NCBI GenBank assembly: GCA_002282445.1
Contig: NCJK01000001.1
Span: forward strand, 62,001-126,000
Direction of reading: 5' to 3'
DNA from: Burkholderiales bacterium 39-55-53
GTDB taxonomy: Bacteria > Pseudomonadota > Gammaproteobacteria > Burkholderiales > Burkholderiaceae_C
DNA: 64,000 nucleotides
Shown: positions 1 through 64,000 of the stretch, piece by piece
Layout: each line of letters starts with the position of its first letter
Position numbering within the stretch: position 1 is the stretch's first letter
Notes under the pieces: model-generated
What the model saw: the letters and a program-made list of their open reading frames with translations, nothing else
The model's database searches: none
What the model was told of the DNA's origin: nothing
Translations under genes and position numbers: made by a program

Positions 1-895
1 CGATCCAATGAATGGGTAAAGTCAACTTGGACAAAATAGGAGCCATCAAACGAGGCGCGTGCAAAGCCACAGGTGCAGGCTGCACGCTGGCCAAAAATTC
101 ACTGAGCACTTGGGCGTGCCAACCAATGCGATGCATCGCTACTTTTTTAGGCTTGTCGGACAAGCCAAAGCCTGGCAAATCTAGCGCGATCACTGCCTCT
201 GAGGATTGCAACTGAGCGATGTATTGCGCGCTCCAGCCATCGAGCCCGTGTAAATAAACGTGCGGCGCTTGTAGTGAGTCTTGTCGGTTGTCAAACCAAT
301 GCAAACGCAAGCCTTCCAAAGCTCGCAATTCGGCTGTGAAATGCGACAGCGACAAAGGCACATCCAACCCAGCAAACGCACGATCAGGTGTGCGCAAAGC
401 GTCTTCGCGCAAAGGCACTTTGCTGAGTTGTTGCTGAGCACGGCGTTGCTCAAAAAAGCCTTGCAGCACTTGTGCACATTCATCGGCCAACACACCGCCC
501 GTGACGTGGGTTTGGTGGTTGATATGTTCGTTTGCAAATAAATTGAGCACCGAACCAGCAGCACCTGTTTTGGGCTCGGTCGCACCAAACACCACGCGCT
601 TGAATCGCGCATGCAACGCAGCGCCGCTACACATGGCGCAAGGCTCAAGCGTCACGTAGAGAGTGCAGTCGTCCAACCGGTAGTTGCCCAGCACTTGTGC
701 TACAGCACGCATGGCATTGACTTCGGCATGTGCCGTCGGGTCAAGGCTGCCCAGTGGGGCGTTGTGCGCAGAGGCAATCACCTGCCCTGCCCTCACCACC
801 ACCGCGCCTACGGGAACTTCGCCCGCATCAGCGGCGGTTTGCGCTTGGCGCAGGGCCAGTTGCATAAAACCTATGTCTTCAGGCGAATGAGTCAT
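1..895 (-). CDS. tadA: tRNA adenosine(34) deaminase TadA fused to an alpha/beta-hydrolase-like domain (partial)
   Basis: The reading frame opens at ATG 895 and stays open to the window edge, giving at least 298 residues without a stop. Residues 1-155 are a TadA-type deaminase, which converts A34 to inosine in the tRNA-Arg anticodon. The zinc and catalytic site is intact: H56-A-E58 and P-C86-A-M-C89. From about residue 195 the chain continues as an alpha/beta hydrolase, with an HG oxyanion motif at 216-217 and DLPGFGLSD at 239-247. Where the family has its G-x-S/D-x-G nucleophile elbow (about 277-283) this protein reads VALHAPR, so the hydrolase part may lack the usual nucleophile. Stand-alone TadA is about 160 aa, so this is a fusion. 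The ATG overlaps the stop of the upstream paiB-like gene (ATGA). The C-terminus lies outside the window. Confidence 0.85.
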   Translation of the reverse strand, partial: MTHSPEDIGFMQLALRQAQTAADAGEVPVGAVVVRAGQVIASAHNAPLGSLDPTAHAEVNAMRAVAQVLGNYRLDDCTLYVTLEPCAMCSGAALHARFKRVVFGATEPKTGAAGSVLNLFANEHINHQTHVTGGVLADECAQVLQGFFEQRRAQQQLSKVPLREDALRTPDRAFAGLDVPLSLSHFTAELRALEGLRLHWFDNRQDSLQAPHVYLHGLDGWSAQYIAQLQSSEAVIALDLPGFGLSDKPKKVAMHRIGWHAQVLSEFLASVQPAPVALHAPRLMAPILSKLTLPIHWI

Positions 896-1512
896 GGTTG
901 AACCATGCCGAGCTTAACCATCCAATCGGCCAAAGCCTGTTCATCTTCTGTACCCTGTGCGTATGCAGCATGCATGGCAACGTGCGATTCGGGTCGATGT
1001 TGGTTGAGCTTGATGGCGCATTGCACATCAGTGATGCGCAGCTCGAACGCCACAATGGCACTGAGCATTTTGTTTTGGTAGTCCTCGGCCAAACCACGCC
1101 ATTGTTTGGCATAAGGCGGCTCGTGGTCGCCAATGAGTTGCTTGAGCAAACGGTCTTTGGCCTCAGGTTCTTCAACCAGTTGCGCTTCAACCTTGGCATG
1201 CACCGCCAAGTAGCTCCATGTGGGCACACGCGTGAGGTCTGGATAGACCTTGGGCGACATATAGGCCTGCGGGCCCATGAACGTCACCAAGGCTTGGGGG
1301 CGCGCTTGCAAGTAGCGCCAGTGGGGGTTGGCTTTGGCGCAATGGCCCAACAACACGTGTTGGCCATTGGCTTGCGTCAAATGAAGGGGGATGTGTGTGA
1401 CGGCTGGAAAACCACCGTCATCCACACTGATAAGGCTTGCAAATGGATACGCCCGCATAAGAGCGAGCGCATGATCCTCATCTTTGGCTTTGAACTGCGG
1501 AGGCAGGTACAT
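892..1512 (-). CDS. PaiB-like FMN-binding split-barrel protein
   Basis: A 206-aa protein that begins MYLPPQFKAKDE, as PaiB/FMN-binding negative transcriptional regulators do. Further matches to the family are HIPLHL near residue 60, a region HCAKANPHW near 77-85, and a VPTWSYLAVHAKV block near 116-128. The family folds as a split-barrel flavin-binding dimer. In Bacillus it was described as a negative regulator of sporulation and protease genes, but in proteobacteria its role is unproven. The length matches the family (about 200-210 aa). The stop codon overlaps the tadA start by 4 nt, so the two are probably translationally coupled. Regulation of transcription should not be assumed from the family name. 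Confidence 0.85.
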   Translation of the reverse strand: MYLPPQFKAKDEDHALALMRAYPFASLISVDDGGFPAVTHIPLHLTQANGQHVLLGHCAKANPHWRYLQARPQALVTFMGPQAYMSPKVYPDLTRVPTWSYLAVHAKVEAQLVEEPEAKDRLLKQLIGDHEPPYAKQWRGLAEDYQNKMLSAIVAFELRITDVQCAIKLNQHRPESHVAMHAAYAQGTEDEQALADWMVKLGMVQP

Positions 1513-1536
1513 GCCAAATGACCGCTGACGGTCCGT

Positions 1537-1797
1537 TTAAAAACGACGCTTAACGGCTGGGCCGCCTGGGGCCTTGCCTTCGATGTGACGGAAGGTCACG
1601 CGGGCTTTGTTCATGTCGTAAGGCGACAGTTCAACCGTGACCTTGTCGCCTTCGATGATGCGGATGCGGTGCAGGCGCATTTTGCCTGCGGTGTATGCGA
1701 TCAGTGAGTGACCGTTTTCCAGGGTGACGCGGTAGCGAGAGTCGGGCAAGACCTCGTGTACGACACCCTTCATTTCGATCATTTCTTCTTTTGCCAT
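1537..1797 (-). CDS. infA: translation initiation factor IF-1 (C-terminally extended type)
   Basis: An 86-aa OB-fold protein that binds the 30S A site and helps start-codon selection. The core is clearly IF-1: [11 protein letters not shown] at the N-terminus, then [21 protein letters not shown] and the SPYD motif. Canonical IF-1 is about 72 aa and ends shortly after the last strand. This one carries a basic tail of about 14 residues ending VKRRF. Burkholderiales often encode two IF-1 copies, one in the ribosomal-protein cluster and one elsewhere; this isolated locus next to paiB is probably the second. That duplication is family knowledge and cannot be seen here. About 90 bp of AT-rich sequence separates it from the gene to its right. 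Confidence 0.93.
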
Positions 1798-1886
1798 GTA
1801 CTCAGTGTTCTCTAATTAAAAATTTAAGCCCAAATCGGGCAATTGCTAACAACCTCCGATTGTAGGACGTTTGGCGTTGAGCAGAT

Positions 1887-2285
1887 TTATGCTTGGGTGG
1901 GCTGGCCCACGAAGGCCTTGTTCGCGATTTTCCAGCCGTCTTGGGTTTGCAGCAGCACGAAGTAGTCGGTAAAGGTGATCGCCCCGTGGACCAACGTCAC
2001 GCGTGCGCTCGCGGCTGTTCCAGCCACTTCAATCCAATCAATGCTGCGGCGGCGTGTGGCTTCGTCCGCTGCTGGTTTGCCGCCAAAGCGTTCACAGTAA
2101 ACGTTCAGTGGCCAAGAAGTGAACACACCTTCGCGCATGGATTCGATGTGGGCGCTGGGCAAAAACGCTTGACGCATATAGCTCGCATCGTCATGCGCAT
2201 GGCCAAAAAAATATTGCTCAATCGGCGCGCAGGCTGCCAGCTGCTCTGCGGTCAGCTCCGAACGGCTTGAGGTTGAAGGCGTCAT
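1887..2285 (-). CDS. NTF2-like (SnoaL/lumazine-binding-like) small protein
   Basis: A protein of about 132 aa with the cone-shaped NTF2/SnoaL pattern. A helix (QLAACAPIEQYF) is followed by a FLPSAHIES strand, then RVTLVHGAITFTDYFVLLQ and GWKIANKAF. Members of the Lumazine_bd_2 / SnoaL-like group have varied or unknown ligands, so no reaction is assigned. I chose ATG 2285 over the upstream in-frame GTG at 2300. The GTG lies inside a relic of the guaA 3' end (GAG TGG GAA TAA read on the minus strand). Before the island inserted, this ATG would have followed the guaA stop by 5 nt. The gene was therefore probably the downstream partner of guaA and is now separated from it by 16 kb. Confidence 0.72.
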   Translation of the reverse strand: MTPSTSSRSELTAEQLAACAPIEQYFFGHAHDDASYMRQAFLPSAHIESMREGVFTSWPLNVYCERFGGKPAADEATRRRSIDWIEVAGTAASARVTLVHGAITFTDYFVLLQTQDGWKIANKAFVGQPTQA

Positions 2286-2294
2286 TTCTGTTAT

Positions 2295-2305
2295 TCCCAC
2301 TCAAT
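2295..2305. repeat. distal attachment site (attR-like), 11-bp direct repeat
   Basis: TCCCACTCAAT, identical to 18353-18363. The sequence to its left still encodes the last residues and TAA stop of an ancestral guaA on the minus strand, directly before the NTF2-like gene. This marks the far end of the island. Confidence 0.85.
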
Positions 2306-2366
2306 AATCACCTTGCAAAAAGTTGTTTAATAACAACGAGTTACAAGCGTAATTTTTTTGTGTGTA

Positions 2367-2383
2367 ACTTTTGTGCAACTTTT
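2367..2383 (+). repeat. putative integrase arm-type site, left end
   Basis: ACTTTTGTGCAACTTTT lies about 60 bp inside the left attachment site. Related strings (ACTTTTGTGTAAGTTG at 18297-18312 and ACTTTTTTGTGCAGG at 18222-18236) lie about 40-130 bp inside the right end. A 7-bp inverted pair (AGCGTAA at 2346-2352, TTACGCT at 18334-18340) also brackets the element. Integrase arm-binding is inferred from position only. Confidence 0.4.
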
Positions 2384-2528
2384 TGGTTTGTTGTGTTCTC
2401 ATAGTTACGTCGTCCAAGCGAATTCCAGCATTGTACGTGTACTAAAAGTTACACGCTGTGCTATTTCATCAAGCTGAAAAATCATTAAGAATTACTAGGA
2501 ACGCTATGTTGCTGGTAACCTTCTATCA

Positions 2529-3353
2529 ATGAAAAGAATACGACAAGAACGAAGAAATGGTTCTGTCCATATTTTTCGCCCAATCGACGTTGATGTGGCA
2601 GCAAAAATTTGGCCATTACTAGGCACCTACCAGCATCAAGATTGGGCTGTACCTCTTGATCGGGAACTCCTAGCTAGCATCGTTGGAAAAGCTGCGACAG
2701 ATGCGTTTTATGGCATAGCTGATTCACAAGTTCAAAACATACAACTTAGAACGTTGTTGCGAGAACCATTACGTAGCGCAGACATTAGAAAAAGAAATGC
2801 AGCTATTAAATGGATTGTTTATGACTGGGGAAACATTCCACCAAAAGCAGAACAAGACGAAGACCGCCTTTTCAAAATGTGCGCAGAGCTAAACGACTAT
2901 GCTGATGCTGACGTTAAGCAGTTTATTGTTAAACACAAAATTGATCGTATTGCATCTTGGAGCAAAGTACTAGCTTTTGCAGACAGTGATAAGTACGCAA
3001 TATTTGATGCACGGGTTGCAATGTCACTGAATGCTTTGCTAGATGAAGTAAATTTCAAACGTAAGTTTTTTATGCCTCCATCAATTTCCAAGCCGTTAAA
3101 CAACATATTTGGAAAAATACGCAATCAAGTAAATGCTGATTACGAGGGGAAAAAGCTCTCTTATATGGGGTATCTCGAGTACACATCATTGCTAAACAGC
3201 ATAGTTGAGCAAGGCTTAGCTCCAAACATTCTTCAAGCTGAAATGCAGTTGTTTGCACACGGAAAAAAAATGGGTAACAAATATGCAAGAAAGTACAAAA
3301 TGCCTATCCCCTACCCTGAGGAAGAACAAGGTAACTTGCAATTTGCAAGTTAG
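2529..3353 (+). CDS. unknown protein, first gene of the island
   Basis: A 274-aa protein not recognised as a named family. It is predicted soluble, mostly helical and basic at both ends, with no signal peptide or membrane segment. The central stretch (about 142-170) reads IASWSKVLAFADSDKYAIFDARVA. That resembles the helix-rich region of DNA-glycosylase-like (HhH-type) hypothetical proteins, but I cannot see a certain HhH-GPD hairpin or catalytic Asp/Lys, so this stays a weak resemblance. Its codons are AT-rich like the rest of the island. It stands alone on the plus strand, and its last codons contain a 19-bp palindrome repeated near the other end of the island. The start is ATG 2529, with no strong ribosome-binding site. 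Confidence 0.6.
   Translation: MKRIRQERRNGSVHIFRPIDVDVAAKIWPLLGTYQHQDWAVPLDRELLASIVGKAATDAFYGIADSQVQNIQLRTLLREPLRSADIRKRNAAIKWIVYDWGNIPPKAEQDEDRLFKMCAELNDYADADVKQFIVKHKIDRIASWSKVLAFADSDKYAIFDARVAMSLNALLDEVNFKRKFFMPPSISKPLNNIFGKIRNQVNADYEGKKLSYMGYLEYTSLLNSIVEQGLAPNILQAEMQLFAHGKKMGNKYARKYKMPIPYPEEEQGNLQFAS
3333..3351. repeat. 19-bp palindrome, copy 1
   Basis: AACTTGCAA-T-TTGCAAGTT followed by AG, with perfect 9-bp arms. It lies in the last codons of the 274-aa gene. An almost identical palindrome (central base C) is at 16086-16104. It could be an operator or protein-binding site of the island, or fold as a 7-bp RNA hairpin; no T-tract follows. Confidence 0.7.
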
Positions 3354-3455
3354 GCTGAAACCATTTGAACTATGCCTGTTACAAAGAAAGTGACTACCTA
3401 TGCAACCCATACGGTTGGAGCTAAAAATCGGCGATTTTGACTCGTTTGAATGGTT

Positions 3456-3824
3456 TTAGTATTCGCTTACCAGCATTCCAACCCAGTACCTTCCATCCCA
3501 GCAAGCGTATAGCCTGTACTCATCAAACGGAAAGTCCGCGTAGTCTAATCGTTGCTGTACTAGCAAGTTGCCATTTCCATCCTCAATGTTCACGATGCCG
3601 CCGTTGTTCTTTCTCGTGAACTTAAGAACAGTGAACGGATTTTGATTAAAGTCAACGTCACTCAAATGCAAACCATAAAGCTGCGCTAGCCAATAGCAGT
3701 CAGCGTTATCCATTAAGTATCGAAGCCCGTCAGTTACAACAAACGTTGGTAATAGCCTGTAGTAGTGTTCCGAGCCAATAAATTGGCTGAGATTACCAAG
3801 CAATTCAGCAGCATTTTTTTTCAT
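3456..3824 (-). CDS. DUF6876-family mobile-element protein
   Basis: A 122-aa protein with the pattern of DUF6876 proteins found on plasmids and islands of proteobacteria. It has an N-terminal LGNLSQFIGSEHYYR segment, then TDGLRYLMDNADCYWL, a strand pair ending in EDGNGNLLVQQ, and a C-terminal FPFDEYRLYACWDG. Function is unknown. The start ATG overlaps the stop of the 52-aa gene upstream (ATGA), so the two are probably translationally coupled. The family call is from memory of the motif order. Confidence 0.7.
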   Translation of the reverse strand: MKKNAAELLGNLSQFIGSEHYYRLLPTFVVTDGLRYLMDNADCYWLAQLYGLHLSDVDFNQNPFTVLKFTRKNNGGIVNIEDGNGNLLVQQRLDYADFPFDEYRLYACWDGRYWVGMLVSEY

Positions 3825-3979
3825 AGCGGCTTTGCTGCAACTTTAGCCAATGACTGCTGTGCATTACGCATCTTCAAACGTAGCGCAGCTTCTTTAGCCC
3901 TCTTCTGCGCTATCTTTGCTTGCTGCTTTAACAAGTTGACTTGCTGGCTTGCGCCATCAACGATTTCATTTATACGCAT
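3821..3979 (-). CDS. small coiled-coil protein (52 aa)
   Basis: A short frame from ATG 3979 to TGA 3821. A strong AGGAGA ribosome-binding site lies 6 nt upstream of the start, and the stop overlaps the DUF6876 gene. The product is a single charged helix (QQAKIAQKRAKEAALRLKMR and onwards), rich in Lys, Ala, Gln and Arg, with no membrane segment. Similar short basic helical proteins accompany DUF6876/DUF6641 genes in Burkholderiales mobile elements. Function is unknown. Confidence 0.68.
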   Translation of the reverse strand: MRINEIVDGASQQVNLLKQQAKIAQKRAKEAALRLKMRNAQQSLAKVAAKPL

Positions 3980-4045
3980 TTATCTTCTCCTGTTGTATTT
4001 ATTGGTGGGGATGCTGGCGCTTGAAACGACAACACCCCCAAGCCG

Positions 4046-4483
4046 TTACTTGAGAAAACCACTACGTAACTGACCAGATACAGCTTCAATCTGCGTATCA
4101 AGCTCACCAGCAAGAACGGCAGTATTTACAGCTTCCAATGCCTCAATCAGTGCGTCAGGGCTTGCAACTTCAATCGCAGACTTGCCCTTTGCAAGCTCAA
4201 TCACCTTTGCGCCGTAGCGCACAGCAATACAGCATTTACCGTTTTCAGCAACAAACCACCAAGGTTTGATGCGTTTTGGTACTACGACAGTCACCCGTTC
4301 GCCGTCCGTGTTCGTGACCGTTTTGTTCTTTGTTGGCGAGTATGTTTCGCCCAAACTTTGTGCGCGAGCAAGTTGGATTTGCTCAAACACTTTGCTGCTC
4401 AATTTGTTCCGGCGTTGAACAACCGGTGGTTGGTTACTTGGTTTTTTAGCTGCTACAAGCTTGAGTGATGCAAGGGTTGCCAT
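4046..4483 (-). CDS. DUF6641-family mobile-element protein
   Basis: A 145-aa protein starting MATLASLKLVAAKK, the hallmark N-terminus of DUF6641 proteins of Burkholderiales islands. Next come PPVVQRRNKLSSKVFEQIQLA, a basic VVVPKRIKPWWFVAENGK segment and VRYGAKVIELAKGKSAIEV. The start is ATG 4483 with a GAAGGAAA ribosome-binding site; a longer frame upstream is not needed. Function is unknown. It is the first of three minus-strand genes (DUF6641, 52-aa helix, DUF6876) that look like the ancestral mobile-element backbone rather than cargo. Confidence 0.75.
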   Translation of the reverse strand: MATLASLKLVAAKKPSNQPPVVQRRNKLSSKVFEQIQLARAQSLGETYSPTKNKTVTNTDGERVTVVVPKRIKPWWFVAENGKCCIAVRYGAKVIELAKGKSAIEVASPDALIEALEAVNTAVLAGELDTQIEAVSGQLRSGFLK

Positions 4484-4586
4484 TTGTGTTTCCTTCAAAA
4501 AGTTAATGTGGAAACACAAATTTAGTTTCAGGGCACGTAGTGGACAACCTAAAAGATTAGGACTGAACTGGTCTTAACCACAATTA

Positions 4587-5150
4587 ATGGCTATTCATAT
4601 CAGTGCGACTAAATATTTGCATATGAACAAACAGAACTACAGCCGATTAGACAACCTTATTGCTTTGCCTTGCAGCAACAAAGTTCAGTGGGTTGCAGTT
4701 GGACATACACATATGCATACGTACAACAAAACAGAGGCACAAATTCACGGAATGCTAGAAGGCACAAAAATTACAGGCAGGTTTTTTACTCGTAAATTCG
4801 TTCAATTTTTCAACGGTCGCAAAGGCTTATCTAACAGCTCACATCCAAACAATCCGCTCATCATCAGTCATCTGCACACAGGCAAACTAAACAATACAAG
4901 CAGCACTATTCACTATCACTTTGCATTTGGCAACATACCAACAGGCATTACACAACAGGAAATGATGACTGTGTTTGAAGAGCTATGGGTACACAAGGCA
5001 AAACAATCATCAAAAAGCATTTGGCTTCAAAAAGCTAGCAATGAAAACAAAGGCTGGATTACTTACGGGCACCGCGAAAACAGACTAGGCGCACAGCTAG
5101 GCTTAGACATTCACTCAACTTTTATTCCAAATCAGGCTTGGGCAAGTTAG
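4587..5150 (+). CDS. unknown protein with HYH motif, possibly HUH/Rep-like
   Basis: A 187-aa basic soluble protein not recognised with certainty. A strand-like stretch ending in H109-Y-H111 (STIHYHFAFGNIP) is followed by a helix, then a GW-x-TY segment near 157-160 and HREN-RLG. This order (H-hydrophobic-H, helix, downstream Tyr) is the general layout of HUH endonucleases such as Rep and relaxase-like proteins. A further H-x-H occurs near residues 41-44. No family profile could be checked. If real, it would be the replication or mobilisation protein of the element. The start could be ATG 4587 or ATG 4623; neither has a good ribosome-binding site. It is divergent from the DUF6641 gene. Confidence 0.5.
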   Translation: MAIHISATKYLHMNKQNYSRLDNLIALPCSNKVQWVAVGHTHMHTYNKTEAQIHGMLEGTKITGRFFTRKFVQFFNGRKGLSNSSHPNNPLIISHLHTGKLNNTSSTIHYHFAFGNIPTGITQQEMMTVFEELWVHKAKQSSKSIWLQKASNENKGWITYGHRENRLGAQLGLDIHSTFIPNQAWAS

Positions 5151-5265
5151 AGCCTTTGCTCGCTTGCTTTTTTTCTTTACTGCGTTTTAACAGCAGTAAT
5201 AGCATCGCTTTGTCTAAAAAATAAACACTCAGAAAGTGTGCGAAGCAATGTGAAAGAGCTAGCGA

Positions 5266-5487
5266 TTGAACATTGCAGAAGCGCAGCGAACAGCGTTCGC
5301 TTTCGAATGTAAATATAGAATGTTCAAAGCACAATATAAGACACGTAGCCCACACGAAACGTGGAACATACTTGGCATTTACAACAGTGAAGCTAACGCA
5401 ATTTCAAGTGCAATGCACAAAAAGAAACGCGGCGCTTTGTTGGTACGTGTTATCGACAAGCGTGGTGCTGTTGTGTTTGTCCACTAA
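5266..5487 (+). CDS. small hypothetical protein (up to 73 aa)
   Basis: An open frame from TTG 5266, or from ATG 5320 for a 55-aa product. A GAAAGAG stretch precedes the TTG. The product is basic, with an amphipathic tail LLVRVIDKRGAVVFVH. It resembles no family I can name. Its last 4 nt overlap the end of the convergent transglycosylase-like gene. It could be a shadow frame; only the island-like codon use and the tidy fit between neighbours argue for it. Confidence 0.35.
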   Translation: MNIAEAQRTAFAFECKYRMFKAQYKTRSPHETWNILGIYNSEANAISSAMHKKKRGALLVRVIDKRGAVVFVH

Positions 5488-6743
5488 CTTTTCTTGTCAT
5501 ATATGCTCCGCGAGTGAGCATCAAAAGTACCCTTGTTCTTCGCAATAAAACCACGCCAATCTCTAGCTGCAAATGCCGCATCAATTAAGTCAATGCAGTC
5601 GATGTATAGCTTAGGTGTGTTGTCTTCGCGATTAGTACTAAATGCACTTTCGTTAGCCCTCTGCACAGCATCAAGTGTCACCCAAATGTTGTGATTTGAC
5701 AGGAGCAAAAGGCTTACGTTGTCGTATTGCCGCTTATCAAACGCATCCCAATCTTGAACGTTCAAATGCCCGAGAGTCATCTTGTCACCAATAGCTGAGC
5801 TAAATGGAAATGGCTCAGTGCTACCAACTTTCTTATATGACTGAGGACTAGACTCACTTGGAAGAACCCAAGTCTTTGCATCATTTGTTAACACGGGGCT
5901 GACGTAAGCGTTTAGTTTTGGATTGGTTTTGCGAAGATTGCGCTGAATAGCAGTCAAGACAATAGCCCATTTAAGCTCCGAGACTCCAAGCGTATGAACC
6001 CAATCTAAACCTTCTGCAAAAGCTCCGTCATCGCGCATTAGTAAGACGGCATATAGCAATTGAGCCAGTCCGCCCTTGCTGCCAGCACCGCCAGCAAGAG
6101 CCCAACCACCCCAGCGGAATTTTTTAACTGCATTCCACCATTGCTCAGTTGCAACGTTATCAATGCCCTGCACTACATTCAACCACTTAGTGTGCCCTTG
6201 CCTTCGCACGTCTATGTACTGCAAGTTGTTCACAGTCATTTGTAGCAGCTGCTCCCGAGTGCAGTTGCTAAATGGTGACTCGGTTTTTTCTTCTGCAGCC
6301 CACAAAGGCATATCGATGCTCATTGCGTACGTGGAGTTGGCTTCAAGCCACCCAAAAATCCAGCTACGCACATCATCAGCACCATTCCAAGCATCAATTG
6401 CAGCTGCTGCTGGCATATGAGGCGTTAAAGCGTTATAGCCCTTTAAAGAGCCCTGCCCAATTTGATAACCTCCACTATCGCCAATAACAACTGCTGTGTT
6501 CCTGTCGGCTCTTGTTACTGCATTGTCGGGATTCGCTCCAACTTGGTAGTTCCCGATTGAATGTAGCAAATATGGGTAATGCCACAGCTTATTGCTTTCA
6601 TTCCAGTATTCCAAATCTTCAATGCTAAGTCCTGCTGGAAATGGACGATTGCCTAGCGTCTCGGTTACCAAGCAACGAGCATAGGTATCGTTGATTGCTG
6701 GCAAAAAAACTGCGTAGTCGGTGATATTGAAGTCGCTACGCAT
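5484..6743 (-). CDS. DpdA/TGT-like base transglycosylase
   Basis: A 419-aa protein with the motif order of the tRNA-guanine transglycosylase TIM-barrel superfamily. It has G-D89-SGGYQ (88-94; TGT has SDSGGFQ), SIDMP at 142-146, NVVQG at 189-193 (TGT: xIVQG), WALAGG near 214-219 and HTLGVSELK at 250-258. TGTs exchange a guanine for queuine or a 7-deazaguanine. The DpdA branch does this in DNA. The tRNA-type zinc cluster (CxCxxC) is absent, and I cannot place the canonical second Asp (FDC motif of TGT), so chemistry is inferred. The phage/DpdA-like variant fits better than tRNA TGT. The start ATG overlaps the end of the 629-aa gene by 8 nt. This is the last gene of the hsdMSR operon. No 7-deazaguanine synthesis genes are nearby. 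Confidence 0.75.
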   Translation of the reverse strand: MRSDFNITDYAVFLPAINDTYARCLVTETLGNRPFPAGLSIEDLEYWNESNKLWHYPYLLHSIGNYQVGANPDNAVTRADRNTAVVIGDSGGYQIGQGSLKGYNALTPHMPAAAAIDAWNGADDVRSWIFGWLEANSTYAMSIDMPLWAAEEKTESPFSNCTREQLLQMTVNNLQYIDVRRQGHTKWLNVVQGIDNVATEQWWNAVKKFRWGGWALAGGAGSKGGLAQLLYAVLLMRDDGAFAEGLDWVHTLGVSELKWAIVLTAIQRNLRKTNPKLNAYVSPVLTNDAKTWVLPSESSPQSYKKVGSTEPFPFSSAIGDKMTLGHLNVQDWDAFDKRQYDNVSLLLLSNHNIWVTLDAVQRANESAFSTNREDNTPKLYIDCIDLIDAAFAARDWRGFIAKNKGTFDAHSRSIYDKKS

Positions 6744-8625
6744 AGCAGTACACAGGTATCAAATCGTCTTCAACAATTGGTTCATTCAATTCGTCAAAGC
6801 TTGCTGCAGAGGGAGCTACGGAAGATTGTTTTGCATATGCTTTTGGCTGGTACACAACAAACGCACCTTCATTGCGTTTTTTTGTTTGCTTGTTGAATGT
6901 TGGTATTGCTGTTATGTAACTTGCAGCTGTTGTCTCGTATTTAAAGACCAGCACATTTTTGTCAAGAATTAGCTCAACTTCACCGTCTAGTTGCAAAGCA
7001 CCGATACCACTTAACGCTGGCATCAAATCCCTGCACTTGAAGAGAAACTTGAGTTTGCGAGTTAGCTTTAATTTATTGTTCAAAGAGCAAACCGTGTCTG
7101 CCCCAATATCACCGGCTTTATCAAATATTTCAAATTCAAGTGCGTCACTTGCAACGGCAAAACTACATAAGTCATTTTCAGGACGACTTGCGTGATCGCC
7201 CTTACTGTCAATCCATTTCTCAGCGTATAACTTTGCAAGCTTATGCATCGTAGGCGCATTGATTTTGAATCGATTTTTTATTGATGCAACGTACTTTTCA
7301 TTCAGCTTAGCTTGTGTGAACTCTTTCCCTTCACCAGCAGCAAAAGAAACAATGTCAATGTATGCAAAGTCTGCTGGCATTGCCTTGTTTGTCAATTTCA
7401 TTGCATACACAATACTTGGCGCTTTGTGTATGGCCATAATTTTCCCTACATTGGTGACACCAAACTGATTGATATCTTCATTGCCTAACAGCCTCTTTTC
7501 CAAGTAAAACTTGCTGTAACTTGGCAAATAAAAATCGTTGTTACCAAATTTAATTAATTTTTTTCTTGGTTTAGATGAAGTCGTAACACCACTGCGGCTA
7601 CCAATTGGGCTTATGAGAAGTTCGTTTGATGACGAAATGAAAGCTAGTCTTTTTCTGGCTTCAACGTACTTACCGTTTGCATCTCTTTCGTATCCAAGCT
7701 CAGGCACTTTATCAAGTTGCTCTCTGAATTTTCCAGTAACAAATTGGGTTCGTAGCATTTCTAGAATGCAGCGCAAATTGTTAGGTACTGGTGGAAATTG
7801 TCTGCGATATGAAGCAAGCAATGCTGACTTGATAACTTGCTCATCGATGCTGCTATCGATGAAATGCATCTGCTTTCCATCAACTCGGACTAAAGCTAGC
7901 GAATATTTCCGCTTGTTCGCGTTGACTCCAAAATCCAAGTCAAAACTAGCAATTCCGCTTGCTTTGCGCCAGTACTCTTCTGCTTCTTCCAATAGTGCTT
8001 GTCTACGCTGAACATCAGTAACTTCAACTATTGCTGCCCTTTCAGGTCTGGGCTTTGAAACACGATTTGGGGCAGATGTGTAATTGCTTGGATTTGCAGC
8101 CTTGTCTGCTGTCTCATCTGCCTCGTGTTCATCAAGCAAAAGGTCACTCGTTAAAGAAGGGCTGACAGTTGATGGTGGGGAAATCTTAGCCTGTTGCTTA
8201 GCAAGCCCAGTCACGCCACTGTTTTGGTCAATGTAGTTTGCAAGCTTGGAAACATTTTTTTTGTATAGCTTAGGCTTAGCTTGCCACTCCTCGTGTATTG
8301 CATTAAGGGCGCTACTCATTCTGCTGCGCTTGCTGTCATTCAACGTATTCACGCCGTAAAACAAACGCAGTATTGGCGCAAAATTAATTTTTGTACTCGT
8401 CTTTCTAAGTTGCTCTTGCGGCAAATGAGCCAGCTTTGCGTTGTAGTAGTCAGGGAGTTTGTGAGCCTCTTGCCACCAGTAATATATTTTGGCGAGATTT
8501 TCACGCTCTTGCTGCTGAGTTACGTAGTGCATTCGCAACTCTTGTACGCAGCTGTCTTGCAAAGTGTTTAACTGATCGTCAAGATTTTTCTCAGCTGCTG
8601 AAATTTTTCGTTTCTTAGTTGCCAT
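6736..8625 (-). CDS. unknown 629-aa protein, operon partner of the transglycosylase
   Basis: No named family recognised. Residues 1-150 are helical and charged. A Ser/Thr/Pro-rich linker follows (about 150-200), then a globular region (about 205-600) and an acidic tail (EPIVEDDLIPVYCYA). The segment near 540-595 (KCRDLMPALSG, then VELILDKNVLVFKYET) has a faint sliding-clamp-like strand pattern, which I regard as speculative. There are no obvious ATPase, nuclease or methyltransferase motifs. It starts 14 nt after hsdR with an AGAGG ribosome-binding site, and its end overlaps the DpdA/TGT-like start by 8 nt. The two proteins are therefore probably made together. A DNA-handling partner (as ParB-like DpdB is for DpdA in dpd clusters) is a reasonable guess, but the sequence is not ParB-like. 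Confidence 0.6.
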   Translation of the reverse strand: MATKKRKISAAEKNLDDQLNTLQDSCVQELRMHYVTQQQERENLAKIYYWWQEAHKLPDYYNAKLAHLPQEQLRKTSTKINFAPILRLFYGVNTLNDSKRSRMSSALNAIHEEWQAKPKLYKKNVSKLANYIDQNSGVTGLAKQQAKISPPSTVSPSLTSDLLLDEHEADETADKAANPSNYTSAPNRVSKPRPERAAIVEVTDVQRRQALLEEAEEYWRKASGIASFDLDFGVNANKRKYSLALVRVDGKQMHFIDSSIDEQVIKSALLASYRRQFPPVPNNLRCILEMLRTQFVTGKFREQLDKVPELGYERDANGKYVEARKRLAFISSSNELLISPIGSRSGVTTSSKPRKKLIKFGNNDFYLPSYSKFYLEKRLLGNEDINQFGVTNVGKIMAIHKAPSIVYAMKLTNKAMPADFAYIDIVSFAAGEGKEFTQAKLNEKYVASIKNRFKINAPTMHKLAKLYAEKWIDSKGDHASRPENDLCSFAVASDALEFEIFDKAGDIGADTVCSLNNKLKLTRKLKFLFKCRDLMPALSGIGALQLDGEVELILDKNVLVFKYETTAASYITAIPTFNKQTKKRNEGAFVVYQPKAYAKQSSVAPSAASFDELNEPIVEDDLIPVYCYA

Positions 8626-8639
8626 TTGCAGCCCTCTTC

Positions 8640-11600
8640 TTAGCTAGCTTCAGCCCACTCATCGCCCAATGCTTGAACCTGCTGCAACACTAGCTCTACA
8701 GCACCATCCTGCTGGTCGGGTGGGTACTTGTATTTGCGCAGGATGCGTTTAACCATCAACCGCAGATTGGCACGGACACTTTCACGTTCTGCCCAATCGA
8801 CCTTGATGTTTTGGCGAAGATTCTCCGTCAGTTCGTGTGCAATCTTTTTAAGGATTTCGTCATCAAGCATACGCACAGCTGATTCGTTATTTGCCAGCGC
8901 ATCGTAAAACTTCACCTCGTCATCAGTCAGCCCAAGTTGTTCGCCGCGACCACTTGCTTCGCGAAACTTCTTAGCCATCTCAATCAGCTCTTCCATTACT
9001 TGTGCAGTTTCGATGGCACGGTTTTGGTAACGCTGGATAACGTTCGTCAGCAAGTCACTGAACTTTTTCTCCTGCACCACGTTGCTGCTAAAGCGACTTT
9101 TAATTTCCCCTTGCAGCAAGCGTTCAAGCAGTTCAACAGCTAGGTTACGTTCTGGCAGGTTCTTGACTTGTGCCAAAAACTCATCGTCAAGCAGCCCAAT
9201 GTTTGGCTTATCCAAGCCCACAGCATCAAATATATCAACCACGCTGTCGGAGACTACAGCAGAGCTGATGATTTGCCGTATAGCCAAGTCACGCTGCTCA
9301 TCCGTCTTACGCTGTTTGGTTATGTCACGCTTAGTTAGCAGGACTTTGATGCCTTGCATAAATGCCACTTCTTCACGCACAGCCTTAGCATCATCTAGTG
9401 TGCAGCACAAGGTGAATGCTTTGCTCAATGCCACAGCCGTATCAGCAAAACGTTTCTTGCCGTCTTTCAAACCAAGCACGTGGTTAGCTGCACCAGCAAG
9501 TGTTTTGTGCCCAGCAGTCATAAAGTTGCTGTAGTCAAATCCGTGCAGCATCCCACGCAATACGTCCATTTTTTCAGCTAGTACGCTGTAGGCTTCGTGT
9601 GCATCAACAGTTGTTCTTCCACGTCCGTTGCTGTTCGTGTATTCCTTCATCGCGGCTTTAAGTTCATTGCCGATACCGATGTAGTCCACAACCAAGCCAC
9701 CTTGCTTGTCTTTGAACACGCGATTGACCCGTGCAATGGCTTGCATCAGGTTGTGCCCCTTCATTGGTTTGTCCACATACAGCGTATGCACACAGGGAGC
9801 ATCAAAACCTGTTAGCCACATATCGCGGACGATAACTAGCTTCAACTTGTCGCTTGGGTCTTTAAACCGTTTCTCAAGCCGCTTTTTGGTTTTGCCATCG
9901 TAAATGTGTGGACGCAGCAAAGCCTTGTCGCTTGCAGAGCCAGTCATCACGATTTTGATTGCACCCTTTTCAGGGTCTTCATCGTGCCAATCGGGACGCA
10001 GCTTGACGATTTCGTTATACAAGTGAACGCAAATGTCACGGCTCATAGCCACAACCATTGCTTTACCAGTCATTGCCTTGTTACGCTCTTCAAAGTGTGC
10101 AACCAAGTCAGCTGCAACCTGTGCAACACGCGGCTCTGCACCAACAACACGCTCCAATGCAGCCCACCGGCTTTTGAGTTTTGCCTGTGCGCTGTCCTCT
10201 TCGTCTTCAGCTAGTTCGTCCACTTCAGCGTCAATCGTGGGCATTTGCTGCTCGTTGAGCTTTAACTTAGCAAGCCGCGATTCGTAATAGATAGCAACAG
10301 TAGCGCCATCTTCCTTGGCTTGCTGCATATCGTAAATGTGGATGTAGTCACCAAACACAGCGCGGGTGTCACGGTCTTCGCTACTAACGGGAGTACCAGT
10401 AAATGCCACAAACGTTGCATTTGGCAAAGCATCACGCAGGTGTTGTGCGTAGCCAGCTTGATAACGCTCTTCACCAGCCTTGCCCTTCAGCTTGGCATCA
10501 AAGCCGTATTGTGTGCGGTGTGCTTCGTCCGCGATAACCACTATGTTGCTACGGTCGGACAAGACAGGAAACGTGTCTTCGTCCTCGCCCAGCATAAATT
10601 TTTGGATGGTGGCAAACACAATGCCGCCCGATGGACGATTGGCAAGTTTTGCACGTAAGTCTTGACGAGTACTAACTTGAACAGGCTGTTCGCGCAGCAA
10701 GTCTTGGCTCAAGCTAAACACGCCAAACAACTGTCCATCCAAGTCGTTGCGGTCTGTGATGACGACAACCGTTGGGTTTTCCATTGCAGTAGATTGCATC
10801 ACTCGCGCAGCAAAGCAAGTCATTGTGATGCTCTTTCCACTGCCCTGCGTATGCCAAACAACGCCACCTTTATGAGAACCGTCAGGACGCGATGCTTGAA
10901 CAACCTGCTCAATCGCTGCACGTACTGCGTGGAACTGGTGATAGCCAGCAATCTTTTTAACTAGCTTGCCATCGTCCTCAAACAAGACAAAATAGCGCAG
11001 GTAGTCAATCAAATACTCAGGCGCGAGGACACCACGCACCAAAGTTTCAAGCTCTTGGAACTGTCCAAGCGGGTCGATAGTCTTGCCATCAATCGTACGC
11101 CAAGCCATAAATCGCTCAGCATCGGCAGACAACGAACCAAGCAATGCCTCTGTTCCATCCGAGATGACTAACACCTCGTTGTAATGGAAAACATCGGGTA
11201 TTTGCTCTTTGTACGTTTGAATTTGGTCGAACGCCTTCCAAATGTCAGCGTTTTCGTCAGCTGGGTTTTTTAACTCCAGCAACACAAGCGGCAAGCCGTT
11301 CACGAACAAAATAATGTCGGGTCTGCGGGTGTGTCGTGCGCCCTTAATAGTGAACTGGTTGACTGCAACCCAATCGTTTTTCGCTGGCGTTTCCAAATCA
11401 ACCAAACGAACAAAGTCACCACGTGTCTCACCATCTTTTTGGTACTGCACGGGCACGCCATTAACTAGCAACTTGTGAAAATGTCTATTAGCACTTAGCA
11501 GCGATGGAATGCCAAGGTCTTGCACTTGTCTCAAAGCATCTTCACGTGCGTTTGCTGGAATGCTTGGATTTAAACGGTTGATTGCCTCACGCAAACGAAA

Positions 11601-11735
11601 CGGTAGCAACGTATTCTTGTAGTCAGCCCGTTCAGGCGTTACACCGTCAAAAGCAATGTCATAGCCACTTAGCAACGTATAACCAACGTCACTTAGCCAG
11701 CCTAATGCCTCTTGTTCTAGTTGGTCTTCAGTCAT
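8640..11735 (-). CDS. hsdR: type I restriction enzyme, translocase/endonuclease subunit R
   Basis: A 1031-aa HsdR. The nuclease domain carries the PD-(D/E)xK site D140 ... E154-L-K156. The SF2 motor follows, with Walker A TQGSGKS at 296-302, DEAH at 403-406 and FTGTP near 445-449. The helical C-terminal region contacts the methylase. Length is normal for the family. With HsdM and HsdS it forms the complex that cuts unmodified DNA after ATP-driven translocation. It starts at the base right after the hsdS stop and is followed 14 nt later by the 629-aa gene. No frameshift or missing motif was seen, so it is likely active. Confidence 0.95.
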
Positions 11736-13025
11736 TTAAGCTGTTACCTTTTCCAGCTCTGCCTCTGCGTCAGTAATACGCACTTGCCCAGAGATTAAAC
11801 GTGGCAGTAATGTGTCACGTAGGTTAGCAAGTGTATTTGCTTGTAAGGCGTTATGCACAATGCGTTCAACTAGTGGCGTGAATAGTGCATTTGCTACTTT
11901 TAACACTGACTCATTGGGGACGTTTACTTTAGCTGACGACAAATGTCCTCGTTGAATATGCCCCATAGTAGTAGCCTTGCTTGCAGCTATCTGCCTAAAA
12001 CTTTCGAGGTGATGCTTAGTCCACAAATAGTAAAACCATTTATCAAAGCGACTTGAAGAAACTTTGAACAAATGTTGGTTCAACGCACCAACTCCACCAC
12101 ACCAAATTTCAACCTCAAGACTTCCAGACCAAGAAAACAAAACATCACCATTTTGAATGACGTACTCGGGCTTAATCAAACCAGAAGCCAAGTCTGCGCC
12201 TGCTGTGTCTCCCTTACGAAGCTGGGCTATTTTGATAACTGGTAAATCATTAACACCTGTTGGTGGAAATTTCTGTAATGCAAGGCCATTCAAAAATTCA
12301 GCGACATCGTCTAAAGCCTCAACCTGCCAACCCTTCGGAAGCAAACCCAACTCAGCCTCATCAAACGCATCAGGAAAAAGTGCAGCAGTAGATACATCCA
12401 TTCCATCGGGCAACTTGCCCTCAGACTTTGCACGTACAGGGTCAAAATCCACGAACCAAGACTTGAACAATGCTTGAGCAATAGCTTCTAGTGTTGCATT
12501 GGTTTCACGTAATAGTGTGATGCGGTTATCCATCGCAGCCAATGCTTTTGCAGATGCTCTACGTTCATTTGGTGGGATGTGTTGGAATTCGTAAGCAGCA
12601 ATTGATTGCCAAGAAACTCGTTGACGACCAGAAGTACCTTCCATACGCCCAATTGCATACTTACGGAATTCAGGGTCACGACAAAGATAGTAAATGTAGT
12701 CATCATCTTTAGGGTCAATGCCACATAGAACGATAAATTCTGTTGAGCCTTCACCTACAAGCTCCGCATCAAGACAATTAACCTGCGCAGTTTTTCCGTT
12801 CTCTAAGCACGGAGTGATTCGGGCAAGCAAAGTGTCGCCATTTTTAAAATGTGCTCCTGCTGACTTTGCAACACGAACTTCAACATCACTGCGCTGTATG
12901 TCTCGGGAATTTTGTGGAAGCGCCGCCATTTCAACAAAAGGGACCTGGACTCCTTTGGTAACTCGACGCTTTGGATTGATTTGAGCTATCTCGTCTAGCC
13001 GAGATAGCTTTAATTCAAAACTCAT
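11736..13025 (-). CDS. hsdS: type I restriction enzyme, specificity subunit S
   Basis: A protein of about 429 aa with the HsdS layout: two target-recognition domains, each followed by a conserved helical spacer. The central spacer contains LAAMDNRITLLRETNATLEAIAQALFKSWFVDFDPV (read in segments), an HsdS hallmark. The second TRD starts near PKGWQVEALDDVAEFLNG, and the C-terminal spacer ends TLANLRDTLLPRLISGQV. It sets the DNA target for both methylation and cleavage. ATG 13025 is preferred over TTG 13031; it overlaps the hsdM end by 11 nt, indicating coupling. The recognised sequence cannot be predicted from here. Confidence 0.93.
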   Translation of the reverse strand: MSFELKLSRLDEIAQINPKRRVTKGVQVPFVEMAALPQNSRDIQRSDVEVRVAKSAGAHFKNGDTLLARITPCLENGKTAQVNCLDAELVGEGSTEFIVLCGIDPKDDDYIYYLCRDPEFRKYAIGRMEGTSGRQRVSWQSIAAYEFQHIPPNERRASAKALAAMDNRITLLRETNATLEAIAQALFKSWFVDFDPVRAKSEGKLPDGMDVSTAALFPDAFDEAELGLLPKGWQVEALDDVAEFLNGLALQKFPPTGVNDLPVIKIAQLRKGDTAGADLASGLIKPEYVIQNGDVLFSWSGSLEVEIWCGGVGALNQHLFKVSSSRFDKWFYYLWTKHHLESFRQIAASKATTMGHIQRGHLSSAKVNVPNESVLKVANALFTPLVERIVHNALQANTLANLRDTLLPRLISGQVRITDAEAELEKVTA

Positions 13026-14562
13026 AGCCAAGACTCCCGAGTTTTTGCTTAATCACCTCATCAAGTTCAGCACCCTTAGCCATCTGCTCACCTAATCTCT
13101 CAGTCAGCTTTTGCATCTTGTCTGCAAACGCTTCGTCATCATCCGCAACTTCTTCAGCACCAACATAGCGACCCGGAGTGAGTACGTGTCCGTGTGTAGC
13201 AATTTCAGCTAAGCTAACGCTGCGGCAATAACCCGCAACGTCTTCATACACACCACCTTGACCACGCCAAGCTTTAACAGTCTGCTCAATCCGTGCAATC
13301 ACGTCATCAGTAAATTCAGCTTGGATACGGCTAATCATCGTGCCAAGCTTACGAGCATCAATGAAAAGCACTTCACCCTTGCGTTTGGTTTTTTGCTTAA
13401 CTAAGAACCACAAGCAAGCTGGGATTTGGGTGTTGAAGAACAACTGGCTAGGCAATGCAATCATCACCTCAACAGTATCAGCCTCCACCATTGCTGCACG
13501 AATCACGCCTTCGCTGTTTTGGCTGGAACTCATTGAACCATTTGCCAACACAATGCCAGCACGACCAGTAGGTTTGAGGTGATACAGCATATGCTGTAAC
13601 CACGCATAGTTGGCATTGCCTTGTGGTGGTTCGCCGTAAACCCAACGCGGGTCTCCCATTAAGCTACCGTGCCACCAATCGCTAATGTTGAACGGTGGGT
13701 TCGCAAGGATGTAATCAGCACGAAGGTCTGTGTGTTGGTTTTTAATAAACGTATCAGCAGGCTCGCGACCAAGATTAAAGTCAATGCCGCGAATAGCCAA
13801 GTTCATCGCAGCCAATCTCCAAGTTGTTGGGTTTGCTTCCTGCCCGTAAATGGCTACGTCACCAATCTTGCCGCCGTGTGCCTCAATAAACTTTTCACTT
13901 TGTACGAACATTCCACCCGAACCACAGCAAGGGTCATACACCTTGCCCTCGTGCGGTGACAGAACAGCCACAAGTGTTTTAACAATTGATGCTGGCGTAT
14001 AGAACTGCCCTCCTCGCTTACCTTCTGCGTTGGCAAACATACCGAGGAAATACTCGTATACCTGTCCTAGTACGTCACGTGCAGTACTGGCGTTATCGCC
14101 AAAGCCAATAGTAGAAATCAAGTCAACCAGTTCACCCATCTTGCCATCGGGCAACTGTGCTCTTGCATATCGCTTGTCAAGAATGCCTTTGAGCTTAGGG
14201 TTCTCACTCTCAATCACAGTCAACGCTTCATCAATGCGTTTGCCAATGTCAGGGGCTTTGGCAGCGGCACGAATTGTTTCCCAACGTGCAGATTCGGGAA
14301 CCCAAAACACATTTGTTGCTGTGTAGTAGTCACGCTCTTCCAGCTCTGCCGTAATGTCTGCATCACTTGCATCGCCAAAGTAGTACTCGTCTTTGGGGTC
14401 ACGCAAACGAACAGTTAACTCTTGCTGCTTCGCCGCGAAAGTGTCCGATATGTACTTCAAGAAAATCAAGCCCAATACATAGTGCTTGTACTCTGCCGCA
14501 TCCATAACTGGCCAGAGTTTGCAGGCTGATGCCCAAAGTGTTTTTTTAATGTCGTCAAGCAT
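13015..14562 (-). CDS. hsdM: type I restriction enzyme, N6-adenine methylase subunit M
   Basis: A 515-aa HsdM. The N-terminal helical HsdM_N domain (LWASACKLWPVMDAAEYKHY) is followed by the SAM-dependent N6-adenine methylase fold. GGQFYTP lies at 184-190, the SAM-binding DPCCGSGG at 210-217 and the catalytic NPPF at 288-291. It methylates adenines in the HsdS target to protect self DNA. It lies 19 nt downstream of the RHH gene and overlaps hsdS. The length is standard for the class, and no damage was seen. Confidence 0.95.
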   Translation of the reverse strand: MLDDIKKTLWASACKLWPVMDAAEYKHYVLGLIFLKYISDTFAAKQQELTVRLRDPKDEYYFGDASDADITAELEERDYYTATNVFWVPESARWETIRAAAKAPDIGKRIDEALTVIESENPKLKGILDKRYARAQLPDGKMGELVDLISTIGFGDNASTARDVLGQVYEYFLGMFANAEGKRGGQFYTPASIVKTLVAVLSPHEGKVYDPCCGSGGMFVQSEKFIEAHGGKIGDVAIYGQEANPTTWRLAAMNLAIRGIDFNLGREPADTFIKNQHTDLRADYILANPPFNISDWWHGSLMGDPRWVYGEPPQGNANYAWLQHMLYHLKPTGRAGIVLANGSMSSSQNSEGVIRAAMVEADTVEVMIALPSQLFFNTQIPACLWFLVKQKTKRKGEVLFIDARKLGTMISRIQAEFTDDVIARIEQTVKAWRGQGGVYEDVAGYCRSVSLAEIATHGHVLTPGRYVGAEEVADDDEAFADKMQKLTERLGEQMAKGAELDEVIKQKLGSLGYEF

Positions 14563-14581
14563 TGTTCGTCGTCAGTCGTGG

Positions 14582-14791
14582 TTAGCGTGTTTTTGTTTTG
14601 GGCATCAACTGTGCAGCTGGATTGGCTACTTGTTGAAGGCGTGTTTTGTTTTTGGAGTTGCTGCCTTGAACGAAGTCGCGCATAAACGACCTCAAGACCT
14701 GTGCAGCTGGCACGTTATGTTCGTGGCAAAGGCTGATGAACTGCTCCCGCAGCTCAGGCTCTACCCGTATCCGCATTCCAACGTCTTTCAT
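14582..14791 (-). CDS. ribbon-helix-helix regulator, first gene of the RM operon
   Basis: A 69-aa basic protein. The start is ATG 14791 with a GAGG ribosome-binding site 5 nt upstream. A short strand GMRIRVEPELREQFISL is followed by two helices (HEHNVPAAQVLRSFMRDFVQG), which is the RHH (CopG/Arc/MetJ) fold. A lysine-rich tail follows. RHH proteins bind DNA as dimers and usually repress their own operon. The position 19 nt upstream of hsdM, facing the divergent mrr-like gene across a region with a palindrome, fits an autorepressor that delays restriction. An antitoxin-like role is possible, but no toxin gene is visible. Confidence 0.7.
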   Translation of the reverse strand: MKDVGMRIRVEPELREQFISLCHEHNVPAAQVLRSFMRDFVQGSNSKNKTRLQQVANPAAQLMPKTKTR

Positions 14792-14878
14792 AGCATCCTC
14801 AAGCTCAAATAGGCACACAATGTGTATCCACACTCTAGCATATGGTATAGACTTGAGAAATATTTGATGGGACTAGAG
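14792..14878. promoter_or_regulatory. divergent control region between RHH-hsd operon and mrr-like gene
   Basis: An 87-bp region holding the palindrome ACACAATGTGT (14815-14825) flanked by an inverted pair CTCAAG (14798-14803) and CTTGAG (14852-14857). It is the only gap between the two divergent transcription units, so it must hold both promoters. The symmetric elements are good candidates for the RHH operator. No consensus -35/-10 pair was identified. Confidence 0.5.
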
Positions 14879-15850
14879 ATGAAAAATATTTGGTGCGTGA
14901 GAGCTGATTTCGGCACTTACACGAATCAGTTCGTAAATGGCGGCTATGTTGCGGTTGGCTACGGCCTAACTTCAAGCCTTGCTAACGTGACGACTCGGGA
15001 AGAACTTACAAATTTATACAAAGCTGCACATCCCGATGAGACTAGCAACCTAGTCGTTGGGCAGCAAGTAGGTCAAGTAGCTAGATTTTTGCTGGAAATG
15101 CAAGAAGGTGACTATGTCGTTACCCCTGCTGCTGACACTGAATGGCTGCACTACGGGCGTGTCACGAGCAAAGGCTACTGGTTTGACGAAAGCAAAACAG
15201 ACGGTTGTCCCTACTCACATCGCAAAGGCATCGAGTGGCACAAGGAAAAGCTAAGTCGTAGCGCATTTTCTGTCCCATTCCAAAACACAATCCGCTCATC
15301 ACTAACAGTCTTTGCAATCAGCCAGCAAGACGAGTTTTTAACTGTAATTAAAGCTGACGGGCACGTATCGCAAAAGCACACAGCTGTGTACGACCCCTAT
15401 GAATCTGTTCTTGAACAAGTTCTTGAGCTACACGACAAAGAGTTTGAAATTCTTGTTGGCTACCTGTTGACAGCAATCGGCTTTGAAGAAAGCCAAGTTA
15501 CTGGCAAAACAGGCGATGGTGGTGTTGATGCAACTGGAGTACTGAATGTTGCTAACTTAGCCAAAGTAAAAGTCTTTGTGCAAGCCAAGCGCTATAAGCG
15601 AGGCTCAAAAATAAATGCCAATGTAGTGAAGCAGCTACGTACAGCAATCCCTGTTGGTGGACAAGGTGCATTCATTACTACTGCCGATTTTCAAAGTGCA
15701 GCTGCAGAAGTTGCTGTAGAGGCTGGATTTCCACGCATTGGACTAATTAACGGCAAGCAGCTAGTGGACTTGCTAGTTGAACATTGGCAGGATTTGCCAA
15801 CTGAATTTAGAGACCGTCTAGGCTTGCGAATTGGTTTGATTCGGGCATAA
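14879..15850 (+). CDS. Mrr-family (type IV-like) restriction endonuclease with N-terminal sensor domain
   Basis: A protein of about 323 aa. The C-terminal third is an Mrr_cat nuclease: FEILVGYLLTAIGFE (E190), GGVD217, then VFVQ235-A-K237-R, the D...QxK site of Mrr enzymes. The tail LINGKQLVDLL is also typical. The N-terminal part (KNIWCVRADFG ... GDYVVTPA ... YGRV) looks like a PUA/EVE-type pocket, a fold used to read modified bases; that assignment is by pattern only. Mrr enzymes cut modified foreign DNA. The start is ATG 14879, with GGGA about 6 nt upstream; ATG 14867 and 14822 are alternatives. It is divergent from the RM operon that contains a possible base-modifying transglycosylase. Confidence 0.8.
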   Translation: MKNIWCVRADFGTYTNQFVNGGYVAVGYGLTSSLANVTTREELTNLYKAAHPDETSNLVVGQQVGQVARFLLEMQEGDYVVTPAADTEWLHYGRVTSKGYWFDESKTDGCPYSHRKGIEWHKEKLSRSAFSVPFQNTIRSSLTVFAISQQDEFLTVIKADGHVSQKHTAVYDPYESVLEQVLELHDKEFEILVGYLLTAIGFEESQVTGKTGDGGVDATGVLNVANLAKVKVFVQAKRYKRGSKINANVVKQLRTAIPVGGQGAFITTADFQSAAAEVAVEAGFPRIGLINGKQLVDLLVEHWQDLPTEFRDRLGLRIGLIRA

Positions 15851-16296
15851 CTGTAATGTTCGAGAACAATCGCGGATACGGACGGACATTTTTGGTGCAA
15901 CGGTCAAAAATCACCACATCAAAAGCGTAAGTACTCCCCAGCAACTTTTTACGCAGCAGGTTTTTTGGGTACAGCAACCCTTTTTTTGGGCAAAGTGCAC
16001 CGTTTTACAAGCCCTACACGCGGCGCAAAACGCAACTCAGCTACCAACGCTAGTCCAAAACAGCAAAACAGCTTGTAGGGCTTCTAACTTGCAACTTGCA
16101 AGTTAGTCCTCGAAATGTGGCACTTTAGCCACAAGTTTGGGCTAAATAGCACTGAGCATAAATTGCACATTACATACTCAGTGCAGCTAAGTCATTGATT
16201 TATATAGGTTTATAGACAGGCAAAAAAGGGGTAGGAATTTTGGACATAAGAAAACACACTAATAGCACTTTAAACATATCAACGCGAAAGGTGCAA
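15851..16296. other. 446-bp non-coding stretch rich in inverted repeats
   Basis: No convincing gene here. It contains AAGCCCTAC (about 16012-16020) paired with GTAGGGCTT (about 16075-16083), and the 19-bp palindrome at 16086-16104. A small hairpin TGTGGC/GCCACA lies at 16116-16133, and an 8-bp inverted repeat GCACTGAG (16149-16156) / CTCAGTGC (16177-16184) with a 20-nt loop. It lies directly upstream of the short recombinase gene, so it may hold its promoter, a recombination site or a small RNA. Confidence 0.45.
16086..16104. repeat. 19-bp palindrome, copy 2
   Basis: AACTTGCAA-C-TTGCAAGTT followed by AG; differs from the copy at 3333-3351 only at the central base. The two copies sit close to opposite ends of the island. 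Confidence 0.7.
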
Positions 16297-16866
16297 ATGT
16301 CCAAGCAAGCCAAAACACTAAACGAACGCGAACTGCAACGTTTGCTAGATTTTGTAAAAACGACAAAAAATGCAACACGCAATCGTGCAATTTTGCTGCT
16401 TACACACTTGGCTGGTATGCGAATAGGCGAAGTAGCTGCTGTCCGCATTTGCGATGTGCTCGCGAGCGATGGCACAGTTCGCGAAGAAATTAATTTGAGT
16501 GCAGCCCAAACAAAGGGCAACAAAAGTCGTAGCGTATTGCTAAACGAACGGATGCAGACAGAACTCGCTACGTACATCCGCACAGTCCGTGTACGCGACC
16601 CAAAACAAGCATTGTTTGCAACACAGCGAAGCGCAGCGTTTACAGCTAACTCGCTTACACAGGTTGTGAACGGCATTTACAAACACGCTGGCTTTGATGG
16701 CGCTAGCAGCCACAGTGGACGCAGAGGATTTTTAACTAACTTGGCAGAAAAAGGCGTTAGTGTTCGCGTAATGATGGCACTTGCTGGACACGCAAATATG
16801 GCAACAACCCAACGTTACATTGACTTGAGACCCGGAGTACTACGCAACGCTGTTGAGCTTGTTTAA
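16297..16866 (+). CDS. short tyrosine recombinase
   Basis: A 189-aa protein that is essentially a bare tyrosine-recombinase catalytic domain. It has R42 in GMRIGE, K73 in QTKG, H139-x-x-R142 in HSGRR, H165 in GHANM, and nucleophile Y174 in TTQRYIDL. The N-terminal core-binding domain of full integrases is missing. FimB/FimE-like inverting recombinases and some island recombinases are built this way. ATG 16297 with AAAGG upstream is preferred over the longer frame from 16240. The gene is convergent with the main integrase, with 6 nt between stops. It may act in excision, in inversion of a local segment, or on another site. All catalytic residues are present. Confidence 0.85.
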   Translation: MSKQAKTLNERELQRLLDFVKTTKNATRNRAILLLTHLAGMRIGEVAAVRICDVLASDGTVREEINLSAAQTKGNKSRSVLLNERMQTELATYIRTVRVRDPKQALFATQRSAAFTANSLTQVVNGIYKHAGFDGASSHSGRRGFLTNLAEKGVSVRVMMALAGHANMATTQRYIDLRPGVLRNAVELV

Positions 16867-16872
16867 GCTGCG

Positions 16873-18216
16873 TTATAAAGCCAGCGCATTTTTGAGCATT
16901 TTCTCAGGCGTTGTGCGGTAATAAGTTTTTTCAATCTGCGATACGCTAGTACCAGCCATTTCAGCAACAGCAACAATGTCTTTAGTGCTGTTTACTTTAT
17001 GAGTGATAAATGAGTGCCTAAAGCTGTAATGAACTATGCCACGCACAGCTGCATCCTCAATACCGGCTCTTTCAAGCAAGTTATCAAAGTGCACATAGAG
17101 TGCACGTGGCGTAATTGCAGTCTCGCCATCGATGCTAAAAATTAAATCTTCAGCAATTTCACGTTGTATAGCAATTAGATTCTTTTCTAAAAATCGCTCT
17201 GTTTTGTCTGTGTATTTTGCTGGCAAATCTTTGAACTTAATACGCTTTGCAGCTAGGTGCAGCAATCCATACACGTATCTATCGTCGCCGACCATAAATT
17301 GGCGTGTACGCCTTACTTTGCTTATGGCACCAGGCACAGTAATGTGAAAGACGTTATCAACAAATCTTCCGTCTGCGTTTCGCACTTCCTGTGCGCTATC
17401 TTTGAAGCTAATGTGCTTCCATTTAAGCTGCAACATTTCTCCACGTCGCATTCCAGTAAGCATTGATATGGCGTTGAAGTAGCCACACACAGCTTTAGTA
17501 GCGTTGTTTTTATCGTTTTTATCATCGGCAGGCTCGTGTACATAGACACGCAGAACTTCGTCAATTCGCTTTAGCTCATCTTTTGTGAAGATTGGACGTT
17601 TAAGAGCTAAGTCACCAGCGTCGATAGGTTTCAACTTCTTGAAATCAAAGGCTTCGATATATGTTTCATTGCGCTTAAAAAGCCAAGACACCATTGCATT
17701 AATAGTGCTTTGCTCATTAACGATAGTGCTTTGACTGATTTTTATGTCATTGCGCTTTTTAGTTTGGCGGCGTTCGCTAAAGTAGTTTTCACAGTCAGTC
17801 CTGTGCAGCTCTTTCAGCTTAGTGTCCTTGCCAATATATTTCAGCCAATGCTGCAAGTGCGTGTAAATCGTCTTCCAGCGCCCTTCTGTAATAAGCTCAA
17901 CTTCAATATCCTTCTTACGCTGCTCTAAGTACAGTTGAACGCCTTGCTTTGCTGTAAGCGAGTAATAAGTCTTGCCAGCCATCTCCATACCAACAAGTAT
18001 GTGATATTGCTTTTTGGCTTTGTCTATCGCTGTGTCGCGATTTCGAGTTTTTAAGCTGAAGCGGGCGTACTTTTTCTCTTTGCCCAACCACATACGCATT
18101 TGCCAGTAGTCACCACGTTTGTAGATGACTGCTTCATCAAAGATTGGGATTTCGTCGTCAGCGTATGCAGTTTTTTTGAGTGTCATTTTTGGGGCAGGAG
18201 CACTTGCGAATTTCAA
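16873..18216 (-). CDS. int: guaA-type site-specific tyrosine integrase
   Basis: A 447-aa integrase with an N-terminal arm-binding-like region, a SAM-like core-binding domain (about 90-205) and the catalytic domain. Catalytic positions seen are R257 in GMRRGE, K300, R400 in YSFRHSF, and a GTSxxxIEKTYY motif with Y432 as probable nucleophile. The histidine of the usual HxxR box is Tyr here, and the second His is replaced within the AGTS motif. Both substitutions are common in this integrase branch. It lies next to the guaA junction (18353-18363), transcribed away from it, with possible arm sites in the 130-bp gap. It is expected to catalyse insertion and excision of the island. Confidence 0.9.
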   Translation of the reverse strand: MKFASAPAPKMTLKKTAYADDEIPIFDEAVIYKRGDYWQMRMWLGKEKKYARFSLKTRNRDTAIDKAKKQYHILVGMEMAGKTYYSLTAKQGVQLYLEQRKKDIEVELITEGRWKTIYTHLQHWLKYIGKDTKLKELHRTDCENYFSERRQTKKRNDIKISQSTIVNEQSTINAMVSWLFKRNETYIEAFDFKKLKPIDAGDLALKRPIFTKDELKRIDEVLRVYVHEPADDKNDKNNATKAVCGYFNAISMLTGMRRGEMLQLKWKHISFKDSAQEVRNADGRFVDNVFHITVPGAISKVRRTRQFMVGDDRYVYGLLHLAAKRIKFKDLPAKYTDKTERFLEKNLIAIQREIAEDLIFSIDGETAITPRALYVHFDNLLERAGIEDAAVRGIVHYSFRHSFITHKVNSTKDIVAVAEMAGTSVSQIEKTYYRTTPEKMLKNALAL

Positions 18217-18221
18217 TAAGC

Positions 18222-18312
18222 ACTTTTTTGTGCAGGTTTATGTGCAACTGTAAAACCTGCGCCCAATAAAATCAACAACTTATTTTGCCGTGTGCCACTT
18301 TTGTGTAAGTTG
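18222..18312 (+). repeat. putative integrase arm-type sites, right end
   Basis: Three related strings lie between the integrase start and the attachment core: ACTTTTTTGTGCAGG (18222-18236), TTATGTGCAACTG (18238-18250) and ACTTTTGTGTAAGTTG (18297-18312). They resemble the 2367-2383 string at the left end. The integrase promoter must also be here. Confidence 0.4.
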
Positions 18313-18348
18313 AAAACCTATATAAATCAACAACTTACGCTCGAAAAA

Positions 18349-19965
18349 CTACTCCCACTCAATCGTCGCTGGTGGCTTCGATGAAACGTCGTAAGTCACG
18401 CGGTTGATACCACGCACTTCATTGATGATGCGGCCAGACACTTTCTTGAGCAAGGCATAAGGCAGCTCGGCCCAGTCTGCCGTCATGAAGTCGCTGGTTT
18501 GTACAGCGCGCAAGGCCACCACGTAGTCGTAGGTGCGGCCATCGCCCATCACGCCCACGCTCTTGACGGGCAAGAACACGGTGAAGGCTTGGCTGGTCAG
18601 GTCGTACCAAGATTTGCCAGTGGCTTCATCTTTGAAGTTGTGCAACTCTTCAATAAAGATCGCATCAGCGCGGCGCAGCAAGTCGGCATATTCCTTCTTC
18701 ACTTCGCCCAAGATGCGCACGCCCAAGCCTGGGCCTGGGAACGGATGGCGATACACCATCTCACGGGGCAACCCAAGCGCCACGCCGAGTTCGCGGACTT
18801 CGTCTTTGAACAATTCGCGCAATGGCTCCAACAATTTCAAGCCCAACTGCTCGGGCAAGCCGCCCACGTTGTGGTGGCTCTTGATCGTGACAGCCTTTTT
18901 GCTCTTAGCACCGCCGCTCTCGATCACGTCGGGGTAAATCGTGCCTTGGGCCAAGAAGGTAGCGCCTTTGTGGCCTCCGTCGCCCGCCTTGAGTTTGGCC
19001 GCTTGTTCTTTGAACACGTCCACAAACAAGCCGCCGATGATTTTGCGTTTGGCTTCTGGCTCGCTCACGCCAGCCAATTTACCCAAGAACAGATCGCTCG
19101 CGTCCACGCGAATGACGTGGGCGTGCAACTTGCCCACAAACATGTCCATCACCATGTCGCCTTCGTTCAGGCGTAACAGGCCGTGGTCCACAAACACACA
19201 GGTGAGTTTGTCGCCAATGGCGCGGTGAATCAGCGCTGCGGCCACGGATGAATCCACACCGCCCGACAGGCCCAAGATGACTTCTTCGTCACCCACTTGT
19301 TTGCGAATGGCGGCCACCGCTTCTTCGATGTAATCGCCCATAATCCAGTCAGGGCGCGTGCCGCAAATATCCAGCACAAAACGATTCAACAAGGCTTGGC
19401 CTTGCACCGTGTGCGTGACTTCTGGGTGGAACTGCACCGCATAAAACTTGCGCGCTTCATCCGCCATGCCGGCGATGGGGCAAGCTGGCGTTGATGCCAT
19501 GACCTTGAAGCCTTCGGGCATTTCGGTCACTTTGTCACCGTGGCTCATCCAAACTTTCAGCATGCCATGGCCTTCAGGCGTGTTGAAGTCCTCAATGTCT
19601 TTCAGCAACGATGTGTGGCCGTGTGCTCGCACTTCGGCGTAGCCAAATTCACGGGTAGTGCCCGCCTCTACCTTGCCGCCCAACTGGGTGGCCATGGTTT
19701 GCATGCCGTAGCAAATACCCAACACGGGCAGCCCCAGCTCAAACACGGCGTCAGGCGCGCGGTCGTCCACCTCATACACGCTGGCGTGGCTTCCTGAAAG
19801 GATGATGCCCTTCAGGTTGCCGTCTTTGGCGTATTCGCGCACCCATTCGCTGGTTACATCACAAGGATGGACTTCACAGAACACATGAGCCTCGCGCACG
19901 CGGCGGGCGATGAGTTGGGTGACTTGAGAGCCGAAATCGAGGATGAGGATTTTTTGGTGCGACAT
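18349..19965 (-). CDS. guaA: GMP synthase (glutamine-hydrolysing)
   Basis: A 538-aa GuaA converting XMP, ATP and glutamine to GMP. The N-terminal class I glutamine amidotransferase domain has the nucleophile in GICYGMQ (Cys about 87) and FHPEVTHT. The ATP-pyrophosphatase P-loop is [10 protein letters not shown] near 233-242. The C-terminal dimerisation domain ends PPATIEWE. The last codons now overlap the island attachment core (18353-18363), so the stop (TAG) is supplied by the island while the protein is unchanged. A weak hairpin with a T-run lies just upstream of the ATG (about 19969-19992 on the minus strand) and might attenuate expression. The gene lies downstream of guaB but is separated from it by a terminator. 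Confidence 0.97.
18353..18363. repeat. guaA-proximal attachment site (attL-like), 11-bp direct repeat
   Basis: TCCCACTCAAT, identical to 2295-2305. It lies within the codons for the conserved GuaA C-terminus, so integration keeps guaA intact. Confidence 0.88.
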
Positions 19966-20007
19966 AAATAAAAAAGGGCCTTCAAATGGCCTAGCCCGCT
20001 ATTGTCT

Positions 20008-20036
20008 CAAAAAACAAAGCCACCCCGAAGGGTGGC
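20008..20036 (-). terminator. rho-independent terminator after guaB
   Basis: On the minus strand a perfect 7-bp stem (GCCACCC/GGGTGGC, loop TTCG, 20019-20036) is followed by a T-rich tract. It ends the guaB transcript before guaA. Confidence 0.85.
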
Positions 20037-20067
20037 CTGCTGTGAACGCTAAAAGCTTATTCAGCCC

Positions 20068-22936
<2,869 letters not shown>

Positions 22937-22937
22937 T

Positions 22938-24116
22938 ATGAAAAACACCATGACCTTGAAACACCCCAAACTTCACACCCTCAGTGCAGTCATTCTGTGT
23001 AGCGTTTTGGCGTTATCGGCTTGCAAGAAAGCCACCGTGCAAGAAACCGCCCAAGCAGAGAACGACGCCATGCTTGTGCTCGTTCCAGAGAGCTTGCGTG
23101 AGCAAATTCAAGTGGCTGAGGTCACCAGTCAAGAGTTGTCGGACACGCTGCGAGTGGCTGGTCAAATCGATTTTGACGAACAAGCCCTCACCCGAATTGG
23201 GGCAAGTGTGACGGGCCGAGTCACGCAAATTCAAGCCACGCTGGGCCAAGTCGTGAACAAAGGCGACACCCTGGCCTTGATCAACAGCAGCGAGTTATCG
23301 GGTTCCCAATTGGCATACCTGAAAGCCCGCTCTGAAAAAGAACTGCACCGCCGCAACATGGACCGCGCCAAAACGTTGTTTGAAGCCGACGTGATCAGTG
23401 CCGCAGAAATGAACCGTCGCGAAAGCGAGTATGAAATTGCAGCGGCTGAAACCCGCGCAGCCCAAGACCAGCTGCGCGTACTTGGTGTGAGCGCCAAATC
23501 CATTGAGCGCTTGGGCGCGACAGGCACGATTGATTCGGTTGCAGGCGTGGTCGCCACCATCAAAGGTGTGGTCGTCGAGCGCAAAATTGCTGCAGGTCAA
23601 GTGGTGCAGCCCTCCGATGTGTTGTTTGCGGTGGCCGATTTGAGCCGCGTTTGGGCCGTGGCCCAAGTGCCAGAGCAGCAAATTAGCCAAGTCAAAGTGG
23701 GTCAAGCAGTCAGCATTGAAGTGCCGGCGCTTGAAAACGAAAAGCTGGTGGGCAAACTCATCTATGTGGGCCAAACCGTCAACCCCGAAACTCGCACTGT
23801 GCTGGTGAGGACTGAGCTTGACAACAAAGGCGGCCGCCTCAAGCCGTCCATGCTGGCATCCATGTTGATTCAATCCAGCCCTGTCAAGCGCGTCGTCGTG
23901 CCTGTGACTTCGGTCGTTCGCCAAGACGACACAGACCATGTGTTTGTTGAACAAGCCGAAAACAGCTTCAAACTCACGCCCGTCAAATTGGCTGCCGAGC
24001 AAAACGGCCAACGCGTGGTGCTCGAAGGTCTCAAGCCCGGCATGCGCATCGTGTCAGAAGGTGCATTTCACGTGAACAACCATCGCAATCTCGCTGAGAT
24101 GGAAAACGGGGGCTAA
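22938..24116 (+). CDS. periplasmic adaptor (membrane-fusion protein) of the metal RND system
   Basis: A protein of about 392 aa of the CzcB/CusB type. The lipoprotein signal ends in LALSAC (lipobox Cys near residue 28). The barrel-sandwich lipoyl halves are GASVTGRVTQIQATLGQVVNKGD and AGVVATIKGVVVERKIAAGQ, separated by a helical hairpin (ARSEKELHRRNMDRAK). A beta-barrel and membrane-proximal domain follow. It bridges pump and outer-membrane duct. There is no His-rich metal-binding N-terminus as in some CzcB proteins, so the metal is not indicated. Starts at ATG 22938, just after the preceding stop; the pump gene follows after 3 nt. Confidence 0.92.
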   Translation: MKNTMTLKHPKLHTLSAVILCSVLALSACKKATVQETAQAENDAMLVLVPESLREQIQVAEVTSQELSDTLRVAGQIDFDEQALTRIGASVTGRVTQIQATLGQVVNKGDTLALINSSELSGSQLAYLKARSEKELHRRNMDRAKTLFEADVISAAEMNRRESEYEIAAAETRAAQDQLRVLGVSAKSIERLGATGTIDSVAGVVATIKGVVVERKIAAGQVVQPSDVLFAVADLSRVWAVAQVPEQQISQVKVGQAVSIEVPALENEKLVGKLIYVGQTVNPETRTVLVRTELDNKGGRLKPSMLASMLIQSSPVKRVVVPVTSVVRQDDTDHVFVEQAENSFKLTPVKLAAEQNGQRVVLEGLKPGMRIVSEGAFHVNNHRNLAEMENGG

Positions 24117-24119
24117 GCC

Positions 24120-27100
24120 ATGTTGGAATCCCTCGTTCGTGGCGCGCTCAAGCAGCGCTTGGTGGTCTGCGTCATTGCGGTGATGCTGCTGTTTTTTGGT
24201 TTGAATGCCGCTACCAAACTCTCGGTCGACGCCTTCCCCGATGTGACCAACGTGCAGGTGCAAATTGCCACCGAAGCGCCTGGACGCTCACCTGAAGAAG
24301 TTGAGCGTTTTGCGACTGTGCCCATCGAAGTGGCCATGACCGGCTTGCCCGGTTTGACAGAGCTGCGGTCCTTGAACAAACCTGGTTTGTCACTCATCAC
24401 CTTGGTGTTCACGGACAGCACCAGCGTTTACTTTGCACGTCAGCTGGTGATGGAACGCCTGATGGAGGTGAGCCAACGCCTGCCCCAAGGCATCACACCA
24501 GTGCTGGGCCCCGTGTCTTCGGGCTTGGGTGAGGTGTACCAATACACGCTGGAACACGCTGCAGACGGCAACCGCGAACTGAGCGAAGAAGAGCTGACCC
24601 AACGCCGCGTGGTGCAAGACTGGGTATTGCGCCCGCTGTTGCGCTCCATCCCTGGCGTGGCCGAAATCAACTCACAAGGCGGCTACGTCAAGCAGTACCA
24701 CGTGTTGGTGAACCCAGAACGTTTGCGCCATTACAAAATCAGTTTGTCAGATGTGTACGACGCTGTCTCGCGCAACAACGCCAACTCTGGCGGCGGTGTG
24801 CTGCCCCAAGCGGCCGAGCAATATTTGATCCGCGGCGTGGGCCTGATTCAAGGCGTGGGCGACCTCGGTCAAATCGTGTTGAAAGAAATCAACGGCACAC
24901 CCGTGTACATGCGCGATGTGGCCGAAGTCAAGCTTGGCCATGATGTGCGCCAAGGCGCAGTGATTAAAAACGGGACGACCGAAGCCGTCGGCGGCATTGT
25001 GATGATGATGACCGGTGGCAATGCCAAAGAGGTGGTGGGCCGCATCAAAGCCCGCGTGAAAGAAATCAACGACCGTGACATGCTGCCTGGCGACCTCAAA
25101 GTCGTGCCCTACTACGACCGGTCTGAGTTGGTCGATGCCGCGTTGTGGACCGTCACCAAGGTGCTGATTGAAGGCGTGGTGTTGGTGGTGATTGTGTTGT
25201 TCTTGTTCTTGGGCGATGTGCGTTCGTCGCTCATCGTGGTTGCAACACTCGTACTCACGCCCCTGCTCACCTTCATGGCCATGAACAAGCTGGGCATCTC
25301 AGCCAACCTCATGTCTCTGGGGGGCCTCGCCATTGCGATTGGCTTGATGGTGGATGGCTCCGTGGTGGTGGTAGAAAACGCCTATGCCCGTCTGGGCCGC
25401 GCCGCAGAGCTGGGCGAGAGCAAGGTGCGCGGTATTTTGAATGCTGTGCTGGAAGTGGCTACGCCCGTTATTTTTGGCGTAGGCATCATCATCTTGGTGT
25501 TCTTGCCCCTGATGACCTTGCAAGGCATGGAAGGCAAGATGTTTGCTCCCCTCGCCTACACCATTGCCATTGCGCTGGCTGTGTCCTTGGTGCTGTCGAT
25601 GACCTTGTCGCCTGTGCTGTCTTCGTATTTGCTCAAGCCGCCCGTTGGCGATGGCGACCACGACACACCGCTCATCAAAGCGCTCAAGTCGCGCTACTTG
25701 AAGTTGCTGGACTTGGCCATGTCCAACCAAAAACGCACGGTCCAAGTGTCACTGGCCTCGTTTGTATTGGCTGTCATGGTGCTGCCCTTCTTGGGCACGG
25801 CGTTCATTCCAGAAATGAAAGAAGGATCGATCGTTCCCGGTATCAACCGCGTGCCCAATATTTCGCTGAACGAATCCATCAAGATGGAAATGCAGGCCAT
25901 GAAACTCATCATGACCGTGCCCGGTGTCAAGTCGGCCATCTCTGGTTTGGGTCGTGGTGAATCACCGGCAGACCCACAAAGCGTGAATGAGTCCACGCCC
26001 ATCGTCAGCCTAAAGCCGCGCAGTGAATGGCCCTCGGGCTGGGACCAAACCGACATCACCAACGCCATGAGCGAAAAGCTCAAAGTCTTGCCAGGCGTGC
26101 AAATTGTGATGGCGCAACCCATCTCTGACCGCGTGGACGAAATGGTCACAGGCGTGCGCTCAGACATCGCCGTGAAGGTGTTTGGCGACGACTTGGACGA
26201 CCTCAAACGCGTGGCCAACCAAATTGCCAAAGTGGCGCAAGGCATTCAAGGCGCGCAAGATTTGCGCGTGGAACGCATCTCGGGTCAGCAGTATTTGCAA
26301 ATTGACATCGACCGCCAAGCGATTGCGCGCTTGGGGCTGAACGTGTCTGATGTGAACGACATCATTGAAACCGCGATTGGCGGCAAGGTCGCGTCAGAGG
26401 TGTTCGAGGGTGAGCGCCGCTTCTCTGCCGTGGTGCGTTTGCCTGAAAACTTCCGCAACAACATCGAAGCCATTTCCAACATCATTCTGAGCTCTTCGCA
26501 CGGTGCGCAAGCTCGCTTAGACGACGTGGCCAGGATCCAAGTGCTGGATGGCCCAGCACAGATTTCACGCGAAATGGCCAAGCGCCGCATTGTGGTGGGC
26601 ATCAACGTGAAAGACCGCGACTTGGGCAGCTTTGTGACCGAGTTGCAAGCGAAAGTGGGTGACAAAGTCAAGCTGCCTGAAGGCTACTACTTGGAGTGGG
26701 GCGGCCAGTTCCAAAACATGGAACGTGCGCTGGGCCACTTGAAAGTGATCGTGCCCATCACCGTAGCCGCCATTTTCTTCTTGCTGTTCTTGCTGTTCAA
26801 CTCGGTCAAGTTCGCCACGCTCATCATCACGGTGCTGCCGTTTGCGTCGATTGGCGGCGTGATTGGTTTGTTCATCTCAGGCGAATATTTGTCTGTGCCT
26901 GCGTCTGTGGGCTTTATCGCGCTGTGGGGCATTGCGGTGCTGAACGGCGTTGTGTTGGTGTCGTACATCCGCAGCTTGCGTGAAGGCGGCATGTCGGTGA
27001 AAGATGCGGTGCTCGAGGGCGCACGACAGCGCTTCCGCCCCGTGATGATGACCGCCACCGTGGCCATGCTGGGCCTGATTCCATTCTTGATCTCCAATGG

Positions 27101-27230
27101 CCCAGGCTCTGAAGTGCAGCGCCCCTTGGCTATTGTGGTGATTGGTGGTCTGATCACCTGTACGTTGTTGACCTTGGTGGTCGTGCCCACGATTTACCAC
27201 TGGTTTGACGAAAAAGACCCCGAGGCTTAA
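24120..27230 (+). CDS. heavy-metal efflux RND pump (CusA/CzcA family)
   Basis: A 1036-aa inner-membrane proton antiporter. It has the usual two sets of membrane segments and periplasmic loops. The N-terminus (VRGALKQRLVVCVIAVMLL) is followed by DAFPDVTNVQVQI, VERFATVPIE and the TM4 region AIAIGLMVDGSVVVVENA. That TM4 motif lacks the DFG signature of classic CzcA and is closer to the CusA pattern, so substrate (Cu/Ag versus Zn/Co/Cd) stays open. Length is normal. The stop is 18 nt upstream of the PII-like gene, which has an AGAGAGA ribosome-binding site. Confidence 0.93.
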   Translation: MLESLVRGALKQRLVVCVIAVMLLFFGLNAATKLSVDAFPDVTNVQVQIATEAPGRSPEEVERFATVPIEVAMTGLPGLTELRSLNKPGLSLITLVFTDSTSVYFARQLVMERLMEVSQRLPQGITPVLGPVSSGLGEVYQYTLEHAADGNRELSEEELTQRRVVQDWVLRPLLRSIPGVAEINSQGGYVKQYHVLVNPERLRHYKISLSDVYDAVSRNNANSGGGVLPQAAEQYLIRGVGLIQGVGDLGQIVLKEINGTPVYMRDVAEVKLGHDVRQGAVIKNGTTEAVGGIVMMMTGGNAKEVVGRIKARVKEINDRDMLPGDLKVVPYYDRSELVDAALWTVTKVLIEGVVLVVIVLFLFLGDVRSSLIVVATLVLTPLLTFMAMNKLGISANLMSLGGLAIAIGLMVDGSVVVVENAYARLGRAAELGESKVRGILNAVLEVATPVIFGVGIIILVFLPLMTLQGMEGKMFAPLAYTIAIALAVSLVLSMTLSPVLSSYLLKPPVGDGDHDTPLIKALKSRYLKLLDLAMSNQKRTVQVSLASFVLAVMVLPFLGTAFIPEMKEGSIVPGINRVPNISLNESIKMEMQAMKLIMTVPGVKSAISGLGRGESPADPQSVNESTPIVSLKPRSEWPSGWDQTDITNAMSEKLKVLPGVQIVMAQPISDRVDEMVTGVRSDIAVKVFGDDLDDLKRVANQIAKVAQGIQGAQDLRVERISGQQYLQIDIDRQAIARLGLNVSDVNDIIETAIGGKVASEVFEGERRFSAVVRLPENFRNNIEAISNIILSSSHGAQARLDDVARIQVLDGPAQISREMAKRRIVVGINVKDRDLGSFVTELQAKVGDKVKLPEGYYLEWGGQFQNMERALGHLKVIVPITVAAIFFLLFLLFNSVKFATLIITVLPFASIGGVIGLFISGEYLSVPASVGFIALWGIAVLNGVVLVSYIRSLREGGMSVKDAVLEGARQRFRPVMMTATVAMLGLIPFLISNGPGSEVQRPLAIVVIGGLITCTLLTLVVVPTIYHWFDEKDPEA

Positions 27231-27248
27231 TTCAAGAGAGAGACAGAC

Positions 27249-27590
27249 ATGAAAGAAATCAAAGCCATCATTCGCCCCTCTAAGTTGCCCACCCTGCGCG
27301 AAAAACTGCGCGGCCTTCCCGGCTTTCCGGGAATGACCGTGAGCAAAGCTGAAGGCTGCTCAGCCCCTAGCCTGCACAGCCCAGCCAACTTGAAAGAAGA
27401 GCTGACCGACTACACCCCCAAAGTGCGCATTGAAATTGTTGCGCCCGACGAGATCTGCGACAGCATCGTGGACTTGATTGTTCACACCGCGCAGATCGGC
27501 CAAATTGGCGATGGCCTGGTGTGGGTCACCGACATCACACGTGCGGTGTTCTTGTACAAGTCGGTAGCGGGGCCTATCGAGCGGCCTTGA
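27249..27590 (+). CDS. PII-like signalling protein of the metal efflux operon
   Basis: A 113-aa protein of the PII/GlnB ferredoxin-like fold. It begins MKEIKAIIRPSKLPTLREKL; the T-loop region contains GFPGMTVSKAEGC and the tail has QIGDGLVWVTDITRAVF. The canonical uridylylated tyrosine of the GlnB T-loop is not present. A distinct PII group (called PII-NG) is known to sit in CusABC-type operons; this gene fits in position and divergence. It presumably senses a nucleotide or metal-related signal and modulates the pump. The four genes are close-packed, and a strong terminator follows about 60 bp later. Confidence 0.82.
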   Translation: MKEIKAIIRPSKLPTLREKLRGLPGFPGMTVSKAEGCSAPSLHSPANLKEELTDYTPKVRIEIVAPDEICDSIVDLIVHTAQIGQIGDGLVWVTDITRAVFLYKSVAGPIERP

Positions 27591-27645
27591 GAGGACTCAT
27601 GATTGACCGCATACATAACGCATGCGAGCTTTCAGCGCTATAAAG

Positions 27646-27676
27646 AAAAAGCCAAGCAATCTGCTTGGCTTTTTTT
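27646..27676. terminator. bidirectional rho-independent terminator
   Basis: Stem GCCAAGCA/TGCTTGGC (27651-27658/27662-27669) with a 3-nt loop, an A-run on the left and a T7 run on the right. It serves both the efflux operon and the convergent DUF6352 gene, whose stop lies in the T-run. Confidence 0.9.
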
Positions 27677-28694
27677 ATGAGCGCTGTGCCAGAGGCAAGT
27701 TCAGCAGCAGATTCTGCGGCTTGAGCTTCAAGCGCTGGTTGGCGTCCACCGCCATGGCCAAGTACACAGGCTTACCACGCACATCAGCCAGCATGTCGTT
27801 GGGCTCTACAAACTCCAACTTGAACAAGCACAGCAAGCGCTCCATGCGGTCTGCATCCACTTCTTTGCCTTGGTAGAGGTCGTTCAGCACACCGCTGGCT
27901 TGGGCGTCTAAGCCCACATGCCACACCCAGTGGTCGTCGTTGATTTCGCGCTCTGTTTGGATGCGCACCTGCACGCCCAAGAAGTGTTGCACCCACTTGG
28001 CCAGCACCTCGCACAGCGCGTTCAACGCGGGCTGACCACGGTTGAGGCTCACCACCCAGTCAAAGCTCTCGCTACGGGGCCAATACGCGTCTTGGTTATC
28101 CTCGTTGAGCACATCCAGGTCCACGCTACGCAGTTTGATACCGCCTTGCTTGAGCAGCTCACCAATCGAGCCAAAGCCACTTTGTGTGGCGTGGCGCTCC
28201 ACCGTCTCGTCATCAGCCGCCATCACAGCACCGTCTTCAAGCACGGTGATTTTTTGCGTGTGCATCAGCATCTCAGCCGCACGGGCTTGCATGGCGGTGG
28301 GCTCTTCGCCCAACACATGGCGCAACAAGATGTGTGTGATGTGTTGCACCAACAACGGTGGCACATCTACGCCCTCGCCTTTGAACAAGGCGATGTAGCT
28401 GGCTTCTAAGGTAGGCAGCGTGGTGATGCGCTGGCGAAAGCGCAGCCACACAGCGTAGTTATCCGCCGCGTCTTTGTCTTGCAGCTCAGCCAGTTCTTGC
28501 GCAGGCACTTCTCGACGTGGCTGCTCAACCAAGCTTTGGTGCAGCGCCACTTCGGCGGCACATGAGCTGGCAATGGGAGCCAGCTCAGGACGCTCTAAGA
28601 GAAAACGCAAAAAGTCGTCGGTCACCACCAAGTGGCCGGCTTCGTTAGGCGTGAGCAGCGAATAGCCGCAGGTGGGCCAGAGTGGGTGTGTCAT
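27675..28694 (-). CDS. DUF6352-family conserved protein
   Basis: A 339-aa soluble protein, beginning with WPTCGYSLLTPNEAGHL and TDDFLRFLLERPELAPI. This matches the DUF6352 family of Burkholderiales. It has a middle all-helical region (YIALFKGEGVDVPPLLV) and a C-terminal domain with DDHWVWHVGLD and RLLCLFKLEF. No catalytic motif is recognised and function is unknown. It is followed downstream by a bidirectional terminator. The rnfH gene lies 26 nt upstream in the same direction, so it may share the ratA-rnfH transcript. Confidence 0.75.
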   Translation of the reverse strand: MTHPLWPTCGYSLLTPNEAGHLVVTDDFLRFLLERPELAPIASSCAAEVALHQSLVEQPRREVPAQELAELQDKDAADNYAVWLRFRQRITTLPTLEASYIALFKGEGVDVPPLLVQHITHILLRHVLGEEPTAMQARAAEMLMHTQKITVLEDGAVMAADDETVERHATQSGFGSIGELLKQGGIKLRSVDLDVLNEDNQDAYWPRSESFDWVVSLNRGQPALNALCEVLAKWVQHFLGVQVRIQTEREINDDHWVWHVGLDAQASGVLNDLYQGKEVDADRMERLLCLFKLEFVEPNDMLADVRGKPVYLAMAVDANQRLKLKPQNLLLNLPLAQRS

Positions 28695-28720
28695 GGTGGT
28701 TTGCCTGAGTTTGGCTACGC

Positions 28721-29068
28721 TTAGTAGCCGGGCTTAGCGCCTGCGCGGCGCTTGGAGAACAAGCCTGCACGGCTGGTGCCTTGTTTTTGGAATCGCTCAC
28801 GACGCGCTACCTTGGGGTCAACGGTCAAAGCACGGCAAATTTCAATACGGTCTAAATCGCGCAACACATGGGTGGGCATGGTCTTCTTGCCCCAAATGCA
28901 CACAGTAAAGGCTTCGGGCTGGCTGAGGTCAATCTCTGGGCACTCAGACAGTAAACCACTTTGCTGCAACGCTTGCATCACGGTCACGCCTGCGCTGAGG
29001 GCCAGCACACGTTCGTGCACCACTCGCGGCGCGGGTGAATACATGACGGTGACCTGCAAGGTGCTCAC
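28721..29068 (-). CDS. rnfH: RnfH-family ubiquitin-like protein
   Basis: A 115-aa protein with the beta-grasp RnfH (UPF0125) pattern. The N-terminus is LQVTVMYSPAPRVVHE, the middle CPEIDLSQPEAFTVCIWGKK, and then DRIEICRALTVDPKVARRERF. A basic tail of about 20 residues extends beyond the fold. RnfH commonly pairs with RatA next to SmpB, as here; its biochemical role is unsettled. The ATG overlaps the ratA stop by 4 nt. Confidence 0.93.
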   Translation of the reverse strand: MSTLQVTVMYSPAPRVVHERVLALSAGVTVMQALQQSGLLSECPEIDLSQPEAFTVCIWGKKTMPTHVLRDLDRIEICRALTVDPKVARRERFQKQGTSRAGLFSKRRAGAKPGY

Positions 29069-29517
29069 GCGACGTACACCTGCTCTGCGCGCTTGACAAA
29101 GGCATCAACCAAGGTGGCGGCGATTTTGTCGAACACGGGGCCTACCAAACTGCCAAACATACTCTCGAAAGCGTAGTTCAAGGTCAGCTCAATGCGGCAA
29201 GCGCGTTGTGGCTCTTGGGTATTGGGGTCGAGTAGCGGATGGAAATCCCATGTGCCATCCAAATGCTTGAAAGGCCCGTCGACCAGCTCTAGCTTGACTT
29301 GGCGGCCTTCGATGTGCACGTTGCGCGTGGTGAAGCTTTTGTGAAAGCCACCAAAGGTCATGCCCACTTGGGCCGTTGCACCATCGGCATGGGTTTCGAG
29401 CACACCGGCGCGGTCGCACCAAGGCAAAAACTCAGGATATCGGGCCACATCGGTGACCAGCGCAAACATTTCTTCAGCGCTGAACCAAATAAGAACGGAC
29501 TTGTGTACGGTTTTCAT
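29065..29517 (-). CDS. ratA: RatA/Coq10-type START-domain protein
   Basis: A protein of about 150 aa starting MKTVHKSVLIWFSAEEMFALVTD, the signature of the SRPBCC polyketide-cyclase-like RatA family. It has YPEFLPWCDRAGVLE and ends FVKRAEQVYVA. E. coli RatA was described as blocking 70S assembly, whereas homologous Coq10 binds ubiquinone; the true role here cannot be chosen from sequence. ATG 29517 fits the family better than the start 12 nt upstream. It is divergent from smpB, with 47 bp between starts. Confidence 0.92.
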   Translation of the reverse strand: MKTVHKSVLIWFSAEEMFALVTDVARYPEFLPWCDRAGVLETHADGATAQVGMTFGGFHKSFTTRNVHIEGRQVKLELVDGPFKHLDGTWDFHPLLDPNTQEPQRACRIELTLNYAFESMFGSLVGPVFDKIAATLVDAFVKRAEQVYVA

Positions 29518-29564
29518 AGAATGGTCCACATTGTAAGAAGCTCTACTGTCCCCACATTACCTAA

Positions 29565-30041
29565 ATGGCTACCAAAAAACCTGCAACTCCCTCGCGCATC
29601 GCCGACAACAAAAAGGCGGCGTACAACTATTTCTTCGAAGAAAAGTTCGAGGCAGGCATGGTGCTGGAAGGCTGGGAGGTCAAGGCCGCCCGCGAAGGCA
29701 AGGTCCAGCTGACAGATGGCTATGTGGTGATTCGCGATGGCGAGCTGTATTTGATTGGCTGCCAAATCAACCCGCTGCACACGGCATCTAGCCACGTCAC
29801 GCCCGACAAAGTACGCACCAAGAAGCTGCTGATGAAGAAAGACGAGATCAAACGTCTCATCGGTAAGGTCGAGCAAAAAGGCCATACGCTCGTGCCCGTC
29901 AACCTACATTGGAAAAACGGCAAGATTAAATGCGAAATTGCACTAGCCAAAGGCAAGGCCGAGCACGACAAACGTGACACCATCAAAGACCGCGAAGGCA
30001 AGCGTGAGGTGGAGCGTGCGATGAAGTCCCGCAGCCGATAA
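29565..30041 (+). CDS. smpB: SsrA-binding protein SmpB
   Basis: A 158-aa tmRNA partner needed for rescue of stalled ribosomes. It has the OB-fold core ([34 protein letters not shown], and [19 protein letters not shown], read in segments). The C-terminal tail is basic ([20 protein letters not shown]) and enters the decoding centre. Length and motifs are standard. The tmRNA gene itself was not seen in the window. Confidence 0.97.
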
Positions 30042-30049
30042 GCAAACTC

Positions 30050-30072
30050 GTCTGAGCGGTTCTCGCTCAGAC
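30050..30072. terminator. hairpin between convergent smpB and ygiQ
   Basis: Perfect 9-bp stem GTCTGAGCG/CGCTCAGAC with a 5-nt loop, between two convergent stops. No clear T-run on either side, so it is a probable but atypical bidirectional terminator. Confidence 0.55.
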
Positions 30073-30080
30073 CTCTCTCA

Positions 30081-32492
30081 TCAACGGTTGGGTTTACGCT
30101 TGGCAGCGTTGGCGCTGGGCTTTGCTGCGCCATTCACGCGAGGTGGCAAACCGGTGTGCTGCGTGAGCACACGGCCCTTGGTGGGCTCATTGCGCATTGA
30201 CGTCTTAGCCACACCGGCTTTGGCCAAGCCTGCTTTAGGCGTGACCGTGCTGTTCTTGCGACGTGCACTGGTGTAACCACCATCCGTCAAAGGTTGGAAG
30301 GTCGGAATCAAATGCTGCTTGCCATTGCCAATGAGGTCTGCACGACCCATGGCCTTCAAAGCCTCACGCAACAAAGGCCAGTTGTTGGCATCGTGGTAGC
30401 GCAGAAACGCTTTGTGCAAACGACGGCGGCGCTCGCCGCGCACCACGTCTACTGATTCACTGGTGCGCGTGATGCGGCCCAATGGGTTGCGGCCTGAGTG
30501 GTACATGGCCGTAGCCGTTGCCATGGGGCTGGGGTAGAAGGTTTGCACCTGGTCGGCCCTGAAACCATTGCGCTTGAGCCACAGGGCTAAGTTCATCATG
30601 TCTTCATCGCTTGTGCCGGGGTGGGCGGCGATGAAGTAAGGCACAAGGAATTGCTTCTTGCCCACTTCTTCGCTGAACTTGTCGAACATGGTTTTGAAGC
30701 GGTCGTATGTGCCGATGCCGGGCTTCATCATTTTTGACAGTGGGCCGCCTTCGGTGTGCTCAGGCGCGATCTTGAGGTAGCCACCCACGTGGTGCTGCAC
30801 CAACTCTTTGACGTACTCGGGCGACTTCACGGCCAAGTCGTAACGTAGGCCTGAGCCAATCAAAATTTTCTTGATGCCCTTCAGGGCTCGCGCACGGCGG
30901 TAAATGTTGATGAGCGGCGTGTGGTTGGTGCCCAAGTTTTGGCAAATGCCGGGGTACACGCAGCTGGGCTTGCGGCAAGCAGCTTCAATCTCTGGGCTCT
31001 TGCAACCCAAGCGATACATGTTGGCTGTTGGGCCACCAAGGTCAGAGATGACACCGGTGAAGCCCGATACTTTGTCGCGGATGTCTTCAATCTCTCGAAT
31101 GACCGACTCTTCGCTACGGCTTTGAATGATGCGACCTTCGTGCTCGGTGATCGAGCAAAACGTGCAACCACCAAAGCAGCCGCGCATGATGTTGACGCTG
31201 AAGCGAATCATCTCCCACGCAGGGATTTTGGTCGCGCCATCATGACTGCCGTTCTCATCCGCGTAAGCTGGATGCGGGCTGCGCGCATAGGGCAAGTCAA
31301 ACACATGGTCCATCTCAGCGGTGGTCAGCGGGATAGGCGGTGGGTTGACCCACACATCACGTGCGGTGTGGCCTTCGCCGTGAGCTTGAACCAAAGCGCG
31401 GGCATTGCCGGGGTTGGTTTCTAAATGCAACACGCGGTTGGCGTGGGCATAAAGGATGGGGTCTGACTTGACTTGCTCAAAAGCAGGTAAGCGAATCACG
31501 CTGTGGTCACGCGGTGGCACTTTGAGCTTGCCGTTGACTTGCAATGCGGGCAAGTTAGGATTTGGCACAAAGTTCAGTGGCGACACGGTGAAACCTGCAT
31601 CGGCTTTCGCGCCTGACTTTGCGTTGTGTTGAACTGCCACCGCATTGGCTTCGTCTTCACGCGCACAAGTTTCGCCTTGCGCTTTGGCTTGCTCGCTCAC
31701 CATCAAATACGGGTTGACGTGGGCCTCTACCCTACCCGGCACATCAATGCTGGACGAGTCAATTTCAAACCAACCTTCAGGCGTTTCGCGGCGCACAAAG
31801 GCCGTGCCGCGCACGTCGGTGATGTCTTGCACAGGCTCTTTGGCCGCCAAACGATGGGCAATTTCCACAATGGCGCGTTCAGCGTTGCCGTACAAAAGCA
31901 AATCGCATTTGCTGTCCACCACGATGGAGCGGCGCACTTTGTCTGACCAATAGTCGTAATGCGCAATGCGGCGCAGAGAGCCTTCGATGCCACCCAACAC
32001 GGTGGGCACGTCGTTGTAGGCTTCTTTACAGCGTTGGCTGTACACCAGCGCGGCGCGGTCGGGGCGCTTGCCGCCTACGTCGCCTGGGGTGTAGGCGTCG
32101 TCGCTGCGAATTTTGCGATCCGCGGTGTAGCGGTTGATCATCGAATCCATGTTGCCAGCGGTCACGCCAAAAAACAGGTTCGGTTTGCCTAGCGCTTTGA
32201 ACGGGTCAGCACTTTGCCAATCGGGCTGGGCAATGATGCCCACGCGGAATCCTTGGTTCTCGAGCATGCGGCCAATCACCGACATGCCAAAGCTGGGGTG
32301 GTCCACATAGGCGTCACCTGTGACGATGATGATGTCGCAGCTGTCCCAGCCGAGTTGAGTCATTTCCTCGCGGGACATCGGCAAAAACGGAGCCGTGCCA
32401 AAACGCGCCGCCCAGTACTTGCGGTAACTGGTCAGCGGCTTGGCGTTGCGGGGAAAAAGGGAGACGTCGGCAAAGGCATTCATGAAGGGCAT
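30081..32492 (-). CDS. ygiQ: YgiQ-family radical SAM protein
   Basis: A protein of about 800 aa with the YgiQ architecture. The UPF0313 N-terminal domain ([24 protein letters not shown]) is followed by the radical SAM domain with its 4Fe-4S site C-x3-C-x2-C in [12 protein letters not shown]. The C-terminal region has [16 protein letters not shown], then a basic tail. The family is widespread, but the reaction is unknown. The start is unclear: ATG 32492 or 32483 suit the conserved N-terminus, and an upstream TTG (32537) extends the frame. The gene is convergent with smpB. Confidence 0.9.
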
Positions 32493-32558
32493 AAGTGTAC
32501 GGGTTAGCCCCATCCCTTCTGGTTTTAGGGGCTTCAAGGGCTTATTGACCCCAGCGCT

Positions 32559-33356
32559 TTAGGGCAGCGCCTGCACGGTGAGTGGCGCATCCCACAGATG
32601 CGACATGACAGCTTGCGCCTGCGCCACATCACCTGAAGTGAAAAACTGCACGGAGCCTTGCTTGGTTGAAGTAGACAAAGCGCCTCTATCCGCCAGGCGA
32701 CGGGCCAACTCTCGGGCCACAGCCTCGGCAGGGTCTAGCAAGGTCACGCCCTCACCCGCCACGCGTTGGATGGTGTCGCGCAAGAATGGGTAATGCGTGC
32801 ATCCCAACACCAAGGTGTCTGCGCCCTGCTCTATCAACGGCGTGATGAACTGACGCAGCAAGGCTTCGGTTTCCGCGCTGTGCAAATCAGCACGCTCCAC
32901 TTGCTCCACCAGACCCGGGCAGCCTTGCAGCAAGATGCGTTTGTCTGCGCCATACAGCTCAACCAACCTTGCCACCGATGCGCTTTGCACCGTTTGGCGC
33001 GTGGCCAGCACACCCACCACGCCGCTGCGCGTGAGAGCCACAGCGGGTTTGATGGCGGGCTCAATCGCCACCACGGGCAAATGCGTTTGATCGCGCAAGG
33101 TTTTGGCAGCCACCACGGTGGCCGTGTTGCATGCGATGGTGATGCCATTCACGCCTTGCTCGGCCAGCCAGTTGCCGACGGTGAGCGTGCGGTGGATGAT
33201 GTGCGCTTCGGATTGGTCGCCATACGGTGCATGACCGGAATCAGCCACATAGACCAAATGCTCATGCGGCAAAGCGGCGTGGATGGCGCGCAGGACGGAC
33301 AATCCGCCTACGCCAGAATCAAACACACCAATGGAGCCGCGCAAGCTGTGAGTCAC
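32559..33356 (-). CDS. murI: glutamate racemase
   Basis: A 265-aa enzyme supplying D-glutamate for peptidoglycan. It has the substrate loop GVFDSGVGGLSVLR, the first catalytic Cys in ACNTATVVAA and the second in LGCTHYPFL. It starts at GTG 33356 with GAGG 5 nt upstream. The gap to the lacI-type gene upstream is only 7 nt, so it may be cotranscribed with the regulator, which is an unusual pairing. Confidence 0.95.
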   Translation of the reverse strand: MTHSLRGSIGVFDSGVGGLSVLRAIHAALPHEHLVYVADSGHAPYGDQSEAHIIHRTLTVGNWLAEQGVNGITIACNTATVVAAKTLRDQTHLPVVAIEPAIKPAVALTRSGVVGVLATRQTVQSASVARLVELYGADKRILLQGCPGLVEQVERADLHSAETEALLRQFITPLIEQGADTLVLGCTHYPFLRDTIQRVAGEGVTLLDPAEAVARELARRLADRGALSTSTKQGSVQFFTSGDVAQAQAVMSHLWDAPLTVQALP

Positions 33357-33363
33357 TCAAACC

Positions 33364-34413
33364 TCACACCGTGGAACCACGCACCACCAAGGACGTGGGC
33401 AGCAGCTTGGAGTCAGCGATATAGCCGTCTAACACCTCTTGCAAGGAGTCCATCAAAACGCCACCCGCTAAATCGATGGGTTGGCGAACTGTGGTGAGTG
33501 GCGGAAAGCTATGAGACGCCATGTCAATGTCGTCGTAGCCCACCACACTGACCTGCTCTGGAATAGAGACGCCCTGCCCTTTGAGCACGCCCATGGCGTT
33601 GATCGCAATCAAATCGCTGGCTGCAAAAATCGCATCGAAAGCCACACCTGTTTCTAAGAAGCCAAGCAACGCAGCTTGTGCCTCTTCGGCAGTGAAAGGC
33701 GACTTGATGTAGAGCTTGGGATCAACCGGCACGCCCATTTTTTTATGCGCTTGCAAATAGCCTTCGTGGCGTTTGGCGGCTTCGGGCATTTCGGTATCGC
33801 CCATGAACACAATGCGGCGACGGCCCAAGCCCAGCAAGTGCTCCGTGGCCAGCGCCCCACCCGACTTGTTGTCGCTACCCACGCTGCAATACAGCTGGCG
33901 AGGCAGCTGTGCGCCCCAAACGGCCATAGGCACATGACGACGGGCCAATTCATTGAGCTGGTCATGATGACCCCACTGACCAATCACGATGATGCCTTTG
34001 GCACGGCCCGTGTCGTACAACGAGGCCATGTCGTCCAGATGATCAGCATCCACACGAGACAGCAACAAATCGTAGTTACGGTCCGTCAACGCATCAGCCA
34101 AGCTACCGAGCATGCCCAAGAAGAATGGGTCAGAAATGTGCTGACGTGTTTTGCTGTCGTAGGGAATCACCACGCCGATGGTGCGGTTGTCGCCCATGCG
34201 CAAGCTTTTAGCGCTTTGGTTGATGGTGTAGTTCAGCGAACGGGCCAGCTCAATGATGCGCTGACGCGTTTCGTCGTTCGTCAACGAACTGCCATTCAAT
34301 GCACGCGAAACCGTAGACGTCGACACACCCGCCATGCGAGCGATGTCGATCATCTGAATTTTGCGTTTGTCGTTGTCTGAACTGGCCATGCGTTTGGAAT
34401 TTGGTTTCACCAC
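33364..34413 (-). CDS. LacI-family transcriptional regulator, probable sucrose regulator
   Basis: A protein of about 349 aa. The N-terminal HTH (MIDIARMAGVSTSTVSRALNG) is a textbook LacI recognition helix pair. A hinge (LNYTINQSAKSLR) and a periplasmic-binding-protein-like effector domain with VVGYDDIDMA follow. The GGAAGG ribosome-binding site favours GTG 34413; ATG 34389 is an alternative. Two LacI-type palindromes (38125-38140, 38325-38340) lie in the tonB/receptor intergenic region about 4 kb away. The sucrose gene set (receptor, amylosucrase, MFS) matches the sux locus layout of Xanthomonas, whose SuxR is a LacI protein. Repression relieved by a sugar is inferred. Confidence 0.88.
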   Translation of the reverse strand: MVKPNSKRMASSDNDKRKIQMIDIARMAGVSTSTVSRALNGSSLTNDETRQRIIELARSLNYTINQSAKSLRMGDNRTIGVVIPYDSKTRQHISDPFFLGMLGSLADALTDRNYDLLLSRVDADHLDDMASLYDTGRAKGIIVIGQWGHHDQLNELARRHVPMAVWGAQLPRQLYCSVGSDNKSGGALATEHLLGLGRRRIVFMGDTEMPEAAKRHEGYLQAHKKMGVPVDPKLYIKSPFTAEEAQAALLGFLETGVAFDAIFAASDLIAINAMGVLKGQGVSIPEQVSVVGYDDIDMASHSFPPLTTVRQPIDLAGGVLMDSLQEVLDGYIADSKLLPTSLVVRGSTV

Positions 34414-34438
34414 TTGAATACCTTCCAATCATAGGGCG

Positions 34439-35623
34439 TCATTTCGCCAAAGAAATCCACAGCTTGGCCATCTGCACGACAGTGGGGTCACCCGCCACAC
34501 TTTGCAACATGGTTTTCGCTTGTTCCACCTGCTTGGCCTTGAGCAATGCAATGCCGCAATGCAGTCGTGCATCTGCCTCACGCTTGAGCCCACCTTTGCT
34601 CAACGCCTTTTGGTAAGCCTCGGCCGACTCAGCCCACTGCCCCTTAGACAGCAACACATCGCCCAGCTGCACCAGCATTGGGCCGTTGTCTGAAGCCATG
34701 TTCAACGACTTCATGGCTTTGTCGTCCTCTGCGGCACGCTGTTGGGCCTGTTGCTTGAGTTTGGCTGCATTCGCCGCCAAAGCACCTTTGTAGAGGCCGG
34801 CAGCTTGGCCTTGTTCTAAAACACGCAAAGCCTCGTGCGGCAGCCCTGCTTTGATGGCAAATTGGGCGGTATCCATGAAGTCCTCGCCCTCTTCCATCGT
34901 GCCAGTTGCCTCCATCAAACGCGACACATCCAACTGTGTGCGTGCATTGATGCCAGGCACGCGTCCCATGCTGTTGAGCAAGTCTGACCAATAGTCCTTG
35001 TTTGGAAAGCGCGTCACCAAATCAGACAAAACATTGGCATAACCCACCTCGTCCTTGATCTGTTTGTAGCTAAACGCATAAATGCGCAGCTCTGATTCCT
35101 CGGCTAGATAGCCTGCTGCCTTGTAGGCCTCTTGCATTTCTTGCACCACATCTTTGTGCAAACCCTGCAAGGCCAAGGCCTGCACTTTCATGATGTGCAC
35201 GCGTTGATTCTTGCCACCATCTTGCGCATATCGGTGCGCCCATTGCACCACCTTGGCGTGGTCTTTGTTGCGTTGACTCACGCTCACCATCGTCTCAGTC
35301 AGCGTGGCGCGATCTGCGGCTGAAAGCTCTTTGTTTTGTAGCAAATACTCTAGCGAGCTAGAAGCCACATCAAACTTTTGCGCGTTCATCGCCGCAACGA
35401 CAGACAAACGTTCAAGATACATTTTTTCTGGCTCAGTCAGCTGATGTGCAGCGCGAGCTTCTTGAATCCGTTGCAGCGCCACTTCTGGCTGCTTGGCCTG
35501 AATCGCTTCCTGTGCTGCTTGCAATGGCTTGGACACCTCAGGGCGCATATTGACTTGCGCCACCGAATGCAAAGCCACACCCAACACACTCAATGCAAAC
35601 AATTTTTTCCATGATGTTGTCAT
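34439..35623 (-). CDS. periplasmic TPR protein next to the TonB-ExbBD set
   Basis: A protein of about 394 aa. The signal peptide (LFALSVLGVALHSVAQ) is followed by helical repeats of TPR type, clearest in SKGQWAESAEAYQKALSKGG and PEVALQRIQEARAAHQL. No enzyme motif is seen. The start is ATG 35623, with AAGGAG 7 nt upstream. The ribosome-binding site directly follows the T-run of the exbD terminator, so expression probably depends on read-through from the tonB operon or on a promoter inside it. TPR proteins assisting TonB systems are known (for example TtpC in Vibrio, not homologous by length), so a scaffold role is plausible but inferred. Confidence 0.75.
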   Translation of the reverse strand: MTTSWKKLFALSVLGVALHSVAQVNMRPEVSKPLQAAQEAIQAKQPEVALQRIQEARAAHQLTEPEKMYLERLSVVAAMNAQKFDVASSSLEYLLQNKELSAADRATLTETMVSVSQRNKDHAKVVQWAHRYAQDGGKNQRVHIMKVQALALQGLHKDVVQEMQEAYKAAGYLAEESELRIYAFSYKQIKDEVGYANVLSDLVTRFPNKDYWSDLLNSMGRVPGINARTQLDVSRLMEATGTMEEGEDFMDTAQFAIKAGLPHEALRVLEQGQAAGLYKGALAANAAKLKQQAQQRAAEDDKAMKSLNMASDNGPMLVQLGDVLLSKGQWAESAEAYQKALSKGGLKREADARLHCGIALLKAKQVEQAKTMLQSVAGDPTVVQMAKLWISLAK

Positions 35624-35636
35624 TTGCACACTCCTT

Positions 35637-35669
35637 AAAAAAAAAGCCCCGCCTCTGACGAGGAGGGGT
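35637..35669 (-). terminator. rho-independent terminator after exbD
   Basis: On the minus strand CCCC-t-CCTC, loop GTCA, GAGG-c-GGGG then C and T9 (T-run 35637-35645). It ends the tonB-exbB-exbD-exbD transcript, and sits directly upstream of the TPR gene ribosome-binding site. Confidence 0.85.
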
Positions 35670-35703
35670 AAAGGGTTTCCCTCTTGCAGAAACCTTGAAG
35701 AAA

Positions 35704-36135
35704 TTAATTCACAAACTGCTCAGACCCAACGATTCCGAGCTTGTTCAAACCCAAACGCTGCGCATTGGCCATCACAGCCGCCACAGCCTCGTATTTGGCT
35801 TTGGCGTGAGAGCGCAAGTGCAACTCTGGTTGTGGGTCCATCCTGGTCGCCTCTTGCAGCTTGAGGTCCAAGTCTGCGCGCGTTGCCAAAGGCTTTCCGT
35901 TCCAGTTGATCACGCTGTTGGCGTCCACATCAATCTTGATCACCACAGGGTCTACCTTCTTGGTGGGCGGCTTAGACACTGGCATGTCCAAGTTCACGCT
36001 GTGCAGCTGCGCAGGGATGGTGATGATCAACATGATCAACAGCACCAACATCACGTCAATCAATGGCGTGGTGTTGATGTCCATCATCACTTCGGGTTCA
36101 CCGCTGCCTGATCCTTGGCCGATATTCATTCCCAT
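35704..36135 (-). CDS. exbD: ExbD/TolR biopolymer transport protein (second copy)
   Basis: A 143-aa protein with one N-terminal membrane helix (MLVLLIMLIITIP) carrying the conserved Asp just before it (NTTPLIDVMLVLL), the proton path residue of ExbD. A periplasmic domain follows. It starts at ATG 36135 with an AAGGAG ribosome-binding site, 15 nt after the first exbD. Two different ExbD proteins in one set suggest a heteromeric motor. Confidence 0.93.
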   Translation of the reverse strand: MGMNIGQGSGSGEPEVMMDINTTPLIDVMLVLLIMLIITIPAQLHSVNLDMPVSKPPTKKVDPVVIKIDVDANSVINWNGKPLATRADLDLKLQEATRMDPQPELHLRSHAKAKYEAVAAVMANAQRLGLNKLGIVGSEQFVN

Positions 36136-36150
36136 GTTTAGCTCCTTAGA

Positions 36151-36564
36151 TCAGTTCGGCTCGGTGATGAAACCGACCTTGACAATGCCTGCACGTTGCA
36201 CGGCATACATCACACGACCCACCGACTCAAAATCGCTGCGCGCATCGCCGCGAATTTGCACTTCGGGTTGCGGGTCTTTCACCGCAAAAGTTTTCATGCG
36301 GTCTACCAAGTCAGCAGAGTTCTTGATCGGTGTGTCGTACAGGAAAATATTGCCCTGTGCATTCACCGAAATGATCACGTTCTCTGGCTTGGTTTCTCGG
36401 ATCAGGTTTTTCTCTTTGGGGAGGTCAACCTTCACCGATGTAGTCACCACGGGGATGGTGATCAAGAAGATGATCAGCAACACCAGCATCACGTCCACAA
36501 GTGGGGTCGTGTTGATGGCACTGATGATCTCGTCATCCCCATCAGATCCAACATTCATCGCCAT
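36151..36564 (-). CDS. exbD: ExbD/TolR biopolymer transport protein (first copy)
   Basis: A 137-aa protein with the same plan as its neighbour: INTTPLVDVMLVLLIIFLI with the conserved Asp, and a periplasmic domain ending VGFITEPN. A CAGGAG ribosome-binding site precedes ATG 36564. It lies 15 nt downstream of exbB. It forms the pmf-driven stator with ExbB that energises TonB. Confidence 0.93.
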   Translation of the reverse strand: MAMNVGSDGDDEIISAINTTPLVDVMLVLLIIFLITIPVVTTSVKVDLPKEKNLIRETKPENVIISVNAQGNIFLYDTPIKNSADLVDRMKTFAVKDPQPEVQIRGDARSDFESVGRVMYAVQRAGIVKVGFITEPN

Positions 36565-36579
36565 GATGGTGACTCCTGA

Positions 36580-37425
36580 TTACTTGTTGTTCGTGCCGAG
36601 CAGCACAGAGTGCAGGTCAGAACCGAAAGCATTCACATCTTCCATGGCCGACTTGTTGCGACGCACCAACCAGTTGTAGCCCAACACTGCCGGCACAGCC
36701 ACAGCCAAACCGATGGCAGTCATGATGAGTGATTCACCCACGGGGCCAGCCACTTTGTCGATACTGGCTTGGCCAGACATACCAATCTTGACCAAGGCGT
36801 TGTAGATACCCCAAACCGTACCGAACAAGCCCACAAACGGCGCTGTAGAACCCACGGTAGCCAACAAAGCCAAACCATCTTGCATGCGGCTTTGCACGTT
36901 GTAGATCGCGCGTTGAATGCTCATGGTCACCCAGTCGTTGAAGTTGATCGCGCCCAACATGCCTGTGTGCTTGCTAGCACCTTCCAAACCTTTTTCAGCG
37001 ATGAAGCGGAATGGGCTGTCCTCAGCCAATGAGTCTGCACCTTGGCGCACATTGCCTGCTGACCAGAAGCTGTCTTGTGCGGCTTTGGCAAAGCGCATGA
37101 TCTTGGCTTGCTCAAAGTACTTGGTGAAAATCACATACCAGCTACCCATGCTCATGATCACCAAGATCAGCAACGTGCCCTTGGCCACCACGTCGCCTTG
37201 CGCCCACAAAGCGCTCAAACCGTATGGGTTTTCTTCGCCAGCGTGAGCTGCTGCAGCGGGTGCTGGCGCAGGTGTTGCCACAGGTGCGGGTGCAGCCACT
37301 TCTGCGGCTGCAGGTGCAGCGGCAGGTGCTTTGTCTTTGGCAGCTTGTGCTTGACCAACCATGCCAAACAGCAAACCTGCTACCAGGCCAGCGCTTAGCG
37401 CGAGAGTTTTGAGTTGTTTAATCAT
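36580..37425 (-). CDS. exbB: ExbB/TolQ proton channel with N-terminal signal and Ala/Pro linker
   Basis: A 281-aa MotA/TolQ/ExbB protein. An N-terminal signal-like helix (LALSAGLVAGLLFGMVGQAQA) is followed by an Ala/Pro-rich periplasmic linker (about 30-62). Three membrane helices come next, including LLILVIMSMGSWYVIF and APFVGLFGTVWGIYNA, the latter a family hallmark. The extended N-terminus is typical of the ExbB subgroup paired with TonB in betaproteobacteria. It is cotranscribed with tonB (52 nt gap) and the two exbD genes. Confidence 0.93.
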   Translation of the reverse strand: MIKQLKTLALSAGLVAGLLFGMVGQAQAAKDKAPAAAPAAAEVAAPAPVATPAPAPAAAAHAGEENPYGLSALWAQGDVVAKGTLLILVIMSMGSWYVIFTKYFEQAKIMRFAKAAQDSFWSAGNVRQGADSLAEDSPFRFIAEKGLEGASKHTGMLGAINFNDWVTMSIQRAIYNVQSRMQDGLALLATVGSTAPFVGLFGTVWGIYNALVKIGMSGQASIDKVAGPVGESLIMTAIGLAVAVPAVLGYNWLVRRNKSAMEDVNAFGSDLHSVLLGTNNK

Positions 37426-37477
37426 GATGAATGACTCCTAAGAAATTTTTTGAATTCGGTGGTTATTGATGTGTCGC

Positions 37478-38074
37478 TTATTCCAAGCGCCATGTGTATT
37501 TCATGCTGGCCCAGCTTTGTTCAGCCTTGCCATTGAGCGTGCCTGGCTTGAACTGACAGCGCGAGATTGCAACGCGTGCTGCTTCGTCTAAGCGCGTAAA
37601 GCCAGAGCTTTTTTCGACCTGTGACTCGAGCACTTGGCCTTCGGTGCCAATCAAGAAACGCAACTGAACCGTGCCCTCTTCCTCGTTGCGTCGCGAGGCG
37701 CTGGGATATTCCGGCTTGGGGCAACTTGCGGCTGCGTTGATTACTGCAGCTGTTCTTACAGGTGCTACTGGCGCATTTGATACTGATGCAATTGCATTAG
37801 CGCCAGTGGTTGCATTGACTGCGATGTCAACTGGCGGCACGTATTCGGGCGGTGGTGGCGCACTCTTTTGTGGAGGCGGTGGAGGTGGCGGTGGAATGTC
37901 GGGCTTGGCATCTTCAATCAGCTGGGCCTCAACAGGCCCTTTGATCACTTTGACGAACTTCTTGGCCAAGCCAGAACTGATCGCCCAAAACAAGATGATG
38001 TGCAACAAAACCACCAGACTCAATCCGACAACATGCTTGCCTGGATTGCGTTGTTGACTGGCGTAGTCTTTCAT
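37478..38074 (-). CDS. tonB: TonB energy-transducing protein
   Basis: A protein of about 198 aa. It has a short cytoplasmic start, one membrane anchor (VVGLSLVVLLHIILFW), a proline-rich stretch (IPPPPPPPPQKSAPPPPEYVPP) spanning the periplasm, and a C-terminal TonB domain (EGTVQLRFLIGTEGQV ... KPGTLNGKAEQSW). It transmits force from ExbBD to outer-membrane receptors, here probably the sugar receptor encoded divergently. ATG 38074 has AGGAG 10 nt upstream. An in-frame ATG at 38152 has a better placed GGAGG, but would put the LacI operator inside the coding region. A dedicated TonB beside its receptor fits substrate-specific control. Confidence 0.9.
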   Translation of the reverse strand: MKDYASQQRNPGKHVVGLSLVVLLHIILFWAISSGLAKKFVKVIKGPVEAQLIEDAKPDIPPPPPPPPQKSAPPPPEYVPPVDIAVNATTGANAIASVSNAPVAPVRTAAVINAAASCPKPEYPSASRRNEEEGTVQLRFLIGTEGQVLESQVEKSSGFTRLDEAARVAISRCQFKPGTLNGKAEQSWASMKYTWRLE

Positions 38075-38124
38075 GTGTGTGTGGCTCCTGGTTATCAATT
38101 GCAGCAACAGAGGACTAAGACTCT

Positions 38125-38140
38125 TTGCAATCGTTTGCAA
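38125..38140. promoter_or_regulatory. LacI-type operator on the tonB side
   Basis: TTGCAATCGTTTGCAA: the same 16-bp palindrome as at 38325 with one mismatch from symmetry, and the central CG typical of LacI-family sites. It lies about 50 bp upstream of the chosen tonB start. Confidence 0.75.
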
Positions 38141-38296
38141 TTCTAAATTCATGAAAAACCTCCACGCATTGGTGCAAACCCTTGCTTGTGAAATTATTTT
38201 GTTGCACCCGTATGACACTAGGGAAAGTCCCGATTACATCAGTATTTTCAAAAAAAATCAAAGAGTTAGAAAATATTTAGAGATTGGACATTTAAT

Positions 38297-38340
38297 TTGA
38301 CTGGTCGTTTGGTGACAAATATTGTTGCAAACGTTTGCAA
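38297..38340 (+). promoter_or_regulatory. receptor promoter with overlapping LacI-type operator
   Basis: -35 TTGACT (38297-38302), 17-bp spacer, -10 TATTGT (38320-38325), then the perfect 16-bp palindrome TTGCAAACGTTTGCAA at 38325-38340. Binding there would block transcription initiation of the receptor-amylosucrase genes. The spacing is ideal for a repressor. Confidence 0.78.
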
Positions 38341-38461
38341 TTCAAAACAAAATTCACATCACTCATTGCAATGCATCCAAGGCACGACAAAGAGTCACCC
38401 ATCCAGTTAGCTTCAAACACTAGCAAAACTGGGGTTTTATCAACTTGTAAAGGAGACGTTT

Positions 38462-40690
38462 GTGAAAACAAACAAAAAGACAATCAGTCCAAAAACGATT
38501 GCAGTAGCCGCCTCACTGGCAGCTATGCAAATTGGCGCTGTTTATGCCCAAAACTTAAACCTTGATGAAGTCGTTGTGACAGCCTCCCCTACAGGCCGTA
38601 CAAAGATGAAGTCAAGCGATTCCGTGACTTCCGTTGGCGAAGAAGCCATCATGCGTAGCGGTGCAACAAGCGCAGCAGAAATCTTGCGCTCAGTTCCTGG
38701 TATCCGCGCTGAATCATCAGGCGGCGAAGGTAACGCCAACATCACTGTTCGTGGCGCACCTGTGTCTGCTGGCGGTAGCCGCTATGTGCAAATGCAAGAA
38801 GATGGTTTGCCAATTTTGCTGTTTGGCGATATCGCCTTTGGCACACCAGATCAATTCCTGCGTACAGACTACACAACAGATCGCGTAGAAGTAGTTCGTG
38901 GTGGTAGCGCATCTACCTTGGCGAGCAATGCACCAGGCGCAATCGTTAACTTCGTCAGTAAAACTGGCCGCGACGTTGGCAATGCTGTCGGCGTGACCAC
39001 TGGCTTGGGCTCAAGACTGAATCGCTACGATTTCAACTTCGGTAGCGCCTTGGGCAAAGACACCTACTTCAACATGGGTGGTTTCACTCGTCAAGGTGAA
39101 GGCGGTCCATTCAAGACCGGCTTCAACTCACAAGACGGCGGTCAATTCAAAGCCAGCGTAACCAAAGAATTTGACAAAGGCAGCTATGTTCGCGTGAACT
39201 TCAAAAACTTGGATGACAAAACGCCAAGCAACATGCCTGTGCCAACTCGCTTGTCAAATGGCAACATCCAAACCATCGCAGGTGTGGACCCGCGTAATGC
39301 ATATTTCATCACCCCAAACATGACGCGGGATACCACCGTTGACCGTAATGGAAATCAAGTTACCTCAAATCCAGCGAACGGCTTGCATGTTACAAGCCGC
39401 TCTATAGGTTTAGAAGCAAAGTTGAATCTCGAAAATGGTTGGACTGTTGAAGAGAAGATGCGTAAGAGCACCAATAGCGGTCGTTTCATTGCATTATTCC
39501 CTGCCGACAACGGCAACGGCGCAGGCGGAGATTTCACAGGCACTATGTTCAATACGTCTTTGGACAACATGGACAACATGTTCAACGACTTGAAGGCATC
39601 TAAGTCCTTTGACGTGAGCGGTGGTAAGTCAGTATTTACAGGTGGTTTATTCACAGGTTCACAAAACTTGGGCCAAACATGGTTCTGGAATCAATACACA
39701 GTTGGTACAAACGGCACTTACTCCGCACCCGTCTCTAGCGGCTGGAACACATGGGGCGGATGCTGCTCACGCACTTATGACGTGCGTTACAACGTCACGG
39801 CTCCTTACGCTGCTGTGAGCTGGGAAAAGGACAAGTTGACTGTTGAAGGTAGCGTCCGTCAAAACAGCATGTCTGCGACAGGTCAAACATTCGGCGGTAG
39901 CACACCAACGAATGCGACATCACTGTCTGCAGCTTCATGGAATGCAAGCTCGGTTGATACCATTAACTATAAGCAAAACAAAATGTCTTATTCTGGTGGC
40001 GCAAACTACGCACTGTCAAAAGACACGTCTTTGTACGGACGCATCAGTGATGGTTATAACTTTGCAGCCGACCGCTTGCTCTACGGTACCAAAGGTGCTT
40101 TGAATGGAAGCAAGCCCGTTTCCTTTAACCGCTTGCAACAACAAGAATTTGGCGTTAAACACCGCGAAGGTAATTTGAGTTTGTTTGGCACTTTCTTTAT
40201 GGCCCAAACAGACGAATCAAACTTCGAAGCGACAACTCAAAAATTCACAACCAATAGCTACGAAGCCAAAGGTTTTGAACTTGAAGCTAGCTACCGCTCT
40301 GGCGGATTCCGCTTGGGTGCTGGTGCAACCATCACTGATGCAAAGATCAAGAGTTCTTTGAATGCAGCTGAAGTGGGCAAGAAGCCACGTCGCCAATCTG
40401 ATTTGGTATATGCAGTGTCACCCTCATATCGAACTGGCGACCTCGAGCTTGGCGCTGCATTCATTGGCTCTGGTAAGTCGTATGGCGATGACGCCAACAC
40501 CATCAATATGGATGGCTACATGATCACGAACTTGTTTGCAAACTATCGTATCAACAAACAAGCTTCTGCGATCTTGAGCGTGAACAACGCGTTCAACAAA
40601 TTAGCTTATACAGAAGTTGAAGGCGATGGTCATGCAGCGCGTGCACTGGCAGGTCGCAGTGCCAAAGCCACTTTGAAGTACGAGTTCTAA
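38462..40690 (+). CDS. TonB-dependent outer-membrane receptor, probably for sucrose
   Basis: A 742-aa protein starting GTG with AAAGGAG upstream. A signal peptide ends near AVYAQ, a TonB-box-like LDEVVVTAS follows at about 35-43, and a plug domain (about 50-170, VPGIRAESSGGEGNANITVRG, read in segments) precedes a 22-strand barrel ending in an aromatic F, as outer-membrane proteins do. The gene stands at the head of the amylosucrase-MFS-fructokinase cluster and is controlled by a LacI-type site. By analogy to SuxA of Xanthomonas it would take up sucrose or glucosides. The ligand is inference from context, and the receptor sequence itself does not reveal it. Confidence 0.9.
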   Translation: MKTNKKTISPKTIAVAASLAAMQIGAVYAQNLNLDEVVVTASPTGRTKMKSSDSVTSVGEEAIMRSGATSAAEILRSVPGIRAESSGGEGNANITVRGAPVSAGGSRYVQMQEDGLPILLFGDIAFGTPDQFLRTDYTTDRVEVVRGGSASTLASNAPGAIVNFVSKTGRDVGNAVGVTTGLGSRLNRYDFNFGSALGKDTYFNMGGFTRQGEGGPFKTGFNSQDGGQFKASVTKEFDKGSYVRVNFKNLDDKTPSNMPVPTRLSNGNIQTIAGVDPRNAYFITPNMTRDTTVDRNGNQVTSNPANGLHVTSRSIGLEAKLNLENGWTVEEKMRKSTNSGRFIALFPADNGNGAGGDFTGTMFNTSLDNMDNMFNDLKASKSFDVSGGKSVFTGGLFTGSQNLGQTWFWNQYTVGTNGTYSAPVSSGWNTWGGCCSRTYDVRYNVTAPYAAVSWEKDKLTVEGSVRQNSMSATGQTFGGSTPTNATSLSAASWNASSVDTINYKQNKMSYSGGANYALSKDTSLYGRISDGYNFAADRLLYGTKGALNGSKPVSFNRLQQQEFGVKHREGNLSLFGTFFMAQTDESNFEATTQKFTTNSYEAKGFELEASYRSGGFRLGAGATITDAKIKSSLNAAEVGKKPRRQSDLVYAVSPSYRTGDLELGAAFIGSGKSYGDDANTINMDGYMITNLFANYRINKQASAILSVNNAFNKLAYTEVEGDGHAARALAGRSAKATLKYEF

Positions 40691-40703
40691 AAACTCTATC
40701 CAT

Positions 40704-40775
40704 ATCCAAGTTGCTCCAGCAACTTGGATGCTTCAGTTGTGCATCTATTGCGCTGAGCCCAAAAGGTTCAGCGCA
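40704..40775. promoter_or_regulatory. two hairpins between receptor and amylosucrase genes
   Basis: First an 11-bp perfect stem (40704-40714/40719-40729, loop TCCA). Then an 8-bp stem TGCGCTGA/TCAGCGCA (40749-40756/40768-40775) followed by TCTTTT. Together they look like a leaky terminator or mRNA-end stabiliser, giving more receptor than cytosolic enzyme. Confidence 0.6.
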
Positions 40776-40789
40776 TCTTTTACCGAATT

Positions 40790-42727
40790 GTGAATACCAT
40801 GTCTCTTATCGAAGATTGTCCCGTCGCATCCGGACAGGCTATTCTTCCAGCTCGCATCACTGAGCTGCTTGACCAAGCCCCTGCTGCTCGCGCGGATGTG
40901 CTGCGCGAACGCCTGAATACCGAATTTCCTGTGCTCCAGGACAGACTTGCACGTCTGTATGACTGCCACGACAATTTTTCTGACTGGCTGAGCCAAGTGG
41001 TTGCTCAGGCAGTCAAACTCGCGTTGTCACGCCCCAATGATTTGTGGGCATTGGACATGCAGCGCGCCTCACAGCCCAACTGGCATTTGAATGGTTCATT
41101 GGGCTATTGCGCCTACGTTGATAAGTTTGCTGGTAACTTGTCTGGGGTGCGTCAACGCATTCCCCATTTGCAAGAGTTGGGTGTGACCTACTTGCACCTC
41201 CTGCCCTTCTTAAAGCCCGGTACACCACCCAACGATGGTGGGTTTGCAGTAGCCAGCTATGACGAAGTTGACCCAGCGCTGGGCAACAACCACGATTTAC
41301 AAACACTCACCCAAGAGTTGCGTGCCGCAGGCATCAGCTTGTGTAGCGACTTTGTGTTGAACCACGTTTCACACGAACACGAATGGGCATTGAAGGCTCG
41401 TGGGGGCGATGCGCACCATCAGTCATATTTCCATTGGGCAAAGACACCCGAGGACGTGGCTGCGCATGAAAAAAATCTGATTCAAATTTTCCCCAACACC
41501 GCCCCTGGCAATTTCACCTTCATTCCAGAAGTCAAGGCTTGGGCTTGGACCACGTTCTACCCCTACCAATGGGATTTGAACTACACACAGCCCGATGTGT
41601 TTGCAGAAATGGCTCAGTCGTTGTTGCAACTGGCCAATTTAGGCGTAGAGGCTTTCCGCTTAGATTCCACAGGTTTCTTGTGGAAGCGCCCAGGCACCAA
41701 CTGCATGAACCAGCCCGAAGTGCATTGGATTTTGCAAGCCATGCGCAGCCTGACCAACATTGCCGCGCCCGGCGTGTTGCTGAAGGCCGAGGCCATCATG
41801 CCCACGCAAGATTTGCCACCCTACTTTGGCCTCGGCGAAACCCAAGGCCCAGAGTGCCATGTGGCTTATCACTCCAGCCTCATGTCTGCAAGCTGGGTGG
41901 CTCTGGCTGAAGAAAACACACAAATCATTCAAGATGTGCTGTCGCACACCCCCGCCCTGCCCGATGGCTGCGCATGGATGACCTATGTGCGTTGCCATGA
42001 CGACATTGGCTGGAACGTGTTGCGCCCCGAGGTGGATGCACGCGGCGCCGATCAGCGTGCACGCCTGTTACATGCATCGCAATTCTTTGCGGGCGACGTG
42101 GCTGGCAGCTATGCGCAGGGCGCAGCCTTTCAGGCAAGCGACCCCACGGTTGTGCACGGTACCAACGGCATGGCCGCTGCCTTAGTAGGCTTGACATCCG
42201 CACAAACGCCAGCAGAGCAAGAAGCCGCCAAATCACGCTTGGTGATGATGCAGGCCTTGTCGTTGTTTGTCGGCGGTTTGCCGCTGATTTACATGGGCGA
42301 CGAATGGGGCCAAGGCAACACTTCGGCACAAGAAATTGCCCAGCGTCAAGGCCCCGATGGCCGTGAGTTACATCGCCCCATATTTGATGAACATAGCTTT
42401 GCCAATCGCCATGACGAATCCACGATGCAAGGCCAAATTTATGCCGCACTGCGTGCATTCATTCAAGCCAAAAAGCAACACAGCAGTTTGAGTGCCACAC
42501 ATCCATTGAGCGTTTGGCATACCGGCACAAGCGCGGTGCTGGGTTTGAAGCGCGGCAGCCATGTCCTAGGCTTATTCAATTTCTCGGGTCAACCACAAAC
42601 CTTGTCGCCCACGCCAGGAATCACGCAAAATTGCATGACGCATGGCACTGATTTAATTTCAGGCAAGGCACTTGATCTGCAAGGTTTGCAGCTCGCCCCC
42701 TACTCAGCCATCTGGCTAAAAAAATGA
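40790..42727 (+). CDS. amylosucrase (GH13)
   Basis: A 645-aa GH13_4-like enzyme that transfers glucose from sucrose to glucan, or hydrolyses sucrose, releasing fructose. A helical N-terminal domain precedes the catalytic barrel. Catalytic positions are Asp in EAFRLDST, Glu in LLKAEAIM and the transition-state-stabilising Asp in VRCHDDIGW. GYCAYVDKFAGNL and LHLLPFLKP also match. No signal peptide, so it is cytosolic, consistent with an upstream MFS sucrose importer. The start is GTG 40790 or ATG 40799, both with weak ribosome-binding sites. The stop overlaps the MFS gene by 4 nt. Confidence 0.93.
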   Translation: MNTMSLIEDCPVASGQAILPARITELLDQAPAARADVLRERLNTEFPVLQDRLARLYDCHDNFSDWLSQVVAQAVKLALSRPNDLWALDMQRASQPNWHLNGSLGYCAYVDKFAGNLSGVRQRIPHLQELGVTYLHLLPFLKPGTPPNDGGFAVASYDEVDPALGNNHDLQTLTQELRAAGISLCSDFVLNHVSHEHEWALKARGGDAHHQSYFHWAKTPEDVAAHEKNLIQIFPNTAPGNFTFIPEVKAWAWTTFYPYQWDLNYTQPDVFAEMAQSLLQLANLGVEAFRLDSTGFLWKRPGTNCMNQPEVHWILQAMRSLTNIAAPGVLLKAEAIMPTQDLPPYFGLGETQGPECHVAYHSSLMSASWVALAEENTQIIQDVLSHTPALPDGCAWMTYVRCHDDIGWNVLRPEVDARGADQRARLLHASQFFAGDVAGSYAQGAAFQASDPTVVHGTNGMAAALVGLTSAQTPAEQEAAKSRLVMMQALSLFVGGLPLIYMGDEWGQGNTSAQEIAQRQGPDGRELHRPIFDEHSFANRHDESTMQGQIYAALRAFIQAKKQHSSLSATHPLSVWHTGTSAVLGLKRGSHVLGLFNFSGQPQTLSPTPGITQNCMTHGTDLISGKALDLQGLQLAPYSAIWLKK

Positions 42728-44028
42728 GCACACACCTCAAACCGCATCTGTCGTTTTGGCAAATCCTCAGCATGAACTTTGGATTCTTCGGAATCCAATA
42801 CAGCTTTGGCCTGCAACAAGCCAATATGAGCCCCATCTACAAATACTTAGGTGCGGACGAGGCCAGCCTGCCGTTGCTATGGCTGGCGGGGCCCATGACA
42901 GGCTTGCTGGTGCAGCCCATCATTGGAGCCATGAGTGACCGCACCATCAGCAGGTGGGGCAGACGCACGCCTTACTTCATGATTGGCGCGATCTTGTGCA
43001 GCATCTGTTTGCTGTTCATGCCATTCAGCCCCACCCTGTGGTTTGCTGCGAGCTTGCTGTGGATTTTGGATGCCGCCAACAACGTGACCATGGAGCCATA
43101 CCGCGCCTACGTGAGTGACCGGCTCAACACCAACCAACACTCATTGGGCTTTTTGACCCAAAGCGCATTCACAGGGTTGGCGCAAACCTTGGCCTACCTC
43201 ACGCCCTCACTCTTGTTTTGGTTTGGCCTGAACAAAGATGCGCTGAATGACAGCAACATTCCACACATCACCGTCATTGCGTTTTTGATTGGCTCCGTGC
43301 TCTCATTGACCACGGTGTGGTGGTCGGTGCACTCGACGCCAGAACTGCCTTTGACAACCCAAGAACGTGAAGCCATCTTGGCCAAGCCTACGGGCATCAA
43401 AGCCACGCTGGCAGAAATTGTGGAAGCTGTGCGCGACATGCCCCAAGCTATGCGCCAACTTTGGTGGATGAAGTTGTTCCAGTGGTACGGGATGATGTGC
43501 TATTGGATTTACATCGTGCCTTCAATCGCCAAGTCGATTTTTGACACATCGGATGCTTCGTCACAAGGTTTTCGCGATGCGGGTTTGCTCAATGGGCAAA
43601 TTGGTGGCTTCTATAACTTTGTGGCTTTCGGCGCGGCCTTTGCGCTCATTCCGTTGACGCGACGCTTTGGCCCCAAACTCGTTCATGCTGCATGTTTGTC
43701 TCTTGCAGCGGTTGGCATGTGGTACTTGCCAAACATCCAAGACACAGCGCTGTTGTTTGTTCCTATGGTGGGCATTGGCTTGGCTTGGGCCAGCATCATG
43801 GGCAACCCGTACATCATGCTGGCTCGCAGCATTCCAGCTGAGCGCGCCGGCGTGTACATGGGCATTTTCAACATGTTCATTGTCTTGCCCATGATCATCC
43901 AAATGCTCACATTGCCTTTGTTCTACGACAGCTTGTTGGGCAGCGACCCAAGGCATGTCATTCAATTGGCCGGTTGCTTCTTGGGTATTGCGGCATTGCT
44001 CACGCTTCGTGTGAAAACCAATGACTAA
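42724..44028 (+). CDS. MFS sugar transporter (SuxC/GPH-like)
   Basis: A 434-aa inner-membrane protein with about 12 membrane helices. It has the MFS loop [18 protein letters not shown], which is also the sucrose/proton symporter (SUC/SLC45-like) signature. The N-terminus [21 protein letters not shown] fits the sucrose-transporter branch. It would move sucrose into the cytoplasm with protons. It overlaps amylosucrase upstream (ATGA) and the fructokinase gene downstream by 8 nt, so the three are coupled. Confidence 0.9.
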
Positions 44029-44983
44029 GCCCACACGCGTTGCACTCGCTGGTGAGGCATTGATTGACCTCATTGCCAGTCCTGACGGAACGTTCACACC
44101 CTGTTTGGGTGGTGCGGTTTACAACTTAGCACGAGCACTCTCGCGCCAAGGTGTGGGGGCTATGTATCTCAACCCTCTATCGTCAGACCGCTTTGGCCGT
44201 TTGCTTGCACAACAACTCGAACAAGATGGCGTCGCACTTGCAAAGCCAACTCCTGTGCAGGAGGTCACATCACTCGCCGTGGTGAACTTAGACGACACAG
44301 GACACCCCGATTACGCCTTCTACCGCGAAGGTGTGGCTGATCGAAAAATCAGTGCCACGTCGTTGCAAGACAGTTGCAGTCAACTCTCAGAACTCAAGAT
44401 GGTTTGCACAGGCGCACTCGCCCTCGATGCACGCGACCAAGACCATTACCTACCTTGGCTAAAGACTCAAAAGCAGGCCGGCCACTGGGTGGTAGTCGAT
44501 GCCAATCTTCGACCATCGGTCATGCCTGATTTGCCAAGCTACCGCGCTACCATTCAACAGGCTTTGGCCCTGGCTGACATCATCAAGGTCAGTGATGAAG
44601 ATTTGGTTTACCTCGGGTTAGAAGGTGCATCACCCGTTGAGAGCGCGCAGCAATTGCTGCGACAAACTTCTGCGCAACTCTTAGCCCTGACATTGGGCGA
44701 ACACGGTGCTTGGCTGATGTCTGCCAATGGCTTGCTGTGTTTTGGGCGTGAAAGCACGAAGCTGGCTATTGCCGATACGGTGGGTGCAGGAGACAGTTTT
44801 TTGGCTGGCTTACTCGCAGCCTTGCTCAATCAGAACCTAGACATCAGCAGTCAAGCGGCGCTCGAACAGCTCTTGCGCCATGCCGTAGCCAGCGCCAGTT
44901 TGTGCGTTCAAGAAAAGGGCTGCGTGCCGCCATCATGGGAACAAGCGCATGCTTGGTCCGTGGGCCATCCTCTGAATTTTTAA
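44021..44983 (+). CDS. fructokinase (PfkB/ribokinase family)
   Basis: A 320-aa PfkB sugar kinase. The N-terminal signature GGAVYNLARALSRQG and the C-terminal ATP/anion-hole motif ADTVGAGDSFLAGL (catalytic Asp in GAGDS) are both present. Given the amylosucrase next door, which frees fructose, fructose is the likely substrate, giving fructose-6-phosphate for Pgi. The family also includes other sugar kinases, so specificity is inferred from context. Confidence 0.88.
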   Translation: MTKPTRVALAGEALIDLIASPDGTFTPCLGGAVYNLARALSRQGVGAMYLNPLSSDRFGRLLAQQLEQDGVALAKPTPVQEVTSLAVVNLDDTGHPDYAFYREGVADRKISATSLQDSCSQLSELKMVCTGALALDARDQDHYLPWLKTQKQAGHWVVVDANLRPSVMPDLPSYRATIQQALALADIIKVSDEDLVYLGLEGASPVESAQQLLRQTSAQLLALTLGEHGAWLMSANGLLCFGRESTKLAIADTVGAGDSFLAGLLAALLNQNLDISSQAALEQLLRHAVASASLCVQEKGCVPPSWEQAHAWSVGHPLNF

Positions 44984-45014
44984 ATATCACCTCGTTACAT
45001 CAGCTAAATAGCGC

Positions 45015-45042
45015 TTGCTTTGTAACTTAATTACATTAAAAT
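45015..45042 (+). promoter_or_regulatory. hexR-zwf promoter with HexR-type operator
   Basis: -35 TTGCTT (45015-45020), spacer 16 bp, -10 TAAAAT (45037-45042). The palindrome TGTAACTTAATTACA (45021-45035) fills the spacer and matches the known HexR consensus (TGTAnTnnnATTACA type). Half sites GTTACAT occur nearby on both sides. Confidence 0.82.
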
Positions 45043-45071
45043 AAATGGACTAAACCCATCCAGTTACATTC

Positions 45072-45920
45072 ATGCTTGACCGAATCCAATCTACCTTGCA
45101 GTCATTGGCCCCCGCAGAGCAGCGGGTGGGCAAGGTGCTGTTGAGTGACCCTCGCAGCTTTGCAAGCACCCCGGTCGCAGACTTGGCGGAACGCGCACAA
45201 GTAAGCAAGCCCACTGTGGTGCGTTTTTGTCGCAGCATGGGTTACGAAGGCTTGAGTGATTTCAAACTCAAGCTCGCAGGCAGTCTCAGTGAAGGTGTGC
45301 CCTTCATTCATCGCAATGTGGGCGCAAAAGACAGCAGCAACGATGTGTTGGTCAAAGTCATTGACAACACGGTCACTGCATTTTTGAAATACCGTAACGA
45401 CGCATCATCAGCCGCCATCGACAAAGCAGCTGAAGCCATCGCACTCACCCATAAAAAAGGCAAGCGCCTTGAGTTTTTTGGCGTGGGCAACTCTGGCATC
45501 GTGGCACAAGACGGACAACACAAATTTTTTCGTCTAGGTTTTCACACCATCTCACACAGCGATGGGCACATGCAAATCATGAGCGCATCACTGCTTGGTC
45601 CTGGCGACTGTTTGGTCGTTTTTTCTAATTCGGGCCGCACCCGCGATTTGCTCGACTCATGCGAAATCGCCAAAAAGAATGGCGCAACCACGATTGTGGT
45701 GACAGCTTCTGGCTCACCGCTAGCCAATGCTGGAAAGATTCACCTCGCGGCTGATCACCCCGAGAGTTATGAAAAGTTCAGCCCCATGGTGTCGCGCTTG
45801 CTGCACCTGATGATCATCGACGTGTTGGCCACTACCGTGGCATTGCGCATAGGTAGCACACAGCTGCAACCCATGCTGCGCAACATGAAACAAAACCTCC
45901 TTAACAAACGTTACTCATGA
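45072..45920 (+). CDS. hexR: HexR, RpiR-family regulator of the Entner-Doudoroff genes
   Basis: A 282-aa protein. The N-terminal RpiR HTH (ADLAERAQVSKPTVVRFCRSMG) is followed by a SIS sugar-phosphate-binding domain (RLEFFGVGNSGIV; VVFSNSGRTRDLLD). In gammaproteobacteria HexR binds KDPG, which releases it from zwf, edd and eda promoters. Here it heads the zwf-pgl-edd-eda run and overlaps zwf by 4 nt. The operator in its own promoter predicts autorepression plus control of the whole run. Confidence 0.93.
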   Translation: MLDRIQSTLQSLAPAEQRVGKVLLSDPRSFASTPVADLAERAQVSKPTVVRFCRSMGYEGLSDFKLKLAGSLSEGVPFIHRNVGAKDSSNDVLVKVIDNTVTAFLKYRNDASSAAIDKAAEAIALTHKKGKRLEFFGVGNSGIVAQDGQHKFFRLGFHTISHSDGHMQIMSASLLGPGDCLVVFSNSGRTRDLLDSCEIAKKNGATTIVVTASGSPLANAGKIHLAADHPESYEKFSPMVSRLLHLMIIDVLATTVALRIGSTQLQPMLRNMKQNLLNKRYS

Positions 45921-47383
45921 CACACACCACCCCACCCGCTGGCAAACTTGACATCGTGATTTTTGGCGGCGCAGGCGACTTGTCGTTTCGCAAACTCTTG
46001 CCTGCCCTCTACATGGCTCATTTGCATGACAAGCTCGACCCATCGGCTCGCATCATTGCCGTGGGCCGTCAAGATTGGACGCGCCAGGCCTATTTGGATT
46101 TCATTGACAAAAACTCTCCTGCCTTCATTGAGAAAGAAGCCTTTAACAATGACGACTGGCAAAGCTTCTTGAACCGCTTGGCCTATGTGAGCATCGATGT
46201 CACCAACGCCGCAGACTTTGCAAAACTCAAAGAGTTGTGCCACACACCTGCACTTCGCGTTTACTACTTGGCCACAGCACCTAGCTTGTTCACACAAATT
46301 TGTGCCAATTTGTCGGGTGCGGGCTTGGTCGATGCACAGTCACGTGTGGTGCTTGAGAAACCACTGGGCACAGACCTCGCCTCTGCGCGTGAAATCAACA
46401 CCAATGTGGCACGTTACTTTGACGAGCAACAGATCTACCGAATCGATCACTACCTCGGCAAAGAGACAGTGCAAAACCTGATGGTGCTGCGTTTTGGCAA
46501 TGCCATTTTTGAACCACTCTGGCGTGCGCCCTACATCAAGAGCGTGCAAATCACAGTGGCTGAGAGCGTTGGTGTGGGTAGCCGTGCCGGCTTTTATGAC
46601 GGCGCAGGTGCGATGCGCGACATGATTCAAAACCACTTGTTGCAACTTTTGTGCATCGTGGCGATGGAGCCACCTATTTCTTTAGGCGCTGATGATGTGC
46701 GCGATGAAAAACTCAAGGTCTTGCGCTCGCTGCGCAAGATGGATTTGGCCGACATCAAACGCGACACCGTGCGCGGCCAATACACCGCAGGCGCTTCTGA
46801 AGGCGCAGCCGTCAAAGGCTATTTGGAAGAAGACAACGTGCCCGCCAACAGCCGCACCGAAACCTTCGTGGCCTTGCGTGCGCAGATCAACAACGCACGC
46901 TGGGCCAATGTGCCCTTCTTCTTGCGCACCGGCAAACGCATGCAGCGACGCGAATCGCAAATCATCATTGAGTTTGCAGACCAACCGTTTTCAATCTTTG
47001 GTGCAAGTGCACAACAAGAGCCCAACCGACTCATCATCACCTTGCAGCCTGAAGAGTCCATTCAACTGGAGATGATGGTCAAAGAGCCGGGCTCTGGCAT
47101 GTCACTACACCCCGTGAAGTTGGGCCTTGACTTGCAACAGTCGTCCGACAAACGCCGCGCCGAGGCCTACGAGCGTTTGTTGATGGACGTGATCAAAGGT
47201 CGCCTCACGCACTTCATGCGCCGTGACGAATTGGAAGCCGCATGGATGTGGGTCGAGCCCATCATCAACGGCTGGGCCGAGTTGGACGACAAGCCACGCG
47301 CATACTCAGCCGGCAGCTGGGGCCCCGCAGCTTCGTCGGCCTTGATGGCACGTGAAGAACTGTCATGGTTTGAGGAAGCCTGA
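45917..47383 (+). CDS. zwf: glucose-6-phosphate 1-dehydrogenase
   Basis: A 488-aa enzyme oxidising glucose-6-phosphate to 6-phosphogluconolactone. It has the coenzyme-binding FGGAGDLSFRKLLPAL and the active-site signature RIDHYLGKE with catalytic His. Length is typical. It is the first committed step of the Entner-Doudoroff and pentose-phosphate routes. It overlaps hexR by 4 nt, and its last base overlaps the pgl ATG. Confidence 0.96.
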   Translation: MTHTTPPAGKLDIVIFGGAGDLSFRKLLPALYMAHLHDKLDPSARIIAVGRQDWTRQAYLDFIDKNSPAFIEKEAFNNDDWQSFLNRLAYVSIDVTNAADFAKLKELCHTPALRVYYLATAPSLFTQICANLSGAGLVDAQSRVVLEKPLGTDLASAREINTNVARYFDEQQIYRIDHYLGKETVQNLMVLRFGNAIFEPLWRAPYIKSVQITVAESVGVGSRAGFYDGAGAMRDMIQNHLLQLLCIVAMEPPISLGADDVRDEKLKVLRSLRKMDLADIKRDTVRGQYTAGASEGAAVKGYLEEDNVPANSRTETFVALRAQINNARWANVPFFLRTGKRMQRRESQIIIEFADQPFSIFGASAQQEPNRLIITLQPEESIQLEMMVKEPGSGMSLHPVKLGLDLQQSSDKRRAEAYERLLMDVIKGRLTHFMRRDELEAAWMWVEPIINGWAELDDKPRAYSAGSWGPAASSALMAREELSWFEEA

Positions 47384-48126
47384 TGACCAACAGTTGGCAT
47401 CCTGAATCACGCGGCTCATTGACGGTACACACTGTCAGCCAAGCCGAGCTAAATGTGCGCTTGGCACAAGACATCGCGCAACGTTTAGCTGCAGGCATTC
47501 AAGCCCGCGGCCATGCTGTGCTGAGCGTGTCTGGCGGCAAGTCACCCATTGTTTTGTTTGAAGCATTGCGCGTCATTGACATCGATTGGTCGCGCGTACG
47601 CGTGACCTTGGTCGACGAACGCTGTGTGCCTCGCATTCACCCCGACAGTAATGCACTGCTGGTGCAGACCCATTTGTTGCAAGACCTGGCAGCCAAAGCG
47701 CAATTGGTGTTCATGGTGACAGGCTCATCAGAACCTTTGGGCAGTCCTGCCGCACAAGCAAAAGCCGCCAGTATCGCGTTGTCTGCAGTGGGCGTGGCCG
47801 ATGTGCTGGTGCTGGGCATGGGGGCAGACGGCCATACGGCCTCGCTGTTTCCTGAAGCGCCCAATTTGACTGACGCGCTCGACATGCGCAACACCCAAAC
47901 CTGTGTATCCATTGAGTTGGCACATCCACCTGCCAATGCGCCGTATGCACGCATCACCCAAACCTTGGCGCAAATTCTGTCGGCACGTCACATCGTGTTG
48001 CCACTCACGGGCACGGACAAGCTAAACACCTTGCAACAAGCTTGGCAACAAGCCACACCTGCACTGCCTATTTCATTTGTGTTGCAACAAACCCAAACGC
48101 CAGTGGCGCTTTGGCTTGCGAACTGA
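47383..48126 (+). CDS. pgl: 6-phosphogluconolactonase
   Basis: A 247-aa enzyme of the DevB/SOL type that hydrolyses 6-phosphogluconolactone. Motifs are VSGGKSPIVLFEAL, VTLVDERCVP and VLGMGADGHTASLFP. It starts at ATG 47383, overlapping the zwf stop. It is followed after 6 nt by edd. Confidence 0.94.
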   Translation: MTNSWHPESRGSLTVHTVSQAELNVRLAQDIAQRLAAGIQARGHAVLSVSGGKSPIVLFEALRVIDIDWSRVRVTLVDERCVPRIHPDSNALLVQTHLLQDLAAKAQLVFMVTGSSEPLGSPAAQAKAASIALSAVGVADVLVLGMGADGHTASLFPEAPNLTDALDMRNTQTCVSIELAHPPANAPYARITQTLAQILSARHIVLPLTGTDKLNTLQQAWQQATPALPISFVLQQTQTPVALWLAN

Positions 48127-48132
48127 ACCACC

Positions 48133-49965
48133 ATGACCTCACCTCTACACCCCACACTCGCCGCCGTCACCGCACGCATTGAGCAACGCAGCGCCAAAAC
48201 GCGCCAAGCCTATTTGGATGTATTAGCAAAAGCCAAAAAGCCTGGCCCGTACCGTGGCGGCATGGGTTGCGCCAATGCGGCCCACGCTTATGCAGCCATG
48301 CCCGCGAATGACAAGCTGGTGCTGCGCCAAGAGCGTCAGCCCAATGTGGGCATCATCACTGCCTACAACGACATGCTCTCGGCCCATCAGCCCTATGAGC
48401 ACTATCCAGAAAAAATCCGGGCCGCCGCAAGAGACGCAGGAGCCACAGCCCAAGTGGCAGGTGGTGTACCTGCCATGTGCGATGGTGTGACCCAAGGCGA
48501 AGACGGCATGGAACTGTCGTTGTTTTCGCGTGATGTGATTGCTTTGGCCACCGCTGTGGGCTTGTCGCACAACGTGTTTGATGCGGCGCTGTTCTTGGGC
48601 GTGTGTGACAAGATCGTGCCCGGCCTCTTCATCGGTGCGTTGCAGTTTGGCCATTTGCCTGCGGTGTTTGTGCCTGCGGGTCCTATGACTTCGGGTTTGT
48701 CGAATGACGACAAAGCCAAAGTGCGTCAGCAATATGCACAAGGTTTGGTCAGCCGCGATGTGTTACTTGAAGCTGAACAAGCCGCGTACCACAGCGCAGG
48801 CACGTGCACGTTTTACGGCACGGCCAACTCCAACCAAATGCTCATGGAAATCATGGGTCTTCATTTGCCTGGCTCATCCTTTGTGAACCCAGGGACACCG
48901 TTGCGTGAAGCCTTGACGGTGGAAGCAGTCAAGCGTTCAGTGGCTTTGTCACAAGAAAAAGATGCAGGTGTGGGTCATCAAATCAACGCCAAAGTCATCG
49001 TCAACGGCATCGTGGGTTTACTGGCCACCGGCGGCTCGACCAACCACACGCTACACATCGTGGCGATGGCTCGCGCGGCTGGCCTCATCATCAACTGGGA
49101 TGACTTCTCTGATCTCTCTGCTTGCGTGCCATTGCTGGCTCGTGTGTACCCCAACGGCAGCGCCGATGTGAACCATTTCCAAGCCGCAGGCGGGATGGGA
49201 TACCTGATTGCCCAGTTGCTCAGCGCAGGTTTGTTGCACGACGATGTGCACACCATCATGGGCCAGGGCCTGCATCGTTACACCGTTGAGCCTTGGCTTA
49301 ATCCCGCTCTAAGTGGCCAACTCGATTGGCGCGATGTGCCTGCCAAGTCTGCTGACGCAGCTGTGTTGCGACCTGTCACACAACCCTTCAGCGCCGACGG
49401 CGGCTTGCGTTTACTCAAAGGCAACTTGGGCCGTGCCGTGGTCAAGGTATCTGCAGTTAAGCCAGAGCATCGCCAAGTGCGCGCGCCTGCCATCGTGCTC
49501 ACCGATCAAAAGCAGCTCGGTGTGATGTTCAAAGAAGGCAAACTCGAGCGCGACTTTGTAGCCGTGGTGCGTAATCAAGGCCCACAAGCCAATGGCATGC
49601 CCGAGCTGCACCGCCTTACGCCCGTGTTGGGCGTGTTGCAAGACAAGGGTTTTAAAGTGGCATTGGTCACCGATGGCCGCATGTCGGGCGCATCAGGCAA
49701 AGTGCCTGCAGCGATTCACCTCAGCCCTGAGTCTGTGAACGGCGGCTTGATCGGCAAAGTGCAAGACGGCGACATGATTGCGCTTGACTGCGATACACAA
49801 ACTTTGCAGCTTGAGGTGAGCGAATCTGAACTCGCAGCACGCACCGCACCTACCCCTGATTTGTCTGGCAACCGACACGGCACTGGCCGTGACATTTTTG
49901 CCCTGTTCCGCGCCAATGCTGCGCTGGCCGAAGAAGGCGCATCGCCTTTGTTCACAAATATTTAA
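48133..49965 (+). CDS. edd: 6-phosphogluconate dehydratase
   Basis: A 610-aa IlvD/Edd-family enzyme that makes KDPG. The N-terminal half has [35 protein letters not shown] and CDKIVPG. The 4Fe-4S cluster Cys residues lie in PAMCDG and CDK and in the central domain (SAGTCTFYG). [11 protein letters not shown] and [15 protein letters not shown] also match. The edd length and motif variants favour phosphogluconate dehydratase over dihydroxy-acid dehydratase, as does the neighbour eda. Confidence 0.95.
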
Positions 49966-49977
49966 AGCTCACTCGAT

Positions 49978-50622
49978 ATGACCCAACTGAACCCCGCTTT
50001 CACCCGCCCCGCATTCACGTCACGCGTGGTGCCTGTCATCGTTATCACCCACCCGGACCAAGCCGTGCCCATGGCGCACGCGTTGCTCGAAGGCGGCGTG
50101 GACGTGATGGAAATCACACTGCGACACGCTGCAGGCTTGCCTGCGATTGAGCAAGTGGCCAAGCATGTACCGCAAATGCATGTAGGCGCAGGCACGGTCA
50201 CACGCGCCGAAGAAATGGCGCGCGTGCAAGCCGCAGGGGCCAGCTTTGCACTTTCGCCAGGCATGACCGATGCGCTTGTGCAAGCAGCGATCGAGTGCAA
50301 GCTGCCCTTCGTGCCCGGTGTGATGACGCCCGGTGAAGTGATGGCTGCACGTGACTACGGTTTTGGTTTGGTCAAACTCTTTCCTGCGGCACAAGCTGGT
50401 GGCTTGGCCATGCTCAAAGCCTTGGGCGGCCCCTTGGGAGATATGCGCTTTTGCCCCACGGGCGGCGTATCGTTGGCCAACATGGGTGAGTTCTTAAAAC
50501 AGCCCAATGTGGCGATGGTCGGTGGCTCGTGGCTGACACCTGTGGATGCGGTCGAGCACGGCGATTGGGCGGAAATCACCCGACTGGCACGTGAGGCCAC
50601 CGAGGCGACAAAGTTAATTTAA
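49978..50622 (+). CDS. eda: KDPG aldolase
   Basis: A 214-aa class I aldolase cleaving KDPG to pyruvate and glyceraldehyde-3-phosphate. It has VMEITLRH with the catalytic Glu and the Schiff-base Lys in GLVKLFPA, plus FCPTGGVS. It begins 12 nt after edd. Together with zwf, pgl and edd it completes the pathway in one run. Confidence 0.95.
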   Translation: MTQLNPAFTRPAFTSRVVPVIVITHPDQAVPMAHALLEGGVDVMEITLRHAAGLPAIEQVAKHVPQMHVGAGTVTRAEEMARVQAAGASFALSPGMTDALVQAAIECKLPFVPGVMTPGEVMAARDYGFGLVKLFPAAQAGGLAMLKALGGPLGDMRFCPTGGVSLANMGEFLKQPNVAMVGGSWLTPVDAVEHGDWAEITRLAREATEATKLI

Positions 50623-50693
50623 TTTAATCAGTCCTTCAAAAGAAACATGTCTCTGAACCAAGAAACCCAATAAATTTGACGAAAATCTACCCC

Positions 50694-52301
50694 ATGACTT
50701 CTTTCGTGCCTCCTCACAAACGCCAAGCTTGGCAAGCCTTGCAAGCCTTGGCGCAAGGTCCCCAACCTCACCTTCGTGAACTTCTGAAAAGTAATGAGCG
50801 CAATGCCGCCTTGCACGCCAGCGGCGCGGGCATCAGCATTGACTACGAACGCCAACGCGTGACGCGTGAAGTCATGCAACAGTTGTTGGCGTTGGCCGAA
50901 GAGTCGCACGTCATGCCACAAGCGCAAGCGATGTTCAAAGGCGAACCCATCAACGCCACCGAACAACGTGCGGTCTTGCATGTGGCCTTGCGCGGCAGTC
51001 ATGTGCCCAACCCACCTTGGGGCCATGAAATTTCAAAGCAAGTGGCCAATGAGTTGCACCGTGTGTGTACCTTTGCCGAAAAAGTGCGCGAAGGCCAGAT
51101 GAAAGGTCATGGCGGCGAGTCCATCACCGATGTGGTCAACCTCGGCATTGGCGGCTCAGACCTCGGTCCTCGCATGACCACGGAAGCGCTGAGCCACTTG
51201 ACACGCGACAGCTTCAAAAACAAGGTGCGCGTGCACTATGTGTCCAACGTGGACGCATGGAGCCTGTACACCGCACTGGCCTACCTCAACCCTGCTCGCA
51301 CCGCGTTTGTGGTGCAAAGTAAAACCTTCACCACACAAGAAACCATGACCTTGGCTGCCTCGGCCAAGCGTTGGTTGACCGATGGTGGCTGCCCCGAAGA
51401 ACAACTGGGCAAGCACCTGATTGCGGTAACGGCCAACCCACAAATTTCTGCAGCACAAGGCTTCACGCCTGAGCAGACGTTTGGCTTTTGGGATTGGGTC
51501 GGCGGCCGTTACTCGGTATGGTCTGCCATTGGTTTGCCACTGGCTATCTCCATCGGTGCGTTTGCGTTCCAAGACATGCTCTTGGGTGCACGTGCCATGG
51601 ACGAGCACTTCATGACTGCACCGTCTGACCAAAATCTGCCTTTGCTCATGGCATTGTTCGGCGTGTGGAACCGCAATTTCTTAGGTGCGACCACGCACAA
51701 CATTGCGCCCTACGCTTCGCCCTTGGGCAAGTTCGCGTCGTTCTTGCAACAGATGGACATGGAGTCCAACGGCAAAGGCACACACGTCGATGGCAGCCCC
51801 GTCGAAGTGGCCACAGCACCCGTGCTGTGGGGTGGCTTAGGCATCGACGGTCAACACGCGTACTTCCAACTCATTCACCAAGGCAAGCATCTAGTGCCGA
51901 TGGACTTCATTGGATTGCGCACCGAGCGCAGCCCGCTGCCATTTGCTGCTGAACACCACCGCGTGGTGCTGCTCAACATGCAAGCCCAAGCGCAAGCTTT
52001 GGCCATTGGCCGCACACCCGAAGAAACCATCCAAGAATTGCGTGACAGTGGCATGGATGAAACCGAAGTGCAACGCTTGGCCCCTCATCGCAGCTACCCC
52101 GGCAACGTGCCCAGCACCACCATTTGGGTGGATGCGCTCACGCCGCGCAGTATGGGTGCGCTGATGGCCTTGTATGAGCACAAAGTGTTCTGCCAATCCG
52201 CCATCTGGGGCATCCACGCCTACGACCAATGGGGCGTTGAGCTGGGCAAGAAAATGGCCAAAGACATTGAAGCTGCTGAAGCAGCGCGCCTGAAAGCTTG
52301 A
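50694..52301 (+). CDS. pgi: glucose-6-phosphate isomerase
   Basis: A protein of about 535 aa interconverting fructose-6-phosphate and glucose-6-phosphate. Signatures are FWDWVGGRYSVWSAIGLPL and GQHAYFQLIHQG, with NLGIGGSDLGP for phosphate binding. ATG 50694 is preferred over TTG 50676. It lets fructose freed by amylosucrase enter the Entner-Doudoroff path. A gap of about 70 bp after eda has no clear terminator, so cotranscription is possible. Confidence 0.95.
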   Translation: MTSFVPPHKRQAWQALQALAQGPQPHLRELLKSNERNAALHASGAGISIDYERQRVTREVMQQLLALAEESHVMPQAQAMFKGEPINATEQRAVLHVALRGSHVPNPPWGHEISKQVANELHRVCTFAEKVREGQMKGHGGESITDVVNLGIGGSDLGPRMTTEALSHLTRDSFKNKVRVHYVSNVDAWSLYTALAYLNPARTAFVVQSKTFTTQETMTLAASAKRWLTDGGCPEEQLGKHLIAVTANPQISAAQGFTPEQTFGFWDWVGGRYSVWSAIGLPLAISIGAFAFQDMLLGARAMDEHFMTAPSDQNLPLLMALFGVWNRNFLGATTHNIAPYASPLGKFASFLQQMDMESNGKGTHVDGSPVEVATAPVLWGGLGIDGQHAYFQLIHQGKHLVPMDFIGLRTERSPLPFAAEHHRVVLLNMQAQAQALAIGRTPEETIQELRDSGMDETEVQRLAPHRSYPGNVPSTTIWVDALTPRSMGALMALYEHKVFCQSAIWGIHAYDQWGVELGKKMAKDIEAAEAARLKA

Positions 52302-52304
52302 TGC

Positions 52305-53315
52305 ATGTTTGAGTCTCGCGACCCAAACGTGAACCACACAGCGGCTTATCCCCGCTTACTCGGCGACATCGGTGGCACGAATGCGCGTTTTGGCTGGCAA
52401 GCCGCTGAAGATGCACCCATCACCCATGTGCAAGTGTTGCCCTGTGCCGAGCACGCGTCGTTATTGGCAGCGGCTCAAACTTATCTCAGCGAACAAGGCT
52501 TAACACCACCACCCTGCGCTGCTTTTGGCATTGCCAACCCCGTCACGGGCGACCAAGTGGCCATGACCAACCACCACTGGAAGTTTTCAGTGAATGCCTT
52601 ACGTGAAGGCTTGGGCGTTTCGCGCTTTTTGTTGCTCAATGACTTCACGGCATTGGCTCTGTCACTCACGCTGTTGCCTGATGCCCAAAAACGTCAAGTT
52701 GGTAGCGGCGTGGCAGCGCCAGATGCAGCGATAGGTTTGATTGGCCCAGGCACTGGCTTGGGTGTGTCAGGTTTGTTTCCCGTGGGTTATCAGCACAAGT
52801 GGATTCCGATTGCAGGTGAAGGCGGCCATGTCAGTTTGACCGCGACCACTGAACACGAATTTGCAGCCATCCAGCAATTGCAAAAACGCTACGGCCATGT
52901 GTCTGCTGAGCGTGTCATTTCTGGCGCAGGCTTGGTCGATCTGTATCACGCGCTGTGTGATTTAAAGGATGGTCAAGGACGAGAAATCACAACGCCCGCC
53001 GAGGTGATTGAACGCGCCCAAGAAGTACCCACCTCTACCGCCAACGAGGCGCTGGATATGTTTTGCGGCTTCTTAGGTTCGGTAGCGGGCGACTTGGCTT
53101 TGACGCTGGGTGCACGCGGTGGCATCTACATCGGCGGTGGCATTGTGCCGCGCTTGGGCGAGCGCTTTGATGCGTCGCCATTTCGTGAACGCTTCGAGGC
53201 CAAAGGCCGGTTCAAAAAGTATTTACAAGAAGTGCCTACATGGGTGATTCACAGCCCTGTATCACCCGCCTTGCAAGGGGCTTCTCAGGCCTTGTCGCTG
53301 ACGCAATGGCAGTAA
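52305..53315 (+). CDS. glk: glucokinase
   Basis: A 336-aa bacterial-type glucokinase of the ROK-independent Glk family. ATP/phosphate-binding is [14 protein letters not shown] near 20-33. Further motifs are [12 protein letters not shown] with the catalytic Asp, [13 protein letters not shown] and GEGGHVSL. It begins 3 nt after the pgi stop, so the genes are coupled. It phosphorylates glucose released by amylosucrase hydrolysis or imported. Confidence 0.93.
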
Positions 53316-53352
53316 ACACAACCCTATTCATATTTCACTTAACGAGCAACTC

Positions 53353-56196
53353 ATGTCTGACAAAACTTCAGCCAAAGCCAAAGAAAACGAACGTCCCTTG
53401 GTCGAAGACATTCGGCTCTTAGGCCGCATCTTGGGTGACGTGATTCGAGAGCAAGAAGGCAAAGAGGCTTATGAACTGGTCGAACAAGTGCGCAAGCTCT
53501 CGGTGGCTTTTCGTCGTGACTCAGATGCCAACGCCGACAAAGCACTGAAAAAACTCTTGGCCTCGCTCAGCGCAGAAGCCACGGTCAGCGTGATTCGAGC
53601 CTTCACCTATTTCAGCCACTTGGCTAACCTTGCTGAAGACCGCCACCATATTCGCCGTCGCGCCATTCATGAGCGTGCGGGTGATACACAAGAAGGCAGT
53701 CTCACCGTTGCTTTGAGCCGACTCAAGGCTGCTGGCATTTCGTCAAAAAATATTGTGCAAACACTGGCCCGCAGCCATGTGTCACCCGTGCTGACCGCTC
53801 ACCCGACAGAAGTGCAACGAAAAAGCATCTTGGATGCCGAGCGTGGCATTGCGCAACTCTTGGGTTTGCGAGACGACATCAAATCTCGCTCAGCCCTGCA
53901 CGCCCCCGCCAAAACACCCGATGCATTGGCAGTCCGTGAATTGGCTGCCAATGAAATGCAATTGCGCGCACGTGTCTTACAGCTGTGGCAAACCCGCTTG
54001 CTGCGCTTCACCAAGCTCACAGTGTCGGATGAAATTGAAAACGCGCTGAGCTATTACGAATCCACGTTCTTAAGCGAAATTCCCAAGCTCTACGCCGACC
54101 TTGAAGCCGAATTGGGACAAGCGCATGTGCACAGCTTTTTGCGCATGGGCCAATGGATTGGTGGCGACCGCGATGGCAACACCAATGTCAACGCCGACAC
54201 CTTGCGCTTTGCTTTGCGCCGCCAATGCGATGTGGCCTTACGCCACTATTTGACAGAGATTCACTACCTGGGAACCGAGCTGTCCATGTCGGCCATGCTG
54301 GTCGATGTCACGCCTGAGATGCATGCTTTGGCAAACCGCTCACCCGACACCAATGCGCATCGCCAAGACGAGCCCTACCGACGCGCGCTCACTGGGATGT
54401 ACGCACGTTTGGCCGCGACACTCAAAGACCTCACCGGTGGTGATGCAGCCCGCCATGCCGTGGCCCCACAAAACGCATACCTGTCAGCCCAAGAGTTACT
54501 GGCCGACTTGCGTGTGATTGCGCAGTCCCTCCAAGCTCAACATGGCGGTGCGTTGATGGCGCAACGCCTTACACCGCTGATGCGAGCAGTGGACGTTTTC
54601 GGCTTTCACCTCGCAACCGTGGACTTGCGCCAAAGCTCTGACCAACATGAGTTGGTGGTAGCCGAGTTGTTGGCCACAGCAGGTGTGGAAAAGAATTACG
54701 CCAAGCTCAATGAAGCCCAACGCGTCGACGTACTCAACAAGTTGCTGCACGATGCACGCCCTTTACGTGTGATGGGTGCGAGCTACTCAGAACTTGCCCT
54801 GAAAGAACTGGCCATTTTCGAGACCGCACGCGAGATGTTGGAAACATTTGGCAAAGACGCCATTCGCCACTACATCATCAGCCACACCGAAACTGTGAGC
54901 GATTTGCTTGAAGTGTTGTTGCTGCAAAAAGAAACCGGCTTGATGCGCGGCACGCTGGGCAGCAAAACATCCACGTGCGATTTGATCGTCGTGCCTTTGT
55001 TTGAAACCATCGAAGACTTACGCTGTGCCGCTGACATCATGGGCGGCTTCTACGCCATCGAGGGTGTGGCCAACTTGGTCAAGCGCAGTGGTGGAGAACA
55101 AGACATCATGCTCGGCTACTCGGACAGCAACAAAGACGGTGGCATCTTCACCAGCAACTGGGAGTTGTACCGCGCGGAAATTGCCTTGGTGACTTTGTTT
55201 GATAGCTTGTCCAAACATCACGACATCACCCTACGCATGTTCCACGGCCGTGGCGGCACAGTGGGTCGCGGTGGCGGCCCCAGCTATCAAGCTATTCTTG
55301 CGCAGCCCCCTGGCACAGTGCGCGGGCAAATCCGCCTCACTGAGCAAGGCGAAGTCATTGGCTCCAAATACGCTAATCCAGAGATTGGCCGCCGCAATTT
55401 AGAAACCCTCGTAGCCGCCACCTTGGAAGCCACGATGCTGCAAACCACCAAGCCCGCACCACAAACCTTTTTGGATGCTGCGCAATGGCTGTCAGCGGCC
55501 AGCATGGCCGCCTACCGAGGCTTGGTGTACGAGACGCCCGGCTTTAGTGATTACTTTTTTGCAGCCACACCTTTGCAAGAAATTGCCGGACTCAACATTG
55601 GCTCGCGGCCCGCTGCACGCCCTAAGAGTGGCAATGCTCAGCCGCGCATCGAAGACTTACGTGCAATTCCTTGGGGCTTCAGCTGGGGCCAGTGCCGCTT
55701 GACCTTGCCGGGCTGGTTGGGCTTTGGTTCGGCTGTGGATCAGTTCATCCACCAACACCCCACGCTCAAACCCAAAGAGGCGCTGGCCTTGCTGCAAAAA
55801 ATGCAACACCAATGGCCGTTCTTCCGCTCACTCTTGTCTAACCTTGACATGGTGCTGTCAAAAAGCGATCTTGATTTGGCTTCGCGCTACGCCGAGTTGG
55901 TAAGCGACGCCCGATTACGCAAAAGGATTTTTAGCCTGATCGAGGCCGAATGGCATCGCACGTCCGACGCACTCAAGCTCATCACAGGCGATAAACAGCG
56001 CTTGGTGAATAACGCAGCACTTGAGCGTTCTATGCGTCATCGCTTCCCCTACATCGACCCGCTGCACCATTTGCAAGTCGAGTTGATTCGCCGCTACCGC
56101 GAAGGTAAACGCCCGCAAGACCGTGATGAGAAAGCCCAACGCGGCATTCACATCTCGATCAACGGCATTTCAGCGGGTTTGCGCAACACGGGTTAA
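53353..56196 (+). CDS. ppc: phosphoenolpyruvate carboxylase
   Basis: A 947-aa Ppc that forms oxaloacetate from PEP and bicarbonate. Catalytic His is in [11 protein letters not shown]. Other motifs are [12 protein letters not shown] and the glycine-rich [15 protein letters not shown]. The C-terminus ends RNTG, as in bacterial enzymes. It follows glk by 37 nt and supplies anaplerotic carbon for sugar growth. Confidence 0.97.
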
Positions 56197-56229
56197 GGGT
56201 CAGCGCTCCGAAGTCATTAAACTTGAGGG

Positions 56230-56997
56230 ATGAAACCTACATCCCCAACTCCCACTCATCGTTTAGCTGGCAAAGTCAGCCTCATCACTGGCGCTGCCCA
56301 AGGCATCGGCTTAGCAACCGCCATCAAATTTGCACAAGAAGGCGCCATCGTCATCGTGTGTGATGTGAAGCAGGCTGCTGTTGATGAAGCCGTCCATCAG
56401 TGCCAAGCCACAGGTGCACAAGCCATAGGCTTTGTCATGGATGTCACACAGCGCGACATGGTCGATGCCACGGTCAAAGCGGTGATCGACAAATTTGGAC
56501 GTGTTGACGTGCTGGTGAATAACGCGGGTATCACCCAAGATGCGCGTTTACAAAAAATGACCTTGGAACAGTTTGACCTCGTGATCGACGTCAATTTACG
56601 CGGTGTGTTCCATTGCACGCAGGCTGTCACGGATGCCATGGTGGCCCAAGGCAGCGGCGTAATTTTGAATGCGTCATCGGTCGTAGGTATTTACGGCAAC
56701 TTTGGACAAACCAACTATGCAGCGACCAAATTTGGGGTGATTGGCTTCACCAAAACGTGGAGCCGTGAACTGGGCCCCAAAGGCATTCGCGTCAATGCAG
56801 TCGCACCCGGCTTTATTGCGACGCCCATTCTCAACACCATCCCTGAGAAGGTCATTCATGAAATGAAAGACCGCGTCCCTCTCAAACGTATTGGTCAACC
56901 CGAAGACATTGCCAACGTTTACGCCTTCTTAGCAAGCGACGAGGCCGCCTATATCAACGGCACTGTGATTGAGGTAGCAGGTGGCTTGACGCTATGA
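56230..56997 (+). CDS. short-chain dehydrogenase, FabG-like
   Basis: A 255-aa SDR. The cofactor motif [13 protein letters not shown] (TGxxxGIG) is followed by VLVNNAGIT (NNAG) and the catalytic set: Ser in ILNASSVVG, then Y-x3-K in NYAATKFG. The C-terminus EVAGGLTL closes the fold. It closely resembles 3-oxoacyl-ACP reductase FabG, but a free-standing copy beside ppc and transporters may reduce another carbonyl substrate. GAGG precedes the ATG. Its stop overlaps the chromate-transporter start (ATGA). Confidence 0.88.
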
Positions 56998-57587
56998 CCA
57001 CAGCCCATCACGCTGCACCTCACGCGCCTCAAAATAAAACAGATTTATTTGTGTCGTTCACACTACTGGCCTTACAAGGCTTTGGTGGCGTACTGGCAGT
57101 GGCGCAGCGCGAATTGGTAGACAAAAAACAATGGCTCACAGTTGATGAGTTTGTAGAGGATTGGGCAGTTGCGCAAATCTTGCCTGGCCCCAATGTGGTC
57201 AACCTCTCGCTCATGATTGGCGGGCGTTACTTTGGCATCGCAGGTGCACTGGCAGCACTCAGTGGCTTGCTTTTAGCCCCCACCGTCTTGGTTTTGTTGC
57301 TAGCTGCTGCCGTAGCAGGCGTGGCTGACACGACCACAGCACAAGGCATGTTGCGTGGCCTGGGGGCTGTGTCGGCGGGTTTGATTGCAGCGTTAGGCGT
57401 CAAGCTCATGGAAGCTCTCAAAAACAACCCCATGGGCATGCTGAGCTGCATTGTGCTTGGCAGCCTGAGCTTCATTGGCATCGCTTGGCTGCGGTTGCCT
57501 TTGGCTTGGGTGCTGCTCACACTTGGCCCACTGAGCTGCGTGTGGGCTGGACACTGCATCCAAAAGCGAAGCACCACACAGCCATGA
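56994..57587 (+). CDS. chromate transporter, N-terminal-type half
   Basis: A 197-aa membrane protein of the CHR family, the short form. It has [37 protein letters not shown] with the PGPN motif, and about six hydrophobic helices. Short-chain CHR proteins work as pairs encoded by adjacent genes; here the second follows at once. Whether chromate or another anion is exported cannot be told. It is coupled to the SDR gene upstream. Confidence 0.88.
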
Positions 57588-58180
57588 GCATTGCACTCAC
57601 GCTGGCCGATTGGGGCTCCTTATTTTTACATTTCATCTCGCTTTCGTTGCTGGCCGTCGGTGGCGCGATGACCACCGCGCCAGACATCCACCGCTATTTG
57701 GTCGATGAGACGCAGTGGCTCAGTGAAGCACAGTTCACCTCTTCCATCGCGTTAGCCCAAGGCGCACCTGGCCCCAATGTGATGTACATCGCCCTCATCG
57801 GTTGGTATGTCGGTCTCAATGCGGCGGGCGGCTTAGGCGCAGGCTGGCCTGCTGTGGCGATGGCCCTGTGGGGCGTGCTGATCACCATGGTCGGCATCAT
57901 GATCCCGTCGTGCACCCTGACCTTTGTGGCCACCCAATGGGCACACCGCAACCGCGAGATGTTGGCCGTCAAAGCGTTTAAGAGCGGCATGGCCCCCATC
58001 GTGATTGCGCTGCTCATTGCCACAGGCTGGCTGTTGACGGGCGACCACGAAAACCCTGGGCGTGATTGGCCTTTATGGGCACTGACCGCTGCCACCACAC
58101 TGATCGTGTGGAAAACCAAAACACATATGCTGGTGTTACTTGGGTTTGGTGCCCTACTAGGTGGGCTAGGCTGGATCTAA
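57584..58180 (+). CDS. chromate transporter, C-terminal-type half
   Basis: A 198-aa partner of the preceding gene, with the CHR motif AQGAPGPNVMYIALIG and SLLAVGGAMTTAPDIHRYL. It starts at ATG 57584, overlapping the previous stop; the open frame upstream of it is a shadow. The two form the two-gene equivalent of full-length ChrA. Confidence 0.88.
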   Translation: MSIALTLADWGSLFLHFISLSLLAVGGAMTTAPDIHRYLVDETQWLSEAQFTSSIALAQGAPGPNVMYIALIGWYVGLNAAGGLGAGWPAVAMALWGVLITMVGIMIPSCTLTFVATQWAHRNREMLAVKAFKSGMAPIVIALLIATGWLLTGDHENPGRDWPLWALTAATTLIVWKTKTHMLVLLGFGALLGGLGWI

Positions 58181-58212
58181 AAAGCCAGATCTAAATAAAT
58201 GCAAACCGCAGT

Positions 58213-58289
58213 CTTCGGCGGTTAGGTATTGGCCGCCACGATTTCTGGTACCCCAGCATGAGGCAGCGGCCAATGCCTAACTGCCGAAG
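58213..58289. repeat. 77-bp inverted repeat with 24-bp arms
   Basis: Arms 58213-58236 and 58266-58289 pair over 24 bp; the only two differences form G-U wobbles in RNA. The 29-nt loop contains a small CTGG/CCAG hairpin. It lies between the convergent chromate-transporter and rlmB genes. It could be a bidirectional terminator or a mobile REP/MITE-type element. Confidence 0.75.
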
Positions 58290-58305
58290 CGCGCCCAGCA
58301 ATAAA

Positions 58306-59055
58306 TCAGCCAGCAGTCCGCTGACGACGTGCCTCATACAAGCAAACGCCACTGGCCACCGACACGTTCAAACTCTCAACACCGCCACACATCGGAATGC
58401 TAATGAGCTCGTCACACGTTTTGCGTGTGAGTTGACGCATGCCATCGCCTTCTGCGCCCAACACCAAAGCCGTCGCGCCTTTGAGATCCACTTGGTACAA
58501 GGTTTTCGGTGCATCGTCGCTGGTGCCGATGATCCAAATATTGCGCTCTTTGAGTTCATTCAAGGTACGCGCCAAGTTGGTCACCATGAAATAAGGCACT
58601 GTCTCTGCGGCCCCGCTGGCCACTTTGGCTACCGTGGCGTTGATGCCCACAGCGTGGTCTTTGGGGGCGATCACCGCATGCGCACCCGCACCATCGGCCA
58701 CACGCAAACACGCGCCGAGGTTGTGGGGGTCGGTCACACCATCGAGCACCAAGATCAAGGGGGCTTCGATTTTTTCAATGCCTTCGAGCAACTCATCTAA
58801 CGAATGCACTTGCTTGATTTCGCTCACACGCGCTGCCACACCCTGGTGGCCGTGACCGCCCGAGAGCTTGGCCAAACGTGGGCCATCGGCCTCGATCAAA
58901 CGCACACCGGATTCGGTAGCCCGCTCGATGAATTGACGCATACGTGCATCGCGGCGCGTGGGGTCAAAGTAGATTTCGATGATGGATTGCGGCGCTGTTT
59001 TAACGCGCACGCCAACGGCATGAAAGCCGAAGAGAACTTTAGGGGCTGAAGACAT
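58306..59055 (-). CDS. rlmB: 23S rRNA (guanosine-2'-O-)-methyltransferase RlmB
   Basis: A 249-aa SpoU/TrmH-family enzyme, methylating G2251 of 23S rRNA. The N-terminal rRNA-binding region starts SAPKVLFGFHAVGVRV. The SPOUT trefoil motifs are VTDPHNLGACLRVADGAGA, LVLGAEGDGM and SIPMCGGVESLNVSVASGV, the last being motif 3 of the knot. Length is standard. Confidence 0.95.
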   Translation of the reverse strand: MSSAPKVLFGFHAVGVRVKTAPQSIIEIYFDPTRRDARMRQFIERATESGVRLIEADGPRLAKLSGGHGHQGVAARVSEIKQVHSLDELLEGIEKIEAPLILVLDGVTDPHNLGACLRVADGAGAHAVIAPKDHAVGINATVAKVASGAAETVPYFMVTNLARTLNELKERNIWIIGTSDDAPKTLYQVDLKGATALVLGAEGDGMRQLTRKTCDELISIPMCGGVESLNVSVASGVCLYEARRQRTAG

Positions 59056-59064
59056 ATGCCCTGA

Positions 59065-59763
59065 TTATCCCTTGACCTGCCCTGCCTCAATCGTGATGGC
59101 CTGATCACACCTTGCGGCCAGCTTTAAATCGTGGGTGACCAACACCAACGTGGTACCCAGCTCTTGGTTGAGCTCAAACATCAAATCCATGATGCGCTCG
59201 CCGCTCGCATGGTCTAGGCTACCTGTAGGCTCATCGGCCAGCAGCAGAGCTGGCTTGACCACAAAGGCACGGGCCAAGGCCACACGTTGTTGTTCGCCGC
59301 CCGACAGTACTTTGGGGTAATGGCCCAAGCGTTCACCCAAGCCCACACGCACCAGCATGTCTTTGGCAGCGGCTCGAGGGTTGGGCAGGCCTGCCAGCTC
59401 TAGCGGCAGCATGACGTTTTCCAGCGCGGTCATATTGCCCAAGAGCTGAAAGCTTTGAAACACAAAGCCCACTTGGCGGGCGCGCACTGCGGCGCGTGCG
59501 TCTTCATCCATCGCAAACATGTCCACGCCACCCAGCCAGACCGTGCCCTGCGTGGGTGTATCCAGCCCCGCCATGATGGACAACAAGGTGCTTTTACCCG
59601 ACCCCGAAGCGCCCACAATGGCCAGTGATTGCTGGGACGCTAGATGGAAGTCGATATCGCGGAGAATGTGCAGGGTACCGCTGGCGTCTTGCACTGATTT
59701 CGACAAGTGTGAAACGACCATCAAAGGCGATGTGGATGAATTTTCAAATGAAGGCTGGGTCAT
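59065..59763 (-). CDS. ABC transporter ATPase, YbbA/LolD-like
   Basis: A protein of about 232 aa, or 218 from ATG 59721. Walker A is GASGSGKST, signature LSGGEQQRVALARA, Walker B LLADEPTGSLD, and a histidine switch occurs at VTHDLKLA. It belongs to the LolD/MacB/YbbA subgroup. The esterase gene is divergent and starts within the same trinucleotide region, as E. coli ybbA is divergent from tesA. The matching permease (YbbP-like) gene is not in the window. Confidence 0.88.
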   Translation of the reverse strand: MTQPSFENSSTSPLMVVSHLSKSVQDASGTLHILRDIDFHLASQQSLAIVGASGSGKSTLLSIMAGLDTPTQGTVWLGGVDMFAMDEDARAAVRARQVGFVFQSFQLLGNMTALENVMLPLELAGLPNPRAAAKDMLVRVGLGERLGHYPKVLSGGEQQRVALARAFVVKPALLLADEPTGSLDHASGERIMDLMFELNQELGTTLVLVTHDLKLAARCDQAITIEAGQVKG

Positions 59764-60547
59764 GAAGCGCAATGGGTTGTTAAGACGTGACTTTAACTTG
59801 GGCGCACTGGGCGCTGCTTTGTTGGGGGCTTTGGGCGTGAGCCAAGCCTCTGCACAGCAAAGCATCATCACGTCAACCGGCCAAGGCATGGAGGGCGAAA
59901 TCACCTCCACCGGCCCACACCGCCGCCGTGGCCAGCCTCCACAAAACAACGTGCCACCGCCCGGCTCGGCACCTGCACCGGGCACCATGCCTGCAGCCAC
60001 TATCTTGGTGTTGGGCGACTCGCTCAGTGCCGAGTACGGTATCCCTCGCGGCAAAGGCTGGGTGGCGCTGCTGGCTGACAAGCTGCAAGCCGAGCGCCCC
60101 GATGTGCGCGTGGTCAACGCCAGCATCAGCGGCGACACCACTGCAGGGGGCCGCTCTCGCCTGCCCGCCATGCTGGAGCAAGTGAGGCCTGTGCAAGTGG
60201 TGATTGAACTAGGCGGCAACGATGCCTTGCGTGGCCTCGATCTCAACAGCACCCAAAACAACCTTGAAGCCATGATTCAAGCCTGCCGCGCGGTCAATGC
60301 GCGCGTGGTGTTGGTGGGCATGCAAATACCACCCAACTACGGGCCCGACTACAGCGCCAAGTTCTCGGTCATGTTTGCCAACCTCGCCAAGAAATACCGC
60401 ACAGGCTTGGTTCCGTTTTTCCTCAAAGGCATTGCCGATGTGCCCGATGCCACCGCACAATTTCAACCCGACCGCATCCACCCCAAAGCCGAGGCGCATC
60501 CGCGCATGCTGGCCAATGTGTGGCCCGAAATTAAAAAGAATTTATAA
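59762..60547 (+). CDS. TesA-like GDSL esterase/arylesterase with Tat-type signal
   Basis: A protein of about 261 aa. The N-terminus LRRDFNLGALGAALLGALG is a twin-arginine-type signal ending SQASA. A Pro-rich linker (about 50-75) follows, then the SGNH hydrolase domain: GDSLSAEYG (catalytic Ser), the oxyanion Gly in ISGDTTAGG, GGNDALRG, and D-x-x-H in PDRIHPKAEAH. AAGG precedes ATG 59762. The product would act in the periplasm. The extended linker before the domain is unusual for TesA. Confidence 0.88.
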   Translation: MKRNGLLRRDFNLGALGAALLGALGVSQASAQQSIITSTGQGMEGEITSTGPHRRRGQPPQNNVPPPGSAPAPGTMPAATILVLGDSLSAEYGIPRGKGWVALLADKLQAERPDVRVVNASISGDTTAGGRSRLPAMLEQVRPVQVVIELGGNDALRGLDLNSTQNNLEAMIQACRAVNARVVLVGMQIPPNYGPDYSAKFSVMFANLAKKYRTGLVPFFLKGIADVPDATAQFQPDRIHPKAEAHPRMLANVWPEIKKNL

Positions 60548-60550
60548 ACC

Positions 60551-61636
60551 GTGAGCGTTACCTTTATCTCGGCGCAAGACGCTTTGGCCCGCATGGCCAT
60601 TCCACTGGGCGAGCCCGGCGGCTTCAGCACCATCATCGACGCACGCAGCGAGGGCGAATACGCACTCGACCACCTGCCCCACGCCGTCAACTGGCCCTCG
60701 CTCAACAATGAAGAACGCATCTTCGTGGGCACCATGTACAAGCAGCAAGGCGCGTTTGAAGCCCAAAAACATGGCGCGGCCATGGTGGCGGCCAACATTG
60801 CTCGCCACATTCAACGCGAAGTGCTTGAGCTACCCAAAAACTGGCAGCCGCTCATTTACTGCTGGCGTGGTGGCAAACGCAGTGGCTCGCTCTCGATGGT
60901 GCTGGGGCAAATTGGCTTCAAGGTGAATTTGATCGAAGGTGGCTACAAGGCGTTTCGTGCAGCCATGGTGGAAGACATTCCTACGCGCGTGGCTCCGCTG
61001 CAATTCAAAGTCATCTCTGGCCCCACGGGCTCTGGCAAAACACGTTTGCTTTATGCACTGGCGGCCGAAGGCGCGCAAGTACTGGACCTAGAAGACCTCG
61101 CCAGCCACCGCAGCTCGGTGCTCGGCCATATCCCAGGCCAACCGCAACCCAGCCAAAAACGCTTTGACACGTTGGTGTGGCAAGCCTTGCGCAGCTTTGA
61201 CCCAGCGCGTCCCGTGTTTGTGGAGTCTGAAAGCCGCAAGGTGGGCAACCTGTCCATCCCCGAATCGTTGATGTTGGCCATGCGCGGCAGTCCATGCTTT
61301 GAGCTTCAGCTCAGTCTTGAAGAGCGCGTAGCCTTGCTGATGGAAGACTACAAATTTTTCGTGGATGACCAAGACTTATTTGGTCGACGCCTCGATGCGC
61401 TGGTGGCCATTCGCGGCAAAGCCGTGGTGGAGGCTTGGAAGGAGCAGATTCAGAGCGGGCACATCGACCAAGTGGTGCGCGACTTGTTGGTCTTGCACTA
61501 CGACCCAACCTATGCAGCGTCCATGGTGCGCAACTTCACGCAAGGCGCCGAAGCCACGGCGTGCGTTGCGGCCAATCGCCACCCCGACACACTGCGCCAT
61601 GTCGCGCAGGCTTTGTGTAAACAAGTAGGCGCTTAA
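60551..61636 (+). CDS. mnmH: tRNA 2-selenouridine/geranyl-2-thiouridine synthase
   Basis: A 361-aa MnmH (SelU/YbbB). The N-terminal rhodanese domain has its active-site Cys in LIYCWRGGKRSGSLS, and the P-loop domain has SGPTGSGKTRLL. It converts 2-thiouridine at the tRNA wobble base via a geranylated intermediate to selenouridine when SelD supplies selenophosphate. The start is GTG 60551, 3 nt after the esterase stop. No selD is visible in the window. Confidence 0.93.
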   Translation: MSVTFISAQDALARMAIPLGEPGGFSTIIDARSEGEYALDHLPHAVNWPSLNNEERIFVGTMYKQQGAFEAQKHGAAMVAANIARHIQREVLELPKNWQPLIYCWRGGKRSGSLSMVLGQIGFKVNLIEGGYKAFRAAMVEDIPTRVAPLQFKVISGPTGSGKTRLLYALAAEGAQVLDLEDLASHRSSVLGHIPGQPQPSQKRFDTLVWQALRSFDPARPVFVESESRKVGNLSIPESLMLAMRGSPCFELQLSLEERVALLMEDYKFFVDDQDLFGRRLDALVAIRGKAVVEAWKEQIQSGHIDQVVRDLLVLHYDPTYAASMVRNFTQGAEATACVAANRHPDTLRHVAQALCKQVGA

Positions 61637-61640
61637 AACC

Positions 61641-62429
61641 TCAAGCCTCAGCAGGTTCAGTGACTCTCACTGTTCCTCTGTAAGCATGCCAACTGGCAAA
61701 GCCTAGCCACGGCCCTACCAGCAGCAAGCCTATTGCCGACGGCATCATGGCAAGCACGACCAAGACGGCGATGAGTAAGCCCCAAAACAAGACGACGTCG
61801 GTGCGACCAAAAAACACGCGAAGGCTGGTAATGCATGCGGTGATGGCATCGGTGTCACGGTCCAAAATCATGGGAATTGACACCATCATGCTGGCAAACA
61901 CCAAGCCGGCAAAAAAACCACCGACGCAAATGTAGGCCGCAATGAATTCCCAGTTTTGGGGGTTGAACACGGCCTCCAACACCGAAGCGGTCGTAGGCAT
62001 GCCACCCGAGTTATAAAAAACCGCAAACACCACCAGCGAAGCTCGCCCCCACACCAACTCAAGAACCACCATCACCATGACCAACATGCTCATGCTGCGA
62101 ATATGGGGTTTCCAACACATCATTGAACTGGTAAAACTCGGTGGCTCATCACGCTCTTTGTGCATGCTCACGTCGTATAGGCCCATGGCCAAAAACGGTC
62201 CCAATAACAAGCACCCAGAAATGGCAGACAAGGTGTATTCCGGATTGTTGTGAAAGACAGTGGCAACAATCAGCGCCATGACCCAAAAGCATGCACCGTA
62301 AAACAAGGAAATCAAAGGCTGCGACAACATGTCTCGCCATCCCATCCATAGCCACCGCAAGGGGTCTAGCAGTCCAATCGGTTCAATATCGATACGATCA
62401 CGAGGGGCTTCGTCGTCTTGTGGCTGCAT
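61641..62429 (-). CDS. DUF2189 integral membrane protein
   Basis: A protein of about 262 aa with around six membrane helices. The N-terminus has IEPIGLLDPLRWLWMGWRDM, followed by PLISLFYGACFWVMALI, and the late VLFWGLLIAVLVVLAMMP. This matches the DUF2189 family, of unknown function. ATG 62429 has AAGGA upstream; the frame beyond it overlaps metC and is not used. The gene runs in the same direction as metC, with the metC stop just upstream. Confidence 0.82.
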   Translation of the reverse strand: MQPQDDEAPRDRIDIEPIGLLDPLRWLWMGWRDMLSQPLISLFYGACFWVMALIVATVFHNNPEYTLSAISGCLLLGPFLAMGLYDVSMHKERDEPPSFTSSMMCWKPHIRSMSMLVMVMVVLELVWGRASLVVFAVFYNSGGMPTTASVLEAVFNPQNWEFIAAYICVGGFFAGLVFASMMVSIPMILDRDTDAITACITSLRVFFGRTDVVLFWGLLIAVLVVLAMMPSAIGLLLVGPWLGFASWHAYRGTVRVTEPAEA

Positions 62430-62449
62430 GCGGTGTCCTTGAGCTGTAT

Positions 62450-63667
62450 TTAAGGTAGCAAACCCCCTGCATGCAAGGCTTGCGCGATGTCTCTTTGTAA
62501 ATCGTTCACATCCTCTAGGCCTATGCAAAACCGCACCACTCGCCCGCACTTCATGTGCGCAGTTGAGCGAGTACGGCTAGTCCCCAAGTTGTAAGGCATG
62601 ACCAAACTCATAGGCCCGCCCCAGCTGTAACCGATCTTGAACAGCTTCAGGCTATCGCAAAAAGCATCCACTTGGTGAGCGGGGAAACGAGCATCTATCA
62701 CCACACTGAAAATGCCAGCCGCCAAACCTTCGGGTTCTTGTGATGTCACGCACAGCTGCTGCCAGTGCTCGTGGCCAGGCGAACTGGTCAGGGCAGGATG
62801 CAGCACTTGGCTAAACGCAGTTTGCGATGTACAACAAGCAGCTAAGGTGCGTGCAGCCATATCTTGAGCTTTGTAGCGCAGCGGCATACTGGCCAATGAG
62901 CGCAGCACCATCTCAGCATCGTTCGGGCCCACGCCCGTGCCCAAGCGCATGTGACTGAGTTTCAACACACGCGCCAATTCATCGCTGCGCGTGACGATGC
63001 TGCCCATCAACACATCGCCACCGCCACTGGGGTATTTGGTGAGTGCATGGATGGTCAGGTCTACTCCGACCTCCCCGTGCCCTGGTGTGAGGTCAAACGC
63101 ATTGAAGGCGAGGCCTGCGCCCCACGTGTTGTCGAGCGCGCACAGCACCCCACGTGCTTTGCAGAGCTGCACCAAGGCCACAAGGTCTGGAAACTCCATC
63201 GTCACCGAGCCCGCCGCCTCAAGCCATACCAAACGCGTGCGCGGTGTGATGCGAGCGGCCAAGTCATTCACATCCAGCGGGTCGTACACCTGATGCGTGA
63301 TGCCAAACTGCGCCAACTCGCCCTCAGCCAAGGACTTGTTGGGCGCATAAGCGTTGTCCGGAATCAGCACCTCGTCGCCTGTTTTGAGCAATGCGAAATC
63401 CACATGCGCAATCGCCGCCAGACCGCTGGGTGCGAGGATGCAATGCTTGCCACCCTCTAACGTAGCCAAGCGTTCTTCCAGCGTGAACGTGGTGGGTGTG
63501 CCGTGCAAACCATAGGTGTAAGCCGACTTGTCCATCCACTCGCGGGTGCGCATGGCAGCCACATTGGGGAAGATCACCGTTGACGCTTTGAACACACCCA
63601 CTTGAGGAGCTTCAAACTCAGCGGGAGGAAGGTAGGCGTGGTGAATGAGGTCTGTGCTTCGCGACAT
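62450..63667 (-). CDS. metC: cystathionine beta-lyase / trans-sulfuration PLP enzyme
   Basis: A 405-aa Cys/Met-metabolism PLP enzyme (fold type I). It has the PLP Lys in TIHALTKYPSGGGD and the cofactor contacts YTYGLHGTPTTFTLEERLA and GKHCILAPSGLAAI. The MetC branch is favoured by the overall pattern, but cystathionine gamma-lyase-like activity cannot be excluded. It lies just upstream of the DUF2189 gene and 8 nt downstream of the coiled-coil gene. Confidence 0.85.
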   Translation of the reverse strand: MSRSTDLIHHAYLPPAEFEAPQVGVFKASTVIFPNVAAMRTREWMDKSAYTYGLHGTPTTFTLEERLATLEGGKHCILAPSGLAAIAHVDFALLKTGDEVLIPDNAYAPNKSLAEGELAQFGITHQVYDPLDVNDLAARITPRTRLVWLEAAGSVTMEFPDLVALVQLCKARGVLCALDNTWGAGLAFNAFDLTPGHGEVGVDLTIHALTKYPSGGGDVLMGSIVTRSDELARVLKLSHMRLGTGVGPNDAEMVLRSLASMPLRYKAQDMAARTLAACCTSQTAFSQVLHPALTSSPGHEHWQQLCVTSQEPEGLAAGIFSVVIDARFPAHQVDAFCDSLKLFKIGYSWGGPMSLVMPYNLGTSRTRSTAHMKCGRVVRFCIGLEDVNDLQRDIAQALHAGGLLP

Positions 63668-63675
63668 ACTTTGAC

Positions 63676-64000
63676 TTAAGTTGATTCTTTGTTGTTTTCG
63701 ATGTCTTTGAGTGTCTGATTCACACGCGTCAACTTCTCTTGCATCTTCCTCACTCTCGCTCTAAGTTCGTCTTCATCAAAAGCGCCTAGCTCACCATTGA
63801 GCAGGAATTGAGCATCATCCAAGTTAATTTCATCGCTCAAAGCATCCGTCGTCTGCGCAGCGTCTAAAGCCGCAAGAGTTCTGTCCACATCGGGCAATGA
63901 AGCATCTGTGGGCAAGCTCAGTGCGTCGCGCGGTAAGCCATCCCTCACCGATTGAATATTTGTACCGATGTTCTTTTTTTCACGAAAAAGAATATTGTCT
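63676..64000 (-). CDS. hypothetical acidic coiled-coil protein (5' end outside window)
   Basis: The frame is open from the stop at 63676 through the window edge, without any stop in the last 50 bp, so the gene probably continues beyond 64000. A GTG at 63948 would give a 90-aa product instead. The visible C-terminus is acidic and ends in a helix (DEDELRARVRKMQEKLTRVNQTLKDIENN). I recognise no family. It runs 8 nt upstream of metC in the same direction. Confidence 0.6.
   Translation of the reverse strand, partial: DNILFREKKNIGTNIQSVRDGLPRDALSLPTDASLPDVDRTLAALDAAQTTDALSDEINLDDAQFLLNGELGAFDEDELRARVRKMQEKLTRVNQTLKDIENNKEST

Follow-up and report, generated by a model that had tools for sequence, protein, structure and literature searches.

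A predicted sliding-clamp relative paired with a DpdA2-like transglycosylase beside a type I restriction operon on a probable bacterial mobile island

In the accessible sections of the reports cited here, dPreQ0 is reported in the DNA of Vibrio phage nt-1 (PMC6884629), the alpha-glucosyltransferase of phage T4 co-purifies with the clamp gp45, an interaction judged not to be the main determinant of alpha-glucosylation (PMC13216743), and Asp280 represents the nucleophile of Tgt, the eukaryotic TGT being composed of one catalytic and one non-catalytic subunit (PMC3660597). Mycobacteriophage gene lists name a clamp and a dpdA-like gene in different phages, the two not being paired in the accessible part of that source (PMC10893344). 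A search of titles and abstract openings of the open-access literature, with subscription literature mostly outside its scope, retrieved no description of a DpdA, TGT or 7-deazaguanine enzyme paired with a sliding clamp.

The window analysed here, a stretch of 64,000 nt from Burkholderiales bacterium 39-55-53, carries six consecutive minus-strand genes in the order RHH-hsdM-hsdS-hsdR-629 aa-419 aa. Their tight packing, as described by an earlier sequence-only reading of this DNA, was confirmed by an ORF check, all six ORFs being found with gaps of 0-19 nt or short overlaps (from the 419-aa gene towards RHH: 8-nt overlap, 14-nt gap, 0, 17-nt overlap and 19-nt gap). The arrangement had been called fused, but the genes are adjacent, separate ORFs. 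HsdM, HsdS and HsdR domains were identified within one operon by Pfam, NCBIfam and PADLOC, i.e. the restriction subunit gene hsdR (8640..11735, minus strand, 1031 aa; Pfam, PADLOC and NCBIfam above cut-off), the specificity subunit gene hsdS (11736..13031, minus strand, 431 aa, TTG start; Pfam and PADLOC) and the N6-adenine methyltransferase gene hsdM (13015..14562, minus strand, 515 aa; Pfam and PADLOC). The small RHH-like ORF (14582..14833, minus strand, 83 aa, GTG start) is indeed present, but its family assignment is weak (Pfam RHH_9 E=0.011, under the cut-off).

The surroundings of the operon are those of a probable mobile island, the cargo of which would include the type I restriction-modification operon and, side by side with it, a separate clamp-transglycosylase unit. 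A candidate defence protein with an Mrr nuclease domain (PADLOC PDC-S02, E 3e-153; Pfam Mrr_cat E 1.5e-21) is encoded at 14822..15850 on the plus strand, followed by a short tyrosine recombinase of the island (16240..16866, plus strand; Pfam Phage_integrase E 1e-28) and a tyrosine integrase at one island end (16873..18216, minus strand; Pfam Phage_integrase E 3.6e-9), which adjoins a gene that we take to be guaA. On the other side, the minus strand encodes a DUF6641 backbone protein (4046..4519; Pfam E 1.8e-16) and a DUF6876 protein (3456..3824; Pfam E 2.2e-26). The DUF6641 gene occurs at 29 places, spread over 12 of the 299 family genomes searched, counts of this gene beside the pair being based only on loci from a single-protein search of those 299 genomes. 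Exact repeats of at least 14 nt were not found between 18101-18500 and 1-6000. The host is a freshwater bacterium.

The 419-aa protein (5484..6743, minus strand) had been proposed to be TGT/DpdA-like, and structure prediction and profile comparison both agree with this proposal. Its AF2 model (pLDDT 89.1) yielded 59 Foldseek matches in the PDB at E<=0.001, of which the 50 listed are all TGT, and the profile of the enzyme family aligned with DpdA2 of Vibrio phage nt-1 (hhalign prob 77%, E 2e-5; one nt-1 sequence), with the ISYDSS motif included in the alignment. This motif was also placed collinearly on the FDCVMPTR stretch of the tRNA TGT that the genome encodes elsewhere, on contig C9, although this placement is weak (prob 19%). 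According to the predicted model and the profile alignment, the protein has the tRNA-guanine-transglycosylase fold and is a member of a divergent DpdA2-like family. Assignment as a tRNA TGT was rejected, since the protein is not recognised by the Pfam TGT model (PF01702), nor were Pfam or NCBIfam matches above curated cut-offs, PADLOC matches or PDB matches by sequence obtained; PHROGs gave a single match with an E-value of 0.47.

The adjoining gene (6736..8625, minus strand) encodes the 629-aa partner, which the sequence-only reading had listed as unknown; it is indeed without a curated-family match, but its clamp-like predicted structure had been missed. Foldseek matched the AF2 model (pLDDT 82.9) to 415 PDB entries at E<=0.001, and those listed (50) are all clamps, clamp complexes or clamp relatives, with moderate TM-scores to clamp chains (0.51-0.64 by target length); a comparison with BFVD likewise indicated the clamp fold. 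The approximate clamp-like part corresponds to residues about 241-592 (6850..7905, minus strand), with boundaries read from predicted secondary structure. Furthermore, partner residues 326-577 aligned with most of the length of a phage clamp-like family (hhalign prob 73.5%, E 3e-5). Five genes located upstream of phage enzymes were compared with PHROGs, and one of them, a member of this family, matches phrog_223, a DNA polymerase processivity factor (E 6.7e-5). Modelled in this way, the partner would be related to sliding clamps and carry an additional helical domain at its N-terminus. At the sequence level, neither Pfam nor NCBIfam gave a match above the curated cut-off (including the Pfam clamp models), PADLOC and PHROGs gave none, tblastn in phages and plasmids returned no match and a search of the PDB produced a single match (E 0.89). 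Profile searches of PDB sequences gave short and weak matches at most, and for the phage clamp-like family no match.

The 629- and 419-aa genes form their own two-gene unit, which is encountered again in other bacteria and in large phages. Of 65 bacterial loci, 50 have a clamp-type partner next to the transglycosylase gene, located upstream on the same strand (36 loci), upstream on the opposite strand (7), downstream on the same strand (6) or downstream on the opposite strand (1); the labels at L045 and L060 are likely effects of over-long ORF starts. Seven of the 65 loci lack a partner at the threshold used and four lack a closed transglycosylase ORF, while two Azospirillum loci carry a divergent partner relative beside the enzyme (hhalign prob 95-96%). 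Among viral loci, represented by the best 80 of at least 594 relatives, a separate clamp-like gene was found in 77. Two upstream genes were rejected as partners, i.e. that at L077 (hhalign prob 3.6% to the partner) and that of Phosso (prob 0.5% to the clamp family). Because the pair recurs across loci, its arrangement is more than chance, although adjacency in phages may be due in part to the grouping of replication genes, as PA5oct has DNA polymerase genes nearby. No clamp-loader-like gene was detected near the bacterial pairs with one insensitive query, which found none in viral loci either. A second pair is present elsewhere in the genome, its enzyme (C1:798961-800235) being 41-42% identical to that of the window and the two partners ~20% identical to each other; this pair, made up of a 557-aa partner and a 456-aa enzyme, retains the nucleophile aspartate.

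With respect to precursor supply, which had been stated to be absent, no Que-type relative was found among window ORFs of at least 90 aa, and the statement thus holds for the window but not for the genome, which encodes QueC, QueF and the tRNA TGT elsewhere. Of the same best 80 viral loci, 37 have FolE-, QueE- or YhhQ-type genes in the stretch retrieved, a count without a control, and FolE also serves folate synthesis; QueC-, QueD- or QueF-type relatives were not found in these 80 loci using single-sequence queries.

The reading we favour, and regard as probable, is that the pair represents a clamp-tethered DNA guanine transglycosylase unit fed by the host queuosine pathway, to which the hsd neighbourhood is incidental. 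The clamp would encircle or track DNA and tether the transglycosylase to it, perhaps at replication forks. In an active enzyme, an aspartate would attack the guanosine sugar and release guanine, and a 7-deazaguanine (preQ0 or preQ1) from the host tRNA-queuosine pathway (QueC, QueF) would take its place, marking the DNA, most likely for self-marking or anti-restriction. Computed support is provided by both predicted folds, the conserved adjacency, the clamp-like gene beside phage relatives and the host precursor genes; we infer that DNA is the substrate, which base is inserted, that a ring forms and what purpose is served.

The pair could instead constitute an anti-phage defence, in which the clamp part would target foreign replicating DNA and the enzyme would alter or poison it. 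This is unlikely: while its place as island cargo beside hsd and PDC-S02, the far greater divergence of the partner compared with the enzyme (~20% versus 42% identity) and a patchy distribution are in keeping with defence, a nuclease or killing domain was recognised by Pfam and Foldseek in neither protein, and phages carry relatives, in some cases next to precursor-type genes, which points to DNA protection. The distribution comprises three of 299 family genomes (single-protein search) and one of 369 class genomes, namely that of the window itself; a single-protein scan of 20 stretches of genome contigs retrieved no relative.

Alignment of the enzyme family showed that the nucleophile Asp is kept in 141 of 142 rows, the exception being the window copy. 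This alignment comprised seven rows from the window, G000, G184, one plasmid and three phages, together with 58 of the 65 bacterial and 77 of the 80 viral loci; L023 (the same locus as L006) was left out, as were six bacterial and three viral loci without a long enough closed ORF. At the place of the missing motif (5907..5915, minus strand), the window enzyme is, compared with L005 and L006, shorter in frame by ~17 codons following residue 277 or so, and its model drops to pLDDT <50 at residues 273-280. Judged from the sequence, the enzyme is probably catalytically inactive, because the nucleophile Asp is missing. Other family motifs are kept, and the only near-invariant columns lost are the two inside the missing motif.

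A working non-catalytic subunit, pairing with the paralogue at C1:798961 as in eukaryotic TGT (PMC3660597), would account for this selective loss, and would fit both the Asp-bearing paralogue in the same genome and a branch length of 0.5, which exceeds the median (0.27) but is not among the flagged long branches (tree built with every fourth viral row and without two bacterial rows; L037, L049, L051 and L061 labelled phage by hand). It is nevertheless quite unlikely, as it is a single case in 142 rows, identity to the paralogue, which is accompanied by a partner gene of its own, is only 41%, and a recent loss would look identical. Returning to the favoured clamp-tethered unit, a broader proposal can be put forward tentatively, as somewhat less than an even prospect: a DNA modification system of a new kind, common to large phages and bacterial mobile islands, in which a dedicated clamp relative would carry a guanine transglycosylase along replicating DNA, exchanging guanine for 7-deazaguanine, the window enzyme having turned into a subunit without catalysis, possibly a sensor, next to a restriction operon.

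That the enzyme family acts on RNA rather than DNA is improbable; the listed closest solved structures are tRNA transglycosylases, whereas the partner is clamp-like, a tRNA TGT is already encoded in the genome and the family is related to DpdA2 of nt-1, the DNA of which is reported to contain dPreQ0 (PMC6884629).

The sequence-only reading had coupled the transglycosylase to hsdMSR and had proposed a neighbourhood survey for recurring hsd partners. With the window HsdR as the one query (phmmer, E<=1e-4), applied to loci of very unequal length, an hsdR-like ORF was found in 0 of the 65 bacterial relatives' loci, and hsdM-like ORFs lie several kb off in two (L053 and L075). Similarly, the pair was absent within about 1.5 kb of 29 other hsdR loci, the partner profile producing one weak match (E 0.022) to a different 405-aa gene. 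It is this 405-aa gene, and not the pair, that comes after hsdR (89% identical) in a congener; the middle of this gene bears a weak likeness to the N-terminal domain of the partner (hhalign prob 34%, E 4e-4; HMM domain E 1.2e-5 among 24 ORFs). Within the loci surveyed, the proposed coupling fails, as no hsdR-like ORF was found beside the relatives, and the Hsd genes look like neighbouring island cargo. It is highly improbable that the pair is integral to Hsd and adds a second base mark ignored by HsdR, since the tight 14-nt spacing after hsdR and the congener gene are outweighed by both surveys and by the absent nucleophile in the window enzyme.

If the favoured reading is true, the partner gene of an orphan family gains a role, as a clamp keeping a base-exchanging enzyme on DNA, which suggests a way for phages to modify DNA while it is replicated, and an exchange of the pairing between phages and bacterial islands in which a domain was gained. 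Clamp-dependence of 7-deazaguanine insertion becomes a directly testable question, and a false lead is removed, as the Hsd link was not found at other loci.

Compared with known systems, the restriction genes (8640-14562) form a typical type I hsdRMS operon, differing in the adjoining pair, which is absent beside the other hsdR genes examined. The bacterial Dpd system shares a TGT-family enzyme on a genomic island, whereas the partner in the window is a clamp relative (PMC12839542, accessible part); no ParB-like or DpdB/DpdC-type Pfam match was found among the 13 window proteins scanned. BREX-Related Capture resembles the locus in that a TGT homologue lies near defence genes (same source, accessible part), and PglZ, DUF6079, HerA/FtsK and DUF4007 had no match among the same 13 proteins. 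On these scans, both the classical Dpd system and BREX-Related Capture were rejected for the locus. DpdA2 of nt-1 (PMC6884629) is linked to the window enzyme by profile homology, shared DSGG and ISYDSS motifs and a putative guanine exchange in DNA. However, nt-1 is not among the 13 records matched by tblastn from the Vibrio 2.275.O member (E 0.01), and its dpdA2 is located between GTP cyclohydrolase and QueC genes, without an annotated clamp in a 19.5-kb stretch. Finally, the T4 alpha-glucosyltransferase and gp45 likewise represent an enzyme that modifies DNA and is bound to a sliding clamp, but with another chemistry and with the replication clamp (PMC13216743), whereas the clamp relative described here is encoded by an island gene with an extra domain.

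The six minus-strand genes at 5484-14833 (RHH, hsdM, hsdS, hsdR, a 629-aa gene and a 419-aa gene) were confirmed to be present as the sequence-only reading had described. Family searches showed HsdM, HsdS and HsdR to be typical type I restriction subunits; the RHH gene is likewise present, with a weak family match (E 0.011). Neither the 419-aa protein (5484-6743, minus strand) nor the 629-aa protein (6736-8625, minus strand) matched a curated family above its cut-off or gave a useful PDB match by sequence search. The AF2 model of the 419-aa protein (47-row alignment, pLDDT 89.1) yielded 59 PDB matches at E<=0.001, and the 50 listed are all tRNA-guanine transglycosylases (TGTs), with TM-scores of 0.37-0.53. 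Its family profile aligns with DpdA2, the DNA transglycosylase of Vibrio phage nt-1, motifs DSGG and ISYDSS included (hhalign probability 77%, E 2e-5), and these structural and profile matches bear out the proposed TGT/DpdA-like nature of the protein. Alignment with the genome's own tRNA TGT is weak (hhalign probability 19%) and places the ISYDSS motif on FDCVMPTR, the FDC aspartate of which we take to be Asp280 of Tgt. Asp280 is given as the Tgt nucleophile in PMC3660597, and dPreQ0 is reported for nt-1 phage DNA in PMC6884629.

Relatives of this enzyme were identified by tblastn in 13 phage records (11 from Pseudomonas, with PA5oct represented twice, Sinorhizobium phage Phosso and Vibrio phage 2.275.O) and on one Azospirillum plasmid, and by profile-derived patterns at 65 loci of bacterial genome contigs and in at least 594 of 599 viral candidates, the best 80 of which were retained. 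The window genome (2.56 Mb) encodes a second copy (C1:798961-800235) and the congener G184 encodes one, these being 41-46% identical to the window copy. In the enzyme tree, obtained by a quick method and containing several long branches, phage and bacterial labels need only two changes (56 bacterial and 27 phage rows), with Phosso placed outside the remaining phages. In PA5oct-like Pseudomonas phage records (L011 and H2-H12, Paride among them), the transglycosylase is annotated as 'hypothetical protein'; in PA5oct itself, the clamp-like gene upstream carries the annotation 'structural protein', and some 3 kb downstream there is a QueE-like gene.

Relatives of the 629-aa partner are 10-30% identical to it. 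Its AF2 model (37-row alignment, pLDDT 82.9) gave 415 PDB matches at E<=0.001, the 50 listed comprising PCNA-type clamps, clamp-loader complexes with a clamp bound, and relatives, and 80 BFVD matches at the same threshold, with clamps making up most of the functionally named entries among the 50 listed. In phages, the transglycosylase gene is preceded by a separate gene of about 245 aa. Four of five such genes scanned match phrog_12062 (unknown function), that of the Vibrio phage also matching phrog_223, DNA polymerase processivity factor (E 6.7e-5), while the fifth, from Phosso, matches a head-and-packaging family instead and showed no relationship to the clamp-like profile (hhalign probability 0.5%). 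Alignment of the partner profile with the phage clamp-like family covers most of that family (hhalign probability 73.5%, E 3e-5), relative to which the N-terminal helical domain of the partner is extra; two stand-alone proteins encoded by the window genome share this domain (L215 and L216; HMM E about 1e-11 in a 24-ORF set).

A partner relative adjoins the transglycosylase gene at 50 of the 65 bacterial loci and a phage-type clamp-like gene was found at a further four, with seven loci lacking a partner at threshold (five being contig ends or fragments) and four lacking a closed transglycosylase ORF. The 50 partner genes lie upstream on the same strand (36), upstream on the opposite strand (7), downstream on the same strand (6) or downstream on the opposite strand (1), the labels of L045 and L060 probably being wrong (over-long ORFs). 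At two Azospirillum loci a divergent partner relative lies on the other strand, in convergent orientation to the enzyme gene (hhalign probability 95-96%), and one of these loci (L065) is counted among the seven partner-less ones. Adjacency is kept in several arrangements, which argues for a functional link between the two proteins. Among the best 80 of at least 594 viral loci, 77 carry a clamp-like gene, located upstream on the same strand with a gap of -76 to 1325 nt in the 74 loci giving both positions; in two of the other three the enzyme lies at a contig end, and L079 has no such gene. Clustering of phage replication genes may add to this viral figure, and DNA polymerase genes are found near the PA5oct locus. 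A 403-aa ORF in the congener G080 (L007:8384-9595), in which some 349 residues from a partner relative are joined to a match to transglycosylase residues 93-143, is an apparent remnant of the pair. Loci L037, L049, L051 and L061, labelled Planctomycetes, Euryarchaeota, Pacearchaeota and Neomarinimicrobiota (archaeal or bacterial MAGs), contain a phage-type clamp-like gene with a transglycosylase, group with viral rows and are probably mis-binned phage contigs.

On balance, we favour the view that the pair would act as a clamp-tethered DNA guanine transglycosylase. The earlier claim that preQ0 supply is absent holds for the window, in which Que-type queries found no precursor genes, but not for the genome, which encodes QueC, QueF and a tRNA TGT elsewhere, so that preQ0 and preQ1 should be available. 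Among the best 80 of at least 594 viral loci, 37 have FolE-, QueE- or YhhQ-type genes within the sequence retrieved (uncontrolled counts: FolE-type 32, QueE-type 15, YhhQ-type 1; FolE and QueE together 10), FolE serving folate synthesis too, and single-sequence queries found no QueC-, QueD- or QueF-type relatives in these 80. Close to its transglycosylase gene, Vibrio phage 2.275.O has a gene annotated as preQ0 reductase, together with a COG1738-type transporter, a queuosine gene and a GTP cyclohydrolase. The nucleophile column holds Asp in 141 of 142 family rows, the sole exception being the window protein, which skips this motif in frame, leaving it some 17 residues shorter at that point than L005 and L006; at residues 273-280 the model drops below pLDDT 50. 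The window enzyme keeps the remaining motifs (DSGGYQ, ID.P, NV.QG, GWA.AG and H.LG), its branch length (0.5 versus a median of 0.27) was not flagged as long, and the second copy in the genome retains the Asp. We read the missing motif as a sign either that it was lost recently or that the protein serves in a non-catalytic role.

The six genes sit inside a low-GC stretch (about 2.3-18 kb of the window) that carries two tyrosine recombinases, these being next to a gene that is presumably guaA. A perfect 21-nt palindrome, TAACTTGCAANTTGCAAGTTA, is located near both island ends (3332-3352 and 16085-16105), the only two genomic sites found with up to 2 mismatches allowed, its 19-nt core being present in one of 208 fetched loci, itself a piece of the window region. 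Of 299 family genomes, 12 carry the DUF6641 island backbone gene, at 29 places in all; since three of these places (two in the window genome, one in G184) are, by coordinate comparison, no more than about 4 kb from one of the transglycosylase loci of the single-protein search, the pair behaves as optional cargo. Also encoded here are a candidate defence protein, PDC-S02 with an Mrr domain (14822-15850), divergent from the hsd operon, and a 187-aa protein (4587-5150) whose HYHFAFGN stretch is similar to HYHIAFGN of a G184 island protein (L196:8465-9007).

Because of the phage relatives, we lean towards the bacterial pair marking its own DNA (self-marking, anti-restriction), and consider an attack on invading DNA less likely. 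That the two proteins are parts of the Hsd system, the coupling originally suggested, is highly improbable, as the neighbourhood survey found an hsdR-like ORF at none of the 65 bacterial loci (hsdM-like ORFs lie several kb away at L053 and L075), a partner within about 1.5 kb of hsdR only at the window's among 30 hsdR loci (the window and 29 others), and, in G184, an 89%-identical hsdR followed directly by a 405-aa gene (L196:9150-10367) in place of the pair. This 405-aa gene weakly resembles the partner N-terminal domain (hhalign probability 34%, E 4e-4), which speaks in part for an Hsd connection; we treat the resemblance as a lead, and it lends no support to base exchange by Hsd. In G087, a DUF6641-type island contains two genes (L217:10746-12279), the first for a 275-aa protein resembling the 405-aa gene product (E 6e-7) and the next for a clamp-loader-like AAA+ protein (Pfam AAA E 2e-4, Gp44_lid E 0.04); the 275-aa protein was not picked up by the partner HMM.

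Searches of an open-access library, which lacks most subscription papers, turned up no conserved pairing of a transglycosylase with a dedicated clamp relative. DpdA2-type enzymes are already known, and so is a modifying enzyme that binds a clamp. The nearest precedent for the clamp-tethered transglycosylase is the T4 alpha-glucosyltransferase, a modifying enzyme which, according to PMC13216743, co-purifies with the clamp gp45, and for which gp45 binding was judged not to be the main determinant of its share of modification.
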